Shown: positions 1-64,000 of the stretch, one piece after another
Layout of the letters: every line of letters begins with the position of its first letter
How positions within the stretch are numbered: position 1 is the stretch's first letter
NCBI RefSeq assembly: GCF_002287925.1
Contig: NZ_CP016769.1
Location: 1,240,001-1,304,000, forward strand
DNA: 64,000 nucleotides
Direction of reading: 5' to 3'
Source of the DNA: Candidatus Planktophila lacus
GTDB taxonomy: Bacteria > Actinomycetota > Actinomycetes > Nanopelagicales > Nanopelagicaceae
Notes under the pieces: model-generated
The model's database searches: none
Told to the model about the DNA's origin: nothing
What the model saw: only the letters and a program-made list of their open reading frames with translations
Position numbers and translations under genes: made by a program

Positions 1-263
1 TTTGCCGCTAGTTCGACCATATATTTATGAGTTGGTGGAGTCGTAGCAATATCTACGAAATCTAAATCTTCATTGGCAAATAACTCTTCCGCACTTGCAT
101 AAGCCTTGCCTCCGAAATTGGCAGCAGCCAACTTCGCTTTTTCAAAATCAACATCGCAAGTTGCAATTAGTTCGACATCGGGATTTTGGCTCCATGCATG
201 GAGGTGGTTCTGGGCAAAGAAGCCACATCCAATTAAGGCATATCTATATTTCTTCTGGGTCAT
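1..263 (-). CDS. Gfo/Idh/MocA family oxidoreductase, N-terminal part only
   Basis: The visible 87 residues start with MTQKKYRYALIGCGFFAQNH, a Rossmann-fold dinucleotide-binding start with a GxGxxA-type loop. It is followed by the DVDFEKA acidic segment and the ATTPPTHKYM strand, the usual first 90 residues of NAD(P)-dependent sugar oxidoreductases of the Gfo/Idh/MocA family (normally 330-400 residues). The rest lies outside the window on the left, so substrate and catalytic residues cannot be judged. The ATG overlaps the TGA of the upstream sulfurtransferase (ATGA), so the two are translationally coupled. It is distinct from the second family member at 7368. A role in the neighbouring sulfonate-sugar region is possible but not shown. 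Confidence 0.85.
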   Translation of the reverse strand, partial: MTQKKYRYALIGCGFFAQNHLHAWSQNPDVELIATCDVDFEKAKLAAANFGGKAYASAEELFANEDLDFVDIATTPPTHKYMVELAA

Positions 264-1108
264 AGCGCAATTTCTCTACTTGGATCTGTGATCCACTCGC
301 TCCAAGAACCAACATACATTTTGCTTCCCGTGAAACCAGCGTGCTCCATAGCTAAGACATTTTGTGCAGCAGTTACGCCAGAGCCGCAATAGAAAATTGT
401 GTTATCGGCGCTAACACCGTTGGTAAGTGATTCGTAGTGCTTCTTTAAATCAGCCTTGCTCTTAAAGAGCCCTTGCGCATCTGTAATTTCAGCGCGATCT
501 GCCAGACCAGCGCCAGCGATATGTCCGCGTATTGGGTCATAGTATTTTCCGCCCCCGTGATATCCCTCTGCACCTCTGGAATCAAATACGCAGTAATTGG
601 AATCATTTCTGGCCATTTCAACTTTTTCGACTTCGACTAAGAGATCGTTACGTAGCTTTGGAATGAAATTTGTAGGCGTTAAAACTTTCTTCTCTTGGTT
701 TAAAGGTAAAGATTCGCGGTTCCATGCATTTAGGCCGCCATCTAGAACGGCAACTTTTTCATGTCCCATCCAGCGAAACATCAACCAAAGGCGTGATGCC
801 GCCATCAAACCTGATTCTGCGTCGTAACAAATTACTTGGGTATCTGGGGTTATTCCCCAGTTAGAGAGAGTCTTAGTGAACGCTGCAACCGTTGGAAAAG
901 GTCGGCGACCAGTTACACCCGGAATAATTTCTCCAGACATATCAGTAGATAAATCTGCGTAATGTGCACCTGGTATGTGGGATTGGTTATAAACCTTTCT
1001 TCCCCAGGATTCGTCATCTAATGTGAAGCGAACATCAAAAATTACAAACTCAGAATTTTCTAAGTTGCGCGCCAAATCGCTAGTGGATATCAACGTTGTA
1101 TAACTCAT
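260..1108 (-). CDS. sseA: 3-mercaptopyruvate / thiosulfate sulfurtransferase (two rhodanese domains)
   Basis: A 282-residue protein of two tandem rhodanese domains, the usual size for this family. The active loop of the second domain is YCGSGVTA with the catalytic cysteine near residue 241. CGSGVT is the loop typical of 3-mercaptopyruvate sulfurtransferases, whereas thiosulfate-preferring rhodaneses usually carry CRxG, so mercaptopyruvate is the likelier donor. It would transfer sulfane sulfur in the cytoplasm to thiols, cyanide or sulfite. It heads a short leftward unit with the Gfo/Idh/MocA gene and is divergent from ilvD across only 47 bases. No strong ribosome binding site precedes the ATG. 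Its proximity to the sulfite-producing suyAB genes is suggestive but may be chance. Confidence 0.85.
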   Translation of the reverse strand: MSYTTLISTSDLARNLENSEFVIFDVRFTLDDESWGRKVYNQSHIPGAHYADLSTDMSGEIIPGVTGRRPFPTVAAFTKTLSNWGITPDTQVICYDAESGLMAASRLWLMFRWMGHEKVAVLDGGLNAWNRESLPLNQEKKVLTPTNFIPKLRNDLLVEVEKVEMARNDSNYCVFDSRGAEGYHGGGKYYDPIRGHIAGAGLADRAEITDAQGLFKSKADLKKHYESLTNGVSADNTIFYCGSGVTAAQNVLAMEHAGFTGSKMYVGSWSEWITDPSREIAL

Positions 1109-1143
1109 TGCTGCACACTCTTCACAAGGTATTGGGTTGTGGT

Positions 1144-1149
1144 TAGGGT
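1144..1149 (+). promoter_or_regulatory. Putative -10 element for leaderless ilvD mRNA
   Basis: TAGGGT lies exactly 6 bases before the GTG start of ilvD and no ribosome binding site is present. This matches the TAnnnT plus 6-7 base spacing seen before several other genes in this window and implies transcription starting at the start codon. Inferred from spacing only. Confidence 0.45.
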
Positions 1150-1155
1150 ACTACA

Positions 1156-2841
1156 GTGACTCTGACTCCGAGAAGTTCGCTTGTAACACAAGGCCGTGAC
1201 CGAAGCCCAAACCGCGCGATGTTAAGAGCGCTGGGCATGCAGGGCGATGATTTTAAGAAACCGCAGATTGGTATTGCATCTTCTTACAACACCATTACCC
1301 CTTGCAATATGTCGCTGCGCACCGTTGCTGAGGATGTTGCTGCAGGAGTAAGCGCTAACGGCGGATTCCCTATGGAGTTTGGAACGATCACCGTTTCAGA
1401 TGTTATTTCTATGGGACACGAAGGAATGCACTTCTCCCTTGTTAGTCGCGAAGTAATTGCAGATTCTGTGGAAACTGTTATGCAAGCAGAACGCCTAGAT
1501 GCGATGGTAACTCTCGCTGGATGTGACAAAAGTATTCCGGCGATGCTTATGGCAGCTGCGCGTATAGATGTGCCAAGTATTCTGATGTATGCCGGTTCAT
1601 TACTTCCGGGAAAAACCACTCTTCAAGATGGCACGGAAATCAAAGTAAATATCGTCACTTCTTTTGAAGCAGTTGGTGCAAATGCGCGTGGCTTAATGTC
1701 TGATGAAGATCTCGATCGCATTGAAAAGGCTGCCTGCCCAAGTGCCGGAACATGCGGCGGTATGTACACGGCAAACACGATGGCTAGCGCTTCAGAGGCG
1801 ATGGGAATGTCACTTCCAGGCTCTTCATCTCCATCTGCAGTTGATAATCGCCGCGAACCGCTTGCAAAATTAGCGGGCGAATCTGTAATCAACTTACTTA
1901 AACTTGGAATCACAACCAGCGACATCATTACTAAAAAATCTTTGGAAAATGCCATCACAGTTGTAATGGCGCTAGGCGGATCTACAAATGCAGTGCTTCA
2001 TATGCCAGCGATCGCTCACGAACTAGGCATTGACTTATCACTCGATGATTTCAAGCGAATTGGCGCACGCGTTCCATTGCTTGCAGATCTGAAGCCATTC
2101 GGTGAATATGTAATGTTTGATCTAGATAAGGTCGGTGGCGTACCTGCAGTAATGAAGATTCTGCTTGATGAAGGTCTGCTCCACGGCGATTGCATGACCG
2201 TAACCGGAAAGACAATTGCTGAAAATCTCAAGGATGTTAATCCTCCTGCTGCTGATGGAAAGATTATTTATCCAGCCGCAAAGCCTTTTGGTAAAAATGG
2301 TGGGATAACTATTCTTAAAGGATCTCTCGCTCCTGAGGGTGCGGTTGTGAAGAACGCCGGTGTTGATGAGAAGAAATTCCAAGGCGCTGCTCGTGTATTT
2401 GATCGCGAAGAATCAGCGATGCAGGCGCTCTCTGATGGCACGATTAAAAAGGGTGATGTAGTTGTTATTCGCTACGAAGGTCCTAAGGGTGGGCCAGGTA
2501 TGCGCGAAATGTTGATGATCACAAGTGCGATAAAGGGCGCAGGCCTCGGAAGAGATGTATTGCTCGTAACCGATGGCAGATTCTCTGGTGGAACAACTGG
2601 ACTTTGCGTAGGCCATATTTCACCGGAAGCTGTAGATGGTGGGCCGATTGGGTTAATTAAAGATGGCGATCAAATTTCGATCGATATCCCAAATGGAACT
2701 TTGGAGCTACTCGTTACACCCGAAGAGTTGCAAGAACGTGCCAAGAGCTTTGTGCCGCTTCCACCAAGGTACACAAAAGGCGTGCTTTCTAAATATGTGA
2801 AGCTGGTTGGTTCTGCAACCTACGGCGCAGTTTGTTCTTAA
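1156..2841 (+). CDS. ilvD: Dihydroxy-acid dehydratase
   Basis: A 561-residue enzyme, full length for IlvD. It dehydrates 2,3-dihydroxy-isovalerate and -methylvalerate to the 2-keto acids in valine and isoleucine biosynthesis, using an Fe-S cluster. The cluster cysteines are visible as TPCN (about C50), AGCDKS (C123) and AGTCGGMY (C200); the C-terminal half has the conserved GGPGMREML and DGRFSGGT segments. The start is GTG, chosen because a -10-like TAGGGT stands 6 bases upstream and the protein begins at the family's usual N-terminus. It converges with the YeiH-type gene, the two 3' ends overlapping by 4 bases. A sulfogluconate dehydratase role was considered (same superfamily), but the length and motifs are those of canonical IlvD. 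Confidence 0.95.
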
Positions 2842-3851
2842 AGACCAGTAATTTGAACTGCCGCCAAGGCAACGCCGGCAACAATTACCCAAGCGATTAA
2901 CCCCATCACCATGGGGCGTGGGCCGATTGCTCGGATGGATTTCCAGCGCACGCTTGAACCAAGTGCAACTAAACCGGCGCCAAGAAGTAACTTACTTACC
3001 AGAACGACTGCATCATGAATTCCTGAGGGAATATCAAGTGTGTTTTGGATCGTTGCAACTGCAATAAAGCCAATTACAAAGAATGGAATTAGTGGCACTT
3101 TCGTTGTCTTGGTACTAACCGCTATTCCATCTTTTTCATTTTGCATTGCAACTGAAGTTAAGTAGCGGCGGTGGCGAATCGAAAGAATTAGAACAATCGG
3201 AGCCAACATACATACTCGCGCCAATTTGATTACGACGGCAGATTGCACCGCCTCATCGCTCCAGACAGATGCAGTCGCAATTACCTGACCAACATCGTGT
3301 ACGGCAGCACCAGCCCAGGCACCAAAAGTCTGATCACTTAGCCCAATTAGGTGGCCAATAAATGGCAAGGTAAAAATAGAGAGGGTGCCGCAGAGTGAAA
3401 TCAAAGCGATTGCATATGAGGTTTCTTCTTCGGTAGCGCGTGTTTGTGGGCGGATCGCAGCAACTGCAGTTGCACCGCAGACTCCAAATCCAACGCCAAT
3501 CAAAAGTCCAAGTTCACCGCTCATTTTGAATGCTTTTGATAGCCCCAGGATTCCAAAAATTGTGAAGGTTACAACCAAGATGACAGTTAGTACTCCCTTG
3601 AAGCCAATTGCCTTGAGCGAGACAAGACTTACTTGTGCGCCAAGAAGTGCGACTCCGATGCGCATTAACTTCTTGCTCGCTAGCCCTGTTCCGGCAGCGG
3701 CAAAGCTTGGCCATCTACCAAAGTTTGCAACAGCAAATCCAAATGCGACGCAAAGCGCTAGCGGGCTTACCGCTGGTTGAAAGTCATTTATTAGAAAGGC
3801 AACGCCAACAATTGCAGCTATCAGACCTAAACCGGGAAGGTTCTTAACCAT
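2838..3851 (-). CDS. YeiH/UPF0324-family membrane transporter, candidate sulfite or sulfonate exporter
   Basis: A 337-residue, highly hydrophobic protein with about 9-10 predicted membrane segments, of the YeiH family ('putative sulfate exporter', UPF0324). The family signature regions [37 protein letters not shown] and [15 protein letters not shown] are present. It is the last gene of the suyA-suyB-slcC-comC unit and starts directly after the comC stop codon, so it is almost certainly co-transcribed. Sulfo-lyase activity releases toxic sulfite inside the cell, and sulfonate-degrading operons usually include an exporter for sulfite or its oxidation product. Export of sulfite is therefore the working assignment, based on context; the family's substrate is not firmly known. 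Confidence 0.8.
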
Positions 3852-4859
3852 TTAGATCCCTAACTTCGTTGACCATTGCGCTAGCTGATCAGCAACCGAA
3901 TCGGTGATCGTGATGTTTTCTGCATTGTCGGGACGCTCTGGATTAGAACGATTTGCTCCAGGTAAGCGGCCTCCAGCAGCGTTCACCAGCGCTGAAAAGT
4001 CTGCAGTTCTTGTGTTTTCGCCATCTACCGAAAGCTTCGCGCTATCGATAGCGATAATGAAATGTGAAATTTTCTGAGGATTAGCATCTTGTTCGCTAGC
4101 GAACATATCTGGAATGTCTTTTGCCAGTGATGGTCCAACCAACATTCCGGTTAGCGATTCAACAAGTACTGCAATTGCATAACCTTTAACTCCACCGAGC
4201 GGCGCGAGCATTCCGGCAAGTGCTTCCTTGGCATCGGTTGTCGGGCTGCCATCTTTTGTAAATGCCCAGCCAGGTTCAAGTTCGGCACCTGCTTGCGCTT
4301 TTGCTTGAATCTTTCCGCGTGCAACTGCGCTAGTTGCTAGATCAACAACAGTTGGTGGATTTGTTGGAATTCCCGCAGCGATTGGTGAAGTTGAAAGTAG
4401 CGCAGAGTTTCCACCCCATGGCGGCATAACCGCAGGTCCTGTACTAAATGCGATTCCAACTAGCCCGCGATTAATCATCGGCCAGACATAAATTCCGAGA
4501 GCGCCACAGTGGTTTGAACGTCCAACTCCGACAGCGGCAATTCCATTTATTGCAGCGCGTTCAGCAGCAACTTCTGCCGCCTTCTGTAACTGCCAATGTC
4601 CAAGGCCATCATCGCCATCAAAGACCACAAGGCTTGGTAGATCTGTTACTACCTTTAACTTTGCATCGGCTTTAATTCCACCTGCTTGCAAGCGTGCAAG
4701 ATAGAAAGGAAGTCTCATTAAGCCATGGCTTCCGATTCCCCAACGATCGCTGGCAACGATGCAACGTGCGGTTACATCTGCTTCTTGATCAGGAACACCG
4801 GCGGCTTTAAGAAGTGATTTCGCTAATTCGGTTGCCGAGCCAACAGTTAGCTGCGCCAT
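3852..4859 (-). CDS. comC: LDH2/MDH2-family 2-hydroxyacid dehydrogenase, probable (R)-sulfolactate dehydrogenase
   Basis: A 335-residue NAD(P)-dependent oxidoreductase of the type-2 malate/lactate dehydrogenase family (YlbC, ComC). The substrate/catalytic histidine motifs are visible: GIGSHGLMRL (H45) and GRSNHCGALGIY (H117); the dinucleotide region includes the GGNSALLSTSPIAAG stretch. In bacteria that use racemic sulfolactate, a ComC enzyme works with SlcC to interconvert the (S) and (R) isomers through sulfopyruvate, since SuyAB accepts only the (R) form. Here the gene follows slcC with a TAATG overlap and precedes the exporter, giving exactly that arrangement. The family also includes malate, ureidoglycolate and diketogulonate reductases, so the substrate assignment rests on the neighbours. 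Confidence 0.75.
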   Translation of the reverse strand: MAQLTVGSATELAKSLLKAAGVPDQEADVTARCIVASDRWGIGSHGLMRLPFYLARLQAGGIKADAKLKVVTDLPSLVVFDGDDGLGHWQLQKAAEVAAERAAINGIAAVGVGRSNHCGALGIYVWPMINRGLVGIAFSTGPAVMPPWGGNSALLSTSPIAAGIPTNPPTVVDLATSAVARGKIQAKAQAGAELEPGWAFTKDGSPTTDAKEALAGMLAPLGGVKGYAIAVLVESLTGMLVGPSLAKDIPDMFASEQDANPQKISHFIIAIDSAKLSVDGENTRTADFSALVNAAGGRLPGANRSNPERPDNAENITITDSVADQLAQWSTKLGI

Positions 4860-5797
4860 TATTTTGCGTTTTCTTTGATTGCGCCAACCGCATGTGTGGC
4901 AACTTCGTTACTTAAGACTTTCATAATATTTGAAACAAGGATTTCATTGATACGCAATTGGCTTTCCTTAGTAATCCCTGCAACGTGTGGAGTTAGGATC
5001 AAATTCGCGATTTGCTCCATCTCGCCCTTAACTGGTGGCTCTTGAGCGCGCACATCTAGGGCAGCTCCAGCAATGACCTTGGCTTTTAACGCTTCGATTA
5101 AATCTGCTTCGTTAATTACTTCACCGCGTCCCACATTTACCAATACGGCATCTGGCTTCATCAACTTCAAAGTTGCAGCGTTAATTGAGCCATTTGTTTC
5201 GGGGGTCGATGGCATATGGATGCTGATTACATCGCTCTCCATTAAGACTTCTTCAAAAGACTTTAATTCGATACCGCTTAGATTTTTTGCGTAAGGGTCG
5301 AAGCCGATCATTTTGCAGCCAAATCCCTGAAGTAACTTTGCAGTGGCTATGCCAGTTGCACCACATCCAAGTAACCCCCAAGTCAAGCCCGATAGCTCGC
5401 GGCCTGGAGTGCGATTCCAATTTCCTTCGCGCGTGACCTGATCATGCCCTGGGATATTTCGTAACAAGGAAAGCGCTAAACCGAGAGTTAGCTCGCCAAC
5501 ACTCACTGCATTCGCACCAAGACCAGCAACAACTACAACACCGGCGGCATCGGCTGCCTTGATATCAATGTTGTCCAAGCCGACACCTGCACGCGCAATT
5601 ACCTTTAAATTAGGTGCCGCAGCAATTACATCTGCAGTTACTTTGGTTCTATTTCTTACAACTAGAGCGGTTGCATCTTTTAGTGCGCTCTTTAACTCAT
5701 CAACGTTATTCCAAAGATCGTCGTTTCGGACAATGGGAAAACTCCCCTCCAGCTTCTGGAAGGGAGTTCCCCATACATCTTCAGAGATGAGAATCAT
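4859..5797 (-). CDS. slcC: D-isomer 2-hydroxyacid dehydrogenase, probable (S)-sulfolactate dehydrogenase
   Basis: A 312-residue NAD-dependent dehydrogenase related to phosphoglycerate dehydrogenase but without the C-terminal ACT or intervening domains. The Rossmann loop is GLLGCGATG (residues 141-149) with Asp167 at the end of the second strand, favouring NAD. The catalytic triad residues are Arg224 (NVGRGE), Glu253 (RAQEPP) and His271 (LTPHVAG). Located between suyB and the ComC-like gene with TAATG overlaps on both sides, it fits SlcC, which oxidises (S)-sulfolactate to sulfopyruvate as the first half of stereo-inversion. Without the context it would be called a generic hydroxyacid dehydrogenase; other 3-carbon hydroxyacids remain possible. 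Confidence 0.75.
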   Translation of the reverse strand: MILISEDVWGTPFQKLEGSFPIVRNDDLWNNVDELKSALKDATALVVRNRTKVTADVIAAAPNLKVIARAGVGLDNIDIKAADAAGVVVVAGLGANAVSVGELTLGLALSLLRNIPGHDQVTREGNWNRTPGRELSGLTWGLLGCGATGIATAKLLQGFGCKMIGFDPYAKNLSGIELKSFEEVLMESDVISIHMPSTPETNGSINAATLKLMKPDAVLVNVGRGEVINEADLIEALKAKVIAGAALDVRAQEPPVKGEMEQIANLILTPHVAGITKESQLRINEILVSNIMKVLSNEVATHAVGAIKENAK

Positions 5798-6963
5798 TAT
5801 GCGGAGATATACAACTTTGTGAAGGTGAATTCACGGTGGCCCATAACTTCAGCCTTGCAGAGGCGTCCATTAACGGTCTGATTGATGACATCCATCATCA
5901 TGTCGCCAGCCTTAGTTAAGTCATATTCATAACGCAATAGACCTGAAACATCTAGATCGATGTGTTCAGTCATTGAGTTAGCAGTCTTAATGTTCGCTGT
6001 TAACTTGAGTACCGGAATAATTGGGTTACCAATCACATTGCCTTGTCCGGTTGGGAACAAGTGGATAACTGCGCCGCCTGCCGCCATCAGAGTTACGCAC
6101 TCTGCAGCTGCTGATGAAGAGTCCATGAAGTAAAGGCCCTTCTTCTTTGGGTCTGGAGCTTCGGCTGGCTTGAGAACGCCAACAACTGGAACTGAACCAG
6201 TCTTAGCGATATTTCCAAGCGCCTTCTCTTCAATAGTTGTTAGCCCGCCAGCGATATTTCCCTGCGTTGGCTGTGAACCTAGAAGGTTTGCACCAGTTGC
6301 TTCAATTACCTTGATGTAGTTGTCGTAAGTTGTTTGGAACAAGTTACGGCAAGCATCATCGATGCAACGGTCAGCGATCAAGTGCTCGCCACCAGTTAGC
6401 TCAGATGTTTCACCGAAGAATACGGTTCCCCCTGCTGCTACCCAGCGATCGACTGCTTGTGATGTTGTTGGGCATGAGCCAAGACCTGATGTTGTATCTG
6501 ATTCGCCGCACTTGATCGACATAATCATGTCGCCCATTTCGGCTGCTTCACGCTCTAGGCCAGATGCATCTTGCAAGAACATTGCAGCAACGCGGCTAGC
6601 TTCCTGAATAACTTGAAGATCGCCCTTACCTTCAATAGAGAACGCTGCAACCGGCTTACCAGTCTTAGCGATGCCATCGGCAACTCTCTGTGTCCACTTT
6701 GGTTCGATGCCAATTACAACTACAGCGGCAACGTTTGCGTTAACACCTGTTCCAATTAGCGTATTAAAAGTTAGCTCTAGATCTTCACCGAATTGCAAAC
6801 GCCCAAATGCGTGTGGGAGTGCAAGAGTTCCTGGAATTACCTTCGCAACAGCTTCTGCAGCAGCATTTGAAAGATCATCAAGGGGCAAAATAATGACGTG
6901 ATTGCGGATACCCATAGCGCCGTTTTCGCGGCGGTATCCCATTAAGCGCGGCTTGCTTCCCAT
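5797..6963 (-). CDS. suyB: (2R)-sulfolactate sulfo-lyase, large subunit (UxaA-type lyase domain)
   Basis: A 388-residue protein, the size of SuyB and of the C-terminal part of altronate/galactarate dehydratases. It starts GYRRENGAMGIRNHV, the hallmark of this family, and contains KCGESDTTSGLGSCPTTSQA, the GETSELTGGEH segment and PTGQGNVIGNPIIPVLK. With SuyA it cleaves (R)-sulfolactate to pyruvate and sulfite. The ATG overlaps the end of suyA by 22 bases and is preceded by GAGGAG with good spacing. Separate small and large subunits and the adjacent SlcC, ComC and exporter genes favour sulfolactate over altronate; fused single-chain UxaA is usual for hexuronate pathways, and no uronate isomerase or tagaturonate reductase is nearby. 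Confidence 0.82.
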   Translation of the reverse strand: MGSKPRLMGYRRENGAMGIRNHVIILPLDDLSNAAAEAVAKVIPGTLALPHAFGRLQFGEDLELTFNTLIGTGVNANVAAVVVIGIEPKWTQRVADGIAKTGKPVAAFSIEGKGDLQVIQEASRVAAMFLQDASGLEREAAEMGDMIMSIKCGESDTTSGLGSCPTTSQAVDRWVAAGGTVFFGETSELTGGEHLIADRCIDDACRNLFQTTYDNYIKVIEATGANLLGSQPTQGNIAGGLTTIEEKALGNIAKTGSVPVVGVLKPAEAPDPKKKGLYFMDSSSAAAECVTLMAAGGAVIHLFPTGQGNVIGNPIIPVLKLTANIKTANSMTEHIDLDVSGLLRYEYDLTKAGDMMMDVINQTVNGRLCKAEVMGHREFTFTKLYISA

Positions 6964-7244
6964 CGATAACTCCTCATGTTGTGTGTGTGAATGTAATCGC
7001 CTTTTTTGATCGCAGCTGATGCGAGACCAACTTTGATTCCGTATTTAATAATCGCTTCGCCTTCTGCAATATCTGCAAGGGCAAATTTGTGGCCGAGCGG
7101 AATCGCGTGATTTAAGATCGCGGTGCTCTCTGTTCCTTCTTTCACGGATCGCCCGTGAAGAGTTCCTGGTTGCATATCCGCCATAGCAACAGCGACATTG
7201 TCACCGTCGTGATGGAGCAGATATTGCGGTGGCGTAATTGCCAT
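6942..7244 (-). CDS. suyA: (2R)-sulfolactate sulfo-lyase, small subunit (SAF domain)
   Basis: A 100-residue SAF-domain protein matching the N-terminal part of UxaA-family dehydratases and the separate SuyA subunit. The conserved IKYGIKVGLAS and HTHNMRS ends are visible; the usual Glu before YG is Lys here. It forms the sulfo-lyase with SuyB, giving pyruvate and sulfite. It is the first gene of the leftward suyA-suyB-slcC-comC-exporter unit. The ATG is preceded by AGAGGAAAG, a clear ribosome binding site. An operator-like motif at 7278-7295 lies about 33 bases upstream, in the 120-base divergent promoter region shared with the rightward Gfo/Idh/MocA gene. Confidence 0.82.
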   Translation of the reverse strand: MAITPPQYLLHHDGDNVAVAMADMQPGTLHGRSVKEGTESTAILNHAIPLGHKFALADIAEGEAIIKYGIKVGLASAAIKKGDYIHTHNMRSYRWEASRA

Positions 7245-7277
7245 ATCTGACTTTCCTCTCTCGCATAAAGGGGGTAG

Positions 7278-7295
7278 TGGTCTGACCTCTTGGTG
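7278..7295. promoter_or_regulatory. Operator-like motif upstream of suyA (probable GntR/FCD site)
   Basis: TGGTCTGACCTCTTGGTG matches the sequence before the isomerase operon (15935-15952) at 16 of 18 positions, in the same orientation relative to the regulated gene. Its core TGGTnnnACC resembles the TGGTnnnACCA site of FadR-like FCD regulators, and an FCD regulator is encoded in this locus (10240-10956). Confidence 0.6.
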
Positions 7296-7350
7296 GAGTC
7301 TAGGTTAGGTGAGCGTATTTCGTCTAGCCCTCTGCCCAAATTATCGTAAG

Positions 7351-7360
7351 TGGTCTAACC
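7351..7360. promoter_or_regulatory. Operator-like motif overlapping the promoter of the Gfo/Idh/MocA gene
   Basis: TGGTCTAACC has the same TGGTnnnACC core as the motif at 7278. It overlaps a -10-like TAACCT (7356-7361) that stands 6 bases before the ATG at 7368. Binding of a repressor here would block initiation of what looks like a leaderless transcript. Ten-base matches of this degeneracy also occur by chance, so position is the main support. Confidence 0.5.
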
Positions 7361-7367
7361 TGTGGCT

Positions 7368-8471
7368 ATGAAGAGCGAGCTTCGATATGGGGTTATAGGC
7401 GTCGGCAGTATGGGGCGCGAGCATATTTCCAACATCAAGGTGATGGGCGGGGCTGTCGTCACAGCGATCAGCGACCCTCATCAGCCCTCAATTGAAGCCG
7501 CTCTACAAATGGTCCCGGGGGCAAAGGTCTTTAGCGATCACCGCGCGCTCTTGGATTCTGGCTTAATCGATGCCGTCGTAATCGCAACTCCAAATGACAC
7601 TCATGCTGAGGTCTTAAAAGTTGCGCTCGCTACAGATTTAGCAGTCTTTGTTGAAAAGCCACTCGCTACAACGGTCGAAGATTTGAAATCAATTCTGTCT
7701 TGGGATGAAAAGCGCAGCGCTCTTACCTGGATGGGCTTGGAATATCGATTTATGCCACCGGTCACTGAAGCGATTGCGAGAGCAAAAGAAGGTGAAGCCG
7801 GAAAAATACATCAGATTTCGATTCGCGAACATCGCGAACCTTTCTACCCAAAGGTAGATAGCTGGAACCGCTTTACCGAAAGAACTGGTGGCACGCTAGT
7901 AGAAAAATGTTGCCATTACTTTAACTTGATGGATTTAGTTATTGGTGAACAACCTATCCGCGTATTTGCTTCAGGCGGCCAGAGCGTTAATCACTTAAAT
8001 GAAAAATATGAAGGTCGCCAAGCAAATATGCTCGATAACGCATATGTAATTTTAGAATATGCCAGCGGTGCTCGTGGAATGCTCGATCTCTGTATGTTTG
8101 GCGAAGGTTCCTTCGATAAAGAGATTTTAACAATCATTGGAGATCAGGGAAAGATTGAATCATTCCTTCCTTCACAAATTGTTAAAGCTTCACGTCGTGA
8201 TTCAGTTGGAAACCTCGATAACTGGGCAAGTGGTGCTAGCCGTGCGCGTGGCAGCGAAACAAAGATTGTCCATAACTACGATGTTAAGTACATGGGCCAC
8301 CACTACGGTGCTTCATATATCGAACATACAAAATTCCGCGATGCGATTTTAAATTCCACTGCCGCTGAAGTTACCTTGCTAGATGGCGTAACAAGCGTTG
8401 TTACGGGGCTTGCTGCACACAAGAGCATCAACGAAGGTCGCGTCGTTGAAATCAAAGAGCTTTGGGGCTAA
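7368..8471 (+). CDS. Gfo/Idh/MocA family oxidoreductase, candidate NAD-dependent sulfoquinovosidase or sugar dehydrogenase
   Basis: A 367-residue protein with the Rossmann start YGVIGVGSMGREHI, the VEKPLA motif characteristic of Gfo/Idh/MocA enzymes near residue 95, and a C-terminal alpha/beta sheet domain with GGTLVEKCCHYFNLMDL (the conserved Gly-Gly-x-Leu and His region). ATG 7368 is chosen over GTG 7362 because a -10-like TAACCT stands exactly 6 bases before it and there is no ribosome binding site. It is the only rightward gene between the two sulfonate operons and ends flush against the aldolase gene. No GH31 sulfoquinovosidase is present in the window. I recall that glycosidases acting by a transient NAD oxidation, including sulfoquinovosidases (family GH188), share this fold, so an entry glycosidase role is plausible but unproven; a plain sugar dehydrogenase is the alternative. 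Confidence 0.7.
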   Translation: MKSELRYGVIGVGSMGREHISNIKVMGGAVVTAISDPHQPSIEAALQMVPGAKVFSDHRALLDSGLIDAVVIATPNDTHAEVLKVALATDLAVFVEKPLATTVEDLKSILSWDEKRSALTWMGLEYRFMPPVTEAIARAKEGEAGKIHQISIREHREPFYPKVDSWNRFTERTGGTLVEKCCHYFNLMDLVIGEQPIRVFASGGQSVNHLNEKYEGRQANMLDNAYVILEYASGARGMLDLCMFGEGSFDKEILTIIGDQGKIESFLPSQIVKASRRDSVGNLDNWASGASRARGSETKIVHNYDVKYMGHHYGASYIEHTKFRDAILNSTAAEVTLLDGVTSVVTGLAAHKSINEGRVVEIKELWG

Positions 8472-9353
8472 TTACCAACTGCTCCAAGGCTTTGCGTAGG
8501 TATCAACGGTTTCAGCGAGCTTTTCCAAGCGTGGAATAGAGATTTCGCGCAGCGCCTTTGGAATATCAGGGGCTCCAACAATGTCGGCCCAAACCGCTCG
8601 TCCGGCAAGGAAACCGCTGGCTCCCCCAATTGCACAAGCCTTTACCGCATCATTAAAGAACGGTTGCTTAACTCCATTAGAAAGAACTACCCACGGAGAT
8701 CCAATCGCTTCTGAAATTCGTTCTGCATTCTTGGTTACTAAAGCAAGATCTCCTTCGCCATGAAAGGGAACCTCTGCTTTATACAAATCTGGCTTCCAGG
8801 TTGCAGCTTCTCTAGCGGCAAGAATTAACTCTTCTTCGCGATCAAAAGATCTTGAAGAATCAGTTGGTGGTTTCACGATTATTTCGATAATCGATGGCAG
8901 ACCAGATACTTCGCATAACTTGTTAAATTCGGCTACGAGTTTGGCGCGGCTATCCGGAGATTCATCGTTGCGCCACAGCACCAAGAATTTCAATCCAACG
9001 CTATTGATATCGCGCATTCTGATCGGATCAACATCAGGATCGACAGCGGTATCAGTAGCTGCACCACCAGCGGGCCCCACCAATAAATCAGCCGCAGCGA
9101 TTAATCCGCACGAGCCTTTTAGCGCACCCTGATTGATAATCGCATCAATGCCAAACTCTTGATCAACTAAGAGCGCTGATGCATATGGTGAAAGTTCGCG
9201 AGCGACATCTACTTTAAATTGAGTTAACTGTGAGTCAGGGACCGGTGTGCTCTGATGTGCCGCAAACATTCCGCGCAGAGCTTCACGTTGATCCACGGCA
9301 ACCATTGCAAGTGCACCAGATGGACGGGCTAATTTGGTAAGTGGTGCTCTCAT
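8472..9353 (-). CDS. yihT: Class I aldolase resembling sulfofructose-phosphate aldolase YihT
   Basis: A 293-residue TIM-barrel class I aldolase. Compared from memory with E. coli YihT it shares long collinear motifs: MVAVDQREALRGMF, LSPYASALLVDQ, LKFLVLWRNDE, DLYKAEVPFHGEG with the Schiff-base lysine at K192, and GASGFLAGRAVWA with Arg252. Length is the same within a residue or two. YihT splits 6-deoxy-6-sulfofructose-1-phosphate into DHAP and sulfolactaldehyde. Related tagatose-bisphosphate aldolases (LacD) are the main alternative, but the combination with a YihV-like kinase and with sulfolactate genes favours the sulfosugar substrate. The ATG overlaps the kinase stop (ATGA) and has an AAGGAG ribosome binding site. 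It is the last gene of the operon. Confidence 0.82.
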   Translation of the reverse strand: MRAPLTKLARPSGALAMVAVDQREALRGMFAAHQSTPVPDSQLTQFKVDVARELSPYASALLVDQEFGIDAIINQGALKGSCGLIAAADLLVGPAGGAATDTAVDPDVDPIRMRDINSVGLKFLVLWRNDESPDSRAKLVAEFNKLCEVSGLPSIIEIIVKPPTDSSRSFDREEELILAAREAATWKPDLYKAEVPFHGEGDLALVTKNAERISEAIGSPWVVLSNGVKQPFFNDAVKACAIGGASGFLAGRAVWADIVGAPDIPKALREISIPRLEKLAETVDTYAKPWSSW

Positions 9354-10243
9354 GATCTCTCCTTTAGGAATTTATCTAACTCTGCGGTATTTGGAATCTT
9401 CGATTGACCATCTAGGCCACGACAAGAAAGTGCGGCGACGGCATTGGCGCGCATTAAAGAAGCTTCGAGAGTGTGGCCTTGAATTACTTGAGCGAGAAGC
9501 GCTCCATGAAAAACATCGCCGGCGCCTAGCGTGCTTACAACATCAACGGCAAAGCCATCTGCGTGAACTAAGCCTGATTCACTTGAATAACCAGTACTTC
9601 CCGCAGAACCTTGCGTTGCAACCGTTATATTTTTTGCGTTAACCGAATCTCTTTCAACTGCTGCGCCCAGTTGAAGGTCGGGATAACGAAGCGCCATCTG
9701 TCGATCAGTTGGAACAAATAGATCTACTTCTGAAGCATCGAAATCAGCAACGTTATAGCCGGCATCAAATGAAATCTTCGGTCCGTTTCCACGAGCGATC
9801 TTTTCAGACTTTAAACGATTAATTCCAACGTGATCTACATGGAGCCACTCAGCCTGACTAATCAACTTCTTCGCCTGTGCGCTTAGATTCACTTGTTGCA
9901 TTGGTTGACGGGTACTAATTGCGCGTGCGCTATGGGCCTTCGAAGCAACGATTACGCTTCCTGATGTTGCGCTATCACCGATTGAAATCCCTGAAGTATC
10001 AACGCCTTCACGGGCAAAAATCCGCAGAACTTCTGCGCCATCTTCATCATCGCCAATTGTTCCGGCTATTGCCGTTGAAACTCCGAGGCGGCTTAGCGTC
10101 ACTGCGGCAACAGCTGCTGGGCCACCTCCTGCGCGCGCTATCTGGTGGGCTAAAACTCTTTCGTCTTCGCCTGGGTAGTTATCGACTAAGGCAATTGTGT
10201 CGATAGTTATTACGCCGAGACAAACAACTTGAATATTGCTCAA
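9350..10243 (-). CDS. yihV: PfkB-family sugar kinase resembling sulfofructose kinase YihV
   Basis: A 297-residue ribokinase-fold kinase. The N-terminal VCLGVITIDTI and ARAGGGPAAVAAVTLSRLG segments and the catalytic loop STLGAGDVFHGALLA (general base D243) are collinear with E. coli YihV, which phosphorylates 6-deoxy-6-sulfofructose at C1. It stands directly before the YihT-like aldolase, the order expected for a sulfo-EMP pathway. The start is TTG, overlapping the TGA of the regulator gene (TTGA). Other PfkB substrates (tagatose-6-phosphate, fructose-1-phosphate) cannot be excluded from sequence alone; the aldolase and the sulfolactate genes are the reason for the assignment. Confidence 0.75.
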   Translation of the reverse strand: MSNIQVVCLGVITIDTIALVDNYPGEDERVLAHQIARAGGGPAAVAAVTLSRLGVSTAIAGTIGDDEDGAEVLRIFAREGVDTSGISIGDSATSGSVIVASKAHSARAISTRQPMQQVNLSAQAKKLISQAEWLHVDHVGINRLKSEKIARGNGPKISFDAGYNVADFDASEVDLFVPTDRQMALRYPDLQLGAAVERDSVNAKNITVATQGSAGSTGYSSESGLVHADGFAVDVVSTLGAGDVFHGALLAQVIQGHTLEASLMRANAVAALSCRGLDGQSKIPNTAELDKFLKERS

Positions 10244-10956
10244 CGCTCATTCTTTTCATTTGCATCGGCAAGGGCTACTGCACGTGCGCCAGAAATATGT
10301 TGCAGCGTTAACTTAGAGACCAGTTCTCCATCTCTTGCTTCAATGGCATCCAAAATAGCGTTGTGCTCGCGCTTTGATACATCTGATCTGCCTGGCAAAC
10401 GCAAAGTGGTTTCCATCGACATCTTCATAACATCTTGTAAGACGTTGAGAGTCTGGTTGATAAATCTATTTTCGGCGATTCCGACGATTGTTAGGTGAAA
10501 CTTCGCATCTAACGCCTGCAATTGGTTGTAATCAATTGGCGTCGTTGAAGTAACTGTCTCGATCTGATTTAAAGTTGCACGAAGTAAGCGGATATCTTCC
10601 TTGGTTGCCTTTGCCGCTGCCCACTTTGATGCCGGAACTTCCAGAACTTCACGAGCATCAAAGAGCTCATTTAAGCCATGGGTGGTGGCCATCATCGAAG
10701 CGCGTAGTTCTTGCGCAACAATCGGTTCTTGAACAAAAGTGCCTTGTCCATGCTTTATTTGAACCAGACCTTGCGCCTGCAGAATATGCAGAGCTTCGCG
10801 TAGAGATGGACGACTAACTGCTAACAATTCCGCAAGGGTTCGCTCTGATGGCAAGCGGTCGTTGGGCTTTAGATTCTGAATTTCAATTAGTTCGATTAAT
10901 TGTGTAGCAATACGCGCTGCACGTTGTGGAGCAAGCGGGGTTACAGCGCTCATCAT
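10240..10956 (-). CDS. GntR-family transcriptional regulator, FCD (FadR-like) subfamily
   Basis: A 238-residue regulator. Residues about 10-80 form the winged helix-turn-helix (LPSERTLAELLAVSRPSLRE is the recognition region) and residues 95-235 the all-helical FCD ligand domain with the metal-binding set D150, H154, H198 and H220 intact. Such proteins usually bind a small carboxylate or sugar acid and repress neighbouring operons. It lies inside the importer-kinase-aldolase operon, so it is autoregulated if it acts on that promoter. TGGTnnnACC motifs before the isomerase, suyA and Gfo/Idh/MocA genes are the likely operators. An effector such as sulfolactate or a sulfosugar phosphate is a guess. 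AAAGGG precedes the ATGATG start. Confidence 0.88.
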   Translation of the reverse strand: MMSAVTPLAPQRAARIATQLIELIEIQNLKPNDRLPSERTLAELLAVSRPSLREALHILQAQGLVQIKHGQGTFVQEPIVAQELRASMMATTHGLNELFDAREVLEVPASKWAAAKATKEDIRLLRATLNQIETVTSTTPIDYNQLQALDAKFHLTIVGIAENRFINQTLNVLQDVMKMSMETTLRLPGRSDVSKREHNAILDAIEARDGELVSKLTLQHISGARAVALADANEKNER

Positions 10957-11772
10957 TTAACCCTTTACCGCTCCTGCTGTAAGACCAGCGATAAACGAGC
11001 GTTGCATCATGAGGTACATGATAACCATCGGAAGTGATGCCACCATTACCGCAGTGAAGAGCATCGAGAAGCTAACAAAGTATTCGCCGCGGTATGCCAA
11101 CATCGCAAGTGGCAGAGTTTTCTTATCTGATTCTTGAATAAGCAACAGTGGCCAGAGAAGATCGTTCCAGTTGATTACAAAGAGAAATATCGCTGTTGCA
11201 CCCATCGCAGGTCGGGATAACGGTAGGGCGATAGAGCGATAGATGCGAAGTGGCGATGCGCCATCTACTTCAGAAGCTTCATACATATCTCGAGATATCT
11301 CGCGAAAGAAAGCGGTAAGAATAAAGATAGAAATTGGCAGGGTTGTGGTCACATTAATGATCACTAAGCCAAAGAACGAGTTAGTCAGCCCCAAATCTCG
11401 GAAGATGTAATAGATCGGGACTAGGTTGATCTGGGCAGGAATTGCCAAACCGAGTGCAAATAAAGTTGCCAAGACTTTTCCGGAAACTGTGATCATTCTG
11501 GCGATAGCAAATGATGCCAGGCTGGCAAATAGCAAGGTGAAAATTACAGATAACAGGGTTACAACCACGCTATTTCTAAAGCTGACCTCTAAATCGCTTT
11601 CACTGATCAAGCGCTGGTAATTATCTAGATTCCAATTTTCTGGGAGAGAAAGCGGCTTGTTATAGACCTCAGAGTCAGTCTTAAAGGAACCCAAGACCAC
11701 AATAAGCGAAGGAATCAGAATTAGCGCAGCAAAGAAAGTAAGCGAGATTATTCGAGAACTCTTAAAGATCAT
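10957..11772 (-). CDS. Sugar ABC transporter permease, MalG/CarB type
   Basis: A 271-residue inner-membrane permease with six predicted membrane segments. The EAA loop, which docks on the ATPase, reads EASEVDGASPLRIYRSIALP. It pairs with the MalF-type permease and the binding protein upstream to import a sugar or sugar glycoside; the cluster suggests sulfoquinovose or its glyceryl glycoside. No ABC ATPase is encoded in the window, so a shared MsmK-type ATPase encoded elsewhere is implied. The gene itself is intact, but its first 56 codons and upstream region are duplicated in tandem just upstream (11911-12216). Without the duplication the two permease genes would be 10 bases apart. Confidence 0.9.
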   Translation of the reverse strand: MIFKSSRIISLTFFAALILIPSLIVVLGSFKTDSEVYNKPLSLPENWNLDNYQRLISESDLEVSFRNSVVVTLLSVIFTLLFASLASFAIARMITVSGKVLATLFALGLAIPAQINLVPIYYIFRDLGLTNSFFGLVIINVTTTLPISIFILTAFFREISRDMYEASEVDGASPLRIYRSIALPLSRPAMGATAIFLFVINWNDLLWPLLLIQESDKKTLPLAMLAYRGEYFVSFSMLFTAVMVASLPMVIMYLMMQRSFIAGLTAGAVKG

Positions 11773-12216
11773 TTCTTATCCCCTACTTCTCGTATCGTCC
11801 GCTAAATGCTCGGCGTTGTAGCCAAGTTATAAGCACCATAGTGGCCACCATAAAGATTGTCTGAGCTGCTGCGTAACCAAGGCGAAGTTCGTTAAACAAT
11901 GTGAAATAAAGATCAAGCGCTGGTAATTATCTAGATTCCAATTTTCTGGGAGAGAAAGCGGCTTGTTATAGACCTCAGAGTCAGTCTTAAAGGAACCCAA
12001 GACCACAATAAGCGAAGGAATCAGAATTAGCGCAGCAAAGAAAGTAAGCGAGATTATTCGAGAACTCTTAAAGATCATTTCTTATCCCCTACTTCTCGTA
12101 TCGTCCGCTAAATGCTCGGCGTTGTAGCCAAGTTATAAGCACCATAGTGGCCACCATAAAGATTGTCTGAGCTGCTGCGTAACCAAGGCGAAGTTCGTTA
12201 AACAATGTGAAATAAA
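11605..12216. repeat. Exact 306-bp tandem direct duplication inside the ABC permease pair
   Basis: Positions 11605-11910 and 11911-12216 are identical by eye, with no gap between copies. Each unit holds, in leftward order, the last 42-43 codons of the MalF-type gene, a 10-base spacer and the first 56 codons of the MalG-type gene. Because the unit boundaries lie inside the two genes, one complete copy of each gene survives. The extra material leaves a chimeric fragment between them. The perfect identity means either a very recent event or an assembly artefact. Confidence 0.93.
11827..12078 (-). pseudogene. Truncated MalG-type permease fragment created by the tandem duplication
   Basis: An 83-codon frame whose first 56 residues are identical to the N-terminus of the intact permease at 10957-11772. 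At the copy junction (11910/11911) it runs out of frame into the duplicated 3' end of the MalF-type gene and picks up 27 unrelated residues before a stop. It retains the ribosome binding site and start codon of the real gene, so it may be translated into a one-helix peptide, but it cannot form a permease. Confidence 0.88.
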
Positions 12217-12937
12217 CCAAGGTGCTGAAAATGCTTGTTGAGTTATTTGGTCCCGCGGTTGAATTTGTCATAACCATGATCAAATCGAAGGCGCGGAATG
12301 ATTGAATTGTTGTGTAGGCCATAACAACCAGAGTTGTTGGCATAGCCATCGGCCAGGTAATGCTGGTGAACTGCTTCCAGCGAGATGCGCCATCAACTTC
12401 AGCAGCCTCATACAACTCTTTTGGAATCTGCTGCAAGCCGGCGATATAGACAACCATCATCTGGCCGGTGTGGAACCAGACTTGGCTAAAGGCGATTGCG
12501 TAGAGCGCGCTGCTTTCGCTGCCTAGCCAGTTAAGTGCAAAAGATGGCAATCCAATGCTGTTAAAGAATAGGTTGATCGCACCGAAATTAGGGTCGTATA
12601 AGAAGAGCCAGATCATTCCGACAGAGACAGAAGAGAGAATTGTTGGGAAGAAGTAAAGAGTGCGAAGAGCAATATTGGTTTTGGAGTTTTTAACTAAGAA
12701 GACGGCAAATATCAAAGCTAGCGCGGTTTGGAATATAACAACCAGGAAGGTGAACTCGAGGTTATTTCCTAAAGTTTTGTAAAAGAGATCGTCATTGGTA
12801 AGTAAATTTGTAAAGTTTCTAAAGCCCACATTTTCAGGCTCGGTGATGCCATCCCAGCGGCGTGTGGCAAATTGCAGATTTTGCAGCGCTGGATATAGAT
12901 AGAAGGCAAGAAAAAGGATTAGCGCTGGTGCGCCCAT
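12089..12937 (-). CDS. Sugar ABC transporter permease, MalF/UgpA type
   Basis: A permease of at least 282 residues with about six membrane segments and the EAA loop YEAAEVDGASRWKQFTSITW. It is the first of the two importer permeases and follows the binding-protein gene. The ATG at 12937 falls within the first membrane segment. In frame upstream lies a basic stretch (TRKKRKKDALVYYV) of the kind that normally precedes that segment, so the true start is probably further upstream. No ATG, GTG or TTG is available there before the end of the binding-protein gene, only an ATT at 13037-13039, so the boundary is uncertain. A 15-bp perfect hairpin lies in this 100-base gap. The last 42 codons are included in the 306-bp duplication. 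Confidence 0.85.
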   Translation of the reverse strand: MGAPALILFLAFYLYPALQNLQFATRRWDGITEPENVGFRNFTNLLTNDDLFYKTLGNNLEFTFLVVIFQTALALIFAVFLVKNSKTNIALRTLYFFPTILSSVSVGMIWLFLYDPNFGAINLFFNSIGLPSFALNWLGSESSALYAIAFSQVWFHTGQMMVVYIAGLQQIPKELYEAAEVDGASRWKQFTSITWPMAMPTTLVVMAYTTIQSFRAFDLIMVMTNSTAGPNNSTSIFSTLVYFTLFNELRLGYAAAQTIFMVATMVLITWLQRRAFSGRYEK

Positions 12938-12986
12938 TACATAATAAACAAGCGCATCTTTCTTACGCTTTTTACGGGTAGCAGGA

Positions 12987-13017
12987 GTACCGCTCCCACC
13001 ATTGGTGGGAGCGGTAC
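12987..13017. promoter_or_regulatory. Perfect 15-bp inverted repeat between binding-protein and permease genes
   Basis: GTACCGCTCCCACCA and its exact reverse complement are separated by one base (13002), giving a 14-bp stem with a 3-base loop in RNA. There is no T-run on the downstream (leftward) side, so it is not a standard terminator. In importer operons such a hairpin after the binding-protein gene often stabilises its mRNA and lowers permease expression; that role is inferred here. Confidence 0.8.
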
Positions 13018-13038
13018 CGGTAGCTAGTTTGGTTTTAA

Positions 13039-14487
13039 TCAGCCAGCCAATTTCTGCTTGATCTGCTTAGAGAAGTCAGGCAGAACATCGTCTGGGCTCT
13101 TGCCACCAACGATTTGAATGAGGGCATCCTGAGTCAAATCTGAAACCGAAGTGTTCAGAATCAAGAAACGTGGAGCCAACATTGTGTTCTTAGCCTGGAA
13201 GGCAGATGTATTTAGCAAGTCAACGTTTGATGAGTAATCAACATCGAGAACGTTTACGTGCTGTGTGGTTGCAGTTGCGTAAATTGCTGCAACTGGACCT
13301 GTAGCCAAGTATGAAAGGAAGGATTTAGCAATGCGCTGATCCTTCGGATTTGACTTAGCATTTACGCTTAGGTTGAAGGTGTTGTTCATAATTCCTTCAG
13401 CGACAACTTTGCCATCTGTTAGAACCATGCTCATCAACTGCATCTTGCCGGTTAGCGCTGGGTTCAGAGTCTTGATAGATCCCATTGAGAATGTACCGGT
13501 AGGAAGAATTGGTGACTTACCTGTCGCGAACAAGTTGTAAGCAGCAGCTTCAGTAACACCTGTTGGGTTATCTGGGAAGCATCCTGCGTTACGTAGCTTG
13601 ACGTAGATATCTGCAACGCCCTTGAACCAAGTTGAAGTCAGATCGATCTTTCCTGAGTTCAAATCTGCCAAGTTTTCAGATAGCGCTTCGTAATCTGCTG
13701 CAGAGTTCATCAGAGCAGAGTTTGAGATCTGCGCTGCTTGTCCACGTGTTGCTCCTGGCCATGCAAGAGGAACATATCCCTTGGCCTTGGCATCCTTACA
13801 CCAGGCGACCCAACCAGTTAGGTTCTTAGGAATATCCCACTTCTCTTTTGCCCAGAGTTCAGTGTTATAGACAGGGTTGTTAAATAGGTAGTGATAAGGA
13901 ACTGCAAGTACGCGACCCTTATCGACTCCTGCTGTTAGACCCTTTGATACGAGGTTGCGCTTTACGAAACGCTCGTTAGTTAGATCTGCAGCAAGTCCGC
14001 TCTTAACGAAGTCGTTGAAGATTGAACCACGTGCTGCAGCGAATAGCGCAGCCTTTGGATTTGCAAGGATCTGCACACGTGCAGTTGCGTTGTAATCAGT
14101 TGTTGTCTTGATTACCTGAGTGATTTTTGTACCTGGGTACTTTGCTTCGTAAGCTGTAATGATCTTTTCGAAGTGAGCCTTATCTTCTGGGCGGTAGTGC
14201 CAGAATTCAATTGTTCCAGCTGGTGGAGCAATTTCCTTAATTGGAGCACCGAGGCTTGAGCTCAGGCGTACCTTCTGCCAAGTCAGTTTTCCATTTGATC
14301 CAGCCTTGCAAACAAGTGAAGTTGAACTTGTTCCTGTTGAAACTCCTTCAACCTTGCAAGCCTTTCCTAAGACTTCTCCAGCTGCAAATGCCGATGGCAA
14401 TGTCGAGACAGCGACTGCGAATGCAACCACAGCTACTGCGCCAAGGCGACGTGCACTAAAGGAAGTCATTCCTTGAGTTTTCATCAT
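13039..14487 (-). CDS. Extracellular sugar-binding protein of the ABC importer (family 1)
   Basis: A 482-residue secreted binding protein. The signal peptide covers about the first 36 residues (basic MTSFSARRLG, hydrophobic core, then PSAFAA). It is followed by a short module with two cysteines (GKACKVEG and LVCKAGS) ending GKLTWQKV, often seen on secreted actinobacterial proteins. From about residue 70 the family-1 solute-binding fold begins (GTIEFWHYRPEDKAHFEKII). ATG 14487 is chosen because AAAGGA stands 6 bases upstream and a signal peptide follows. The operon suggests sulfoquinovose or sulfoquinovosyl glycerol as ligand, which the sequence alone cannot prove. The gap to the following permease contains a strong hairpin. 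Confidence 0.9.
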   Translation of the reverse strand: MMKTQGMTSFSARRLGAVAVVAFAVAVSTLPSAFAAGEVLGKACKVEGVSTGTSSTSLVCKAGSNGKLTWQKVRLSSSLGAPIKEIAPPAGTIEFWHYRPEDKAHFEKIITAYEAKYPGTKITQVIKTTTDYNATARVQILANPKAALFAAARGSIFNDFVKSGLAADLTNERFVKRNLVSKGLTAGVDKGRVLAVPYHYLFNNPVYNTELWAKEKWDIPKNLTGWVAWCKDAKAKGYVPLAWPGATRGQAAQISNSALMNSAADYEALSENLADLNSGKIDLTSTWFKGVADIYVKLRNAGCFPDNPTGVTEAAAYNLFATGKSPILPTGTFSMGSIKTLNPALTGKMQLMSMVLTDGKVVAEGIMNNTFNLSVNAKSNPKDQRIAKSFLSYLATGPVAAIYATATTQHVNVLDVDYSSNVDLLNTSAFQAKNTMLAPRFLILNTSVSDLTQDALIQIVGGKSPDDVLPDFSKQIKQKLAG

Positions 14488-14522
14488 TGGTAGTCCTTTG
14501 CTAATCGAGGGTTTTAGTTGTT

Positions 14523-15923
14523 TTACCATTCTGTGAGGGGTATCCCTAACATCTTTGCCATTTGACGAATACCCGGACGCACATCTATCCACGAGATGAC
14601 TAGATGATGCGGATATCCGCCAGTGACTATTCCATTTACTAACGCAGCAGCATCAGGTTGAGTGATAACCGTTGCGGTATTACCTTGGAAGTGATTGGGA
14701 GCAGGGATAGATTCCCCTCGGCTCACAACCATTCGTAAACCCGTGCTGTTGCTCGGATCTACATCCCGATCAATACGGAACAGCGTTACTGGTCCGGTCT
14801 TGAGCGGAAAATTACCTGCAACGCCTAATTTGCGATTGCAGTGTGTTGTTTGCGTTGCATTCTGTGGATCTGCAGCTAACTTTGTCGCGGCGGACCCACA
14901 ATGCCAGAGTCGAACTAAACCTTTATCTGCATCTAGATCGACGATATCAACCAAGTAGTTTTCATCTGAACCAAGTGACTCGCAAACCATCATGGTTACA
15001 GCGCCCAGTACATCACGTTCGCAGGTTGTAACTGTGCCGCGATCTGAAAGGCGTCCCAGTGATGAACAGATGCAAGCACCCATATCGGTTGGAAATTCTG
15101 GCCAGCAACGGATAGCAATCGCATCCAGCGACTCTTCTTCGCGCCAGGTATCTAGCGCAACTTCAACTCCATAAACTTTCTTCGCTTCACCAACGTTTAC
15201 TGAAGATAGCGAAGGCTGTGCTGCCACTGCGTTTGCATAGGCTAATTCACGCTCTTCTTCCTTAACTTCAGCAATTCGGCCAAATGCATCAGTAATTGTT
15301 ATTTGACGAACATCAAGTCCAAAATACTTATTTAACTGCTGGCCATCAAATACGCAAGGAGTAAATCCAATTGGAGCATCTCCAACAGCGCCGATCTTCT
15401 TGCCCTTTAACCAAGCGAAAGCTTTTTCTACTTCACCAGCAGGTGCAAATTCTCCAACAATAGATTTTGGAGCAGTCGCCTCTGGAAGTTTGCCGGCGAG
15501 CGCATCACGAATTGCACTGCGCACATTCGCTTCATCGGCGTTTCCATGGATATGTCGAATTGATTGCCCAACATTCATCAAAGCATGTGCCGCAAGATTT
15601 ACGCCGCACATTGAATTTAACTTAAGTCTTTCGCCAACTTCACCTGGCTCGCGCATTGACCAACCAAGGATTGGTCCCTTTACTTTTCCAAAGAGTTCGA
15701 CTGCAGGTGATGCATCTGCAAATGAGGCCATAAATAAAATGTGAATGTCAGCCGCTGGAAGTTTTACCGCAGCGAGATCTTCAACTGTCATAACTAGTTC
15801 GGTTGGTCCAACTACCGATGCGCCTAGTTCATTTAACAGCGCACGCGCGCTATCAAAATTAGCCTGGGCGCAGGTCAGATCAAAGGTAGGTCGCGCTAAC
15901 GCGACGAGAGCTACAGTGCTCAA
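14523..15923 (-). CDS. L-fucose/L-arabinose isomerase-family protein, candidate sulfoquinovose isomerase
   Basis: A 466-residue protein of the FucI/AraA-like aldose-ketose isomerase family. Visible family segments are IRCWPEFPTDMGACICSSLG, TTCERDVLGAVTMMVCESLG, RLWHCGSAATKL and GGYPHHLVISW; the Glu, Asp and His residues there are those used by this fold to bind Mn2+. It is the first gene of the importer-kinase-aldolase operon, the place where an SQ-to-sulfofructose isomerase is needed, and no YihS-type (AGE-fold) isomerase is present. Isomerases of this fold have been reported in sulfoglycolysis variants, as I recall. The start is TTG with GGAGG 4 bases upstream; an operator-like motif ends 11 bases before it. 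Confidence 0.75.
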   Translation of the reverse strand: MSTVALVALARPTFDLTCAQANFDSARALLNELGASVVGPTELVMTVEDLAAVKLPAADIHILFMASFADASPAVELFGKVKGPILGWSMREPGEVGERLKLNSMCGVNLAAHALMNVGQSIRHIHGNADEANVRSAIRDALAGKLPEATAPKSIVGEFAPAGEVEKAFAWLKGKKIGAVGDAPIGFTPCVFDGQQLNKYFGLDVRQITITDAFGRIAEVKEEERELAYANAVAAQPSLSSVNVGEAKKVYGVEVALDTWREEESLDAIAIRCWPEFPTDMGACICSSLGRLSDRGTVTTCERDVLGAVTMMVCESLGSDENYLVDIVDLDADKGLVRLWHCGSAATKLAADPQNATQTTHCNRKLGVAGNFPLKTGPVTLFRIDRDVDPSNSTGLRMVVSRGESIPAPNHFQGNTATVITQPDAAALVNGIVTGGYPHHLVISWIDVRPGIRQMAKMLGIPLTEW

Positions 15924-15934
15924 TTTGCCTCCAG

Positions 15935-15952
15935 TGGTAAGACCTCTTGGTG
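15935..15952. promoter_or_regulatory. Operator-like motif upstream of the isomerase-importer operon
   Basis: TGGTAAGACCTCTTGGTG matches the motif before suyA (7278-7295) at 16 of 18 positions and in the same orientation relative to the downstream gene. It ends 11 bases before the TTG start and abuts the ribosome binding site, so a bound repressor would cover the transcription start region. Confidence 0.6.
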
Positions 15953-16038
15953 AAGGGTGCCACTGGCGACCTAGCGAGTCAATGGGAAAGCGCGAGTTTT
16001 TCGCTTGTTATGAGACCGTTATGAGCAAGGCGAAGGGG

Positions 16039-17103
16039 TTATCTTTGAAGTATGAAGGGTCTGGTCCGACCATTGACCTCAAAAGCGGGCCAATTCGGAT
16101 CGTTGGTAAGTACCTCAACCCCCGACTTGGTCGCCAAGATCGTATCCTCAGCCTTCCAGCCTTTACCCGTTGGGTTCCATGCGATCGGTTGGTTGTGCGC
16201 AATCAATCTGGTTGTTCCCTGATTTGCTGGCCAATCGCGAGGCAGGAATCCGGTCGGTCCACCTTGGTGATGGTTCTGCCACTCATCCTTATCGAAACCA
16301 TTTAGCGGGTAAGCAGCGATCGCAGCGTTAATTGGATCTGAGAAAGGCCGACCAACCACAGTGGCATCGAACATCGCGGCCTCAACTTTAAATATTGATT
16401 CGTAGCCGCTTATCTCCTCTCGAGATAACTGCCCAAAGCTGACAATTCTGGTTATTGATGCGATTAGCCCCTTATGTTTTGCGCATATTGAGGCCGAGAC
16501 GCGGTCTCCAATTGGCGTTGAGGTCGGTAGTGGATGGCGAAACTTGGTGACTCGCTCTTGGCCGGCAACGCCTAGAAATGCGATCTCTAAATTAGAGCGC
16601 CATAAGGAACTAGTTATTAGCGCTGCCACATCGATTTCTCGATCGCTACTTTTTACCTCTTTCATAGCGCTTCCTAGAGCTGATGCGGCTTCCAGGCAGA
16701 TCTTCTTAAAGCGCTCTACATCATCTGCAATAAGTGAGCCGCGAATAATCTCGATCTCAACGCCGAGATCAATTCGGTCGCCACCAGGTTGATCAGAACC
16801 AACTTTTGCTCCTGTTGGCAATAACGGATCGCGTCCTTGTGACCACGGCACGGTTTGTACTGAAACTTCTGCAGGAAACTCTTCAGCAATTAATCGTGGC
16901 GCTTCGACAACATTTGTTATTGCAACAGCTGAATCTTTTGTAATGATTAAATCAAAACACGCCGCATCGATAGTTGTTGGAACATGTGCTCGTCCAGAAA
17001 TGGCCCAAGCCAGATTTGGATTACGGCGAAGCACAAATGCATCAAGCCCTTTTTCAGCCATTAAATCTCGTACTGGTTGGATCCGAAGATTAAATGCGCT
17101 CAT
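16039..17103 (-). CDS. M24 (aminopeptidase P/creatinase-like) family protein lacking metal ligands
   Basis: A 354-residue protein with an N-terminal creatinase-like domain (about 1-115) and a C-terminal pita-bread domain. In active M24 metallopeptidases the segment DxGxxxxGYxxDxTR carries two metal-binding aspartates; here it reads SICAKHKGLIASITR, with serine at both positions. The Glu of the EPG motif is replaced in PIAWNPTGKG, while the His (NHHQGG) and the last Glu (KAEDT) remain. A metal-dependent peptidase is therefore unlikely; a creatinase-like hydrolase or a non-catalytic protein is more likely. A -10-like TAGCAT stands 7 bases before the ATG. It reads toward the isomerase operon, 115 bases upstream of it, and may feed into it. 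Confidence 0.75.
   Translation of the reverse strand: MSAFNLRIQPVRDLMAEKGLDAFVLRRNPNLAWAISGRAHVPTTIDAACFDLIITKDSAVAITNVVEAPRLIAEEFPAEVSVQTVPWSQGRDPLLPTGAKVGSDQPGGDRIDLGVEIEIIRGSLIADDVERFKKICLEAASALGSAMKEVKSSDREIDVAALITSSLWRSNLEIAFLGVAGQERVTKFRHPLPTSTPIGDRVSASICAKHKGLIASITRIVSFGQLSREEISGYESIFKVEAAMFDATVVGRPFSDPINAAIAAYPLNGFDKDEWQNHHQGGPTGFLPRDWPANQGTTRLIAHNQPIAWNPTGKGWKAEDTILATKSGVEVLTNDPNWPAFEVNGRTRPFILQR
16062..16072. promoter_or_regulatory. Perfect TGGTnnnACCA palindrome inside the 3' end of the M24-like gene
   Basis: TGGTCCGACCA is the full palindromic form of the FCD-type site and lies about 140 bases upstream of the isomerase start. It could act as an auxiliary operator for the isomerase operon or impede transcription reading in from the M24-like gene. 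A chance match inside coding sequence is quite possible. Confidence 0.35.
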
Positions 17104-17110
17104 GGTAAGG

Positions 17111-17116
17111 ATGCTA
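17111..17116 (-). promoter_or_regulatory. Putative -10 element for the M24-like gene
   Basis: On the reverse strand TAGCAT is followed by 7 bases and then the ATG at 17103. There is no ribosome binding site, which suggests a leaderless transcript. Confidence 0.45.
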
Positions 17117-17159
17117 CAACTTTGGGCTCATAAGAAAAAGTGAGCAAAATAGGCGTTAC

Positions 17160-17244
17160 TGGTGGCGGGTGAAGGATTTGAACCTTCGAAGGCAGAGCCG
17201 GGGGATTTACAGTCCCCTCCCATTGGCCGCTCGGGCAACCCGCC
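17160..17244 (-). tRNA. tRNA-Tyr (anticodon GUA)
   Basis: An 85-base type II tRNA with a long variable arm. The acceptor stem GGCGGGT pairs with ACCCGCC, the anticodon stem GGGGA/TCCCC encloses a loop with GTA, the T-arm contains GGTTCAAATCC, and the 3' CCA is encoded. It reads leftward between the CopC and M24-like genes. Confidence 0.97.
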
Positions 17245-17304
17245 AGGGTCATTCTTTTACGGCGGGCGCAAGATTACCTCAAATATTTAGCGAGGGGTAA
17301 TCGG

Positions 17305-17826
17305 CTATTTTGCCCGCTTTTTCCAGATAAAAATCAAGATTAGTAAGCCACCAACAATCGCAGTAGCGCTAAGAATTAGATAGATAGAAAGTTTATTACC
17401 TGAAGGAGATGGTGAAGTGGTTATAGGTTCAGATTTAATCTCTGAAGTTGTTACTGCCGATGCTTCAACTGTGAAAGTAAATTCGCCCTCAATCACATGG
17501 CCATCAGCAGCAACTGCGCGATACTCGACTCTAAATACTCCAGTTTTGTCGCTGGTTTTTAGCGCTTTAGAAAGCGTTGGACCAGCAACTAAAACCTCAC
17601 CTTGGCTTACATCATTATTGGTGGAGTCAAAAACCTTTATTGAATTCGAATCTCCAATAGCAATCAACTCTTCTGCGAAGGTGATGTTGATTTCTGGTGG
17701 AAGCGAATTAATCACTGATTCACTCTGAGGAATTGAGTTAACTAGCACTGTGTGCGCTGGCGCTGGAGATGCCGAAAATGCAAGGAAAATGGCTCCCGCT
17801 AAAGCGATAATCTGTCGTAAGCGCAT
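17305..17826 (-). CDS. copC: CopC-domain copper-binding protein, membrane anchored
   Basis: A 173-residue exported protein. The signal peptide ends at about residue 24 (SPAPA), leaving His25 as the new N-terminus (HTVLVNSIPQ), which is the copper-binding histidine of CopC. The other ligand region is VAADGHVIEGEFTF near residue 105. A Ser/Thr/Pro linker and one C-terminal membrane segment ending WKKRAK anchor it to the outer face of the membrane. This is the common actinobacterial form of CopC without a fused CopD. It probably handles copper for periplasmic-side delivery or resistance. The start is supported by TAGAAT 6 bases upstream of the ATG. It is divergent from yajQ and followed downstream by tRNA-Tyr. 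Confidence 0.9.
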   Translation of the reverse strand: MRLRQIIALAGAIFLAFSASPAPAHTVLVNSIPQSESVINSLPPEINITFAEELIAIGDSNSIKVFDSTNNDVSQGEVLVAGPTLSKALKTSDKTGVFRVEYRAVAADGHVIEGEFTFTVEASAVTTSEIKSEPITTSPSPSGNKLSIYLILSATAIVGGLLILIFIWKKRAK

Positions 17827-17832
17827 GGATCA

Positions 17833-17838
17833 ATTCTA
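17833..17838 (-). promoter_or_regulatory. Putative -10 element for the CopC gene
   Basis: TAGAAT on the reverse strand stands 6 bases before the ATG at 17826, with no ribosome binding site, again the leaderless arrangement. Confidence 0.5.
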
Positions 17839-17921
17839 CTTCGCATAAACTTTATTAATCCTTCTAAGCGCGATAACCTAGCGCTATTCAAAGTGATCTT
17901 CACCGCTTTTAGGAGGGCCCC

Positions 17922-18410
17922 ATGGCTGATAGCAGTTTCGATGTAGTTTCAAAGATTGATCGTATGGAGCTTGATAACGCGATCAACCAGGCGATCCGCG
18001 AGATTGATACGCGCTTTGACTTTAAAAATACCGGCGCAAAAATTGAAATGGCCGGCGAAAAGATAAATATTGAAGCTGATACCGAAGAACGCGCCAAGGC
18101 AACTCTCGACGTCATCAAAGATAAAATGATTAAGCGCGGGGTTTCACTTAAGCATATTGATCCAGGCGAGCCACAACTTTCTGGAAAGATCTACAAGATC
18201 TCTTGCCCGCTTAAAGAAGGTATCTCTACAGAGAATGCAAAGAAGATCGCTAAGTTTTTACGTGATGAGGGTCCAAAGTCAGTTAAATCTCAGATCCAAG
18301 GTGATGAACTACGCGTCACTAGTAAGAGCCGTGACGACCTGCAAGCCACGATGGCGATGATCAAAGAAGGTAAGTGGGAGTTCGCAGTTCAATTTGTGAA
18401 TTTCCGTTAA
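17922..18410 (+). CDS. yajQ: YajQ family nucleotide-binding protein
   Basis: A 162-residue cytoplasmic protein of the YajQ family, full length. The start [20 protein letters not shown] and end [11 protein letters not shown] are the conserved ends of the family; two ferredoxin-like domains make up the protein. Some members bind cyclic di-GMP, others nucleic acids; no function can be fixed here. It has the strongest ribosome binding site in this part of the window (AGGAGG, 7 bases before ATG), unlike the leaderless genes around it. The rarD gene starts at the base right after its stop codon. Confidence 0.93.
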
Positions 18411-19301
18411 TTGAAAAAGCAGAAGCTTGGCCTCATATATGGGGTTAGCGCATATGTCTTGTGGGGAATGTTTCCTCTCTATTGGCCGCTGCTCGAGCCT
18501 GCTAACCCGCTTGAAATCGTTTCGCACCGCGCTGTCTGGACTTTGATCTTCTGTGTAATTGTTCTGGCAATCACTCACGCCCTTAAATCAACCCTGGCCA
18601 CTTTTCGTCGCCCAAAGGTGGCAATCAAGTTGTTCCTTGCCTCAGTTCTGATCTCAATAAACTGGCTGATTTATATCTGGGCAACCAATAACGGGCACGT
18701 TGTTGAGGCCTCACTTGGTTATTACATAAATCCGCTGATAATTATCGCCTTCGGTGTGATCTTGTTGAAAGAGAAGATGCGCCGGCTTCAATGGGGAGCA
18801 GTTTCAATTGCAACAGTTGGAGTATTCATCCTTACCGTTGATTACGGTCGTCTGCCTTGGGTTGCTTTGGGGCTTGCCCTTTCGTGGGGAACTTATGGAC
18901 TTGTTAAGAAACAACTCGGTCTTGGTGCGCTAGAAGGTCTAGCGATCGAAACAATGATCGCCTTTATTCCCTACTGCGCATATCTATTCATTATTGGATC
19001 TAAGGGTGAAGGACAGTTTGGCAGCGGCGCAGGTTTAACCATTCTCTTGATTAGTGCGGGCGCAGTTACCGCTATTCCGTTGCTCTTATTTAACGGATCT
19101 ACTACACGCCTTCCATATTCAACGATCGGGCTCTTGCAGTATATAACTCCAACGATTCAATTTTCGATCGGTGTTTGGGTAAACCATGAAGCGATGCCGA
19201 CAGCGCGTTGGGTGGGATTTATCTTTATCTGGTTAGCGCTAATGACACTGGCAACGGATCTTTTGAAATCAGGCAGATCGGTCGACAACAGCATCGCATA
19301 G
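18411..19301 (+). CDS. rarD: RarD-type EamA transporter
   Basis: A 296-residue membrane protein with about ten membrane segments and two EamA repeats, the RarD ('chloramphenicol-sensitive') type. The opening GLIYGVSAYVLWGMFPLYWP and IVSHRAVWTL segments are typical. The substrate of RarD exporters is not well established; small metabolites are assumed. The start is TTG, immediately after the yajQ TAA, so it probably depends on translation of yajQ; no separate ribosome binding site is seen. Its 3' end overlaps the convergent polyprenyl synthase gene by 33 bases. Confidence 0.9.
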   Translation: MKKQKLGLIYGVSAYVLWGMFPLYWPLLEPANPLEIVSHRAVWTLIFCVIVLAITHALKSTLATFRRPKVAIKLFLASVLISINWLIYIWATNNGHVVEASLGYYINPLIIIAFGVILLKEKMRRLQWGAVSIATVGVFILTVDYGRLPWVALGLALSWGTYGLVKKQLGLGALEGLAIETMIAFIPYCAYLFIIGSKGEGQFGSGAGLTILLISAGAVTAIPLLLFNGSTTRLPYSTIGLLQYITPTIQFSIGVWVNHEAMPTARWVGFIFIWLALMTLATDLLKSGRSVDNSIA

Positions 19302-20258
19302 CGAGAATAAAGCGCTAGTTGCTGAATTAAGAGGCAGTGGGCCAAGTGCGGTGCGCGCATCTTTAGCAATATTTCCAAGCTGTTGACGGGCTTGTTGCAA
19401 GCCATCATGGGTGCGCAATGCGCGAAGAACTTGCTGCACCACAACTTCGTCATGAATAGGTGCGCTTAATAACTCTTTAAGTTCAGCATCTTCAGCTTTA
19501 TTTGAAGCCATTACATTTAAAGTTACAAGGGTAGGAACGCCCTCACGCAGATCAGTTCCTGGAGTTTTTCCAGATTGGCTAGATTCGCTAGCGATGTCGA
19601 TTACATCATCAGCCAGTTGGAATGCGATACCGATCTGTTCTCCAAATTTAGTTAGCGTTTCAACGGTTTCACGCGGTGCTCCCGATAGAAGTGCGCCAAA
19701 GCGGGCGCTAGTTGCAATTAGCGAACCTGTCTTATCCCCCACAACGCGCAGATAATGTGCGAGTGGATCTTCACCGTTCTGTGGTCCCTGGGTTTCCATG
19801 ATCTGACCTATAACTAAACGTTCGAAAGTTCGCGCTTGTAAGCGAACTGCTTCAGGGCCTAAGTCGGCGAGTAGATCTGATGCCTTTGAGAAAAGGTAAT
19901 CACCGGTCAAAATTGCGATGGTATTTCCCCAGCGATTATTTGCACTTTCTACACCGCGACGAAGTGGCGCTTCATCCATTACATCATCGTGATAAAGCGT
20001 TGCCAGATGCGTTAATTCGCAGACCACCGCTGCAGGAATTACTTCCTTGCGAGTTGGATCACCAAAGTGAGATGAGATAAGAGTTAATAGTGGGCGCAAA
20101 CGCTTCCCGCCGGCTGCAACTAAGTGGCGAGAGGTTTCTTCAACAAGCGGGTAATCGCCTTTAATGTGTTCACGGAGTAAATGTTCAACGCCTTGCATAC
20201 CTGTAGCAAGACCTGCCTCAAGTGCCGGATCTAGATCAGGAATGCCGAATGATGACAT
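19269..20258 (-). CDS. Polyprenyl diphosphate synthase (long-chain trans-prenyltransferase)
   Basis: A 329-residue trans-prenyl synthase that would make the isoprenoid side chain of menaquinone by chain elongation with isopentenyl diphosphate. The first aspartate-rich motif is YHDDVMDEAPLRRG (about residue 90) and the second is FQLADDVIDIASE. KRLRPLL and GDYLFSKAS are further family segments. The ATG overlaps the nuoN stop codon (TAATG), so the gene is the translationally coupled last member of the nuo operon. That position, together with menG upstream of nuoA, supports a heptaprenyl- to nonaprenyl-diphosphate synthase for the quinone; exact chain length cannot be read from the sequence. Confidence 0.92.
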   Translation of the reverse strand: MSSFGIPDLDPALEAGLATGMQGVEHLLREHIKGDYPLVEETSRHLVAAGGKRLRPLLTLISSHFGDPTRKEVIPAAVVCELTHLATLYHDDVMDEAPLRRGVESANNRWGNTIAILTGDYLFSKASDLLADLGPEAVRLQARTFERLVIGQIMETQGPQNGEDPLAHYLRVVGDKTGSLIATSARFGALLSGAPRETVETLTKFGEQIGIAFQLADDVIDIASESSQSGKTPGTDLREGVPTLVTLNVMASNKAEDAELKELLSAPIHDEVVVQQVLRALRTHDGLQQARQQLGNIAKDARTALGPLPLNSATSALFSLCDAVVDRSA

Positions 20259-21778
20259 TAGCGAAGGAAGGCAGCTGAACTTTGAATAAAGTTAATCAAA
20301 GGAGTTGGGTAGATTCCAAGTGCGAATGTTGCTACTGCAGATACCGTGATTGTGATCTGTGTGTAGATTGACGGGATTACAACGCTAGTTCCATCTTCGA
20401 CTGGATCTTTAAAGAACATCAGAACAATTACGCGGATATAGAAGAACGCTGCGATTGCTGATGAAAGAACACCGGTAATCAAAATTGCTGTTGATCCACT
20501 TTCGTAGGCAGCTGAGAAGATCGAGAACTTTCCGATAAATCCGCTCGTTAGCGGAATTCCTGCAAAGGCCAGTAAGAAACCAGCGAAAGCTGTGGCAACC
20601 CAAGGAGAACGCTTTCCTAGACCGCTCCAGCGATTTAGATCGGTAACTTCACCAGCAGAATCGCGAACTAGAGTCACGATACCGAAGGCACCTACTGTGG
20701 CAATTCCGTATGCAAAGAGATAGAAGATTGAAGATTCCAAACCTGATTTGCTAAGCGCAATTACACCTGAGAGCAAGAAGCCTGCATGGGCGATAGATGA
20801 GTAAGCAAGCATGCGCTTTACATCGCGCTGTGCGATTGCAACTAGTGAACCAAAGACCATAGTTATCAACGCAATTGCGATGATCGCTGGACGCCATTGC
20901 CAGTAAGCCTCAGCGAATGAAACATAGAAGATACGGAGCATTGCACCGAACGCGGCAACTTTGGTGGCAGCTGCCATAAGGGCGGTAACTGCAGTTGGTG
21001 CGCCCTGATAAACATCTGGTGACCAAGCGTGGAACGGAACTGCGCCAACTTTAAAGAGAAGTCCGATTGAGATAAATGCGATTCCGAGAAGTAGATAAAT
21101 ATCATTTCCACTTCCACCGATTACCGCTGAGTGAATTCCAGCGAAGGTAACGGATGATGAATATCCGTAAAGATATGCGATTCCCATCAAGAAGAAAGCA
21201 GATGCGAAAGCGCCGAGCAAGAAGTACTTAAGAGCAGCCTCTTGCGACATCAAGCGGCGGCGGCGCGATAGTCCGGCCAATAGATAAAGTGGAAGCGAAA
21301 GAACTTCTAGCGCCACAAAGAGAGTAATTAAATCGGTAGCAACTGGAAAGAGCATCATTCCGGCAATTGCAAAGAGAGTTAGCGGGTAGACCTCAGTGAC
21401 TCTTAAATCTTGCTGCAGTGATGCACGTTCTTCATCTGATCCTGGAAGAGCAGCAGCCAGCGCGGTGAAGTTCTCTTGATCTGCAAGCAAAAAGACCGCA
21501 ATAATTGAAATAAGAAGTATCGAACCTTGAATCAACATTCCTGCGCCATCGAAGGTTACTGACTCCATCGCAGCCGCTGATGATGAGCGATCACGCACGC
21601 TAATTAGCGAAACTAGCGATAGGACCAAAGTGGCCAGAGTAATAAATAGTTGTGATGAAGCGCGTGATTTACGAGGAGCAAAGGCTTCGATGAGCACGCC
21701 AAGAACAGCGCCACCAAGCACGATCAGAATCGGTGCAAGAAGTGCATAATCAAGGGTTGGAGATACGAATTCAATCAT
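20258..21778 (-). CDS. nuoN: NADH-quinone oxidoreductase subunit N
   Basis: A 506-residue antiporter-like membrane subunit of complex I with about 14 membrane segments. It forms one of the three proton-pumping modules in the membrane arm. Conserved charged residues in membrane segments are visible, for example the Glu in LFVALEVLSLPLYLL and the Lys in LLFKVGAVPFHAWSPDVYQG. Its start overlaps the nuoM stop. It is followed by the coupled polyprenyl diphosphate synthase gene instead of the end of the operon. Confidence 0.96.
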   Translation of the reverse strand: MIEFVSPTLDYALLAPILIVLGGAVLGVLIEAFAPRKSRASSQLFITLATLVLSLVSLISVRDRSSSAAAMESVTFDGAGMLIQGSILLISIIAVFLLADQENFTALAAALPGSDEERASLQQDLRVTEVYPLTLFAIAGMMLFPVATDLITLFVALEVLSLPLYLLAGLSRRRRLMSQEAALKYFLLGAFASAFFLMGIAYLYGYSSSVTFAGIHSAVIGGSGNDIYLLLGIAFISIGLLFKVGAVPFHAWSPDVYQGAPTAVTALMAAATKVAAFGAMLRIFYVSFAEAYWQWRPAIIAIALITMVFGSLVAIAQRDVKRMLAYSSIAHAGFLLSGVIALSKSGLESSIFYLFAYGIATVGAFGIVTLVRDSAGEVTDLNRWSGLGKRSPWVATAFAGFLLAFAGIPLTSGFIGKFSIFSAAYESGSTAILITGVLSSAIAAFFYIRVIVLMFFKDPVEDGTSVVIPSIYTQITITVSAVATFALGIYPTPLINFIQSSAAFLR

Positions 21779-23325
21779 TACTTGCCCTCACTCATGGTTG
21801 GCGCTGGATCGCTAAATCCTTGTTGCGAAATGATGGTCTGCGATGCTGGATTAATGATGTTTAACAACGGTGATGGGTAGAAACCAAGAACGACGATCGT
21901 TGCGATAACAGGTGCGATCGCAATTTTCTCGCGCAGAGTTAGATCGCTTAAATTCTCATTGCCCGGAGTTGTTGGGCCATGGAGCGCGCGTTGTACCGGA
22001 ATCAAAATGTATAGAGCCGCTAAGACGATACCGAAGGTAGCGATAACCGCTGCAACTGGATATCGCGTAAAGGTTCCAACTAATACTAGGAATTCGCTAA
22101 CGAAGCTAGAAAGACCCGGTAGCGCCAAGCTCGATAGACCGGCGATAAAGAATGACCAAGCCATGATTGGTGTGACGCGTTGTAGTCCACCGAAATCTGA
22201 AATTGTCGATGAGTTACGGCGAGTGATCATAAATCCAGCAACTAAGAAGAGCGCTGCAGTTGAGAATCCGTGGTTAAACATGTAAAGCGTTGAACCAGAC
22301 ATACCTTGCGAAGTCATCGCGAAGATTCCCATGGTGATAAATCCGAAGTGAGAAATCGAGGTATATGCGATCAGGCGCTTAATGTCTTTCGCACCAATTG
22401 CAAGAAATGCACCGTAGAGAATGGAGATAACTGCCAAGGTAATAATCATCGGAGTAAATGTCTTGCTTGCCTCTGGGAAGAGAGTTAGGCAGTAACGGAT
22501 CATTCCGAATGTTCCGACCTTATCTAGAACACCTAAGAGCAATACTGAAGTTCCAGGGGTCGCTGATTTTGCAGCATCTGGTAGCCATGTATGTAGCGGC
22601 CAGAGCGGAGCTTTGATCGCAAATGCGATAAAGAATCCGAGGAATAAGACGTTCTCCATCATCGGAGTCAGAACTGTATGTAGCTGAGAAAGTGTTGTTA
22701 TATCGAAGGTGCGGTTGCCGTAGCGAGTTGCCATTACATAAATGCCGATAATTGAAGCGAGCATTAGCAAGCCACCGAAGAGGCTGTAGAGCAAGAATTT
22801 AACTGCTGCGGCAGCGCGTTCGCCGGATCCAAAACCACCAATTAAGAAGTAAACCGGAACCAACATCGCTTCAAAGAAGACGTAGAACAAGAAGACGTCA
22901 GTTGAAGCAAAGACGCCGATCATCATTGTTTCAAGTACTAGAAGTAGTGAGTAGAAGACCTTGGGGCTCCAACGTCCGCCTTCAGATTCATTCCAGCCCG
23001 CAACTACGACGATTGGGGTTAAGAGAACAGACATCAAGATCAATACGAGGGCAATACCGTCAACACCCAAGGCATATTTGATACCAAAGGCAGGAATCCA
23101 TTCGCGAGATTCTACGAATTGAAAACCTTTAGCGTTGAAGTCAAAGGAGATCGTCATGTAAATGCCAACAAGAGCAACCAATATTGTGGTCACAAGTGCG
23201 ATCTGTTTAGTTAAAAGAACGTTTGTCTTAGGAGCTAGCGCGATGAAAGCGGTACCAATCAGCGGCAGCAGCATCAAGAAAGAGAGGATGTTCATATCTG
23301 CCAGGTTCACGTTGTTACCACCCAA
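21778..23325 (-). CDS. nuoM: NADH-quinone oxidoreductase subunit M
   Basis: A 515-residue antiporter-like subunit of the membrane arm. The proton-channel residues lie in [17 protein letters not shown] (Glu) and [18 protein letters not shown] (Lys), both well conserved. It overlaps the 3' end of nuoL by 19 bases, so the ATG at 23325 is within the nuoL reading frame. Length and order are standard. Confidence 0.96.
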
Positions 23326-25196
23326 ATTGCCGCGATCAGCGCTGCTGCGCCAATCAAAATTAGAACTGCATAGCTACGAACAAAACCTGTCTGAGTTTCG
23401 CGGAGCGCAGATCCAGAGCCGAGCGCCATCTTTCCAACACCGCGAACTGCGCCATCAACAACTGAGCCATCAATCTTGACTAGGGCAGAAGTTAACGCTT
23501 GTCCTGGGCGCATAAAGAGCGCTTCGTTTACATCATCTTGGAGTAAATCGCGTCGTGCGATGCGAGTAAAGATTGAGACTTTCTCAGGTGCCACGTTATC
23601 AATTTCAGAGAGTTGGTACTTGATGACTGCAATTGCAACGCCAATTGCAACCATTGTGAGAGCAAGTCCAGAGACAACAATTGGAGGCAGAAGTTCGGTG
23701 TGCTCACCATGTTCTTCAAAGAGTGGCTCTAGCCAATGCTTGAACGCTTTTCCACGATAGAGCAGATAGCCTGAAATAACTGAGCCGATTGAAAGGATAA
23801 CCATCGGTACCCACATCAAAGCAGGGGATTCATGTGGATGTTGGTTATCGTCCCAACGCTTTGGACTGGTAAAGGTCAAGATCATTACACGCGTCATATA
23901 GAAGGCGGTGATCGCTGCACCTAAGAGCGTGACTGAACCGAGAATAATTCCCTTTGCACCACCGGCATTTAGCGCCGTTTCGATAATCATATCTTTGGAG
24001 TAAAAACCAGCGAATGGTGGAACTCCGATAATTGCTAAGTAGCCAAGACCAAAGGTCACAAATGTGATCGGCATAAATTTACGCAGTCCACCATATTTGC
24101 GCATATTTACTTCATCGTTCATGCCATGCATTACCGAACCTGCGCCAAGGAACATTCCGGCTTTAAAGAATCCGTGGGTAAGTAAGTGCATGATTGCAAA
24201 TGCGTAACCGGCAGGTCCAAGACCTGATGCCAAGATCATGTAACCGATCTGAGACATCGTTGAAGCAGCAAGTGCTTTCTTGATGTCATCTTTAGCCATA
24301 CCGATAATGGCACCGAACAAGAGAGTGATTGCTCCAACGATAACAACGAGAAGTTGTGCGGTTGGCGCGGCATCAAATACAAAGTTAGAGCGAACAATTA
24401 GATAAACGCCTGCTGTAACCATGGTTGCGGCGTGGATCAAAGCAGAAACTGGAGTTGGGCCAGCCATCGCATCGCCCAGCCATGCCTGCAATGGGAACTG
24501 CGCAGACTTTCCGACTGCCGCAACTAGCAACATAACTCCGATGGCAGTCATCGCTGCTTCAGATGCATGATGTGAATGTTCTTTTACTCCGCTAAATGAA
24601 ACGGTGCCTAATGTGGCAAAGGCGATCATGATCGCAAAGGAAAGCCCCATATCGCCGATACGGTTCATGACAAATGCCTTCTTAGAAGCAGTTGCATACG
24701 CTGGTTTTTGATTCCAGAAACCGATCAATAGATAGGAGGCAAGTCCTACGCCTTCCCAACCGACATAGAGGTTGAGATATGAATCGCCAAGAACCAAGAG
24801 CAACATCGCTGCGATAAAGAGGTTTAGGTATGCAAAGAAACGACGGCGATCTTTGTCGTGAGACATGTATGAGATGGAATAGATATGAATCAAAGTTCCA
24901 ACGCCGGTGATTAGCAGTACAAAGCAGATCGATAACTGATCTAACAAAAGCGATGCATCTACGTTAAAGCTTCCAACGCTGATCCAGGTAAAGAGCTTCT
25001 GCGTCACCGGGCGAAGCTCTGCTTCGCGATCAAGCATCTGTGAAAGTTGAATTAAACCAACTGCAAATGATCCAGCAGACATCGCAGTAGCAAGTAGGTG
25101 TCCCCACTTATCAGCCTTACGTCCAAGAAGCAGCAGGGCAAGTGCGCCAAAGAGTGGAAGCGCGATTAAATAAACGAGACCGTTATTGGTAGCCAT
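23307..25196 (-). CDS. nuoL: NADH-quinone oxidoreductase subunit L
   Basis: A 629-residue antiporter-like subunit with the long lateral helix at its C-terminus that runs along the membrane arm. Conserved blocks include [36 protein letters not shown], and MTHGFFKA-type residues in [19 protein letters not shown]. It is the largest pump subunit of the complex. Two bases separate it from nuoK. Confidence 0.96.
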
Positions 25197-25198
25197 AT

Positions 25199-25498
25199 TT
25201 ATCGCTTCAACAAACTGGCATCATCGATAGATGCTGATCGGCGTGAACGGTAGATCGTGACGATGATCGCAAGGCCTACTACAACTTCACAGGCTGCAAC
25301 AACCATCGTGAAGAAGGCAACTACTTGACCATCTAGCGTTCCGTTAATTCTTGAGAAAGTTACTAGTGAAAGATTTGCTGCGTTGAGCATTAGCTCAACA
25401 CACATAAAGACAACAATGGCGTTGCGGCGAACGACTACGCCAACGGCGCCGATCGTAAAAAGAATCGCGGAAAGGTAGAGATAGTTATCGAGGCTCAT
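25199..25498 (-). CDS. nuoK: NADH-quinone oxidoreductase subunit K
   Basis: A 99-residue subunit with three membrane segments. The two conserved membrane glutamates of the central proton axis are in [11 protein letters not shown] and [12 protein letters not shown]. Its start overlaps the nuoJ stop codon, as elsewhere in the operon. Confidence 0.96.
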
Positions 25499-26277
25499 TA
25501 CTTCTCCTCCACAACTGATGTATCAACATTGTCGAGTTGGAACTGAGCTGAATCAATTACATCTCCACGCGCCTTGAGCGTTGCAGAAATTGAAGAAGGG
25601 GCTGGCGTTCCATCTGGCAAAAGCGCTGGAACATCGACTGCGTTGTGACGAGCAAAGACGCCTGGGCCAGGTAGTCCAGCAGCGCCTGCTAAAGAATCTG
25701 AGCGGAAACGATTTACTGATTGTTCGCGCTGAGTTGGGCGCGGGGTTGTGCGTTGATGATGTGCCAGAACCATTGCGCCAACTGCTGCGGTAATTAGCAG
25801 CGCTGAAATAACTTCAAATGGCCATACGTACTTTGAGAATAAGAGTGCAGCAAGTCCTTGCACATTTCCTGGTCCATTTGCAGCATCTAATCCAATTGGT
25901 TCGCGACCCAAAGTTGCACGACCAAGGAGTGAAACCATTAGTCCGCCAAAGCCGACTGCTGCAGTGATTGCAATAGGACGAAGTCCAGTAATTGTCTCGG
26001 TTAGCGAATCAGATGAATCAACACCGACCAACATCAAGATAAAGAGGAAGAGCATCATCACCGCACCGGTGTAGACAACCACCTGAACAATTCCGAGGAA
26101 GAGCGCACCTTGTGCGATGTAGAAAATTGCGAGCGAGACCATAACCCAAGCCAGTAACAACGCTGAATGAACTGCCTTCTTAACTAACAACATTCCAAGT
26201 GAAGCAAGAACTGAAAGTGGTGCTAAGAACCAGAAGAGAACTGTCTCTGGCGTCTGAATAGTTAGTAAAGGTTCCAT
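25498..26277 (-). CDS. nuoJ: NADH-quinone oxidoreductase subunit J
   Basis: A 259-residue subunit. The first 170 residues hold five membrane segments, including the conserved [17 protein letters not shown] with a pi-bulge region important for the quinone-coupled rearrangement. About 90 hydrophilic residues follow at the C-terminus, rich in charged residues and ending DTSVVEEK. Such an extension is common in actinobacterial NuoJ but absent from the shorter E. coli protein; its role is unknown. Confidence 0.95.
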
Positions 26278-26903
26278 TATTTTTGCTCCTGTGAAGGATG
26301 AGCTTCCTTAACATCGCCGTTGTAATAGTTGGTATCGGTCATACCTGGATACATTGGATGTGGAGGTGGCAACATGCCTGCGCGAAGTGGACCTAGTAAA
26401 TCGTCTTTTTCGAAGATCAATTTGCTGCGAGTTGAATCTGCTAGCTCGTATTCATTTGTCATGGTTAGCGCACGTGTTGGACATGCTTCAATGCAAAGCC
26501 CGCAGAAAACACAACGTAGATAGTTAATTTGGTAGACCTTGCCGTAACGCTCTCCTGGTGACATTTGATTATCAGGAGTGTTATCTGCACCTTCAACATA
26601 AATCGCATCAGCAGGACATGCCCACGCACAGAGTTCGCAACCAATGCACTTTTCGAGTCCATCTGGGTGGCGATTTAATTGATGGCGACCGTGGAAACGC
26701 TCTGCAGTTGGCTCTTTAACTTCAGGGTATTGAACAGTGTTTACCTTCTTAAACATGGTTATGAAGGTGACCCAGAAACCCTGCGCCTGCTTGAGCAAAC
26801 TCTTTGGACCAGGTTGCTCTACTTTTTCATAGGCAACGCTGGTGATATCTACATCTTTATTCTCTTTATTTACGAGTGGTTGAAATTCGTTTTGGTCAGC
26901 CAC
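26277..26903 (-). CDS. nuoI: NADH-quinone oxidoreductase subunit I
   Basis: A 208-residue ferredoxin-like subunit carrying clusters N6a and N6b. The two 4Fe-4S motifs are [15 protein letters not shown] and [15 protein letters not shown]. The GTG at 26903 is chosen because GGGAGG stands 5 bases before it; a longer frame from ATG 26939 would lie inside nuoH and lacks such a site. The start overlaps the nuoH stop by 8 bases. The C-terminal 50 residues contain a Pro-rich stretch ([13 protein letters not shown]) typical of actinobacterial NuoI. Confidence 0.94.
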
Positions 26904-28152
26904 GATCGCCTCCCTTGTCTGAAACACTATTTGAAACATTGATTGTGGTTATTTCGGATGGAAGCGATGGAACGGCAAAACTTGGAGCTGCTGCTTCTGG
27001 GTAAACATGTGCAGCGCGCTTTCTCTTTGAGGCATCAACTGCTGTAGAAATTCCCATAACGATGAGGACTACGACGCCAGCAAAAATAAATGTGGTGACA
27101 CGAGATTGGCTGGTAGTAGAAATTAGACGAAGCGTTGCAACTACCAAGATCCAGAGCAACGAGACCGGAATCAAGACTTTCCAACCGAATTGCATAAATT
27201 GGTCGTAACGCAAACGAGGAAGAGTTCCACGTAACCATACGAAAACAAAGAAGAAGAAGAGAACCTTTAAGAAGAACCAAACGAGTGTGAACCAACCGCC
27301 GAGCCATTGCTCTGTAAAGCCCAGACCTGGAATTGCGTGGTAACCACCAAGGAATAACGTTGTTGCTAGTGCTGAAACAGCGATGATATTTACATATTCT
27401 GCCAAGAAGAAGAGTGCGAATTTAAGTGATGAATACTCAGTATGGAATCCACCAACGAGTTCACCTTCAGCTTCGGCTAGGTCGAATGGCGCGCGGTTTG
27501 TTTCGCCAACCATTGAGATCGCATAGATAACAAAGGATGGGAAGAGAACTAGTCCGTACCACCAAGTGCTCTGCTGCGCGGCAACGATTGATGATGTAGA
27601 CATTGATCCGGAGTAGATAAAGACTGAAACAAGTGAAAGTCCCATGGCGATTTCATAAGAAACAACCTGCGCGCTTGAGCGGAGTCCGCCAAGCAGCGGA
27701 TAAGTCGAACCTGATGACCAACCAGCGAGAACAATTCCGTAGACACCGACTGATGCGGTGGCAAGAACATAGAGAACACCGACTGGAAGGTCGGTTAACT
27801 GCATAACAGTTTCTTCGCCGAAGAAGTTAACTGGGCCAGTCATTGGCATAACCGCAAAGGCCATAAATGCTGCGGTGGTGCTGATTACTGGAGCAATTAC
27901 AAAAACAACCTTGTCGGCTGCAGCCGGAATCAAATCTTCTTTGAGCGCAAGCTTTACGCCATCTGCAAGCGCCTGAATTAAGCCGAATTTTCCAACGCGG
28001 TTAGGGCCAACGCGCATCTGCATACGAGCAACGATGCGACGTTCGCCCCATACAGACATGATCGTCAAGACAACGCAAACGGCAAAGACAATAACTGCCT
28101 TAAGGGTGATGATCCAACCCGGATCATCTAGCAATAACTGAGCGTTATTCAT
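26896..28152 (-). CDS. nuoH: NADH-quinone oxidoreductase subunit H
   Basis: A 418-residue membrane subunit with eight core membrane segments that forms much of the quinone-binding chamber. Diagnostic blocks are [39 protein letters not shown] and [16 protein letters not shown]. The last 60 residues are a hydrophilic extension beyond the E. coli length. The ATG at 28152 overlaps the nuoG stop (ATGA) and is preceded by GGTGAAGG; a longer frame upstream inside nuoG is not supported. Confidence 0.95.
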
Positions 28153-30518
28153 GCCTTCACCACCGATACAACATCGCCGTGCACGGCATTTAATGAGATC
28201 AAAGTTTGTGTACCGAATGAGTTGCGTGGCACCCAAACTGCATCATCGTGAATATCTTCAACTAGCGCCGGAAGTGAGATTGATCCGTGTGAGTTAGAGA
28301 CTCGCAAGATATCGCCATCTTTAACGCCCATTGCCTCTGCGCGCTTTGGTGAGATAACTGCAACAGATTTACGTGCAGTCCCAGCTAAGTTGGCTTCACC
28401 TTTTTGCAAAGTACCAAGATCTAACAAGCGACGCCATGAAGTAAGTAGAGCTTCATTTCCAGAAACCTTATTTGCACCCGCTGCAGAAACTGCTGCGAAG
28501 TTAGCGCGTGCGCCATCCCATTTACCGAGTGATGAAATCTCACGCGCTGCTTGGGTAACTGTGCCGAGCATGATTGATTCGCCCATTTCATCAGCGATAG
28601 CCGACAAGATACGAAGATCAGAACGATTTAGTGAATCTGCAACTGCCGCATCGAAAGCACGTGCGCGGCCTTCCCAGTTAAGGAACGAGCCAGATTTTTC
28701 AGTAACTGCAGCAACTGGCAGAACTACATCAGCCACATTGGTAACTGCAGAGTGTGCAATCTCGAGTGAGACAACAAATGACTTTGAAAGTGCGGCAAGT
28801 GCGGCTGCGCTATTTGGCATATCTTGTGGATCAACGCCACCAACAACAACTGCATCAAGTGAACCGTTGCCAAGGCTTTCAATAATTTCAGAAGTTGTGC
28901 GACCAACGTTTGTAGGAATTGTTTGAACTCCCCAAACAGCCGCGATATCTACACGTGCTGCAGCATCGGCAACAGGGCGGCCACCTGGAAGAAGTGTGCC
29001 AATTGCACCAGCTTCAAGTGCGCCGCGTTCGCCTGCGCGACGCGGAATCCAAGCAAGCTTTGCGCCAGTCTTTTCAGCAAGCGCAGCGGCTGCAGAAAGT
29101 AGACCAGTAGTTTCAGCAGCGCGTTCGCCAACCAAAATAACTGACTTACCGGTTAGGGAAAGCGCTGAAAGTGCAGCGACTTCAGATCCTGGTGCGACCT
29201 TAATAAATTCAGCCTTTAACTTTTCAACGCCGATTGAAAGCTTAGTTGCAACTGCGCTGACCTTTAGCGCGCGCTTGCGAACCTGCTTGTTGATTCGAAG
29301 GAAGACGATTGGTGATTCTTCTTCTGGTTCAAAACCAATGAGAACCACATGATCTGCGATATCGATATCGCGGTAGGTAGTTGCTGATCCAACAACTTTC
29401 GCGCCAAGGAAATCACGTTCTTCATCTGATGAAACGCGCGCACGGAAATCGATATCGTTTGTGCCAAGTGCGATGCGTGCAAACTTGCTGTAACCGTAAG
29501 CATCTTCTGCAGTTGCGCGTCCACCAACTAGAACCGCAGCGCGCTTGCCCTTAAGACCTGCTGCAGCTGCAGCGATTGCCTCTGGCCATGATGCAGGAGC
29601 AAGAACTCCGTCAGCGCCACGAACCATTGGAGTTGTTAGACGATCAACTTCAGTTACGTACTTAAATGCCCAGCGACCTTTATCGCAGTTCCATTCTTCG
29701 TTAACTGCGGCATCATCACCAGCAAGGCGACGTAAAGTCTTTCCTCGACGAACATCGGTGCGCATATCGCAACCTGATGCGCAGTGTTCGCAAGCAGATG
29801 GAGTTGAAACTAAATCGAATGGACGAGCGCGGAAGCGATAAGCAGCGCCAGTAAGCGCGCCAACCGGACAGATCTGCACTGTATTTCCAGAGAAGTAAGA
29901 CTCGAATGGTTGGTTCTCGTAGATACCAACTTGCTGCAGCGCACCGCGTTCGTTGAGAGTAATAAATGGATCGCCAGCAATTTGATCAGAGAAACGTGTA
30001 CAACGAGCGCAGAGAACGCAGCGTTCGCGATCGAGCAGAACCTGAGATGAAATTGCAACAGGCTTTTCAAATGTGCGCTTTACGCCTTCGAAGCGAGTCT
30101 CACCATTTCCGGTGCTCATCGCTTGGTTCTGCAATGGACATTCGCCGCCCTTGTCGCAAACTGGGCAATCAAGTGGGTGGTTAACAAGAAGAAGTTCCAT
30201 CACACCGCGCTGTGCTTTTTCAGCAACTGGTGAAGTTAGTTGAGTCTTTACGATCATATTTGGTTCTACAGGAATCGTGCAGGAAGCCTGTGGCTTTGGA
30301 AATGCGCGACCATTGATTTCGATATCAACTAAACATTGACGACAAGCGCCAACTGGATCAAGAAGTGGGTGATCGCAGAAACGTGGAATCTGAATTCCTA
30401 GTTTTTCTGCAGCGCGAATAACCAAAGTCCCCTTTGGAACGCTGACTTCAAAACCATCGATAACAACGGTGATGAGTTCTACTGCTTGCGCGGTTGTGTT
30501 CTCTTGAGTCGTAGTCAT
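28149..30518 (-). CDS. nuoG: NADH-quinone oxidoreductase subunit G
   Basis: A 789-residue iron-sulfur subunit of the NADH-oxidising arm. Near the N-terminus are the 2Fe-2S ligands ([17 protein letters not shown]), the His-Cys3 cluster ([17 protein letters not shown]) and the 4Fe-4S ligands [10 protein letters not shown], followed by a molybdopterin-oxidoreductase-like domain starting [17 protein letters not shown] that no longer needs the cofactor. It links NuoEF to NuoI in the electron chain. The start overlaps the nuoF stop by one base (TAATG). Confidence 0.95.
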
Positions 30519-31798
30519 TATGCGTTTGCTCCAGAGAAGAGAGTTGATTTAACTGGATCGAATGGGCATCCACCGTTTGTTAAGTGGGCGATGTATTCGT
30601 CACGGAAATATTTGATTGAAGATGTGATTGGGCTAGTTGCGCCATCACCAAGTGCGCAGAATGAGCGGCCCATGATGTTGTCGCAGAGATCGAGCAACTT
30701 AGCTAGATCTGCTTCAGTACCCACGCCGTTTTCTAGATCGCGCAGAATCTGAACCAACCACCATGTGCCTTCGCGACATGGTGTGCACTTGCCACATGAC
30801 TCGTGCTTGTAGAACTCAGTCCAACGCAGTACTGCGCGAACCACACAAGTTGTTTCATCAAAGATCTGTAGCGCTTTAGTGCCGAGCATTGAGCCAGCAG
30901 CGGCAACGCCTTCGTAATCAAGTGGAATATCAAGGTGCTGATCTGTAAATAGTGGCGTTGATGATCCACCTGGTGTCCAGAACTTCAACTTATGTCCGGC
31001 GCGAATTCCACCTGACATCTCAAGGATTTCACGAAGGGTAATTCCAAGCGGGGCTTCAAATTGACCAGGATTTACAACGTGGCCAGAGAGTGAGTAAAGC
31101 GTGGTTCCCTTTGATTTTTCGGTGCCCATTGATTGGTACCACTCAGCGCCGTTTGCGATGATCGCAGGAACTGAAGCGATTGATTCGACGTTATTTACAA
31201 CCGTTGGTCGTGCATATAAACCTGCGATCGCAGGAAATGGTGGACGCAGACGTGGTTGGCCGCGGAAACCTTCAAGTGAATCAAGCAAAGCAGTTTCTTC
31301 ACCGCAGATGTAAGCGCCGGCACCAACGTGGAGAACAACATCAATACCTTTACCAAGATGGCCAGCTTTGTAAGCATCTTCGATCGCTTGATTTAAACGA
31401 CGGACAACATGTGTAACTTCACCGCGGATATAGATAAAGGCATGCTTTGCACGAATTGCATGGCAAGCGATGATGCAGCCTTCAATAAGTACATGTGGGT
31501 TAGCCATCAAAAGTGGAGTGTCTTTACAAGTACCTGGCTCAGACTCGTCAGCATTTACAACTAAGTAGTGATCTTTGTTATCGCCCTGTGGGATAAAGCC
31601 CCACTTCATTCCGGTTGGGAAGCCTGCGCCGCCGCGACCGCGAAGTCCAGAATCTTTTACAAGTTGAATAACTGCATCTGGATCCATAGCAAGTGCTTTG
31701 GCAGATGCCTTGTATCCACCATGACGTGTGTATGCATCGATTGTGAATGAATCTTTCTCATCCCAATGTGCAGAAAGTACTGGAGCTAGTTTTGTCAT
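30518..31798 (-). CDS. nuoF: NADH-quinone oxidoreductase subunit F
   Basis: A 426-residue subunit that binds FMN and NADH and carries cluster N3. The nucleotide-binding glycine-rich loop is [15 protein letters not shown] near residue 55, followed by [12 protein letters not shown]. The 4Fe-4S ligands are in [15 protein letters not shown] and a distant Cys in [11 protein letters not shown]. It is the NADH entry point of complex I. Start and stop overlap its neighbours by one base. Confidence 0.96.
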
Positions 31799-32424
31799 TA
31801 CTTGCCCTCTTTCGAAAGTTTTAAACCAAGCAGTGTTGGTTCGCCAGCTTGCAATCCTTCATTGGCTTTTCCATCGCTTAAACCGGCAAGAACAGCTGAT
31901 GCTTCTTTCCAAGTAACCAAAGAGTTAGGTCCACGAGTTGGTGGTTTAGGTGTTCCCTTGCGCATTGAATCAACTAGATTTTTTGCAGTCTCAACGTTCT
32001 GGTTGTCGTAGAACTCCCAGTTAGCCATAACAACTGGTGCGTAATCGCAGGCTGCGTTGCATTCGATATGTTCTAGAGAAACTTTTCCATCAGCGGTAAC
32101 GCCATCGTTTTCAACGCCGAGGTGATCTTTAAGCGCTGCAAATATCGCATCTCCGCCCATAACCGCGCACAAGGTGTTGGTGCAAACACCTACGTGGTAC
32201 TCGCCTACTGGGCGGCGCTTGTACTGGGTGTAGAAAGTTGCAACGGCAGTTACTTCAGCAGTTTCTAATTCAAGCAACTTTGCAATCTCTTCAATGCCTT
32301 CGTTGGTTACATAACCGGCAAGTGATTGCACATAGTGAAGTAAAGGCATGATGGCAGAGCGGCTTCGTGGGTAGCGCTTGATAATCGAATTCATGATTTC
32401 GATCTGATCTGGTGAGTAAGCCAT
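31798..32424 (-). CDS. nuoE: NADH-quinone oxidoreductase subunit E
   Basis: A 208-residue thioredoxin-fold subunit with the 2Fe-2S cluster N1a. The four cysteine ligands are in GVCTNTLCAVMGG and HIECNAACDYAPV. It partners NuoF in NADH oxidation. The C-terminal 50 residues (PKPPTRGPNSLVTWKEA onward) extend beyond the core fold, as in other actinobacteria. It overlaps nuoD and nuoF by one base each. Confidence 0.95.
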   Translation of the reverse strand: MAYSPDQIEIMNSIIKRYPRSRSAIMPLLHYVQSLAGYVTNEGIEEIAKLLELETAEVTAVATFYTQYKRRPVGEYHVGVCTNTLCAVMGGDAIFAALKDHLGVENDGVTADGKVSLEHIECNAACDYAPVVMANWEFYDNQNVETAKNLVDSMRKGTPKPPTRGPNSLVTWKEASAVLAGLSDGKANEGLQAGEPTLLGLKLSKEGK

Positions 32425-33764
32425 TAGCGGTCAACTCCTCCCATCACAGGATCGATTGAGGCAACAGCGCCGATGATGTCGGCAACCATTGAGCCTTCAC
32501 ACATTGCAGATGTTGATTGCAAGTTATTGAAAGATGGTTCGCGGAAGTGAACGCGGTAAGGACGTGTGCCGCCATCAGAGACTACGTGTGCACCGAGTTC
32601 GCCACGTGGAGATTCAACTGCTGTGTAAACCTGACCTGCTGGAACGCGGAAACCTTCGGTAACAAGTTTGAAGTGGTGGATCAAAGACTCCATTGATGTG
32701 CCCATGATTTCGCGGATGTGGTTAAGCGAGTTACCCATTCCATCTGCACCAATTGCAAGCTGTGCTGGCCATGCAATCTTCTTATCGGCAACCATTACTG
32801 GTGCGCCTTCAAGTGATTTAAGTTTTTCAGCGCATTGTTCGATGATGCGAAGTGATTGTTCTAGTTCGTTGATACGAATCAAGAAGCGGCCGTAAACATC
32901 GCAAGTGTCTGCTGTTACAACATCGAACTTGTAATTCTCGTAACCTGAGTAAGGCTGAATCTTGCGTAGATCAAGTGGCAATCCAGTTGCGCGAATAACT
33001 GGACCTGTGACTCCAAGTGTTGTTGCACCAGCAAGATCAAGGTAACCAATTCCCTCGGTGCGCTTCATCCAGATGCTATTTCCAACGAGCAACTTCTCGT
33101 TATCTTTAAAACTATGACGCAGATCTTTTACCGTTGCCAAAACTTTCTCAACAGAGCCGGCAGGAAGATCTTGAGCAACTCCACCTGGGCGGATATAGGC
33201 CATATTCATACGAAGGCCTGAGATAAATTCGAAGATATCTAGAACTTTTTCGCGTTCGCGGAAGCAGAAGATCATTGGTGAAAGTGCACCTAATTCAAGT
33301 GCTCCGGTACCGAGTGCAACCATGTGTGAAGAGATACGGTTGAACTCCATCATCATTACGCGAATAACGTTGGCCTTTTCAGGAACATCGCCTGTAATTC
33401 CGAGAAGCTTTTCAACGCCTAAGCAGTAAGCCGCTTCGTTAAACAACGGTGCCAAGTAATCCATACGAGTTACAAATGTTGTGGCCTGAGTCCAGTTACG
33501 GAACTCGATGTTCTTTTCGATTCCTGTGTGCAGGTAACCAATTCCGCAACGAACTTCAGTAACAGTTTCGCCTTCAAGTTCTAGAACCAAACGAAGTACG
33601 CCGTGAGTTGATGGGTGCTGAGGACCCATATTTACAACAACGCGTTCTTCTTTCGCCTGACCAATTTCAGTTACGAGTGAATCCCAATCGCCACCGGTTA
33701 CCGAGAAGACAGTGCCTTCAGTGGTTTCGCGTGATGATGCATATGGATCTGCGTACGTGCTCAC
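32424..33764 (-). CDS. nuoD: NADH-quinone oxidoreductase subunit D
   Basis: A 446-residue subunit related to the hydrogenase large subunit but without the metal site. It lines the quinone pocket with NuoB. Conserved blocks are [34 protein letters not shown] and [16 protein letters not shown]; the His and Tyr that contact the quinone head group lie in PSTHG and the later tyrosine region. The start is GTG, overlapping the nuoC stop (GTGA). Confidence 0.96.
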
Positions 33765-34396
33765 TTGTAAGACCTCCGATCTGATGGAGGTGGTGTAACA
33801 GCGCCCTTGTATTCAACGCCGATTCCGCCAAGTGCGTAATCCTTACGTTGTGGATGTCCTTGCCAATCATCTGGCATCAAGATGCGAGTAAGTCCTGGGT
33901 GGCCATCAAAGATGATTCCAAACATGTCGTAAGTTTCGCGTTCGTTCCAGTTAGATCCAGCCCAGACTTCAACAAGTGAAGGAATGTGTGGATCGACATC
34001 TGGAACAGAAACTTCCAAACGAATTCGTTGGTTATTTGTCACTGATAACAAGTGGTAAACCGCGTGAAGTTCGCGATTGGTATCTTCTGGATAGTGCACA
34101 CCAGATACGCCCATCGACATTTCAAATTTCAATTTATCGCGCAAGATAAGTGCGACTTCTACTAAACGCTCGCGCTTGATGTGCAGAGTTAGCTCGCCGC
34201 GATCAACAACAACGCGTTCGATTGCATCAGCGAAATCTGGATATGCGCGCTCTAAATCATCAGCAACCTGATCAAAATAGCCACCAAATGGGCGCTGTGA
34301 AGAGCCTGCAGAAGCGGTTGCGCGAACTAGCCCACCGTAACCCGAGGTATCCCCCGTGCCGGCAGCACCAAACATTCCGTGTTGCTCATCAGACAT
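33761..34396 (-). CDS. nuoC: NADH-quinone oxidoreductase subunit C
   Basis: A 211-residue peripheral-arm subunit. The signature [22 protein letters not shown] is near residue 165 and is followed by [13 protein letters not shown]. The first 40 residues are Gly/Ser/Thr-rich and specific to this lineage. It is separate from nuoD, unlike the fused NuoCD of E. coli. The gene starts directly after the nuoB stop codon. Confidence 0.95.
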
Positions 34397-34951
34397 TTAA
34401 GCCAACAACCCCTTTAACTGATGGGTTGGAACAGCGGCCATAGCTGCAGCTTCAACTTCCTTGATAACTTTTTCGCGGTTAGGTCCGAGTTTTTCGTCGT
34501 AAATCTGATCGTGCAATTTAAGAATTGCATCCATCAACATTTCAGGACGTGGTGGACAACCTGGCAGATAAATATCAACTGGTACTACGTGGTCAACGCC
34601 TTGCACGATTGCGTAGTTGTTAAACATTCCGCCTGAAGATGCACATGCACCCATTGCGATAACCCACTTTGGTGCAGCCATTTGATCGTAAATCTGGCGA
34701 AGCACTGGAGCCATCTTGTTTGAAACACGACCGGCAACAATCATCAAATCTGCTTGACGTGGGGATGCGCGGAAAACTTCCATGCCAAAACGTGCGAGAT
34801 CGTAACGACCTGCACCGGCAGCCATCATCTCAATTGCGCAACATGCCAAACCGAAAGTTGCTGGCCAGAGTGAATTTTTACGCATATAACCTGCAAGTTT
34901 TTCAACTGAGGTTAAAACGATTCCGCTAGGTAACTTCTCTTCTAATCCCAC
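34397..34951 (-). CDS. nuoB: NADH-quinone oxidoreductase subunit B
   Basis: A 184-residue subunit carrying cluster N2, the last electron carrier before the quinone. The tandem cysteines are in [11 protein letters not shown] (about residue 37), with further ligands in [10 protein letters not shown] and [11 protein letters not shown]. The start is GTG, overlapping the nuoA 3' end by 10 bases, with GGAGG upstream. Confidence 0.96.
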
Positions 34952-35307
34952 TCGAGGCCTCCGCGACGCCAGACATATGCAAATGCAACGAAGACTGTTC
35001 CGATAAAGATCGCCATTTCGACTAAACCAAATAGTCCAAGTTGATCAAAGGTGACAGCCCATGGATATAAGAAAACGATTTCAATATCAAAGATGATAAA
35101 TAGCATCGCGGTTAGGAAGTACTTAACTGGAAAACGTCCACCCTGTGCTGCTTGCGGTGAAGGTTCGATTCCGCACTCGTACGCCTCTAACTTTGCGCGG
35201 TTGTAACGTGCAGGTCCGGTGAGGGCGGCTGCGGCAAGAGAGAAAATTGCGAACCCAAAGCCAACGGCGGCAATCGCCAGAATTGGAATATATGGGTTAC
35301 CGATCAC
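34942..35307 (-). CDS. nuoA: NADH-quinone oxidoreductase subunit A
   Basis: A 121-residue subunit with three membrane segments and the conserved loop [23 protein letters not shown] (Cys and Glu near the quinone entrance), followed by [15 protein letters not shown]. It is the first gene of the 14-gene leftward nuo operon (nuoABCDEFGHIJKLMN), which is complete here. Only 40 bases separate it from the menG stop codon, so the operon may be read through from menG. Confidence 0.96.
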
Positions 35308-35347
35308 AAGCGAAATCCTAAGGTGGCCACGGGGGTGGTCGCGACCG

Positions 35348-36040
35348 TTAGGCCTTTACGCCTCTGTGAACTGCAACAACCCCGAAAGTTAAGTTCTGCC
35401 AGCCGACTTGGCTCCATCCCGCGGCCTCGATCTTGGCGGCGAGCGCCTTCTGATTTGGCCAGGCCCGGATCGATTCAGCCAGGTAGATATAGGCATCTGG
35501 GTTTGAAGAGGTCCGCTTTGCGATTGCGGGCAGGGCGCGCATTAAGTAATTGGTATAGATGGTGCGGAATGGGCGCCAGGTTGGGCTGGAAAACTCGGCT
35601 ATAACGATCCGGCCGCCCTTTTTGGTAACGCGTAGGGCTTCCCCGAGGGCTTTATCTACATCTGAGGTATTGCGCAGGCCGAAAGAGATGGTCACAACGT
35701 CGAATTCGCCATCGGCAAAAGGCAGATTCAAGGCATCGGCGAAGGTGAAGGGCAGGTGGGGCCGGGCTTTACGGCCGGCAGCCAGCATTCCTTCAGAGAA
35801 ATCAGCTGGAATAACGTCTGCGCCAGCAGCAGCTAGGGGTTCGGAGCTAGATCCAGTGCCTGCAGCCAAATCCAAGATCTTCATCCCAGGCATTGGGGCG
35901 ATGATCGCGGTGGTCGCACGGCGCCAAGCCTTGGTCTGGCCCAGGCTGAGCAGATCGTTCACGAGGTCGTAGCGCTTGGCCACCCCGTCAAACATTGCGG
36001 CGACTTCATCGGGGTTTTTATCCATATTTGCGCGCGACAT
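35348..36040 (-). CDS. menG: Demethylmenaquinone methyltransferase
   Basis: A 230-residue SAM-dependent class I methyltransferase of the UbiE/MenG family, which adds the ring methyl in the last step of menaquinone synthesis. Motifs seen: [37 protein letters not shown] (SAM loop, about residue 60) and [19 protein letters not shown]. The ATG at 36040 is chosen; an in-frame GTG 10 codons upstream (36070) is also possible. It is the first gene before nuoA in the same direction and divergent from bioY, tying quinone completion to complex I expression. Confidence 0.92.
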
Positions 36041-36101
36041 AGGCCAAGTCTCTCGCAATAGTAGGCTCACTCACAACTCCAAAGCGGTAAAGGGGAAGTA
36101 A

Positions 36102-36701
36102 ATGTCGATCTCAACCGGATCACTTCGGGCAACGGTCTTTCCTCGCAGCACTGCGCTAACCCATGCCACCTTCATCGTCGGCGGAACTTTGTTCATTGCC
36201 GCTTTGGCACAAATCGCAGTTCCAGTTCCGGGATCCCCAGTTCCCGTCACAGGTCAAACACTTGCCGTTTATTTAATCGGAACCACTTACGGTGCACGAC
36301 TTGGGTTTGCAACTTTTGCAACATATTTACTTGCCGGAGTTGCAGGCGCTCCAGTCTTTGCTGCAGCAACAGGTGCAACTAGCCACGGTATTGCCCGTTT
36401 AACTGGTGCAACCGGCGGTTATCTAATCGGAATGCTTGTAGCCACTTTTGTTCTTGGCGCGCTCGCAGATCGCAAAGCCGATCAGAAATTTAAAACTTCA
36501 TTTCCAGCGCTAACTTTGGGAAGCGCCATTGTCTTTGCCTTTGGATTGATCTGGTTAAAAACATCGCTAGATCTTTCTTGGGCAGCAACAATTAGCGCAG
36601 GCCTTACTCCATTTATCTTCGGCGAACTTTTGAAGATCGCAATCACTGCAACTTCTCTGCCACTGATTTGGCGCAAGATTTCACAAAAGTTAAATCGATA
36701 A
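36102..36701 (+). CDS. bioY: Biotin transporter BioY (ECF S-component)
   Basis: A 199-residue membrane protein with about six segments, the substrate-binding S-component of an energy-coupling factor transporter for biotin. Family blocks are GSPVPVTGQTLAVYLIGTTYG and GATGGYLIGMLVATFVLG. No ECF ATPase or BioN gene is nearby, so it works alone or with shared components. A GGGGAA ribosome binding site lies 4 bases before the ATG. It suggests that the organism takes up biotin; the window contains no biotin synthesis gene. Confidence 0.93.
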   Translation: MSISTGSLRATVFPRSTALTHATFIVGGTLFIAALAQIAVPVPGSPVPVTGQTLAVYLIGTTYGARLGFATFATYLLAGVAGAPVFAAATGATSHGIARLTGATGGYLIGMLVATFVLGALADRKADQKFKTSFPALTLGSAIVFAFGLIWLKTSLDLSWAATISAGLTPFIFGELLKIAITATSLPLIWRKISQKLNR

Positions 36702-36712
36702 CCTAATTCTTT

Positions 36713-37933
36713 ATGCCGCAACTTATCCCCGTTACTACTGCGCGCCTGGGCGAGCACTTACCGCTGCTGGAGCTACTTCCAGATAGCGCACCTGTTACAT
36801 GGGTTCGCGGCGGCGATGGCTTAGTTGGCTGGGGCTCTTACGCAACCACAGCAGTAAGTGGCCCAAATAGATTTAACGATGCTCGCAAATGGTGGCATCT
36901 GCAGCTAGAAAAACTAGCAATCTCTGATTCAGTTCACGTCAGCGGAACTGGCCCAATACTTTTTACCTCTTTCTCTTTTGACCCGAACGAAGAGTCAGTT
37001 CTTGTAATTCCTGAAATCGTCGTCGGCATGCGCAATGGCAGCTCTTGGATCACTTGGATCGGCGATCAAGCCCAGCCGAAACTCGCTGAAAGTGCGCAAA
37101 CTTTGGAAGATGCTGAATACAACTGGGGAGATGGATCGATAAGCCCGGCCGAATGGCAGATTCGCGTTGCACAAGCAATTAAAGAGATTGAAAGTACCAA
37201 ACTTGAAAAAGTTGTTCTTGCTCGCGATCTGAAAGTTAACTCACATCGCGCAATTGATCCACGAAAAATTCTCCGCAACCTAAGCGCTGAATATCCATCT
37301 ACTTGGATCTTTGCAGTCGATGGGCTAATCGGCGCAACTCCCGAGCTATTGCTCCGCCTATCTCGCGGCATGGTTACGTCACGAGTTCTTGCTGGAACGA
37401 TCAGCAAAACTGGAGATGATGAGAGAGATTTAGCACTTGCCGCATCGTTGGCGAGATCATCTAAAGATCTCGAAGAACACGAATATGCAGTCAGATCAGT
37501 TGCAGATGCGCTCGATCCTTTCTGCACATCAACGAACGTTCCTGAATCCCCCTTTGTTCTTCACTTAGCAAATGTTATGCACCTTGCGACTGACGTCACG
37601 GGTGCTTTAATTGAAAGCAAGAAGAGCGTTGATGCTTTTACAATTCTTGAGAAATTACATCCCTCCGCTGCTGTATGCGGCACACCAACTGAGATTGCTG
37701 CAAAGCTGATTAAAGATATCGAAGGGATGCCACGAGGCCGCTACGCCGGCCCAGTTGGTTGGCTAGATGCGCGCGGTGACGGTGAACTTGGAATCGCCCT
37801 TCGCTGCGGACAGATTTCGGGAAATGAACTCCGCATCTTTGCGGGCTGCGGAATTGTGGCTGGGTCGAACCCAGAGAAAGAGTTAACTGAGAGCAACGCT
37901 AAATTTGCGCCAATGCGAAGCGCACTTTCTTAA
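36713..37933 (+). CDS. menF: Isochorismate synthase
   Basis: A 406-residue chorismate-utilising enzyme converting chorismate to isochorismate, the first committed step of menaquinone synthesis. Conserved blocks: LEKVVLARDLKV, GATPELLLRLSRG (the general base and active-site region), LHPSAAVCGTPTE and RGRYAGPVGWLDARGDGE. The neighbouring menD and the rest of the pathway favour MenF over anthranilate or salicylate enzymes. It converges with menD with only 3 bases between stops. It lies 11 bases after bioY and is probably co-transcribed with it. Confidence 0.92.
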   Translation: MPQLIPVTTARLGEHLPLLELLPDSAPVTWVRGGDGLVGWGSYATTAVSGPNRFNDARKWWHLQLEKLAISDSVHVSGTGPILFTSFSFDPNEESVLVIPEIVVGMRNGSSWITWIGDQAQPKLAESAQTLEDAEYNWGDGSISPAEWQIRVAQAIKEIESTKLEKVVLARDLKVNSHRAIDPRKILRNLSAEYPSTWIFAVDGLIGATPELLLRLSRGMVTSRVLAGTISKTGDDERDLALAASLARSSKDLEEHEYAVRSVADALDPFCTSTNVPESPFVLHLANVMHLATDVTGALIESKKSVDAFTILEKLHPSAAVCGTPTEIAAKLIKDIEGMPRGRYAGPVGWLDARGDGELGIALRCGQISGNELRIFAGCGIVAGSNPEKELTESNAKFAPMRSALS

Positions 37934-37936
37934 GCT

Positions 37937-39511
37937 TTAAAGCGATTTCATCTTCCCTGCCAGATCTTTAATTAGATCGGCATTTGCTTCTCGGTTAGGA
38001 ACATCCAGGACTACAACGCTTAGCCCCTTAATTGGTGCAGTTAATTCCTTACTTAAATCTGCGGAGTTATCGATAGTTTTTGTGCTGATACCCATTGATT
38101 TGGCAATCGCCGCAGGATCTAGCCCGTGTGGTGTCCCAAAAACTTCTTCAAATCCTTCAACTCCGCGTTGTGGCAGAGTTGAGAAAATTCCACCGCCATC
38201 ATTATTTACAACGAAGATCTTGAGGTTTACCTGGTCGTGATGAATTAACCCAGTTAAGTCATGTAAGAAAGCTAAATCTCCAAGTACTGCAATTGCCGAA
38301 CCGTGATGTGTTGCAATTCCCGTTGCGGTTGAGATATTTCCATCAATGCCTGCAAGCCCACGATTGGCATAGGTAATGACTCCTGATCGTGCAGCTGCAA
38401 AAGCTTCAAGGTCTCTAATCGGACGCGATGATGCAATAAATATTGCCGTTTCTGCAGGAAGGTTGGCTGCAATCTCACGAGCGATAACTGGTTCAGACCA
38501 GATTGAAATCTCTTTCACAACTTTTGCAGTGCGTTCAGAATACTTCTGCCATTTAGCAATCCATTCCAGATCGGCAGGCGCAACATAAAGTTCGGGGAGA
38601 TCGGTAAAACGCTTATCTGCCGTGCGATCTGTATCTACTGTTGCAATTCGCGGATCAATAACAAATGTTGACCGCGCAGATTTAATGAGTGCGTTAACCG
38701 ATCTGGAAAGTGTTGTGCGGCCAATGACAATGACGGTATCTGGAGCCAAATCTTTAGCGATTGGAGTTGCTGTTAGAAATAAACTGGCATGGGCGTTGGC
38801 CTCTGCAAATGTAAGTGGATCCTCGCTGATTACCGGCCATCCGAGAGATTCAATAAATGCTCTAACTGCGGCAACTTCAAGTCCACCACGATCATGGCCA
38901 ATTACTAGTAAGCCACGTGTTGATTTACTGGCGAGAGTTCCGGCTTTCTTGCGATCAAAGACTTTTGGTGGATTTACCTTTAAACCATCGAGCCACGCAT
39001 CGTTATCGTCACCAAGAAGTGGTTCTTCAAATTGCACATTGATATGTACTGGGCCGGTTTGAAGTGCGTTAAGTGGAAGTTCTAGCGGATAGGCCCCACC
39101 AGAAACATCGGAGAAGTAACGAACTGCTTTGCCAAAGATGCGTGCTTGCTCAGTGGTTTGGTTGGCGCCCGTTCGACGTAGTTCGGCTGGACGATCTGCA
39201 GTGATTACAAAGAGTGGGATATTTGAATGTGATGCTTCCAGAACTGCAGGATGGTAATTCGCAACCGCTGTTCCGCTAGTGCAGATAACTGGCACAGGAC
39301 GATTACTGGCCTTTGCTAAACCAAGTGCGTAGAAAGCAGCGGTGCGTTCGTCGATGCGGATATGTAACTTAATCAAGCCACGCTTTTGTGCCGCAACGAG
39401 TGCAAGAGATAAAGGTGCATTGCGGGATCCTGGTGAAATAACTGCATCAGTTATTCCCGCCTCAAGAATTTGGCGAATGATTACGCGAGCAAGTTGAGTT
39501 GCTTGGTTCAT
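37937..39511 (-). CDS. menD: SEPHCHC synthase (2-oxoglutarate decarboxylase type)
   Basis: A 524-residue thiamine-diphosphate enzyme that joins isochorismate to decarboxylated 2-oxoglutarate. VISPGSRNAPLSLAL and IDERTAAFYALGLAK mark the N-terminal pyrimidine domain, and VVNNDGGGIFSTLPQRGVE is the C-terminal ThDP/Mg2+ region. The ATG at 39511 overlaps the menC stop (ATGA); a longer frame inside menC is not supported. It is the last gene of the leftward menB-menC-menD unit. Confidence 0.94.
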   Translation of the reverse strand: MNQATQLARVIIRQILEAGITDAVISPGSRNAPLSLALVAAQKRGLIKLHIRIDERTAAFYALGLAKASNRPVPVICTSGTAVANYHPAVLEASHSNIPLFVITADRPAELRRTGANQTTEQARIFGKAVRYFSDVSGGAYPLELPLNALQTGPVHINVQFEEPLLGDDNDAWLDGLKVNPPKVFDRKKAGTLASKSTRGLLVIGHDRGGLEVAAVRAFIESLGWPVISEDPLTFAEANAHASLFLTATPIAKDLAPDTVIVIGRTTLSRSVNALIKSARSTFVIDPRIATVDTDRTADKRFTDLPELYVAPADLEWIAKWQKYSERTAKVVKEISIWSEPVIAREIAANLPAETAIFIASSRPIRDLEAFAAARSGVITYANRGLAGIDGNISTATGIATHHGSAIAVLGDLAFLHDLTGLIHHDQVNLKIFVVNNDGGGIFSTLPQRGVEGFEEVFGTPHGLDPAAIAKSMGISTKTIDNSADLSKELTAPIKGLSVVVLDVPNREANADLIKDLAGKMKSL

Positions 39512-40455
39512 GCGATTAGCTCCCAAGTCTTCATGAGGCGATCCTGCCACCATTTATATCTCTCTGGTGAAACTTCAAGACCTTCGAAGTTTGGCTTAAT
39601 CCGCTTTACTTCAATTTCGCCGTTAACAATTGGAAGATCGCCAACATTTGCTGAAAGTAGTGAGCCTGTGGCAAGTCCGCAATCAAAATTCATCTCGCTA
39701 ACTGAGGCAGCCAGAGCTAATCCGTGGGAAATTCCCACAGCACTTTCTAGGGCGCTAGAAATAACGATCGGTAAATTGTGGCGCTGCGCTAATTGATGTA
39801 CGCGCACGATTCCACCTAGTGGTTGCACTTTGAGTGCCAAGATATCTACGGCGCCGCTTAGATCTACTTTAAATGGATCAGCAGATTTTCTAAGTATTTC
39901 ATCGCCAGCGATTGGAATATCTACCTTTAGCTTTGCCTTTAATTCGCGCAGCTTGTCAACGCTCTGGCAAGGTTGTTCGACATATTCAATCGCACCAATG
40001 TTTTCGTAGATTGATCGCAAGTTAGTTATTGCAGTTGCAACGCTCCAATTCCCGTTTACATCGATTCGCAATTTAGCGTTTGGTCGAAGCGCGCGAACTT
40101 TGGCAAGGCGAGCGATATCTTCACTTAAGTTATCGCCTACCTTTACTTTAAAAGTATTTACTCCTGGGAAAGTTTCGACAATTCTTTCGATATCACTTGG
40201 CGCATTCAGCGCAGGAATGGTTCCATTTACTTTTACTTTGCTCCGCTTGAGTTCTGGCCATGGCTTGGTTGCGGCTTCAATTGCAGATTGCAGCCAAGGT
40301 ACACATTCACTTGGTTGGTATTCCAGAAATGGTGAGAACTCTCCCCATCCAGCGACGCCTTGAATGAGCGCTACTTCGCGAATATTTATCCCGCGGAAGT
40401 TTGTCTTAGTAGGTAGCGCAACAACGCGCATTGTGGAGAAGAGTTCTTGCGACAT
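39508..40455 (-). CDS. menC: o-Succinylbenzoate synthase
   Basis: A 315-residue enolase-superfamily enzyme that dehydrates SHCHC to o-succinylbenzoate. The catalytic lysine pair and metal ligands lie in NTFKVKVGDN, LRIDVNGNW, YVEQPC and AGDEILRKS along the barrel, and the last lysine in ILALKVQPLGG. It sits between menB (2-base gap) and menD (ATGA overlap). A MenH (SHCHC synthase) is not seen in this cluster. Confidence 0.92.
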   Translation of the reverse strand: MSQELFSTMRVVALPTKTNFRGINIREVALIQGVAGWGEFSPFLEYQPSECVPWLQSAIEAATKPWPELKRSKVKVNGTIPALNAPSDIERIVETFPGVNTFKVKVGDNLSEDIARLAKVRALRPNAKLRIDVNGNWSVATAITNLRSIYENIGAIEYVEQPCQSVDKLRELKAKLKVDIPIAGDEILRKSADPFKVDLSGAVDILALKVQPLGGIVRVHQLAQRHNLPIVISSALESAVGISHGLALAASVSEMNFDCGLATGSLLSANVGDLPIVNGEIEVKRIKPNFEGLEVSPERYKWWQDRLMKTWELIA

Positions 40456-40457
40456 AT

Positions 40458-41336
40458 TTAGGGACGCTTGGGAAACTTTCCAAAATCTGGCGCGCGCTTT
40501 TCCTTGTAAGCATCGCGGCCTTCTTGACCTTCTTCACTTAAGTAGAAGAGCAGCGTTGCATCGCCAGCAAGTTGTTGAATTCCAGCAAGGCCATCATCGG
40601 CTGCGTTCATTGAAGATTTAAGTAGGCGAAGTGCAAGTGGAGAATTGCGCAGCATTTCGCGGCACCAAGAAACTGTTTCAGCTTCAAGTTCTTTAAGCGG
40701 AACAACGGTATTAACAAGGCCCATGGCGAGCGCTTCTTGCGCATCGTATTGACGAGTCATAAACCAAATTTCACGCGCCTTCTTCTGTCCAACACTTGCG
40801 GCAAGTAAACCTGAACCGTAACCGCCATCGAATGAACCAACCATTGGGCCGGTCTGACCGAACTTGGCGTTATCGGCAGCAATTGTTAAATCACAAACAA
40901 CGTGCAGAACATGTCCACCGCCAATTGCCCAACCAGCGACCATTGCAACAACAGGCTTAGGGGTGCGACGAATTTGAATTTGTAGATCTAAAACGTTTAA
41001 GCGGCCGATGCCCTTTTGTGCCAAGGGATCTTCGCCGAGATATCCATCATCTCCGCGCACGCTGATATCTCCGCCAGAACAGAAGGCTTCATCGCCGGTT
41101 CCGGTAAAGATGATTACGCCGACATCTGAGTTATCGCGCGCGAGTGAGAATGCTTCTTGTAATTCAATAATTGTTTGGGGGCGAAATGCGTTACGCACCT
41201 CTGGTCGATTGATCGCGATCTTGGCCATGCCGTCGCCTACTTGATAGGTGATATCGGTAAATTTCTCTCCACCTGCGCCAGTTGCCCACGCAGGGATAGA
41301 ACGGTTACCAAATTCACGCTTGATCGGCTTGCTCAC
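40458..41336 (-). CDS. menB: 1,4-Dihydroxy-2-naphthoyl-CoA synthase
   Basis: A 292-residue crotonase-fold enzyme that closes the second ring of the naphthoquinone. Visible are [14 protein letters not shown], the oxyanion region [35 protein letters not shown] and the C-terminal [17 protein letters not shown], which is characteristic of MenB. The start is GTG with GGAGGAA four bases upstream. It is divergent from menE over a 42-base gap. Confidence 0.95.
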
Positions 41337-41378
41337 GATTCCTCCATCTTCGACTTCGAGCGATAGCCTACGCGTGCA

Positions 41379-42476
41379 ATGGAGCAGACGTCACAACGAG
41401 AGATTCGTGCGATAGATCCCACGTGGGACCTCGCCGAGTTAATGGCGCGCCTTGCCAAAGCCCTTATTGGAGATGGTTCGGCCCTGGCCCTTGGCCCAGT
41501 TTCAGTCGCCGGCGCCCCAGATCGCGTGGCGCTAGTAGTCAATACCAGCGGATCAACTGGGATAGCTAAAGAAGTTGGTTTATCGGCCAGCGCACTTTTA
41601 GAGAGCGCCAAGAGTGCAAATAAATTTGTTGGTGCAAAGCCAGGGCAGATCTGGTCGTTGTTGCTGCCGTTAACTCATATCGCAGGCATAAACATTTTAG
41701 TTAGAAGTTTAGAACTTGGAACAGTGCCAATTGATGCCCGAGAAATTACTGGCAAATACCCGTTCGCTGATTTCACTGCAGTTGTGCCGACTCAATTGTT
41801 TCGTGCGCTAAATGACGACAGCGATCTGCTGGAACATTTGATTTCTGCGCAAGCGGTATTGGTGGGAGGTGCGGCACTTTCTTCAGAGCTACGTGAAGCC
41901 GCACATGAAGCAGGTATCAAGGTAGTTGAGACTTACGGCATGACCGAAACCTCAGGTGGATGTATTTACAACGGAACACCGCTTGACGGAACCGAATTTG
42001 AAATTGACGATCTTGGAGTTATTTCAATATTTAGCAAATCGCTAGCCACAACTTATCTAAATGATCCAAAATCTTGGGATGAGAAGATCCGTAACGGATA
42101 CTTTGTCACAACTGATCTTGGATATATCGAAGATGGAAAACTTGTCGTAACCGGCAGAAGCGATGATCTGATTATCTCTGGTGGCGAAAATATCTCGTTG
42201 GCTGAAGTAGAAAGAATTGTCTCGACAACTTTTTCTGGAATTGATTGTGCAGCATTTGCGGTATCTGATCCACAATGGGGGCAATCACTTCAATTAGCGA
42301 TTGCTGGCGATGTTAAGCCAGAGCAATCTGCGATAAACGAATATCTCTCTTCACAAATCTCAAAAGCGGCAAAGGTAAAGAACTTCTTATATGTAAGCCA
42401 ACTCCCCCGTACCGCCCTTGGCAAAATTGATCGCCGCAAACTTGCAGAGCTCGCGACTGAGGCAAACCATGGCTAA
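41379..42476 (+). CDS. menE: o-Succinylbenzoate-CoA ligase
   Basis: A 365-residue AMP-forming acyl-CoA ligase, on the short side for the ANL family, as usual for actinobacterial MenE. The ATP loop is [17 protein letters not shown] (about residue 55), the A5 region is [12 protein letters not shown], and the C-terminal lysine is in [14 protein letters not shown]. It activates OSB for MenB. No ribosome binding site is visible; TAGCCT lies 9 bases before the ATG. The stop overlaps the menA start by 8 bases. Confidence 0.92.
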
Positions 42477-43317
42477 TAAGTGGGTCCTTGGTGCGCGCCC
42501 GCGCACACTGGCTGCAGCTATTGCTCCGGTATTAGTTGCTACCGCATTTGCAGGAAGTGACTGGAAACCCGTCCCTGCAGCACTCGCACTCTTAGTTAGT
42601 TTGTCGCTGCAAATTGGCGTTAATTACGCAAATGATTATTCAGATGGAATCCGTGGCACTGATGATTCTCGTATCGGGCCGATCCGTTTAACCGCAAGCG
42701 GTCTGGCTAGTGCAAAATCTGTAAAGAACGCTGCCTTTATCTCTTTCTTCGTTGCGGCTATCGCTGGCTTAGTTCTGGCTCTTCAAACTTCCTGGTGGTT
42801 AATTGCTGTTGGTGCGCTAGCCATTGCGGCTGCTTGGGGATACACCGGAGGTTCTAACCCTTACGGATATAAAGGTTTAGGCGACTTTTCAGTCTTTGTG
42901 TTCTTTGGGATTGTTGCAACTGTCGGAAGTTATTACGTGCAGACCGAAGAGTTGAATTTGCAGATATTTATCGTGGCAGTTCCGATGGGTGCTCTGGCAT
43001 GTGCCATCCTGGCAATTAACAACTTAAGAGATCGCGGCCAAGATGAATTAGTTGGAAAGCGCACGATGGCGGTGCGGCTGGGAGATAAAGGTGCGCGTGC
43101 TCTTTACATATCTCTACTAGTTTCGGCCCACCTCTTTGCTCTGCTTACCTTCGAGCCTTTTGCTTTACTTACTTTGTTAGCGCTACCTCTCAGCACATCT
43201 CTGGCAAGTTCGGTCTGGGCTGGGACAACTGGCGCAGCGCTGATTCCACTTCTGGCAAAGACCGGCAAGTTGCAGATGCTCTTTGCCGCTCTATTTGCAC
43301 TCGGCCTAGTCCTCTAA
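42469..43317 (+). CDS. menA: 1,4-Dihydroxy-2-naphthoate polyprenyltransferase
   Basis: A 282-residue UbiA-family membrane enzyme that attaches the polyprenyl tail to DHNA. The two aspartate motifs are NYANDYSDGIRGTD (about residue 58) and INNLRDRGQDELVGKRT. The ATG at 42469 is chosen because the protein then begins with the family's WVLGARPRTLAAAIAP; a longer upstream frame lies inside menE. Its prenyl donor would come from the polyprenyl synthase at 19269-20258. Confidence 0.95.
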   Translation: MANKWVLGARPRTLAAAIAPVLVATAFAGSDWKPVPAALALLVSLSLQIGVNYANDYSDGIRGTDDSRIGPIRLTASGLASAKSVKNAAFISFFVAAIAGLVLALQTSWWLIAVGALAIAAAWGYTGGSNPYGYKGLGDFSVFVFFGIVATVGSYYVQTEELNLQIFIVAVPMGALACAILAINNLRDRGQDELVGKRTMAVRLGDKGARALYISLLVSAHLFALLTFEPFALLTLLALPLSTSLASSVWAGTTGAALIPLLAKTGKLQMLFAALFALGLVL

Positions 43318-43324
43318 CTTTCGC

Positions 43325-43330
43325 TAGACT
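43325..43330 (+). promoter_or_regulatory. Putative -10 element for the PLDc_N gene
   Basis: TAGACT stands 6 bases before the ATG at 43337, without a ribosome binding site. Confidence 0.45.
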
Positions 43331-43336
43331 CTACCC

Positions 43337-43597
43337 ATGCTCAGATTTCAAGCGCTCTTCGTTATCGCATCTCTTGCCTTAACTCTTTACTCGTTTATTG
43401 ATTGTGCAAAACGTGATGAGTCGCTAATTCAGAAACTTCCTAAATGGGGTTGGCTGCTAATTATTTTGTTCTTCTCAGCTTTTGGAGCTATCGCTTATCT
43501 ATTTATTGGTCGCACCCGCAGAGATAAAGGCCCTCGTCCACCAAAGCGCAGAATCTTGCCTCCGGATGATGACCCAGATTTCTTGCGTCGCCTTTAG
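43337..43597 (+). CDS. Small PLDc_N-domain membrane protein
   Basis: An 86-residue protein with two membrane segments (residues 5-20 and 35-58) separated by a short loop FIDCAKRDESLIQKLPKWGW, the phospholipase-D nuclease N-terminal (PLDc_N) domain found alone in many actinobacteria. The C-terminal tail is basic and Pro-rich (RRDKGPRPPKRRILPPD). There is no catalytic phospholipase domain, so it is not an enzyme by itself; its role is unknown. It lies between menA and the convergent cytochrome c maturation operon. Confidence 0.85.
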   Translation: MLRFQALFVIASLALTLYSFIDCAKRDESLIQKLPKWGWLLIILFFSAFGAIAYLFIGRTRRDKGPRPPKRRILPPDDDPDFLRRL

Positions 43598-43607
43598 TAT
43601 TTAACTC

Positions 43608-44522
43608 TTAAAGACCGCTGTATGTGTGCTTTCCAGTTCCCCATACATTTACATATACATAGTTAAATAGAAATGTTGAGCCTGCAAATAAGCAGAGCCA
43701 AGCAGCGCGACGTCCACGCCAACCAATAGTTACGCGCGCGTGAAGATATGCGGCATAGGCAACCCAAGTAATGAAGGCCCAAGTCTCTTTTGGATCCCAA
43801 CCCCAGTAACGACCCCATGCGCTCTCTGCCCAAATTGCACCCGCGATTACCGAGAAGGTCCAAAGTGGAAAGACAAATGCAACGAGTCGATAAGAGAGTT
43901 GATCCAAAGTCTCTAATTCAGGAAAACGTTTCGCCCAAGGTTTACGTTCGCCGCGACGTTCCATCGCATCGAGATAGAGGAACGCTCCGGCAATTACATT
44001 CGAAAGCAAGAAGACTCCGCCTGAAATAATTGCTGCGATTACGTGGATTACCAACCAAGTTGATTTCAGCGCTGGCACTAGCGGTGCGCTATCGCGATAA
44101 AGCAAAGTTACTGCAGTTCCTAAAGTTAACAACGCGGCGATTGAGATAAAGAGTCCGAGCCAACGCAGATCGTGCTTGCGCAGCGCGACTAGATATGCGC
44201 CGGTAAAAGCCAGAGCACCGGTGATTGAGAATTCATACATATTTCCCCATGGGACATGTCCATTGGAAATTCCACGCGCGATTACACCCGCGAGCAAAAG
44301 GAGAAAACCTAAGACCATCATCGCAGTTGCAATTCGCGCTGCACGTTCGGTTCGCGTGTAATCAAAAGTTCTAGTTAAAGTATTTCCTATCGCGCTATCA
44401 GCAAGCTCTGGTGAGCGAACTGCCCAAGCAGTCTCGAAGGCATGGGCTAAGAAAGAGAGCGCAAAAACTGCCATAGCCGAATAAATAGAGTAATTAGAGA
44501 TATATGCCCAAGTTGTTTGCAT
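43608..44522 (-). CDS. ccsA: Cytochrome c biogenesis protein CcsA/ResC (heme handling)
   Basis: A 304-residue membrane protein with about eight segments and the tryptophan-rich WGWDPKETWAFITW motif near residue 240 that binds heme on the outer side. Conserved flanking histidines are visible (for example in KSTWLVIHVIAA and AAYLHARVTIG). With ResB it delivers and ligates heme to apocytochromes c (System II). It is the last gene of the leftward operon and overlaps resB by one base (TAATG). Confidence 0.94.
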   Translation of the reverse strand: MQTTWAYISNYSIYSAMAVFALSFLAHAFETAWAVRSPELADSAIGNTLTRTFDYTRTERAARIATAMMVLGFLLLLAGVIARGISNGHVPWGNMYEFSITGALAFTGAYLVALRKHDLRWLGLFISIAALLTLGTAVTLLYRDSAPLVPALKSTWLVIHVIAAIISGGVFLLSNVIAGAFLYLDAMERRGERKPWAKRFPELETLDQLSYRLVAFVFPLWTFSVIAGAIWAESAWGRYWGWDPKETWAFITWVAYAAYLHARVTIGWRGRRAAWLCLFAGSTFLFNYVYVNVWGTGKHTYSGL

Positions 44523-45997
44523 TACTTCTCATCTCTCATATGCGCGGTTAATGAAGCGATCTCTTCTTCAAGTCCTGGGGCACCATTCTTGGCTAGCCCT
44601 GCTACTTCCACAACTCCAGACGGTGTGATCCTGATCCAAATACGACGGCGTCTTCCAAAGAGCGATGCAAGCAGACCAAGGATTGCGGCGATCGCGCCAT
44701 AGAGCGCGTATTCCTTGCCGGGATCGTTAACTATTTGCAGGTTTATCCAAGGTACAAAAGTTTCAAAGGTGATTGATCCCGCGCTGAAATTGAAGGTTTC
44801 ACCAGGCTTAAGCGAATCAAGTGCGATCCGCGACATCTCTGAAGTGTCAATGCGATAGACGGACTGTGGAATTCCTGAATCCAAACCGAGGTCACCTTCC
44901 CAAATAGAGAATAGAAGTCTGGGATCTAGCGCTTCAGGAAAGAGTGAGATTCCGCCATCGACTGCCGAACGCGCATAAGTAGGTAAGAAGCTTGCAACAA
45001 ATCCAAGTTGGGGACGAGCATCAGGAACTTTGATCGAACCAATTGATTTTAGAAATCCGTCTTGCGGCAAGAATGGCACTGGACCTTGAAAGACAACAAA
45101 GCCAGCGGTATCTCTAACTGTAACAATGGGCGAGTAACCATTGGCCTGCAAATAAACGCGAGTATTTCCAAATGTAAGTGGGCTATTTACCTTCAAAGCC
45201 TTCTCTTCAGAAACTTTTTCTCCAGGATTTGTTACCCGTACATTTGCGGTGTAATCCCTTGGGGCTGCAGTAACTGGATCGTAATCTGCTTGGAAATCTT
45301 CAACTTCAATAATAAAAGGATCGATTACATCTTCATTTACTAACTTTCCAAATGACAAGGTGTCATAAGAAGTCGGAACGCTAATGAACCGCTCTCCTTT
45401 ATTTACGATCGCTTCGCCACGCATTCCAAAGAGCGATCCAACGCTGACGCCAACCAGAATCAAGATAAGTGAGAGGTGGAATAAGAGGTTTCCAGTTTCG
45501 CGCAGGTAACCCTTTTCGGCAGAAACTGCTCCATCTTCGTAGCGAATTCGAAAGCGCTTGCGCTTTAACCAAGCAGCGCCCTTATCGAAGTTAGATTTAT
45601 CGCCAACAAAAGAAGTGAAGAACTCCATGCGAGAGAGATTCTTTGGAGTTGCCGGCGGCACCGCGCGCATCGCCTTGAAATGCTCAACCGATCTTGGCAG
45701 AACACAACCAATTAGTGAGATGAAGAGCAGAATATAAATAGCGCTAAACCAAGGTGATGAATAAACCTCAAAACCAGAGAAGCGATCAATCCAGCGAGCT
45801 AACTGCGGATCATCAATAAAGTACTGCCGCACCGCCATTGGGTTCTGACTGCGCTGCGGGACGAGCGAGCCTGGAATCGCAGCAACGCCCAACATCATCA
45901 ATAGAATTAGCGCAGTGCGCATACTTGTTAGCTGGCGCCAAGCAAAGCGCGCTAAACCGCCTGCACCGAGTTCGGGAACTTCTACTTGGCTACTCAT
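44522..45997 (-). CDS. resB: Cytochrome c biogenesis protein ResB
   Basis: A 491-residue ResB-family protein with membrane segments near residues 25-45, 85-105 and 170-190, a long extracytoplasmic domain, and a final segment near residue 445. Blocks typical of the family include TALILLMMLGVAAIPGSLVPQ and YLRETGNLLFHLSLILILVG. It forms the System II heme ligase with ResC. TAATG overlaps couple it to both neighbours. Confidence 0.93.
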   Translation of the reverse strand: MSSQVEVPELGAGGLARFAWRQLTSMRTALILLMMLGVAAIPGSLVPQRSQNPMAVRQYFIDDPQLARWIDRFSGFEVYSSPWFSAIYILLFISLIGCVLPRSVEHFKAMRAVPPATPKNLSRMEFFTSFVGDKSNFDKGAAWLKRKRFRIRYEDGAVSAEKGYLRETGNLLFHLSLILILVGVSVGSLFGMRGEAIVNKGERFISVPTSYDTLSFGKLVNEDVIDPFIIEVEDFQADYDPVTAAPRDYTANVRVTNPGEKVSEEKALKVNSPLTFGNTRVYLQANGYSPIVTVRDTAGFVVFQGPVPFLPQDGFLKSIGSIKVPDARPQLGFVASFLPTYARSAVDGGISLFPEALDPRLLFSIWEGDLGLDSGIPQSVYRIDTSEMSRIALDSLKPGETFNFSAGSITFETFVPWINLQIVNDPGKEYALYGAIAAILGLLASLFGRRRRIWIRITPSGVVEVAGLAKNGAPGLEEEIASLTAHMRDEK

Positions 45998-46722
45998 TAG
46001 ATCACCGGCGCAAAATCTGAAATTACTGAGCGAAGTGAGGCCATCAAATCAGACCAGAGACCAAGCAGTTGTGCGATTCCGATAAGAATCAAAATCACTC
46101 CACCGATCTTGGAGATCAAATCACCGCGTCTAACTAAGAACTTCCGTAACTTCTCGGATTTATCTAGAAAGAGTCCGGTTGCGATAAATGGTGCACCTAA
46201 ACCGATGCAATATCCCAGAGATAAAATCGCTCCGCGTGCGGCACTTGATTCTTGAAATGCCAGAGTTTGTACCGTTGCTAGCGCCGGTCCAATGCATGGC
46301 GTCCAGCCGATACCAAAGAGAAATCCCAGAAGCGGAGCGCCAACTAGCCCGCCAGTTGTTGAGATACGGGGATGAAAAGTTGGAGCCATCGGAAAGATAC
46401 CCATAAAGAGCAGGCCTAAGAGAATTGTTAAGCCACCCAGGATGCGAGTGATCAACTCTTCTCGCGCAAATACTTCAGAGCCGATTCCGCCGAAGAGCGC
46501 ACCATAAGAGATAAAGAGCGCGCTAAAGCCGGCAACAAAGAGAATCGATCCTAAGAAGACTCGGCCGCGAGATTTAGAAAAACCTGCCGCATAGGCGAGA
46601 TAGCCCGGAACTAGCGGAAGTACACAAGGAGATAGAAAAGAGATGATGCCAGCGAAGATGGCGAAAGGCAGCGCTGCCAGCAAATAGCCACCCATTAATT
46701 GATCTACAACGAAGCCGCTCAT
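45997..46722 (-). CDS. ccdA: Thiol-disulfide membrane transporter CcdA
   Basis: A 241-residue, six-segment membrane protein that passes reducing equivalents from cytoplasmic thioredoxin to extracytoplasmic ResA. The redox cysteines are in ISFLSPCVLPLVPGY (C33) and GIGWTPCIGPALATVQT. It lies between resA (ATGA overlap) and resB (TAATG overlap), the classic System II order. Confidence 0.95.
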   Translation of the reverse strand: MSGFVVDQLMGGYLLAALPFAIFAGIISFLSPCVLPLVPGYLAYAAGFSKSRGRVFLGSILFVAGFSALFISYGALFGGIGSEVFAREELITRILGGLTILLGLLFMGIFPMAPTFHPRISTTGGLVGAPLLGFLFGIGWTPCIGPALATVQTLAFQESSAARGAILSLGYCIGLGAPFIATGLFLDKSEKLRKFLVRRGDLISKIGGVILILIGIAQLLGLWSDLMASLRSVISDFAPVI

Positions 46723-47264
46723 TCTGCTTCTAACTTTCTAATTATCTTGCTTAGCGATGTCAGCGTTACTTCACCAGAGATTCGTGCAGCGACATTTCCG
46801 TTCTTATCAATCAGAACAGTGGAAGGAATGGCATTTGCAGGAAGCGTAGATTTAAAGCCCAGCAAGAGCTCATCATCGATAAATGTTGGATATTGGATAT
46901 TTAATCTGCGCGCTAAAGCTTCCGCATTTACTGGGTTATCGCGAGTCAATATCCCCATAAATTGCACGTTGGGATATTGCTTGGAAAGTTCGATAAGTGT
47001 TGGGATCTCTGCGCGACATGGTGAACACCAAGAAGCCCAAACATTTACTACCGCAACTTGTCCAGGGTTAAAGATAAAAGTCTTGCCCGTGAGAGTCATT
47101 CCCGATAACGCCGGCGCTGCTTTGCGATCTTCCAAATTTATATTGGTGACTGCCCCACTGCCTTCAATGAAACTTTCTTCCGCGATCGAACTTCCGCCAC
47201 CGCACGCAGTTACGGTAAGGGCGATAATCAGAATTGGCGCGAGGCTAGAAAGTCTTTTGCGCAT
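46719..47264 (-). CDS. resA: TlpA/ResA-type thiol-disulfide oxidoreductase, lipoprotein
   Basis: A 181-residue thioredoxin-fold protein. The N-terminal signal ends in a lipobox (LTVTAC, Cys21), so it is lipid-anchored on the outer face of the membrane. The active site is WASWCSPCRAEIP (C80, C83). It reduces the CXXCH cysteines of apocytochromes c, receiving electrons from CcdA. It lies 3 bases after the phosphatase gene. Confidence 0.93.
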   Translation of the reverse strand: MRKRLSSLAPILIIALTVTACGGGSSIAEESFIEGSGAVTNINLEDRKAAPALSGMTLTGKTFIFNPGQVAVVNVWASWCSPCRAEIPTLIELSKQYPNVQFMGILTRDNPVNAEALARRLNIQYPTFIDDELLLGFKSTLPANAIPSTVLIDKNGNVAARISGEVTLTSLSKIIRKLEAE

Positions 47265-47267
47265 TAC

Positions 47268-47891
47268 TTATTTCTTCTCGGGCAGTAAATGTCCGGCTGG
47301 TTCAGAATAGGAAAGTCCTGAAATAACGCCTTCGTCATCAAAGTGAACGCTAGTCACTGAAGCGAGTGTGCAGATTCGATTTCTTGGATCATGCAGAAGA
47401 GAGCGACCTTCGATTGCACTTCTTAAAATCCAAATTGGCAGTTGATGAGAAACAACGATCGCATCTTTTCCATTGGCAGCTTTGCGAGCAGCAAAGATTG
47501 CGGCGAGCATGCGGTTGATCTGCTCTTCGTAAGGTTCTCCCCAAGATGGTTTCCATGGGTTATATAAATGGCGCCACGAAGATGGGTGTTTTAGCACTCC
47601 ACTGCCTAGTTCAAAACTTTTTCCTTCAAAGACATTGGCGGCTTCGATTAAACGTTCATCAGTTGTTATCTCAATACCGTGCGCGCGAGCAATTGGTGCT
47701 GCGGTTTCTTGCGCACGTTGCAGAGGTGAGACATGCAGTGCGCCAAGGTTTATCGATTTAGACCATTCACCAAGAGTTTGCGCCATTTGCTGTCCGCGAG
47801 TTGAAAGTCTCCAACCTGGTTGTCGTCCATAGAGAATTTTCTCAGGATTCTCTACTTCTCCATGTCGCGCGACGTGAACCGTTGTACTCAT
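47268..47891 (-). CDS. Histidine phosphatase (phosphoglycerate mutase-like) family protein
   Basis: A 207-residue protein. The phosphohistidine motif is VHVARHGEVENPEKILYGR at the N-terminus and the second histidine is in AIVVSHQLPIWIL. Such proteins at the head of actinobacterial cytochrome-maturation operons are common, but their substrate is unknown. ATG 47891 is preferred over 47903 because TATGCT lies 7 bases upstream on the coding strand. It is the first gene of the res operon. Confidence 0.88.
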   Translation of the reverse strand: MSTTVHVARHGEVENPEKILYGRQPGWRLSTRGQQMAQTLGEWSKSINLGALHVSPLQRAQETAAPIARAHGIEITTDERLIEAANVFEGKSFELGSGVLKHPSSWRHLYNPWKPSWGEPYEEQINRMLAAIFAARKAANGKDAIVVSHQLPIWILRSAIEGRSLLHDPRNRICTLASVTSVHFDDEGVISGLSYSEPAGHLLPEKK

Positions 47892-47898
47892 AGCGCTA

Positions 47899-47904
47899 AG
47901 CATA
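47899..47904 (-). promoter_or_regulatory. Putative -10 element for the phosphatase-res operon
   Basis: TATGCT on the reverse strand followed by 7 bases and the ATG at 47891, without a ribosome binding site; a leaderless mRNA is suggested for the operon head. Confidence 0.45.
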
Positions 47905-47952
47905 AAGCATCTGAAGGCTAAGGATTAAACGAGAAATAGCGCTGAAAATCGC

Positions 47953-47958
47953 TAGGGT
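47953..47958 (+). promoter_or_regulatory. Putative -10 element for the HAD phosphatase gene
   Basis: TAGGGT stands 6 bases before the ATG at 47965, with no ribosome binding site. It is the same hexamer and spacing as before ilvD. Confidence 0.5.
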
Positions 47959-47964
47959 AGTGAC

Positions 47965-48732
47965 ATGTCACTCACCGTCAGACGCGCAGCGTTCTTTGAC
48001 GTCGATAACACCTTGGTTCGTGGCTCAACAATTTACTTCCTCGGCCGCGGCATGTACCAACGCGGTTTCTTCACAAAATCAGATATTTCGCGATTTGTAT
48101 TAGCCAATCTGAGATTTAGATTAACGGGGACTGAAAAGCAGGATGAGATAAATCGCTTTCAAAAATCTGCCCAAGACTTTATCGGCGGCCATAACGTTTC
48201 TGAGATTAGAACTGTTGCTCAAGAAATTTATGACGAATATGTCTCTCCCTCACTTTGGGAAGGCACCATCGAAATCGCGCAAGCACATCTAAATGATGAC
48301 GTAGAAGTTTGGTTGGTCACCGCAGCTCCGGAAGATATGGCAACGCTTATTGCGGAAAGACTTGGTTTTACTGGCGCTCTCGGCAGTAAGGCGGCGATAG
48401 TTGATGGCCACTACACCGGTGCAATGAACGGTCCGCTTTTGCACGGTAAAGAGAAAGCGGTTGCAATTGCAGAGATTGCTAAAGAGCGCGGATTTGTTCT
48501 AGCCGATTGCTTTGGATATTCCGATAGCCACAATGATCTTCCTTTACTTCAAAGCGTTGGCCATCCATCTGCAATTAATCCTGATGCAAAGTTAAGAATT
48601 CGTGCACTTAAGGAGAATTGGCCGATCCATGACTTCCGCAGAATGCGCTCTATCAATCGCTATCTGGGTCCGATCGTCTCGCGCGCTGCCTGGCTGGGAA
48701 CTCGCTTAACTCCACGCAGAGAATCCAGATAA
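47965..48732 (+). CDS. HAD-IB family phosphatase (SerB-like)
   Basis: A 255-residue HAD hydrolase of subfamily IB. Motif I is AFFDVDNTLVRGSTIYF (nucleophile and acid aspartates), motif II is WLVTAAPEDM (Thr) and motif IV is FGYSDSHNDLPLL. The capping region between motifs I and II is helical. Many actinobacteria carry such a protein, often annotated as phosphoserine phosphatase-like, but the substrate is not known. It is divergent from the phosphatase-res operon. Confidence 0.9.
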   Translation: MSLTVRRAAFFDVDNTLVRGSTIYFLGRGMYQRGFFTKSDISRFVLANLRFRLTGTEKQDEINRFQKSAQDFIGGHNVSEIRTVAQEIYDEYVSPSLWEGTIEIAQAHLNDDVEVWLVTAAPEDMATLIAERLGFTGALGSKAAIVDGHYTGAMNGPLLHGKEKAVAIAEIAKERGFVLADCFGYSDSHNDLPLLQSVGHPSAINPDAKLRIRALKENWPIHDFRRMRSINRYLGPIVSRAAWLGTRLTPRRESR

Positions 48733-48781
48733 CTCTTACAGTTCGCGCGAAGCGGTCACTTGCCAGTAATGTAGGCAAGTT

Positions 48782-50983
48782 ATGGAAACGCGCTCCTTTG
48801 CAGATTACTTACGTACCTTGGATGACGCTGCCCTAATATCCTTGTTTTCACATCGCCCAGATTTAATAACGCCGGTTCCACCTGATGTGGCATCTCTTGC
48901 AGTGCGCGCATCTTCTGCGCCAAGCCTGGCGCGAGCCATTGATGCCTTAAACGCTTGGCAATACCAAGTACTAGAAGCCTGCGCGATCGCTGCCGAACCA
49001 TTTACCGAAAAAACCATGGCAGCGCTAACTGATAAAGCAGCGCTCTTTGTTATTCCAGGCCTGCTCGAACGCGGCCTTATCTATCAAGGTAAAGATGGTT
49101 TCTATCTTCCAACCACCGTTCGCGAAGTCCTTGGCAATGAAATACAAGGACTTGGCCCACAGACTGTCGTTAAGTTAAATCTAAAGAAGTTAGATGAAGC
49201 ACCACCTGCTGCACAGAAAGCTTTGGAAGCGATGGTCTGGGGCCCACCGCGCGGAACTGTTGCAGATGTTAAGAAGCCTGGTGCCGGCGTTGCTTGGTTA
49301 CTTGAAAATAACTTTGTAGTTGCCGCTAATACCAAGACAGTTCTTTTAGTGCGCGAAGTAGCTCTTGCGCTTCGAGGTGGCAAGTTACATAAAGAGTTAC
49401 AAGTCCAAGAACCTACTTTGAAAACTGAGAAACGCGATCTCAAGAGCGTGCAGTTAGCTGCGATCGCAAATATCACCACCTTCCTTAGATGGACAGAGGA
49501 GATTCTAAATTTCTGGGCGCAAGAGCCTGCCGATACGCTGCGCTCTGGTGGCTTGGGAGTTCGCGATCTGAAAGTTCTCTCGGCCCATCTTGGTGTCGAC
49601 ACATCATGTGCTGCCTTTATCGCCGAGGTTTCTTATTTGGCCGGACTTGTGACAATTGATGCGGATGATCGAATTCTTCCAACTACCCAATTTGATATCT
49701 GGTTGATGCAAACGCCATCTGCGAGATGGCAATCTCTTGTTTCACCTTGGCTAATAACTTCTCGCGTGAGCGGTCTAGTTGGTAAAGATGAAAGTAAGAA
49801 CGTTGCTCCACTTGGCCCAGAGTTAGATCGCGTATCTGCTGCACCAATCCGTAAGTTAGTTCTGCGCTTACTTTCCGAAAACCCATCTGTAGCACCTGAG
49901 TTCAACTCATTTGCAGCCCTGGCCACTTGGCATATGCCGGCTAAGCGCAGCAACGGAATCCCAACTGATTATCTGCAGTGGGCGCTGCGCGAATCAGAAT
50001 GGCTTGGAATTACTGGCCAAGGTGTAATTTCCAAATATGGCTTAGAGCTCTTAGCTGGTGGTGAGTTAGAAAGTATTAATGAAGATTTACCTAAACCAGT
50101 TGATCACATACTTATTCAGAGCGATCACACCGCAATCGCCCCAGGGCCGTTGGAACATGAAATCGCGCAAGAGCTTGCGATCTTGGCAGAGATTGAAAGT
50201 CGCGGTGGCGCAACCGTTTACCGTTTTAGTGAAGCAACTATTCGCCGTGGTTTAGATCACGGCCGCAGTGGCGATGAAATTAAGGCGTTCTTAAAGAAGA
50301 CTTCTAAGACTCCGATGCCACAGCCGCTTGAGTATTTGATTGCAGATGTTGCAAAGAAGCACGGCAAGTTGCGCGTTGGAAATACATCTGCGTTTATTCG
50401 ATGTGAGGATGCTTCGCTAATCGCGCAGATCATGAACGATAAGCGTTTAGATCTCTTATCGCTACGCCAAATCGCGCCAGAAGTTTTAATCTGCCAACAC
50501 GATGCCGGCGATGCTATGAATATTCTGCGCAGCTTTGGTTACCTTCCAGCCGGTGAAGATTCACAAGGCGCTTTGCTGAGCGGACCGCGAATTCAGCGCG
50601 CTAAAACAAAAGCACGCCCACCAAGAATTATCGGTGAGTTCGAGCGACCAGATGAGATTCAACTAGAAGGTGCGCTTCGTGCACTACGTACTGGAGAAAA
50701 ATCTAGCCACCGCCAAAGCACGATGCGAAATATTGCCGCTAACGCTCTTGGTTCACTCCCCCGAACAACAGCGAACGAGACTTTAGATATCTTGGCTGAT
50801 TATCTGCAGAACCAACCAGCCACATCTCTTTCAATCGGTTATGCCGATAACAATGGTCTGGTTTCTCATCGAATAATCGATCCGTTGAAACTCTCTGCTG
50901 GCTCACTTGTCGCGCGAGATCATGCGACAGGAGAAGTTCAAAGCTTCAGGATCGCTCGTATTACAGGTGTGGCAGCGATATGA
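48782..50983 (+). CDS. Helicase-associated (XPB/Ssl2 N-terminal-like) protein
   Basis: A 733-residue protein with the actinobacterial helicase-associated domain: it begins SFADYLRTLDDAALISLFSHRPDLITPVP, and the region around residues 440-570 (VDHILIQSDHTAIAPGPLEHE) is the part related to XPB/Ssl2 N-terminal sequences. It has no helicase motifs of its own. It is thought to partner the XPB helicase encoded 1.1 kb downstream. An M20 peptidase gene stands between them, linked by ATGA overlaps on both sides. Confidence 0.88.
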   Translation: METRSFADYLRTLDDAALISLFSHRPDLITPVPPDVASLAVRASSAPSLARAIDALNAWQYQVLEACAIAAEPFTEKTMAALTDKAALFVIPGLLERGLIYQGKDGFYLPTTVREVLGNEIQGLGPQTVVKLNLKKLDEAPPAAQKALEAMVWGPPRGTVADVKKPGAGVAWLLENNFVVAANTKTVLLVREVALALRGGKLHKELQVQEPTLKTEKRDLKSVQLAAIANITTFLRWTEEILNFWAQEPADTLRSGGLGVRDLKVLSAHLGVDTSCAAFIAEVSYLAGLVTIDADDRILPTTQFDIWLMQTPSARWQSLVSPWLITSRVSGLVGKDESKNVAPLGPELDRVSAAPIRKLVLRLLSENPSVAPEFNSFAALATWHMPAKRSNGIPTDYLQWALRESEWLGITGQGVISKYGLELLAGGELESINEDLPKPVDHILIQSDHTAIAPGPLEHEIAQELAILAEIESRGGATVYRFSEATIRRGLDHGRSGDEIKAFLKKTSKTPMPQPLEYLIADVAKKHGKLRVGNTSAFIRCEDASLIAQIMNDKRLDLLSLRQIAPEVLICQHDAGDAMNILRSFGYLPAGEDSQGALLSGPRIQRAKTKARPPRIIGEFERPDEIQLEGALRALRTGEKSSHRQSTMRNIAANALGSLPRTTANETLDILADYLQNQPATSLSIGYADNNGLVSHRIIDPLKLSAGSLVARDHATGEVQSFRIARITGVAAI

Positions 50984-52089
50984 CGAGCGCCAATAGCGAT
51001 AAATACGGCAGACTTGACCCTATGTTGGCAGCGATAGAAGCGTTGGTTCGTTGTGAATCACCGAGCGAAGATATTGAAGCTTGTCGCAACGTTGTTCGTT
51101 TAGCGAGCGATATTTCAACGCGCGTGCTTGGAACACCTGCCCAGATAAAAGAGATCGAAGGCCGCCCGGTTTTCTGGTGGGGATCAGATACTCCTGAAAT
51201 TTTAATTTTGGCTCACCTCGATACCGTTTGGCCACATGGTTCTTATTCACCGCTCTGGGAAGTAAATGGCGATGTAGTTCGCGGCCCTGGCGTCTTTGAT
51301 ATGAAGGCGGGATTTGTTCAAGCCCTCTATGCGCTGAAGGGAATCTCTGAAGTTGGCGATCGCGTTGCACTTATTGCAACAACTGATGAAGAGACCGGAA
51401 GTTTTGCATCACGCAAATTAATTATGGATTTATCCGCCAAAGCGAAGGCGGTATTAGTTCTAGAAGCATCGCTTAACGGAAAAGTTAAGACCGGGCGTAA
51501 AGGCACCGCGATGTACAAGGTCAGCGCACATGGTCTGGCATCACATGCCGGCCTTGAACCAGAAAAGGGTGTCAACGCAACTGTTGAGATCGCGCATTTA
51601 ATTCTGAAGTTATCTGCGTTAGAGGATTCAGCTCATGGAACAACTGTTGTCCCAACACTTCTTCGTTCTGGCAATAGCGCAAATACAGTTCCTGATTTAG
51701 CAGTGCTAGAAATTGATGCCCGATCTTTCTCAAAGGCCGAACTAGAGCGAATTGATAAGGCGATTAAAGCGCTGCCTTCTACGGTGTCTGGGGCGCGTAT
51801 TGAAGTAACCGGTGGCTTAAATCGTCCGCCGCTACAACCTTCATCAACGAAAGAACTTTACGAGCGTGCAGAACGTGTCGCAAAAGAGATCGGCATGGCG
51901 CCTCTTGGTTGTGCCGAAGTCGGTGGCGCAAGCGATGGCAACTTTGCCGCGGCAGCTGGTGCGCAAGTACTAGATGGCTTAGGCGCAGTTGGCGGCGGAG
52001 CACATGCACCAAATGAATGGTTAAGTCTGAAATCGATCGAAGAACGAAGTGCGCTTCTGCATGCTCTAATAAAGGATCTCTTGAAATGA
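50980..52089 (+). CDS. M20-family metallopeptidase (carboxypeptidase G2-like)
   Basis: A 369-residue zinc hydrolase. The metal-binding and catalytic residues are visible: LAHLDTVWP (His, Asp), GPGVFDMKAG (bridging Asp), ATTDEETGS (catalytic Glu-Glu), and GGGAHAPNEW (last His); the dimerisation lid lies around residues 180-290. Members hydrolyse acylated amino acids, folate-type Glu conjugates or dipeptides; the substrate is not evident. There is no signal peptide, so it acts in the cytoplasm. ATGA overlaps couple it to the helicase-associated gene and to the XPB gene. Confidence 0.9.
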   Translation: MTSANSDKYGRLDPMLAAIEALVRCESPSEDIEACRNVVRLASDISTRVLGTPAQIKEIEGRPVFWWGSDTPEILILAHLDTVWPHGSYSPLWEVNGDVVRGPGVFDMKAGFVQALYALKGISEVGDRVALIATTDEETGSFASRKLIMDLSAKAKAVLVLEASLNGKVKTGRKGTAMYKVSAHGLASHAGLEPEKGVNATVEIAHLILKLSALEDSAHGTTVVPTLLRSGNSANTVPDLAVLEIDARSFSKAELERIDKAIKALPSTVSGARIEVTGGLNRPPLQPSSTKELYERAERVAKEIGMAPLGCAEVGGASDGNFAAAAGAQVLDGLGAVGGGAHAPNEWLSLKSIEERSALLHALIKDLLK

Positions 52090-53735
52090 GCGAAGGCCCG
52101 CTAATTGTTCAGAGCGATAAGACGCTCCTGCTAGATATTGATCATCCGATGTCGACAGAATGTCGTCGCGCTATTGCGCCTTTTGCTGAACTCGAACGTT
52201 CGCCTGAACATATTCATACCTACCGTTTAACAAACCTTGGATTATGGAATGCGCGCGCTGCCGGCCATGATGCTGAACTAGTTATCGATACTTTAATTAA
52301 ATACTCGCGTTACGCGGTGCCACATTCTCTTCTTGTAGATGTTGCCGAAACTATGTCGCGTTACGGCCGTTTACGCCTTGAAGCCGACCCAGTACATGGC
52401 TTGATTCTTGTGACTACAGATGTCGGTGTACTTGAAGAAGTTATTCGTGCCAAGAAGATTGCACCGCTACTCGGTGTGCGAATCGATCCGGAAACTATTG
52501 CAGTTCATCCCAGCCAACGTGGTGCGATCAAACAATCACTACTGCGCTTAGGTTGGCCGGCAGAAGATTTCGCAGGTTATGTAGATGGCCAAGCACATGA
52601 AATCGCGCTAAAGCAGAGCGATTGGAAGATTCGTCCCTATCAAGAGTTAGCAGCAGAAGGTTTCTGGCACGGTGGTTCTGGCGTTGTTGTACTTCCTTGT
52701 GGCGCCGGAAAGACAATTGTCGGTGCTGCAGCAATGGCGCACGCCAAGGCAACAACTTTGATTTTGGTTACAAATACAGTTGCAGCGCGCCAATGGCGTG
52801 AAGAGTTGCTTCGTCGCACAACGCTTAATGAAGATGAGATCGGCGAATACTCAGGTGCTAAGAAAGAGATTCGCCCGGTCACAATTGCGACTTACCAAGT
52901 AATGACGAAGAAGAAGAACGGTGTTTACGCACACCTTGATCTCTTCGATACCCACGACTGGGGCTTAATCATTTACGACGAAGTTCACTTGCTTCCAGCG
53001 CCGATCTTTCGCTTTACCGCTGATATTCAATCGCGCCGCCGTTTAGGGCTTACCGCAACGTTAGTGCGCGAAGATGGCATGGAGGGCGAAGTCTTTTCTC
53101 TAATTGGTCCCAAGCGCTTTGACGTTCCTTGGAAAGAGATTGAAGCGCAAGGGTATATCGCACCTGCTGAATGTATAGAGGTACGTGTAAATCTCACTGA
53201 AGCAGAGCGTCTTTTATACGCTACTGCCGAGCCGGAAGAGCGTTATCGCTACTGCGCAACTACCCGCACTAAACGTGATGTTGTTGAAGAACTTGTTGGT
53301 CTACATGCAGGAGAGCAGATTCTTGTGATCGGGCAATATATCGATCAGTTGGATGACCTCTCTGAAACGCTTGGCGTTCCGGTAATTAAAGGTGAGACAC
53401 CAATCAAAGAGCGCGAAAAGCTTTTTGCCGCATTTCGCACCGGTGAGATCACATGTCTAGTTGTTTCGAAAGTTGCTAACTTTTCAATTGACCTACCTGA
53501 AGCAACAATTGCTATCCAGGTATCTGGAGCATTTGGTTCTCGTCAGGAAGAAGCACAGCGCTTAGGCCGCATCTTGCGACCAAAGGCTGATGGCCGTGGC
53601 GCTAAGTTTTACTCAGTTGTTTCGCGCGACACTATCGATCAAGACTTTGCCCAAAACCGCCAACGCTTCCTTGCTGAACAAGGTTATTCATACCAAATTA
53701 TTGACGCTGACGATGTGTATAAAGGCAAGATTTAA
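52086..53735 (+). CDS. XPB/ERCC3-type DNA helicase
   Basis: A 549-residue superfamily 2 helicase. The N-terminal damage-recognition-like domain occupies about residues 1-165. Walker A is VVLPCGAGKTIVGAAA, the DEAH-type box is IYDEVHLLPAP, motif III is RLGLTATLVREDG, the RED motif is within that segment, and motif VI is QEEAQRLGRILRPK. It is a 3'-5' helicase used in DNA repair or transcription-coupled processes. The ATG at 52086 overlaps the peptidase stop; a longer frame upstream lies inside that gene. Its 3' end overlaps the convergent glutaredoxin gene by 38 bases. Confidence 0.94.
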   Translation: MSEGPLIVQSDKTLLLDIDHPMSTECRRAIAPFAELERSPEHIHTYRLTNLGLWNARAAGHDAELVIDTLIKYSRYAVPHSLLVDVAETMSRYGRLRLEADPVHGLILVTTDVGVLEEVIRAKKIAPLLGVRIDPETIAVHPSQRGAIKQSLLRLGWPAEDFAGYVDGQAHEIALKQSDWKIRPYQELAAEGFWHGGSGVVVLPCGAGKTIVGAAAMAHAKATTLILVTNTVAARQWREELLRRTTLNEDEIGEYSGAKKEIRPVTIATYQVMTKKKNGVYAHLDLFDTHDWGLIIYDEVHLLPAPIFRFTADIQSRRRLGLTATLVREDGMEGEVFSLIGPKRFDVPWKEIEAQGYIAPAECIEVRVNLTEAERLLYATAEPEERYRYCATTRTKRDVVEELVGLHAGEQILVIGQYIDQLDDLSETLGVPVIKGETPIKEREKLFAAFRTGEITCLVVSKVANFSIDLPEATIAIQVSGAFGSRQEEAQRLGRILRPKADGRGAKFYSVVSRDTIDQDFAQNRQRFLAEQGYSYQIIDADDVYKGKI

Positions 53736-53952
53736 AACGCTCTACATCTACTCTGAAGAAGTCATGATGCTCACCATCAATATGAATCACAGGAACTTCG
53801 TGACCGTATAACTTTTCTAGTTCTGGACTTCCGTCAATTAGCTTTATCTCTAATTCAAAATTCAATTCTTCGGTAAGCCCCGCCAAAGTTACTTCAGCGT
53901 TCTCGCATAAATGACAGCCGCTGCGTGAATAAACAGTTACTAGCGGTTTCAC
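53698..53952 (-). CDS. Glutaredoxin-family thiol protein
   Basis: An 84-residue thioredoxin-fold protein with the active site SRSGCHLCENAE (C13, C16) and the cis-proline segment EVPVIHIDGE. It matches the DUF836/glutaredoxin-like family common in actinobacteria. Partners are unknown. It ends inside the 3' end of the XPB gene and starts overlapping the stop of the upstream small gene (ATGA). Confidence 0.88.
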   Translation of the reverse strand: MKPLVTVYSRSGCHLCENAEVTLAGLTEELNFELEIKLIDGSPELEKLYGHEVPVIHIDGEHHDFFRVDVERFKSCLYTHRQRQ

Positions 53953-54296
53953 TTCTTCTTTTTCTTTGGTGATGTAAATGCTCGGTCAACCAACTCTTGA
54001 ATAATTAAGGTGGCATCACCTTTGGCGCGATAAAGATTATCTTCCGCGTTCTTCAATAACGTCTCGGCAGTTGTCTTTGTGACAGTTCCTACTAATGGAC
54101 CATACTTCTTTGAGAAAACCTTGTGAGCGAACTCGCCGATCGAATTTGCTAACTCGGCGCGAGCTTCATCCAAGGTTGGTTCTGGGCGCGCTGCAGAAGT
54201 ATTGAAATCCAAGGTAATTGGTCGCTCAGATTTCATCCTTGAGATTACTTCTGTGAAATCTATGTCCGCTATCTCTTCTTGGGACTCAGGGGTCAT
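53949..54296 (-). CDS. Uncharacterised small acidic-to-basic protein
   Basis: A 115-residue protein that I do not recognise. The first 45 residues are acidic and Pro-containing, the middle is predicted helical (DEARAELANSIGEFAHKVF), and the end is a lysine run (SPKKKKK) that may contact nucleic acid or membrane lipids. No signal peptide or membrane segment. It is translationally coupled to the glutaredoxin gene and divergent from the secreted metalloprotease gene over 35 bases. Confidence 0.65.
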   Translation of the reverse strand: MTPESQEEIADIDFTEVISRMKSERPITLDFNTSAARPEPTLDEARAELANSIGEFAHKVFSKKYGPLVGTVTKTTAETLLKNAEDNLYRAKGDATLIIQELVDRAFTSPKKKKK

Positions 54297-54331
54297 GGCG
54301 ACATTCTCGCACCCTGATAGCGTTAGGCGCT

Positions 54332-56713
54332 ATGGCAAGGAAATTTATGCGAATTCCCACTCGCTCTGTTGCCATACTCACAGCGATATCCGCGCTTTTT
54401 CTGGGATTAGTTGCACCAACATCAGCAGATGCGTTAGTTCTGGTTCGTCCTGCAACGCATTGGGGCAACGTTTATGCCGGTCCTGCAACCAATATTCTCC
54501 AATCTCCAACTCCGAAAGTTGGAAAGCTAGAGAAGAAATCAAAGATAATTGTTAAGTACAACAACTTTCCTGAATGGACCAAGGTTCAGGTGCAAGCCGC
54601 CGTTGATGTTTGGGCGGCAAACTTTGAATCCAGCGTTCCAATTTATATTGATGCGACTTGGGGAAGATCTTCCTCGTATAGCGTCTTAGGAAGTGCCCGA
54701 CCTGGAAGTTACTTCGCAAACTTTAAAGGCGCTCCTGATTCCAGTCTCTGGTATCCATCGGCGCTAGCAAATGCACTTGCCGGTAAAGATTTAGATGGCG
54801 ATAACCCCGAAATGATTATCACCGTTAACTCGTTAGCAAGTTGGTACCGTGGTACTGGATCTGGTCCAAGTAGAACTGAATACGATCTGCAATCTGTCAT
54901 CCTGCACGAGATGGCACATGGATTGGGTTTTCTCTCAACCGATAGTTATGACGATTTCTTTGGTTACGGATCAATTGATCAACCAACTCCATATGATGCA
55001 TATGCGCAAACAGGAGACGGCCGCAGACTTTCTGATCTTCCTTCTCCTTCTCTTGAACTTGGTGAAGCGCTAACTTCGAAGTTAGTTTGGTCAGGACCAC
55101 TTGGAATAGCAGCAAATGGTGGCGTGAAACCTCTCTTATATACGCCTAAGAAATATGAAGATGGTTCTTCAGTAAGCCATTTAGATGAAGCAACATTTTC
55201 TAACGCCGGTAAAGATGCGGCGATGTCTCCTAATCTTGACGCCGGAGAAATTTTCCACGAGCCAGGGCCACTGCTACTTGCGATGATGCAAGATCTACGC
55301 AACAAGCCACCTGTGGGTATTGCCGTTGGCATTCCGCAGCAAGTTCGTAACGCTCAAGCACTCGTTTCAGAAGGTTCAGCGATCATTCGCTTTGATCCAC
55401 CTGCCAATGCTCGTGCTGCACAAATTACTAGCTACACCGTAAAGAACACTAAGACTGGTGCAGAGAAGAGTTTCACATCTGGCCCGGCTGTTATGACAGG
55501 GTTAAAGAACGGCACGCTGTATTCCTTTGAAATAACTGCATCTAATTCATTAGGAACTTCTGATCCAGTCACAACAAATTCCATAACTCCGCAAGAGCCT
55601 TGGAAGAAGACGGTGATTGATCCGAAGGTAGATGCGCGTAATCTCACCAGCACTACCTTTAACGCTAATCCTGCGATTATTTATCAAGATGCGATAAATG
55701 GATCGCTTAAAGTTGCGCTCTGGAATGGCAAGCTGTGGAGCAAATTAACTGTTGACGGTCGCGGCGGATCTGCAGGTCGTACGCGTAATCCCATTGCAGG
55801 AGATGTCTCTGCTTGCGTCAGTGGATTTGGCAAAGCGCAAACCTTGCATATCTTCTACTCTGATTCGGTAGATAAAGATCTGCGTTATGCCACATATGAT
55901 GGCAAGAGTTTCAAATATGAAATTATTGACGGCAATGGCGCAGCGGTAAATAATTACGAAGATCCAATTCGCGTGCGCACAGCTAGCGATGTCAGCGTTT
56001 CAAACGCCTGCTCAATTAGCTCAGCTGGTACCCAAGTCTTCTATCGCGATGAGTCTCAAGGAATTCTCTTGGGCGCCGTAAAAGCCAAATCTAGTACCGA
56101 ATGGAAATATGAACTCGTTGATGGTGATCGTAAAACTGATGATCGAACAACTGGAGATGTGGGCTTCCATCTAGATGCGCTCTTTGATGGCAAAGAGACT
56201 GTTCTGCTCTATGACTCGATCCTTACAATTAACACTCGCAAGGAAGCAACCTCGGGTGCGATAAGAGTTGCTAAGCGAATTGGCCTGGCGGCAAGTAGTT
56301 GGCGTTATCAAACTCTTGATACCTCAGGGAATGCGATCTCAGTCGTTGGCTATGACGTTGCACTGCACAAGGGTGCGCGTGGAATTCTTGCGACTTGGCT
56401 TACCTCTTCAATTCTTACGATTCCTAAGGCGGAACAGATTCGTTGGGCATATTTAGGTGCTCCAACGGTATTTACAACTTTGCCACCAACTAACTATGGA
56501 ACTCCCTCTAAGTTTCTAAGTAGCGATGGAACGACAACGGCCTTCAACTGTCAGGAAAGACTCTGCGCAATTGATATCTCGAAGAAGACAATCTCGCTCG
56601 TTTCTAAAGAGCAGAGCTCAGATGGAATTGATTCAACTTGGATAGTCTTAAATAAAGTGCGTAATTTAATTGCCGGCGTTGGTAACCAACTTATTTCGCT
56701 GCGCCCACTCTAA
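54332..56713 (+). CDS. Large secreted protein with zinc-metalloprotease motif, fibronectin III domain and C-terminal repeat region
   Basis: A 793-residue exported protein. The signal peptide covers about residues 1-34 (VAILTAISALFLGLVAPTSADA). The zinc site is VILHEMAHGLGFLST (H192, E193, H196; an HExxHxxGF motif close to the metzincin type), within a domain covering about residues 70-330. A fibronectin type III domain follows (about 333-420: PPANARAAQITSYTVKNTKT). The last 370 residues contain repeated beta strands that look like a propeller. There is no sortase or membrane anchor, so it is probably released. The substrate is unknown. Its end overlaps the convergent secreted-protein gene by 23 bases. 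Confidence 0.82.
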   Translation: MARKFMRIPTRSVAILTAISALFLGLVAPTSADALVLVRPATHWGNVYAGPATNILQSPTPKVGKLEKKSKIIVKYNNFPEWTKVQVQAAVDVWAANFESSVPIYIDATWGRSSSYSVLGSARPGSYFANFKGAPDSSLWYPSALANALAGKDLDGDNPEMIITVNSLASWYRGTGSGPSRTEYDLQSVILHEMAHGLGFLSTDSYDDFFGYGSIDQPTPYDAYAQTGDGRRLSDLPSPSLELGEALTSKLVWSGPLGIAANGGVKPLLYTPKKYEDGSSVSHLDEATFSNAGKDAAMSPNLDAGEIFHEPGPLLLAMMQDLRNKPPVGIAVGIPQQVRNAQALVSEGSAIIRFDPPANARAAQITSYTVKNTKTGAEKSFTSGPAVMTGLKNGTLYSFEITASNSLGTSDPVTTNSITPQEPWKKTVIDPKVDARNLTSTTFNANPAIIYQDAINGSLKVALWNGKLWSKLTVDGRGGSAGRTRNPIAGDVSACVSGFGKAQTLHIFYSDSVDKDLRYATYDGKSFKYEIIDGNGAAVNNYEDPIRVRTASDVSVSNACSISSAGTQVFYRDESQGILLGAVKAKSSTEWKYELVDGDRKTDDRTTGDVGFHLDALFDGKETVLLYDSILTINTRKEATSGAIRVAKRIGLAASSWRYQTLDTSGNAISVVGYDVALHKGARGILATWLTSSILTIPKAEQIRWAYLGAPTVFTTLPPTNYGTPSKFLSSDGTTTAFNCQERLCAIDISKKTISLVSKEQSSDGIDSTWIVLNKVRNLIAGVGNQLISLRPL

Positions 56714-57893
56714 ATATTCCAGTTTCGGTTAATAGAAATAGTCCACCGCCAGCTGAGAAACCTGTTGATTTAACTTGACTCAATTCTGCAGCGGTAAAGG
56801 CGTTAATCAGTGAACCTTTACTATCAAACTGAAGAACAATACTTTGACCTTTTATTAACTTGGTTGGAGTTAAACCTTTAACTGCAGCGGTGGGTTCGAG
56901 AACAGCATAGAAGGAGTTATTGGGGCCATTTGATGCGAGCGTACTTCCAGTAGATGCGAAACGAGTTGTCCAGGTCGGTGCAAAAGAACTCGTGAATTTG
57001 GTAATTGCACTCTCGCTTGTTGTTCCAGATTTAACTGAGCCAGTCAAAAATAAGGTGCTAGTTGCGCTAGTCCAACTGCGTTGGGCTCTCGGCGCAGAGC
57101 TACGGACAACTGAAGAGATTGCGCCGGTCTTTGAAACTTTGATCAGGACTCCGTCTTCGCGTCCAACCAATTTCTTACCCGAAAGCGTTTCGGTACTTGA
57201 TCCAAATAAGTTAACGGTTCCATCACCAAGCCGCACGACCGAGTTCAACTTGGTCTTGGCTGTTCCGATCTTTAACTCTTTACCAAATTCGCCTTTGATA
57301 TTGGTTGAGATAAGAAATGGCCCTGATTCACGGGAGCCAATAACCGAAACACCAGTTGGGCTTATTGATATCGCATCGACAATTGAAATCTCACTTTGGA
57401 CGCTAGAAAAGGTTTCAATAACTTCACCAACCTTGCTTATCTTCCAGAGCGTTAACTGGCGCATATCTTGGCGAAGTGGGGTCACATTTTCTATTGCTAC
57501 GTTATCTGGGTTTAGCGCGCTACCTGTTGCGGTAGCTGTATCTGCACTTGCCGCAGCTGCAGAATTTCCAGCAAACCAGATATTTCCCTGGCTATCTGCG
57601 GCAATTGCCGTTGCAACCTCATCGCTGCCTGAATCAATGGTTTTTGACCAAAGGCTGGTGCCAGCAAAATCTCTCGCCTGAATCTCGATGTTTGACGTGT
57701 TAGTCAATACGTTCTTAAGCGTGATTACTGACTCTGCAGTAACAGCGAAAAGTTCAACTTCAGCGCTCTCTGCCCATTTAACAGCGCTTTTTACTGTGAC
57801 TAACTTTGGTGCTGCGCTGGCAGTTGTCGGAAATACCAACGCCGAAATTAGAGTTAGGACAAATAATTTACGCAAGTTCTTGTGAGCGATCAC
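56691..57893 (-). CDS. Secreted protein of unknown function, probable beta-propeller
   Basis: A 400-residue protein with a signal peptide (LFVLTLISALVFPTTASAA) and then a mature part rich in Ser, Thr and Ala made of recurring strand-turn units such as IAADSQGNIWFAGNS, ISPTGVSVIGSRESG, VVRLGDGTVNLFGSS and WTSATSTLFLTGSV, a pattern of propeller-like blades. No catalytic motif is visible. The start is GTG inside the 3' end of proC (26-base overlap); the signal peptide supports a start at or near this point. It converges with the secreted metalloprotease gene; a functional link between them is possible only by proximity. Confidence 0.75.
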   Translation of the reverse strand: MIAHKNLRKLFVLTLISALVFPTTASAAPKLVTVKSAVKWAESAEVELFAVTAESVITLKNVLTNTSNIEIQARDFAGTSLWSKTIDSGSDEVATAIAADSQGNIWFAGNSAAAASADTATATGSALNPDNVAIENVTPLRQDMRQLTLWKISKVGEVIETFSSVQSEISIVDAISISPTGVSVIGSRESGPFLISTNIKGEFGKELKIGTAKTKLNSVVRLGDGTVNLFGSSTETLSGKKLVGREDGVLIKVSKTGAISSVVRSSAPRAQRSWTSATSTLFLTGSVKSGTTSESAITKFTSSFAPTWTTRFASTGSTLASNGPNNSFYAVLEPTAAVKGLTPTKLIKGQSIVLQFDSKGSLINAFTAAELSQVKSTGFSAGGGLFLLTETGIFRVGAAK

Positions 57894-58692
57894 GTGCCGC
57901 CTTCATAGCTTTAGCAACGGTTGCCGAGATTTCAGAATCGTTAAAAGAATTGAGCGCTGCAAAAGTTGTTCCGTTAGGGCTAGTTACCTTTTCGCGAAGC
58001 GTAGTTGGGGAATCGCCAGATTGATCAAGTAGCTTTGCTGCTCCCACAATCGTCTGAATTGTTAACGTTGTTGCATCCTCTTTCGAGAGCCCGAGTGCAA
58101 CCGCTCCATCGACCATCGCTTCTACAAATCTAAAGAAATATGCTGGGCCAGATCCGCTAGTTGCGGTTACGGCATCTTGCAGATCCTCATCTACCTCGAT
58201 CACTTTTCCAACTGCGCCTAAGAAGCCAAGAGTGAAAGCTCTCTGCTCTGGCGACACAAGTCCGCAGCAAGAGATAGCTGACATACCTGCTCCGACCAGA
58301 GTTGGCGTATTTGGCATCACGCGAATAACTGGGTTGGCAGAAGTTCCGATGATGTCGGCAATACCGCGGATCTGCTTACCGGCCACGAATGAGATAACTA
58401 GTACGCCCTTGCTGATCACAGGCGCGATTTCAGCCAATACCGTGGCCATATCTTGTGGCTTAACGACTAGAAGAATTAGATCGCTCTGCGCAACGTTCGT
58501 GGCTAAATCAGCGTTTGCCACTTTGTAACGAGAAATTAACTCAGCAGCGCGTTCTTCGCGCTTTTCAGAGATAGTGATATTTGTTGGCTTAACTCCGTAG
58601 GTAATCAAGGCAGAGATCAGTGCTTCGCCCATTACTCCGGCCCCAATAACTGCGACCTTGGAGTCGATTAGAGATTTCTCTGAATTAGCCAT
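57868..58692 (-). CDS. proC: Pyrroline-5-carboxylate reductase
   Basis: A 274-residue enzyme for the last step of proline synthesis, reducing P5C with NAD(P)H. The Rossmann loop is VAVIGAGVMGEALISAL at the N-terminus, VIRVMPNTPTLVGAGM is in the middle, and the signature TATSGSGPAYFFRFVEAM with ESLG-like residues in LREKVTSPNGTT lies near the C-terminus. The gene is first in a leftward pair with the secreted unknown. Its start lies 30 bases from the divergent Cys-rich gene. Confidence 0.95.
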   Translation of the reverse strand: MANSEKSLIDSKVAVIGAGVMGEALISALITYGVKPTNITISEKREERAAELISRYKVANADLATNVAQSDLILLVVKPQDMATVLAEIAPVISKGVLVISFVAGKQIRGIADIIGTSANPVIRVMPNTPTLVGAGMSAISCCGLVSPEQRAFTLGFLGAVGKVIEVDEDLQDAVTATSGSGPAYFFRFVEAMVDGAVALGLSKEDATTLTIQTIVGAAKLLDQSGDSPTTLREKVTSPNGTTFAALNSFNDSEISATVAKAMKAARDRSQELA

Positions 58693-58722
58693 AGCGAAAG
58701 AGTACGCGTAGGCTCTGCGACT

Positions 58723-59532
58723 ATGTCAGAAATTAAGCCAGGTTTCGCACGCGATTGGGTCGAATTCTCAGATCCCAACGATCCTGAGGAAATCTTTAAA
58801 TGTGACTTAACGTGGCTGACTTCATATTGGACCTGTATTTATGGTGATGGTTGCAAGGGCGTATTTGAAAACCGTCCCAATGCAGGATGCTGCACAGAAG
58901 GTGCGATGTATTCCGATGAAGATGACGAAGAACGCGTTCGCAAAGCCGCCGCTGATCTAACTCCCGAGATGTGGCAGTTCTACGATCAAGCGCGCCCGAA
59001 GAAACCAAATGGGCAACTTCGTATCTCAGATTTAGATGAAGATAAAGAACGTAAGACTCGCACCATTGATGATGGATGTATCTTCTTAAACCGTAAAGGT
59101 TATGAAGCGCCTGGCTTTACCGGAAACTTCGGTTGCGTTCTGCATCATTTAGCTCAAAAAGAAAATCGCCACTTCGTTGATACCAAACCAGATGTTTGCT
59201 GGCAGTTGCCGTTGCGTCGTAGTTTTGAAACGCGCGAAGTCGGCGAACGCGAATATTCAATTACCGTAATCGGTGAATACGAAAGACTTGCATGGGGCGA
59301 TGGCGGAGATGACTTCGATTGGTACTGCACCAGCAATACCGATGCACACGTCGGAAGCGAACCGGTGTACATCTCTAACCGCACCGAACTCCAAGCGCTA
59401 ATGGGCGAAGCTGCATATGCAGTACTCGCCGAACATTGCGATAAGCGCGTTCAGGGAATTAACGATGCTAAAGCGCGCTCACTTCCGCTCTTTGTCATCC
59501 AACACCCAGCATCTATTGCCGCTGGGAAGTAG
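58723..59532 (+). CDS. Conserved Cys-rich actinobacterial protein of unknown function
   Basis: A 269-residue soluble protein. Cysteines occur in FKCDLTWLTSYWTCIYGDGC, NAGCCTEG, DDGCIFLN, NFGCVLHH, DVCWQLPL, DWYCTSN and AEHCDK, often near histidines, a layout suggesting a bound metal or Fe-S cluster. It resembles proteins annotated DUF3109-like or YkgJ-like, but I am not certain of the family. No signal peptide. It is a single gene between proC and radA; TAGGCT lies 8 bases before the ATG. Confidence 0.7.
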   Translation: MSEIKPGFARDWVEFSDPNDPEEIFKCDLTWLTSYWTCIYGDGCKGVFENRPNAGCCTEGAMYSDEDDEERVRKAAADLTPEMWQFYDQARPKKPNGQLRISDLDEDKERKTRTIDDGCIFLNRKGYEAPGFTGNFGCVLHHLAQKENRHFVDTKPDVCWQLPLRRSFETREVGEREYSITVIGEYERLAWGDGGDDFDWYCTSNTDAHVGSEPVYISNRTELQALMGEAAYAVLAEHCDKRVQGINDAKARSLPLFVIQHPASIAAGK

Positions 59533-59546
59533 TCAGTCCAACCCTC

Positions 59547-59552
59547 TAGAGT
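59547..59552 (+). promoter_or_regulatory. Putative -10 element for radA
   Basis: TAGAGT stands 6 bases before the ATG at 59559, with no ribosome binding site. It supports ATG 59559 over the in-frame TTG at 59553. Confidence 0.5.
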
Positions 59553-59558
59553 TTGGTC

Positions 59559-60926
59559 ATGGCCAAGGTAGAGAAAGATCCATTCCGCTGTTCTGAATGC
59601 GGTTGGGGCTCCCAAAAATGGGTTGGTCGCTGCGGTGAATGTCAGGCTTGGGGCAGCGTTGAAGAACTTGCTGCACCGAAGAAACTCTCACTTGTTCCCG
59701 GCAAAGTTACACATGCCGCAACACCAATTGGCGATGTCGATCTTTCATCTGCCCGCGCACGTGCAACGGGCGTATCTGAATTAGATCGCGTACTCGGTGG
59801 CGGTCTTGTTCCTGGTGCTGCAATCTTGCTCGCCGGCGAACCCGGCGTTGGTAAATCAACACTTCTGCTTTCAGTTGCTGCACAAACTGCCGCTAAAGGA
59901 ATTCCTGCACTCTACATCAGCGGCGAAGAGTCTGCATCCCAAGTTCGCTTACGTGCCGAACGAATTAACGCAGTCGATCCCAAATTATTTTTAGCATCTG
60001 AAACCGATCTCGGCGCAGTTATCGCACACATTGATTCAGTTAAGCCTGAGCTTTTAATTATCGATAGCGTGCAGACCATTGGTTCTGCGGCAGCAGATGG
60101 CTCACCTGGTGGTGTAACGCAAGTACGCGAAGTTGCCGGCGCACTTATCCGAATCTGTAAAGATCGCGACATCACATTGTTGTTAGTTGGACATGTTACA
60201 AAAGATGGCTCAATTGCCGGTCCTCGTCTGCTCGAACATATCGTTGACGTTGTTCTGCAATTCGAAGGCGAACGTCACTCTCGTCTGCGTTTAATTCGCG
60301 CAATTAAAAATCGTTTTGGTGCATCCGATGAAGTTGGTTGTTTTGATTTGAGCGATACCGGCATTGAAAGCGTTCTCGATCCAACTGGTTTATTTACATC
60401 ACGCCATGCCGAACCAGTTCCAGGTACATGCGTAACAGTTACTCTCGAAGGTCGCCGCCCGTTATTGGCCGAAATTCAAGCGCTGGTAAGCCAAGGTCGC
60501 GAAAATGATTTCGGAAATTCACGTCGCGTTACCAGCGGACTCGACTCTGCTCGCACCGCAATGACTTTGGCTGTTCTCGAACTTCGTGCAGCCGTACGTG
60601 TTGGTGGTCGCGATGTTTACGCTGCAACAGTTGGCGGAATGAAGATGTCTGAACCCGCTGCTGATTTAGCGCTTGCTCTTGCCGTTGCATCTGCCGCAAA
60701 GGCTTTAGCGCTACCCGCAGATTTGGTTGCAATCGGTGAAGTCGGTCTTGCTGGAGAAATACGTAAAGTCAGTGGTGTCTCTCGTCGCTTAGCCGAGGCA
60801 TATCGTCTTGGATTTAAACGAGCTCTTGTTCCTGCAGGCAGTGATGTAAAGATCGATGGCATGGAGATTGTTGAAGTATCTCGCCTTGATCAAGCGCTGC
60901 AGCGCGTCAAAATTACCGGCGATTAA
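59559..60926 (+). CDS. radA: DNA repair protein RadA (Sms)
   Basis: A 455-residue ATPase that promotes branch migration of recombination intermediates. The N-terminal zinc finger is CSECGWGSQKWVGRCGEC, Walker A is GEPGVGKSTLLLS, the RadA-specific KNRFG motif is in IKNRFGASDEVG, and the Lon-protease-like C-terminal domain is complete (AATVGGMKMSEPAADLALA). Full length. It appears to be transcribed alone, followed 32 bases later by the FAD oxidase gene with its own promoter. Confidence 0.96.
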   Translation: MAKVEKDPFRCSECGWGSQKWVGRCGECQAWGSVEELAAPKKLSLVPGKVTHAATPIGDVDLSSARARATGVSELDRVLGGGLVPGAAILLAGEPGVGKSTLLLSVAAQTAAKGIPALYISGEESASQVRLRAERINAVDPKLFLASETDLGAVIAHIDSVKPELLIIDSVQTIGSAAADGSPGGVTQVREVAGALIRICKDRDITLLLVGHVTKDGSIAGPRLLEHIVDVVLQFEGERHSRLRLIRAIKNRFGASDEVGCFDLSDTGIESVLDPTGLFTSRHAEPVPGTCVTVTLEGRRPLLAEIQALVSQGRENDFGNSRRVTSGLDSARTAMTLAVLELRAAVRVGGRDVYAATVGGMKMSEPAADLALALAVASAAKALALPADLVAIGEVGLAGEIRKVSGVSRRLAEAYRLGFKRALVPAGSDVKIDGMEIVEVSRLDQALQRVKITGD

Positions 60927-60945
60927 TACTTCTTTAAAAGCGCGA

Positions 60946-60951
60946 TAAAGT
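60946..60951 (+). promoter_or_regulatory. Putative -10 element for the GlcD-type oxidase gene
   Basis: TAAAGT stands 7 bases before the ATG at 60959, with no ribosome binding site. Confidence 0.45.
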
Positions 60952-60958
60952 TGCGGGT

Positions 60959-62308
60959 ATGAGCCATCTCGTAGCGCTATCAGCAGCGCTTGGACCAGAT
61001 GCCACACTGATCTCCGATTCAGATATCACCGCTTCTTATTCTCGTGATCACGCACCATTTGCAGTAAGCGCTCCGCCTTTTGCCGTTTTACTCGCAAAGA
61101 ACGCACAGGAAATTTCTAAGGCGCTAATTTTTGCTAACGAAAATAAGATCCCGGTTGTTACGCGTGGCGCCGGAAGTGGTCTATCAGGAGGCGCAAACTC
61201 AGATGCGCAAAGCTTGGTTATCTCTCTTGAAAAGATGAATCGGATTCTTAGCCTTGATGCAGCAAATCAAATTGCACGTGTGCAAGCAGGTGTAATCAAT
61301 ATTGATCTAGATACTGCCGCTAAAGAACATGGTCTGGCCTATCTGCCTGATCCAGCAAGCCGCGAATGGTCAACTCTTGGCGGAAATGCTGCAACCAATG
61401 CCGGTGGCATGTGCTGCGTTAAGTACGGCGTCACCACAGCCCATGTACGTGCACTGCAAGTTGTATTGGCAACTGGTGAAATCATTGAGTTAGGCAGTGC
61501 AACAAAGAAATCTGTTACGACTTATGACTTAGTCCATCTCTTTGTAGGCTCTGAAGGCACTTTAGGAATCATTACTGAGTTAACTCTTAACCTGGAAATT
61601 CGCCCGGCTCCCCCAGCAACGCTAATCGCAACTTTTCCGAGCGTTACCAAAGCTGCAGCCGCTGCAGCGGTGCTGCTTAAATATCGTCCATCAATGCTCG
61701 AAATAGTTGATCAAACAACCTTGAAGGCTGTCCAAGCTTGGCACCCACTTGGCTTTGAAGTAGCGGGCAGTGTTCTGTTGATGCAGCTAGATGAAAACCA
61801 TTCGCTCTGCGAAGCAGCGTTAGAGACTTGTAAAAAGTTCGATCTAATCGATGGCGTTTACTCAGATGATCCAGCCGATGCTGCTGATTTAATTCGCGTG
61901 CGAAAGTTGGCCTACCCCGCGCTAGAACGCATGGGTGCAACGCTGCTCGATGATGTTGCGTTGCCAATTACCAAGATCGCTGAATTTGTTGAAAAGGTTG
62001 AAGCGCTAAGTCGCGAGACCAATTTGGTTATTGGAATCTTTGGCCATGCTGGCGATGGAAATATGCACCCAACAATTGTTCACGATCACGGAGATACAGC
62101 AGCGGCTGATCGCGCTAAGCAAGCCTTTGCGCGGATCGTTGAAATCGCTCAATCACTAGGCGGAACGGCAAGTGGCGAACACGGAATTGGTTCGATTAAG
62201 CAAGGCTTTGTGGCAAATGAAATATCGCCAAAAGTTGCAGCGCTACAGCGAGAAGTTAAGAAAACCTTTGACCCTAACGGGATTTTAAATCCCGGTAAGA
62301 AGATTTAA
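60959..62308 (+). CDS. FAD-linked oxidase, GlcD/D-lactate dehydrogenase type
   Basis: A 449-residue flavoprotein. Residues about 35-215 are the PCMH FAD-binding domain (PVVTRGAGSGLSGGANSD is the FAD loop, GGNAATNAGGMCCVKYG the second FAD contact) and residues 220-445 the FAD-oxidase C-terminal domain with FGHAGDGNMHPTIVHD and GEHGIGSIKQGF. It oxidises a 2-hydroxyacid such as glycolate or D-lactate. The GlcE and GlcF partners are not adjacent, so it may act as a single-subunit enzyme. Convergent with clpC. Confidence 0.9.
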   Translation: MSHLVALSAALGPDATLISDSDITASYSRDHAPFAVSAPPFAVLLAKNAQEISKALIFANENKIPVVTRGAGSGLSGGANSDAQSLVISLEKMNRILSLDAANQIARVQAGVINIDLDTAAKEHGLAYLPDPASREWSTLGGNAATNAGGMCCVKYGVTTAHVRALQVVLATGEIIELGSATKKSVTTYDLVHLFVGSEGTLGIITELTLNLEIRPAPPATLIATFPSVTKAAAAAAVLLKYRPSMLEIVDQTTLKAVQAWHPLGFEVAGSVLLMQLDENHSLCEAALETCKKFDLIDGVYSDDPADAADLIRVRKLAYPALERMGATLLDDVALPITKIAEFVEKVEALSRETNLVIGIFGHAGDGNMHPTIVHDHGDTAAADRAKQAFARIVEIAQSLGGTASGEHGIGSIKQGFVANEISPKVAALQREVKKTFDPNGILNPGKKI

Positions 62309-62311
62309 TTA

Positions 62312-62328
62312 CCAAATATTTTATTTGG
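62312..62328. terminator. Possible weak bidirectional terminator between the FAD oxidase and clpC genes
   Basis: CCAAATATTTTATTTGG is an A+T-rich palindrome (7-bp stem, 3-base loop) at the point where the two convergent genes meet; it overlaps the clpC stop codon. The stem is too weak and short of a T-run for confidence. Confidence 0.3.
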
Positions 62329-64000
62329 CAGCTTCAGCTAGATCTTCTGGTGAATCAGGCAAGGTTGCCTTTGGTGATCCAGCAAAAGTGAACTTAGCTT
62401 CAGCATCGACGCCTTCAACATCTACAACGATGATCTCGCCGGCCTTTAGCTCGCCGAAGAGAATTCGCTCTGAGAGTGAATCTTCGATCTCGCGCTGAAT
62501 AACGCGACGCAAAGGACGCGCACCAAGAAGTGGATCGTAACCACGAGCAGCAAGGAGATCCTTAGCTGCTTGAGTAAGTTCGATACCCATATCTTTTGCC
62601 TTCAAGCGATCATCAAGGTTTGCGATCATGAGATCAACGATTTGAATAATCTGATCCTTCGTCAACTGGTGGAAGACGATTACATCATCGATACGGTTTA
62701 AGAACTCAGGGCGGAAGTGGTTCTTGAGTTCATCTTGAACCTTGCCCTTCATGCGATCGTAATTTGTTAGATCGTCATCAATGTTGGCAAAGCCAAGTCC
62801 GAGGCTCTTAGAGATATCGCGAGTACCAAGGTTGGTAGTCATGATGATTACAGTGTTCTTAAAGTCAACGGTACGACCTTGTGAATCAGTTAGTCGACCA
62901 TCTTCAAGTACTTGAAGAAGTGAGTTGAAGATATCTGGGTGCGCTTTTTCGATTTCATCGAAAAGCACAACGGAGAATGGGCGACGACGAACCTTTTCAG
63001 TTAGCTGTCCACCTTCGTCGTAACCGACATATCCTGGAGGTGCACCAAATAGTCGTGAGGCTGTGTGGCGCTCAGAGTATTCAGACATATCGAGTTGGAT
63101 AAGTGCGGTCTCATCACCAAATAAGAATGAGGCAAGAGTGCGAGAAAGTTCGGTCTTACCAACACCTGAAGGACCGGCGAAGATAAATGAACCACCAGGG
63201 CGCTTTGGATCTTTCAAGCCAGCGCGAGTACGGCGGATTGCTTGTGACAACGCCTTGATCGCTTGATCTTGTCCGATAACGCGACGGTGTAGTTCATCTT
63301 CCATACGAAGCAGACGTGCAGTCTCTTCTTCAGTTAACTTAAATACTGGGATACCAGTTGAGGCAGAGAGAACTTGTGCAATTAACTCTTCATCAACTTC
63401 GGTGACCTTATCGAGGTCAGTTGCCTTCCAATTCTTTTCAGCTTCTGCTTTCTCAGCGATAAGAGTCTTTTCCTTATCGCGAAGTGCGGCAGCGCCTTCA
63501 AAGTCTTGGCCATCAATCGCAGATTCTTTTGCTTTGCGCGCTTCGGCGATCTTGTCATCGAATTCGCGGAGTTCGGCAGGTGCGGTCATGCGCTTGATGC
63601 GAAGACGTGAACCGGCTTCATCAATTAGATCGATCGCTTTATCTGGCAAGAAGCGATCTGAAATGTAGCGATCTGCCATATTTGCAGCTGCAGCAAGTGC
63701 GCCATCGGTAATTGATACGCGGTGGTGGGTTTCGTAACGATCGCGAAGTCCCTTAAGAATTTCAATGGTGTGAGCAACTGATGGCTCTTTAACTTGAATT
63801 GGTTGGAAGCGACGTTCTAGAGCAGCATCTTTCTCAACATGCTTGCGGTATTCATCGAGAGTTGTTGCACCAATTGTCTGGAGCTCACCGCGAGCAAGCA
63901 TCGGCTTCAAGATGCTGGCAGCATCGATCGCACCTTCTGCAGCGCCTGCGCCTACAAGTGTGTGGATTTCATCGATAAACAAAATAATGTCGCCGCGAGT
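62321..64000 (-). CDS. clpC: ATP-dependent Clp protease ATPase subunit ClpC, C-terminal part
   Basis: The visible 559 residues are the middle and C-terminal part; the frame stays open to the window edge, so the N-terminal domain and first Walker A are outside. It includes Walker B of the first AAA+ module ([13 protein letters not shown]), the helical M-domain with a UVR motif ([20 protein letters not shown]), and the second AAA+ module with Walker [15 protein letters not shown] and Walker [14 protein letters not shown], then the [17 protein letters not shown] sensor-2 region. The M-domain and UVR motif distinguish ClpC from ClpB and ClpA. It unfolds substrates for ClpP. Confidence 0.95.

Follow-up and report, generated by a model that had tools for sequence, protein, structure and literature searches.

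Which enzyme opens the breakdown of sulfoquinovose (SQ), the sugar of the plant sulfolipid, in Candidatus Planktophila lacus, where a gene resembling fucose isomerase lies in a cluster with SQ-pathway types of kinase and aldolase? The window analysed here, that is the whole stretch of 64,000 nucleotides (contig NZ_CP016769.1, positions 1,240,001 to 1,304,000), had been read before: an earlier note took a FucI/AraA-like gene of 466 residues at 14523-15923 for the beginning of an operon and for a non-orthologous replacement of YihS, the unrelated isomerase of E. coli. FucI-like isomerases in the place of YihS are already known as a kind (PMC9594981; PMC12890257; here and below, statements credited to PMC articles refer to excerpts of these sources), and SqvD from B. 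urumqiensis keeps the FucI metal ligands (PMC9594981). We consider it highly probable that the isomerase of the window carries out the first SQ step in a hybrid sulfo-EMP cluster, from which the product would be passed on toward sulfite.

The gene itself is real. On the minus strand 14523-15923 reads through 466 codons to a stop, and a GGAGG lies ahead of its TTG start at the usual spacing; frame 1 of the plus strand over the same stretch is riddled with stops. This bears out the FucI/AraA-like gene and adds its strand, which the earlier note had not given. That the operon begins with it is doubtful because a conserved M24 gene (16039-17103) is located 115 nt upstream on the same strand (Table 1) and has a place in the cluster in relatives too. 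The frame of the solute-binding protein is open up to 14592, but if translation began at ATG 14487 or 14484 it would not overlap the isomerase. Within the family 48 of 201 genomes carry the isomerase frame at 54-100% identity, the own genome included and some of the matches being contig-edge fragments; 12 further genomes gave matches at 21-25% only, and 141 gave none. No second copy was found in the genome with the isomerase itself and NF048012 as queries.

Table 1. Features of the gene cluster at 2838-17103 of the window, in gene order from 17103 downwards
Feature	Coordinates	Strand	Nearest structure or model
M24 pita-bread protein	16039..17103	-	
Candidate SQ isomerase, SqvD/SftI-like, FucI/AraA fold, 466 aa, TTG start	14523..15923	-	
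ABC transporter solute-binding protein (SBP_bac_1)	13039..14487	-	
ABC permease 1	12089..12937	-	
ABC permease 2	10957..11772	-	
GntR/FCD transcriptional regulator	10240..10956	-	
PfkB kinase	9350..10243	-	sulfofructose kinase 7ag6, E 3.8e-26
Class I aldolase	8472..9353	-	SFP aldolases 7ag1/7ag7 and YihT 1to3, E 1.8e-74 to 1.3e-71
GH188-type NAD-dependent sulfoquinovosidase (SqgA), Tyr variant	7362..8471	+	
SuyA-like small subunit (SAF domain), putative sulfolactate sulfo-lyase	6942..7244	-	
SuyB-like large subunit (galactarate/altronate dehydratase superfamily)	5797..6963	-	
SlcC-like 2-hydroxyacid dehydrogenase	4859..5797	-	best NCBIfam phosphoglycerate dehydrogenase, 269.7 bits, cut-off 454
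ComC-like putative L-sulfolactate dehydrogenase	3852..4859	-	best NCBIfam sulfolac_dhydr, 203.8 bits, below cut-off 500
YeiH-family putative sulfate export transporter	2838..3851	-	173.8 bits, below cut-off 232.6

Two further features lie in and next to the cluster. A perfect 306-bp tandem duplication (11605-12216) spans the junction of the two permease genes and leaves both frames intact; it is either a recent duplication or an assembly artefact. A tRNA-Tyr gene (17160-17244, minus strand) is situated just upstream of the cluster, and together with a YajQ/RarD flank it adjoins the SQ cluster in the window and in the related locus L038; in L039 the same flank and tRNA-Tyr lie by the SQ cluster with three amino-acid-ABC-type genes between. 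When six genomes of the same genus without an isomerase orthologue were searched, the tRNA-Tyr had other neighbours in all five stretches obtained, and the place looks like an island site.

Fucose_iso_C (PF02952) is the only Pfam match of the isomerase at E ≤ 0.001 and reaches its gathering score (30.9 bits, cut-off 29.3), while no match to the AGE family (YihS, PF07221) appears. The sole NCBIfam match, covering residues 3-463, is NF048012, the curated model for the SQ isomerase SftI (E 8e-81), and with 272 bits against a cut-off of 700 the equivalog score is not reached; judged by this score, the protein is a divergent relative of SftI/SqvD below certified membership. A PDB search with the single sequence gave nothing at E ≤ 1 and a 38-row profile gave weak FucI/AraA matches (best E 0.0044), so that the fold was settled by the structure model. 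The AlphaFold2 prediction, built from 38 aligned sequences (pLDDT 93.9, pTM 0.93), is of the FucI/AraA type: Foldseek gave 41 matches at E ≤ 0.001, every one of them an AraA, FucI or D-arabinose isomerase. Nineteen such entries superimpose with Z 30.1-33.7 and an rmsd of 2.4-2.8 over 295-301 residues, the next row falling to Z 9.2. The likeness is carried by residues 158-466 (Z 33.7 to AraA, 31.9 to FucI), whereas residues 1-145 find nothing beyond widespread flavodoxin-like folds, at about Z 9.

In the profile alignment E302, D326 and H440 fall on FucI residues 337, 361 and 528, which we take to be its Mn2+ ligands, and all three are invariant in 38/38 aligned relatives; H341 is an AraA-like extra position aligned to metal ligands of FucI/AraA. 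The metal-binding type residues are thus kept, as had been claimed. With E. coli FucI and AraA the protein has the fold of residues 158-466 and the metal-ligand positions in common, at an identity over the aligned part of 18% and 14%, respectively; its residues R99, N103, N363 and R364 are not shared with FucI. By score, modelled fold and metal-ligand positions the isomerase belongs to the FucI/AraA superfamily (PF02952-type).

The neighbouring genes indicate which sugar this isomerase may serve. For the PfkB kinase, the next sugar kinase structure after sulfofructose kinase follows at E 1.8e-20. The class I aldolase (DeoC/LacD) carries Lys192 in an LYK motif and leaves LacD-type aldolases far behind (E 2.5e-18). 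The GH188 protein matches 8qc3 at E 8e-101, with Arg166/Lys172, the sulfonate-binding residues of ArSqgA, aligned, a Tyr at the place of Leu170 and the CCH histidine present. A GH31 sulfoquinovosidase was sought in the genome and not found; its place is taken by GH188. The functional context of the SftI/SqvD kind, an SQase with downstream sulfoglycolysis genes, is therefore present at the locus. In comparison with SftI/SqvD systems, the window is alike in superfamily, FucI-type metal-ligand positions, predicted step and the SQase and sulfonate genes nearby. It differs in the pathway enzymes: where sulfo-EMP2 uses a PfkA-type SqiK and a class II SqiA, the window has a PfkB kinase and a class I aldolase of the DeoC/LacD type, and the set, as read from its predicted proteins, is a hybrid EMP1/2. 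Hybrid sulfo-EMP1/2 sets have been described in Proteobacteria and Actinobacteria (PMC12890257, citing Sharma et al., 2023).

A pattern scan of a collection of 84,980 species gave at least 541 relatives, of which 79 loci were kept. Among the matches listed, 30 loci have wide context, i.e. at least 7 kb before and at least 9 kb after the isomerase (14 Nanopelagicaceae-like, 13 from other Actinobacteria, three from Chloroflexota). An SQase-type gene (GH188 or GH31) accompanies the isomerase in 29 of these 30, a YihV-type kinase in 24, a YihT-type aldolase in 23, M24 in 23, a SuyB-like gene in 17, ALDH in 12 and YihS in none, all counted among the matches listed; with the same scope, the SuyB-like gene stands beside the isomerase in 13 of the 14 Nanopelagicaceae-like loci. 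The only one of the 30 without an SQase is L060 (the region of L039); of the 14 Nanopelagicaceae-like loci listed, it alone has isomerase, kinase and aldolase genes with no GH188 and SuyAB-like genes after them in the stretch.

Several sugars are substrates of the FucI/AraA superfamily, and the enzyme, which does not reach the SftI cut-off, might isomerize another sulfosugar or a plain aldose (sulfofucose, L-fucose, arabinose), the SQ genes then serving a broader or different route. A sulfofucose cluster of Paracoccus indeed contains homologues of sulfo-EMP-type kinase and aldolase, which were not increased on sulfofucose (PMC12421959). We regard this explanation as improbable. The cluster proteins scanned include no member of a fuculokinase, ribulokinase or fuculose-aldolase family, kinase and aldolase resemble SQ-pathway enzymes most, and there is the near-constant company of a sulfoquinovosidase-type gene in the wide-context relatives listed. 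It is much less probable still that sulfofructose is made for a transaldolase or transketolase route instead of for kinase and aldolase. The sister genus g17 (L026-L035) lends this idea some colour, its clusters keeping isomerase, kinase, GH188 and SuyAB-like genes while YihT gave no match in the cluster at 8/8 loci that reach past the kinase gene and none in the 8/8 genomes searched; the window, however, has a YihT-type aldolase, and neither a transaldolase nor a transketolase family was found among the scanned proteins of 2838-17103.

If the first step were done by YihS, a gene for it would be expected elsewhere in the genome, and the earlier note had named such a gene as its refutation. In the 1.46-Mb single-contig genome the profile search gave no PF07221 match, and E. 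coli YihS as query, in a search without positive control, gave none either. The first PF07221 search was doubtful because the E. coli control genome stayed silent, and E. coli YihS was therefore scanned alone; it matched PF07221 with 466.6 bits, and the search was also positive in a related genome (G006, E 5.5e-93). YihS (PF07221) and the isomerase (PF02952) belong to different Pfam families and share the predicted reaction. It is very unlikely that the isomerase gene is a passenger lacking SQ activity while the step falls to another, unseen isomerase, for although the absence of YihS comes from sequence searches only, the position of the gene is conserved, its active-site residues are intact in the aligned relatives, and neither the isomerase nor NF048012 finds a second match in the genome. 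A FucI-like, non-orthologous replacement of YihS is accordingly what fold, metal-ligand positions, closest curated family and neighbourhood support. Since Arthrobacter AK01 and AK04 are described with a YihS-type isomerase (PMC8873060), both kinds appear to be used in Actinobacteria.

Other isomerases from SQ clusters score similarly against NF048012 (Anaerolineaceae 344, Chlorohelix 343, Zymomonas 288, Thermogemmatispora 284 bits), so that those of Chlorohelix and Zymomonas likewise lie below the cut-off. The isomerases of this superfamily are accompanied in Zymomonas by class II aldolase, GH188-like and ALDH genes and in Chlorohelix by a PfkA/PFP-type kinase. An isomerase from Klebsiella, next to genes for a transketolase and an FGGY kinase, gives 114 bits, the f13 family proteins without SQase, kinase or aldolase matches nearby about 194-216 bits, and L138, in a context of SqiK, SuyAB and YihQ, 494 bits. 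A Deinococcus isomerase reaches only 139 bits despite an SQ-like context, and the NF048012 score alone does not separate gene contexts. The Deinococcus gene, about 23% identical to that of the window, is encoded on plasmid pDEIPE01 of D. peraridilitoris (L049). Its neighbours, genes for a PfkB kinase, a LacD/YihT-like aldolase, a GH31-type protein and an ALDH, make the locus look like an independent hybrid sulfo-EMP cluster.

Signature columns were sought by comparing 45 SQ-type proteins with nine others. The former comprise the 38 rows of the alignment and seven more, some from loci without visible SQ genes (L123 shows the isomerase only); the latter consist of FucI plus eight proteins in whose stretches no SQase, kinase, SFP-aldolase or SuyAB match turned up. 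The label "not SQ" for these nine is a judgement because some have ALDH-like or hydroxyacid-dehydrogenase-like neighbours: four (L151, L154, L155, L156) have the former and three of them also the latter. Nine columns occur in at least 43 of the 45 SQ-type proteins and in none of the nine others (A66, R99, L100, L102, N103, N109, N363, R364, F412). L160, trimmed to its last 470 residues because the open frame runs to 850, and the Deinococcus protein were kept out of both groups and scored apart. Six columns are kept in Deinococcus (R99, L100, N103, N109, N363, R364) and only two in L160 (N103, N363), whose neighbours are SqiK-, SuyAB- and YihQ-like. R99/N103 and N363-R364 are proposed as a putative sulfonate site on the strength of their conservation among related sequences; this role stays a proposal because kinship alone could yield part of the pattern.

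In a tree of 55 rows, 47 form one group (SH-aLRT 88) that holds the SQ-type isomerases together with Deinococcus and L160; the other eight rows, for which no SQ genes were seen, stand outside it. The actinobacterial branch, to which the window isomerase belongs with Chloroflexota rows as its nearest, has a support of 98-99 and joins five Chloroflexota rows at 92; deeper joins are unsure. As the tree was computed by a quick method and long branches (Klebsiella, L160, L152, Deinococcus and others) are unsurely placed, only its well-supported actinobacterial part is used here, and nearness to the characterised Firmicutes SqvD, sequences which the tree does not include, is taken solely from NF048012. 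Together these comparisons suggest that the isomerase is a divergent actinobacterial form of an already known isomerase kind.

Clusters of this type have been printed before. Backlund and Higgins (2024; PMC11465081) give GH188 Tyr-variant clusters for the acI strain IMCC26103 ('Y160') and for Clavibacter ('Y158'); counted from the second in-frame Met, the Tyr of the window protein is likewise residue 160. In common with the window these clusters have GH188 with Tyr, a kinase, an SFP aldolase, a sulfo-lyase, a 'fucose isomerase' and ABC genes, with the exception that the SFP aldolase is absent from the Clavibacter cluster, just as from g17 clusters, among them that of Clavibacter sp. BS5 (L098). 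The excerpts of that article, which is among the papers pairing 'sulfoquinovose' with 'fucose isomerase', list the isomerase under the latter name, assign no step to it and do not contain the words peptidase or M24. A literature search pairing 'nanopelagic' with 'sulfoquinovose' found no paper. For Actinomycetota, sulfo-SMO clusters are reported in a genome survey from 2026 that covers marine and freshwater bacteria (PMC13372026).

From these data we infer substrate, metal, sulfonate site and flow of the proposed pathway as follows. The isomerase would act as a divalent-metal, probably Mn2+-dependent, aldose-ketose isomerase that converts open-chain SQ to 6-deoxy-6-sulfofructose. By analogy with FucI, the metal held by E302, D326 and H440, perhaps also H341, would coordinate the sugar through its O1 and O2, with transfer of a proton from C2 to C1 by way of an enediol, while R99/N103 and the N363-R364 pair may hold the sulfonate. 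Sulfofructose would then pass to the neighbouring sulfofructose kinase and on to the YihT-type aldolase.

The sulfolactaldehyde so formed would have to be oxidised by an aldehyde dehydrogenase encoded elsewhere, neither aldehyde dehydrogenase nor mutarotase families being found among the cluster proteins scanned. The genome holds seven Aldedh matches. One at genome positions 1369297-1370670 is closest to the cluster ALDHs of Chlorohelix (42%), Deinococcus (41%) and Zymomonas (37%) and matches 8c54, the Rhizobium SLA dehydrogenase, at E 3.2e-133, though two other ALDHs of that general type rank ahead of 8c54; it is a candidate for this step. Sulfolactate could finally be turned into pyruvate and sulfite by the SuyAB/SlcC/ComC-like set. 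The SuyAB-like pair has SAF and GD_AH domains and SlcC/ComC-like neighbours, named models returning galactarate dehydratase only, far below cut-off. The names SuyAB, SlcC, ComC and YeiH are weaker than the others, expressing a fit of domains and company where no curated cut-off is reached, and on this footing the cluster likely carries its own sulfite-releasing module. Paracoccus is described as coupling a sulfosugar route, that of sulfofucose, to SuyAB inside a single cell (PMC12421959). SuyAB-like genes also adjoin FucI-like isomerases in Haloactinopolyspora, Actinophytocola, several Chloroflexota loci and two genomes of the same phylum (L116, L121, L131-L134, L136, L137, L148, L160), and SQ-to-sulfite gene sets within one cell may therefore be common.

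The M24 gene travels with the isomerase as an unexplained partner and is the most novel thread of this work. It is present at 18/20 Nanopelagicaceae loci, both misses being at contig edges, and at 31-39% identity at 10/20 other actinobacterial loci among the matches listed. Its model has a prolidase/creatinase-like fold (pLDDT 94.2). The protein keeps HHQGG, NP and E319 and lacks the ligand pattern that we take as the usual M24 metal site, so that a function as metallopeptidase was rejected. A role as mutarotase replacement is without support as well: among the matches listed, none of the 79 loci, whether M24 is present or not, has a placed match to YihR or the Zymomonas mutarotase, and there is consequently no complementary pattern of M24 and mutarotase. 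In the genome, aldose-epimerase gave one weak match (44.2 bits) outside the cluster. In a literature search that paired any two of sulfoquinovose, M24 peptidase, Xaa-Pro aminopeptidase and creatinase, sulfoquinovose occurs, among the papers listed, in a plant-pathogen omics study only.

Tentatively, and with more doubt than confidence, the findings can be drawn together into a wider picture: in freshwater actinobacteria with tiny genomes a single cell may hold all that is needed to take sulfoquinovosyl glycosides to sulfite. At the centre would stand a divergent FucI-like isomerase that has a sulfonate-site signature of its own (R99/N103, N363-R364), and the M24 protein, poor in metal ligands, would be a hitherto unrecognised part of SQ catabolism with SQ or an SQ conjugate as its substrate, working ahead of or together with the isomerase. 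A gene printed as 'fucose isomerase' gains a testable function and, if the route works, the cells might need no partner to convert SQ to sulfite.
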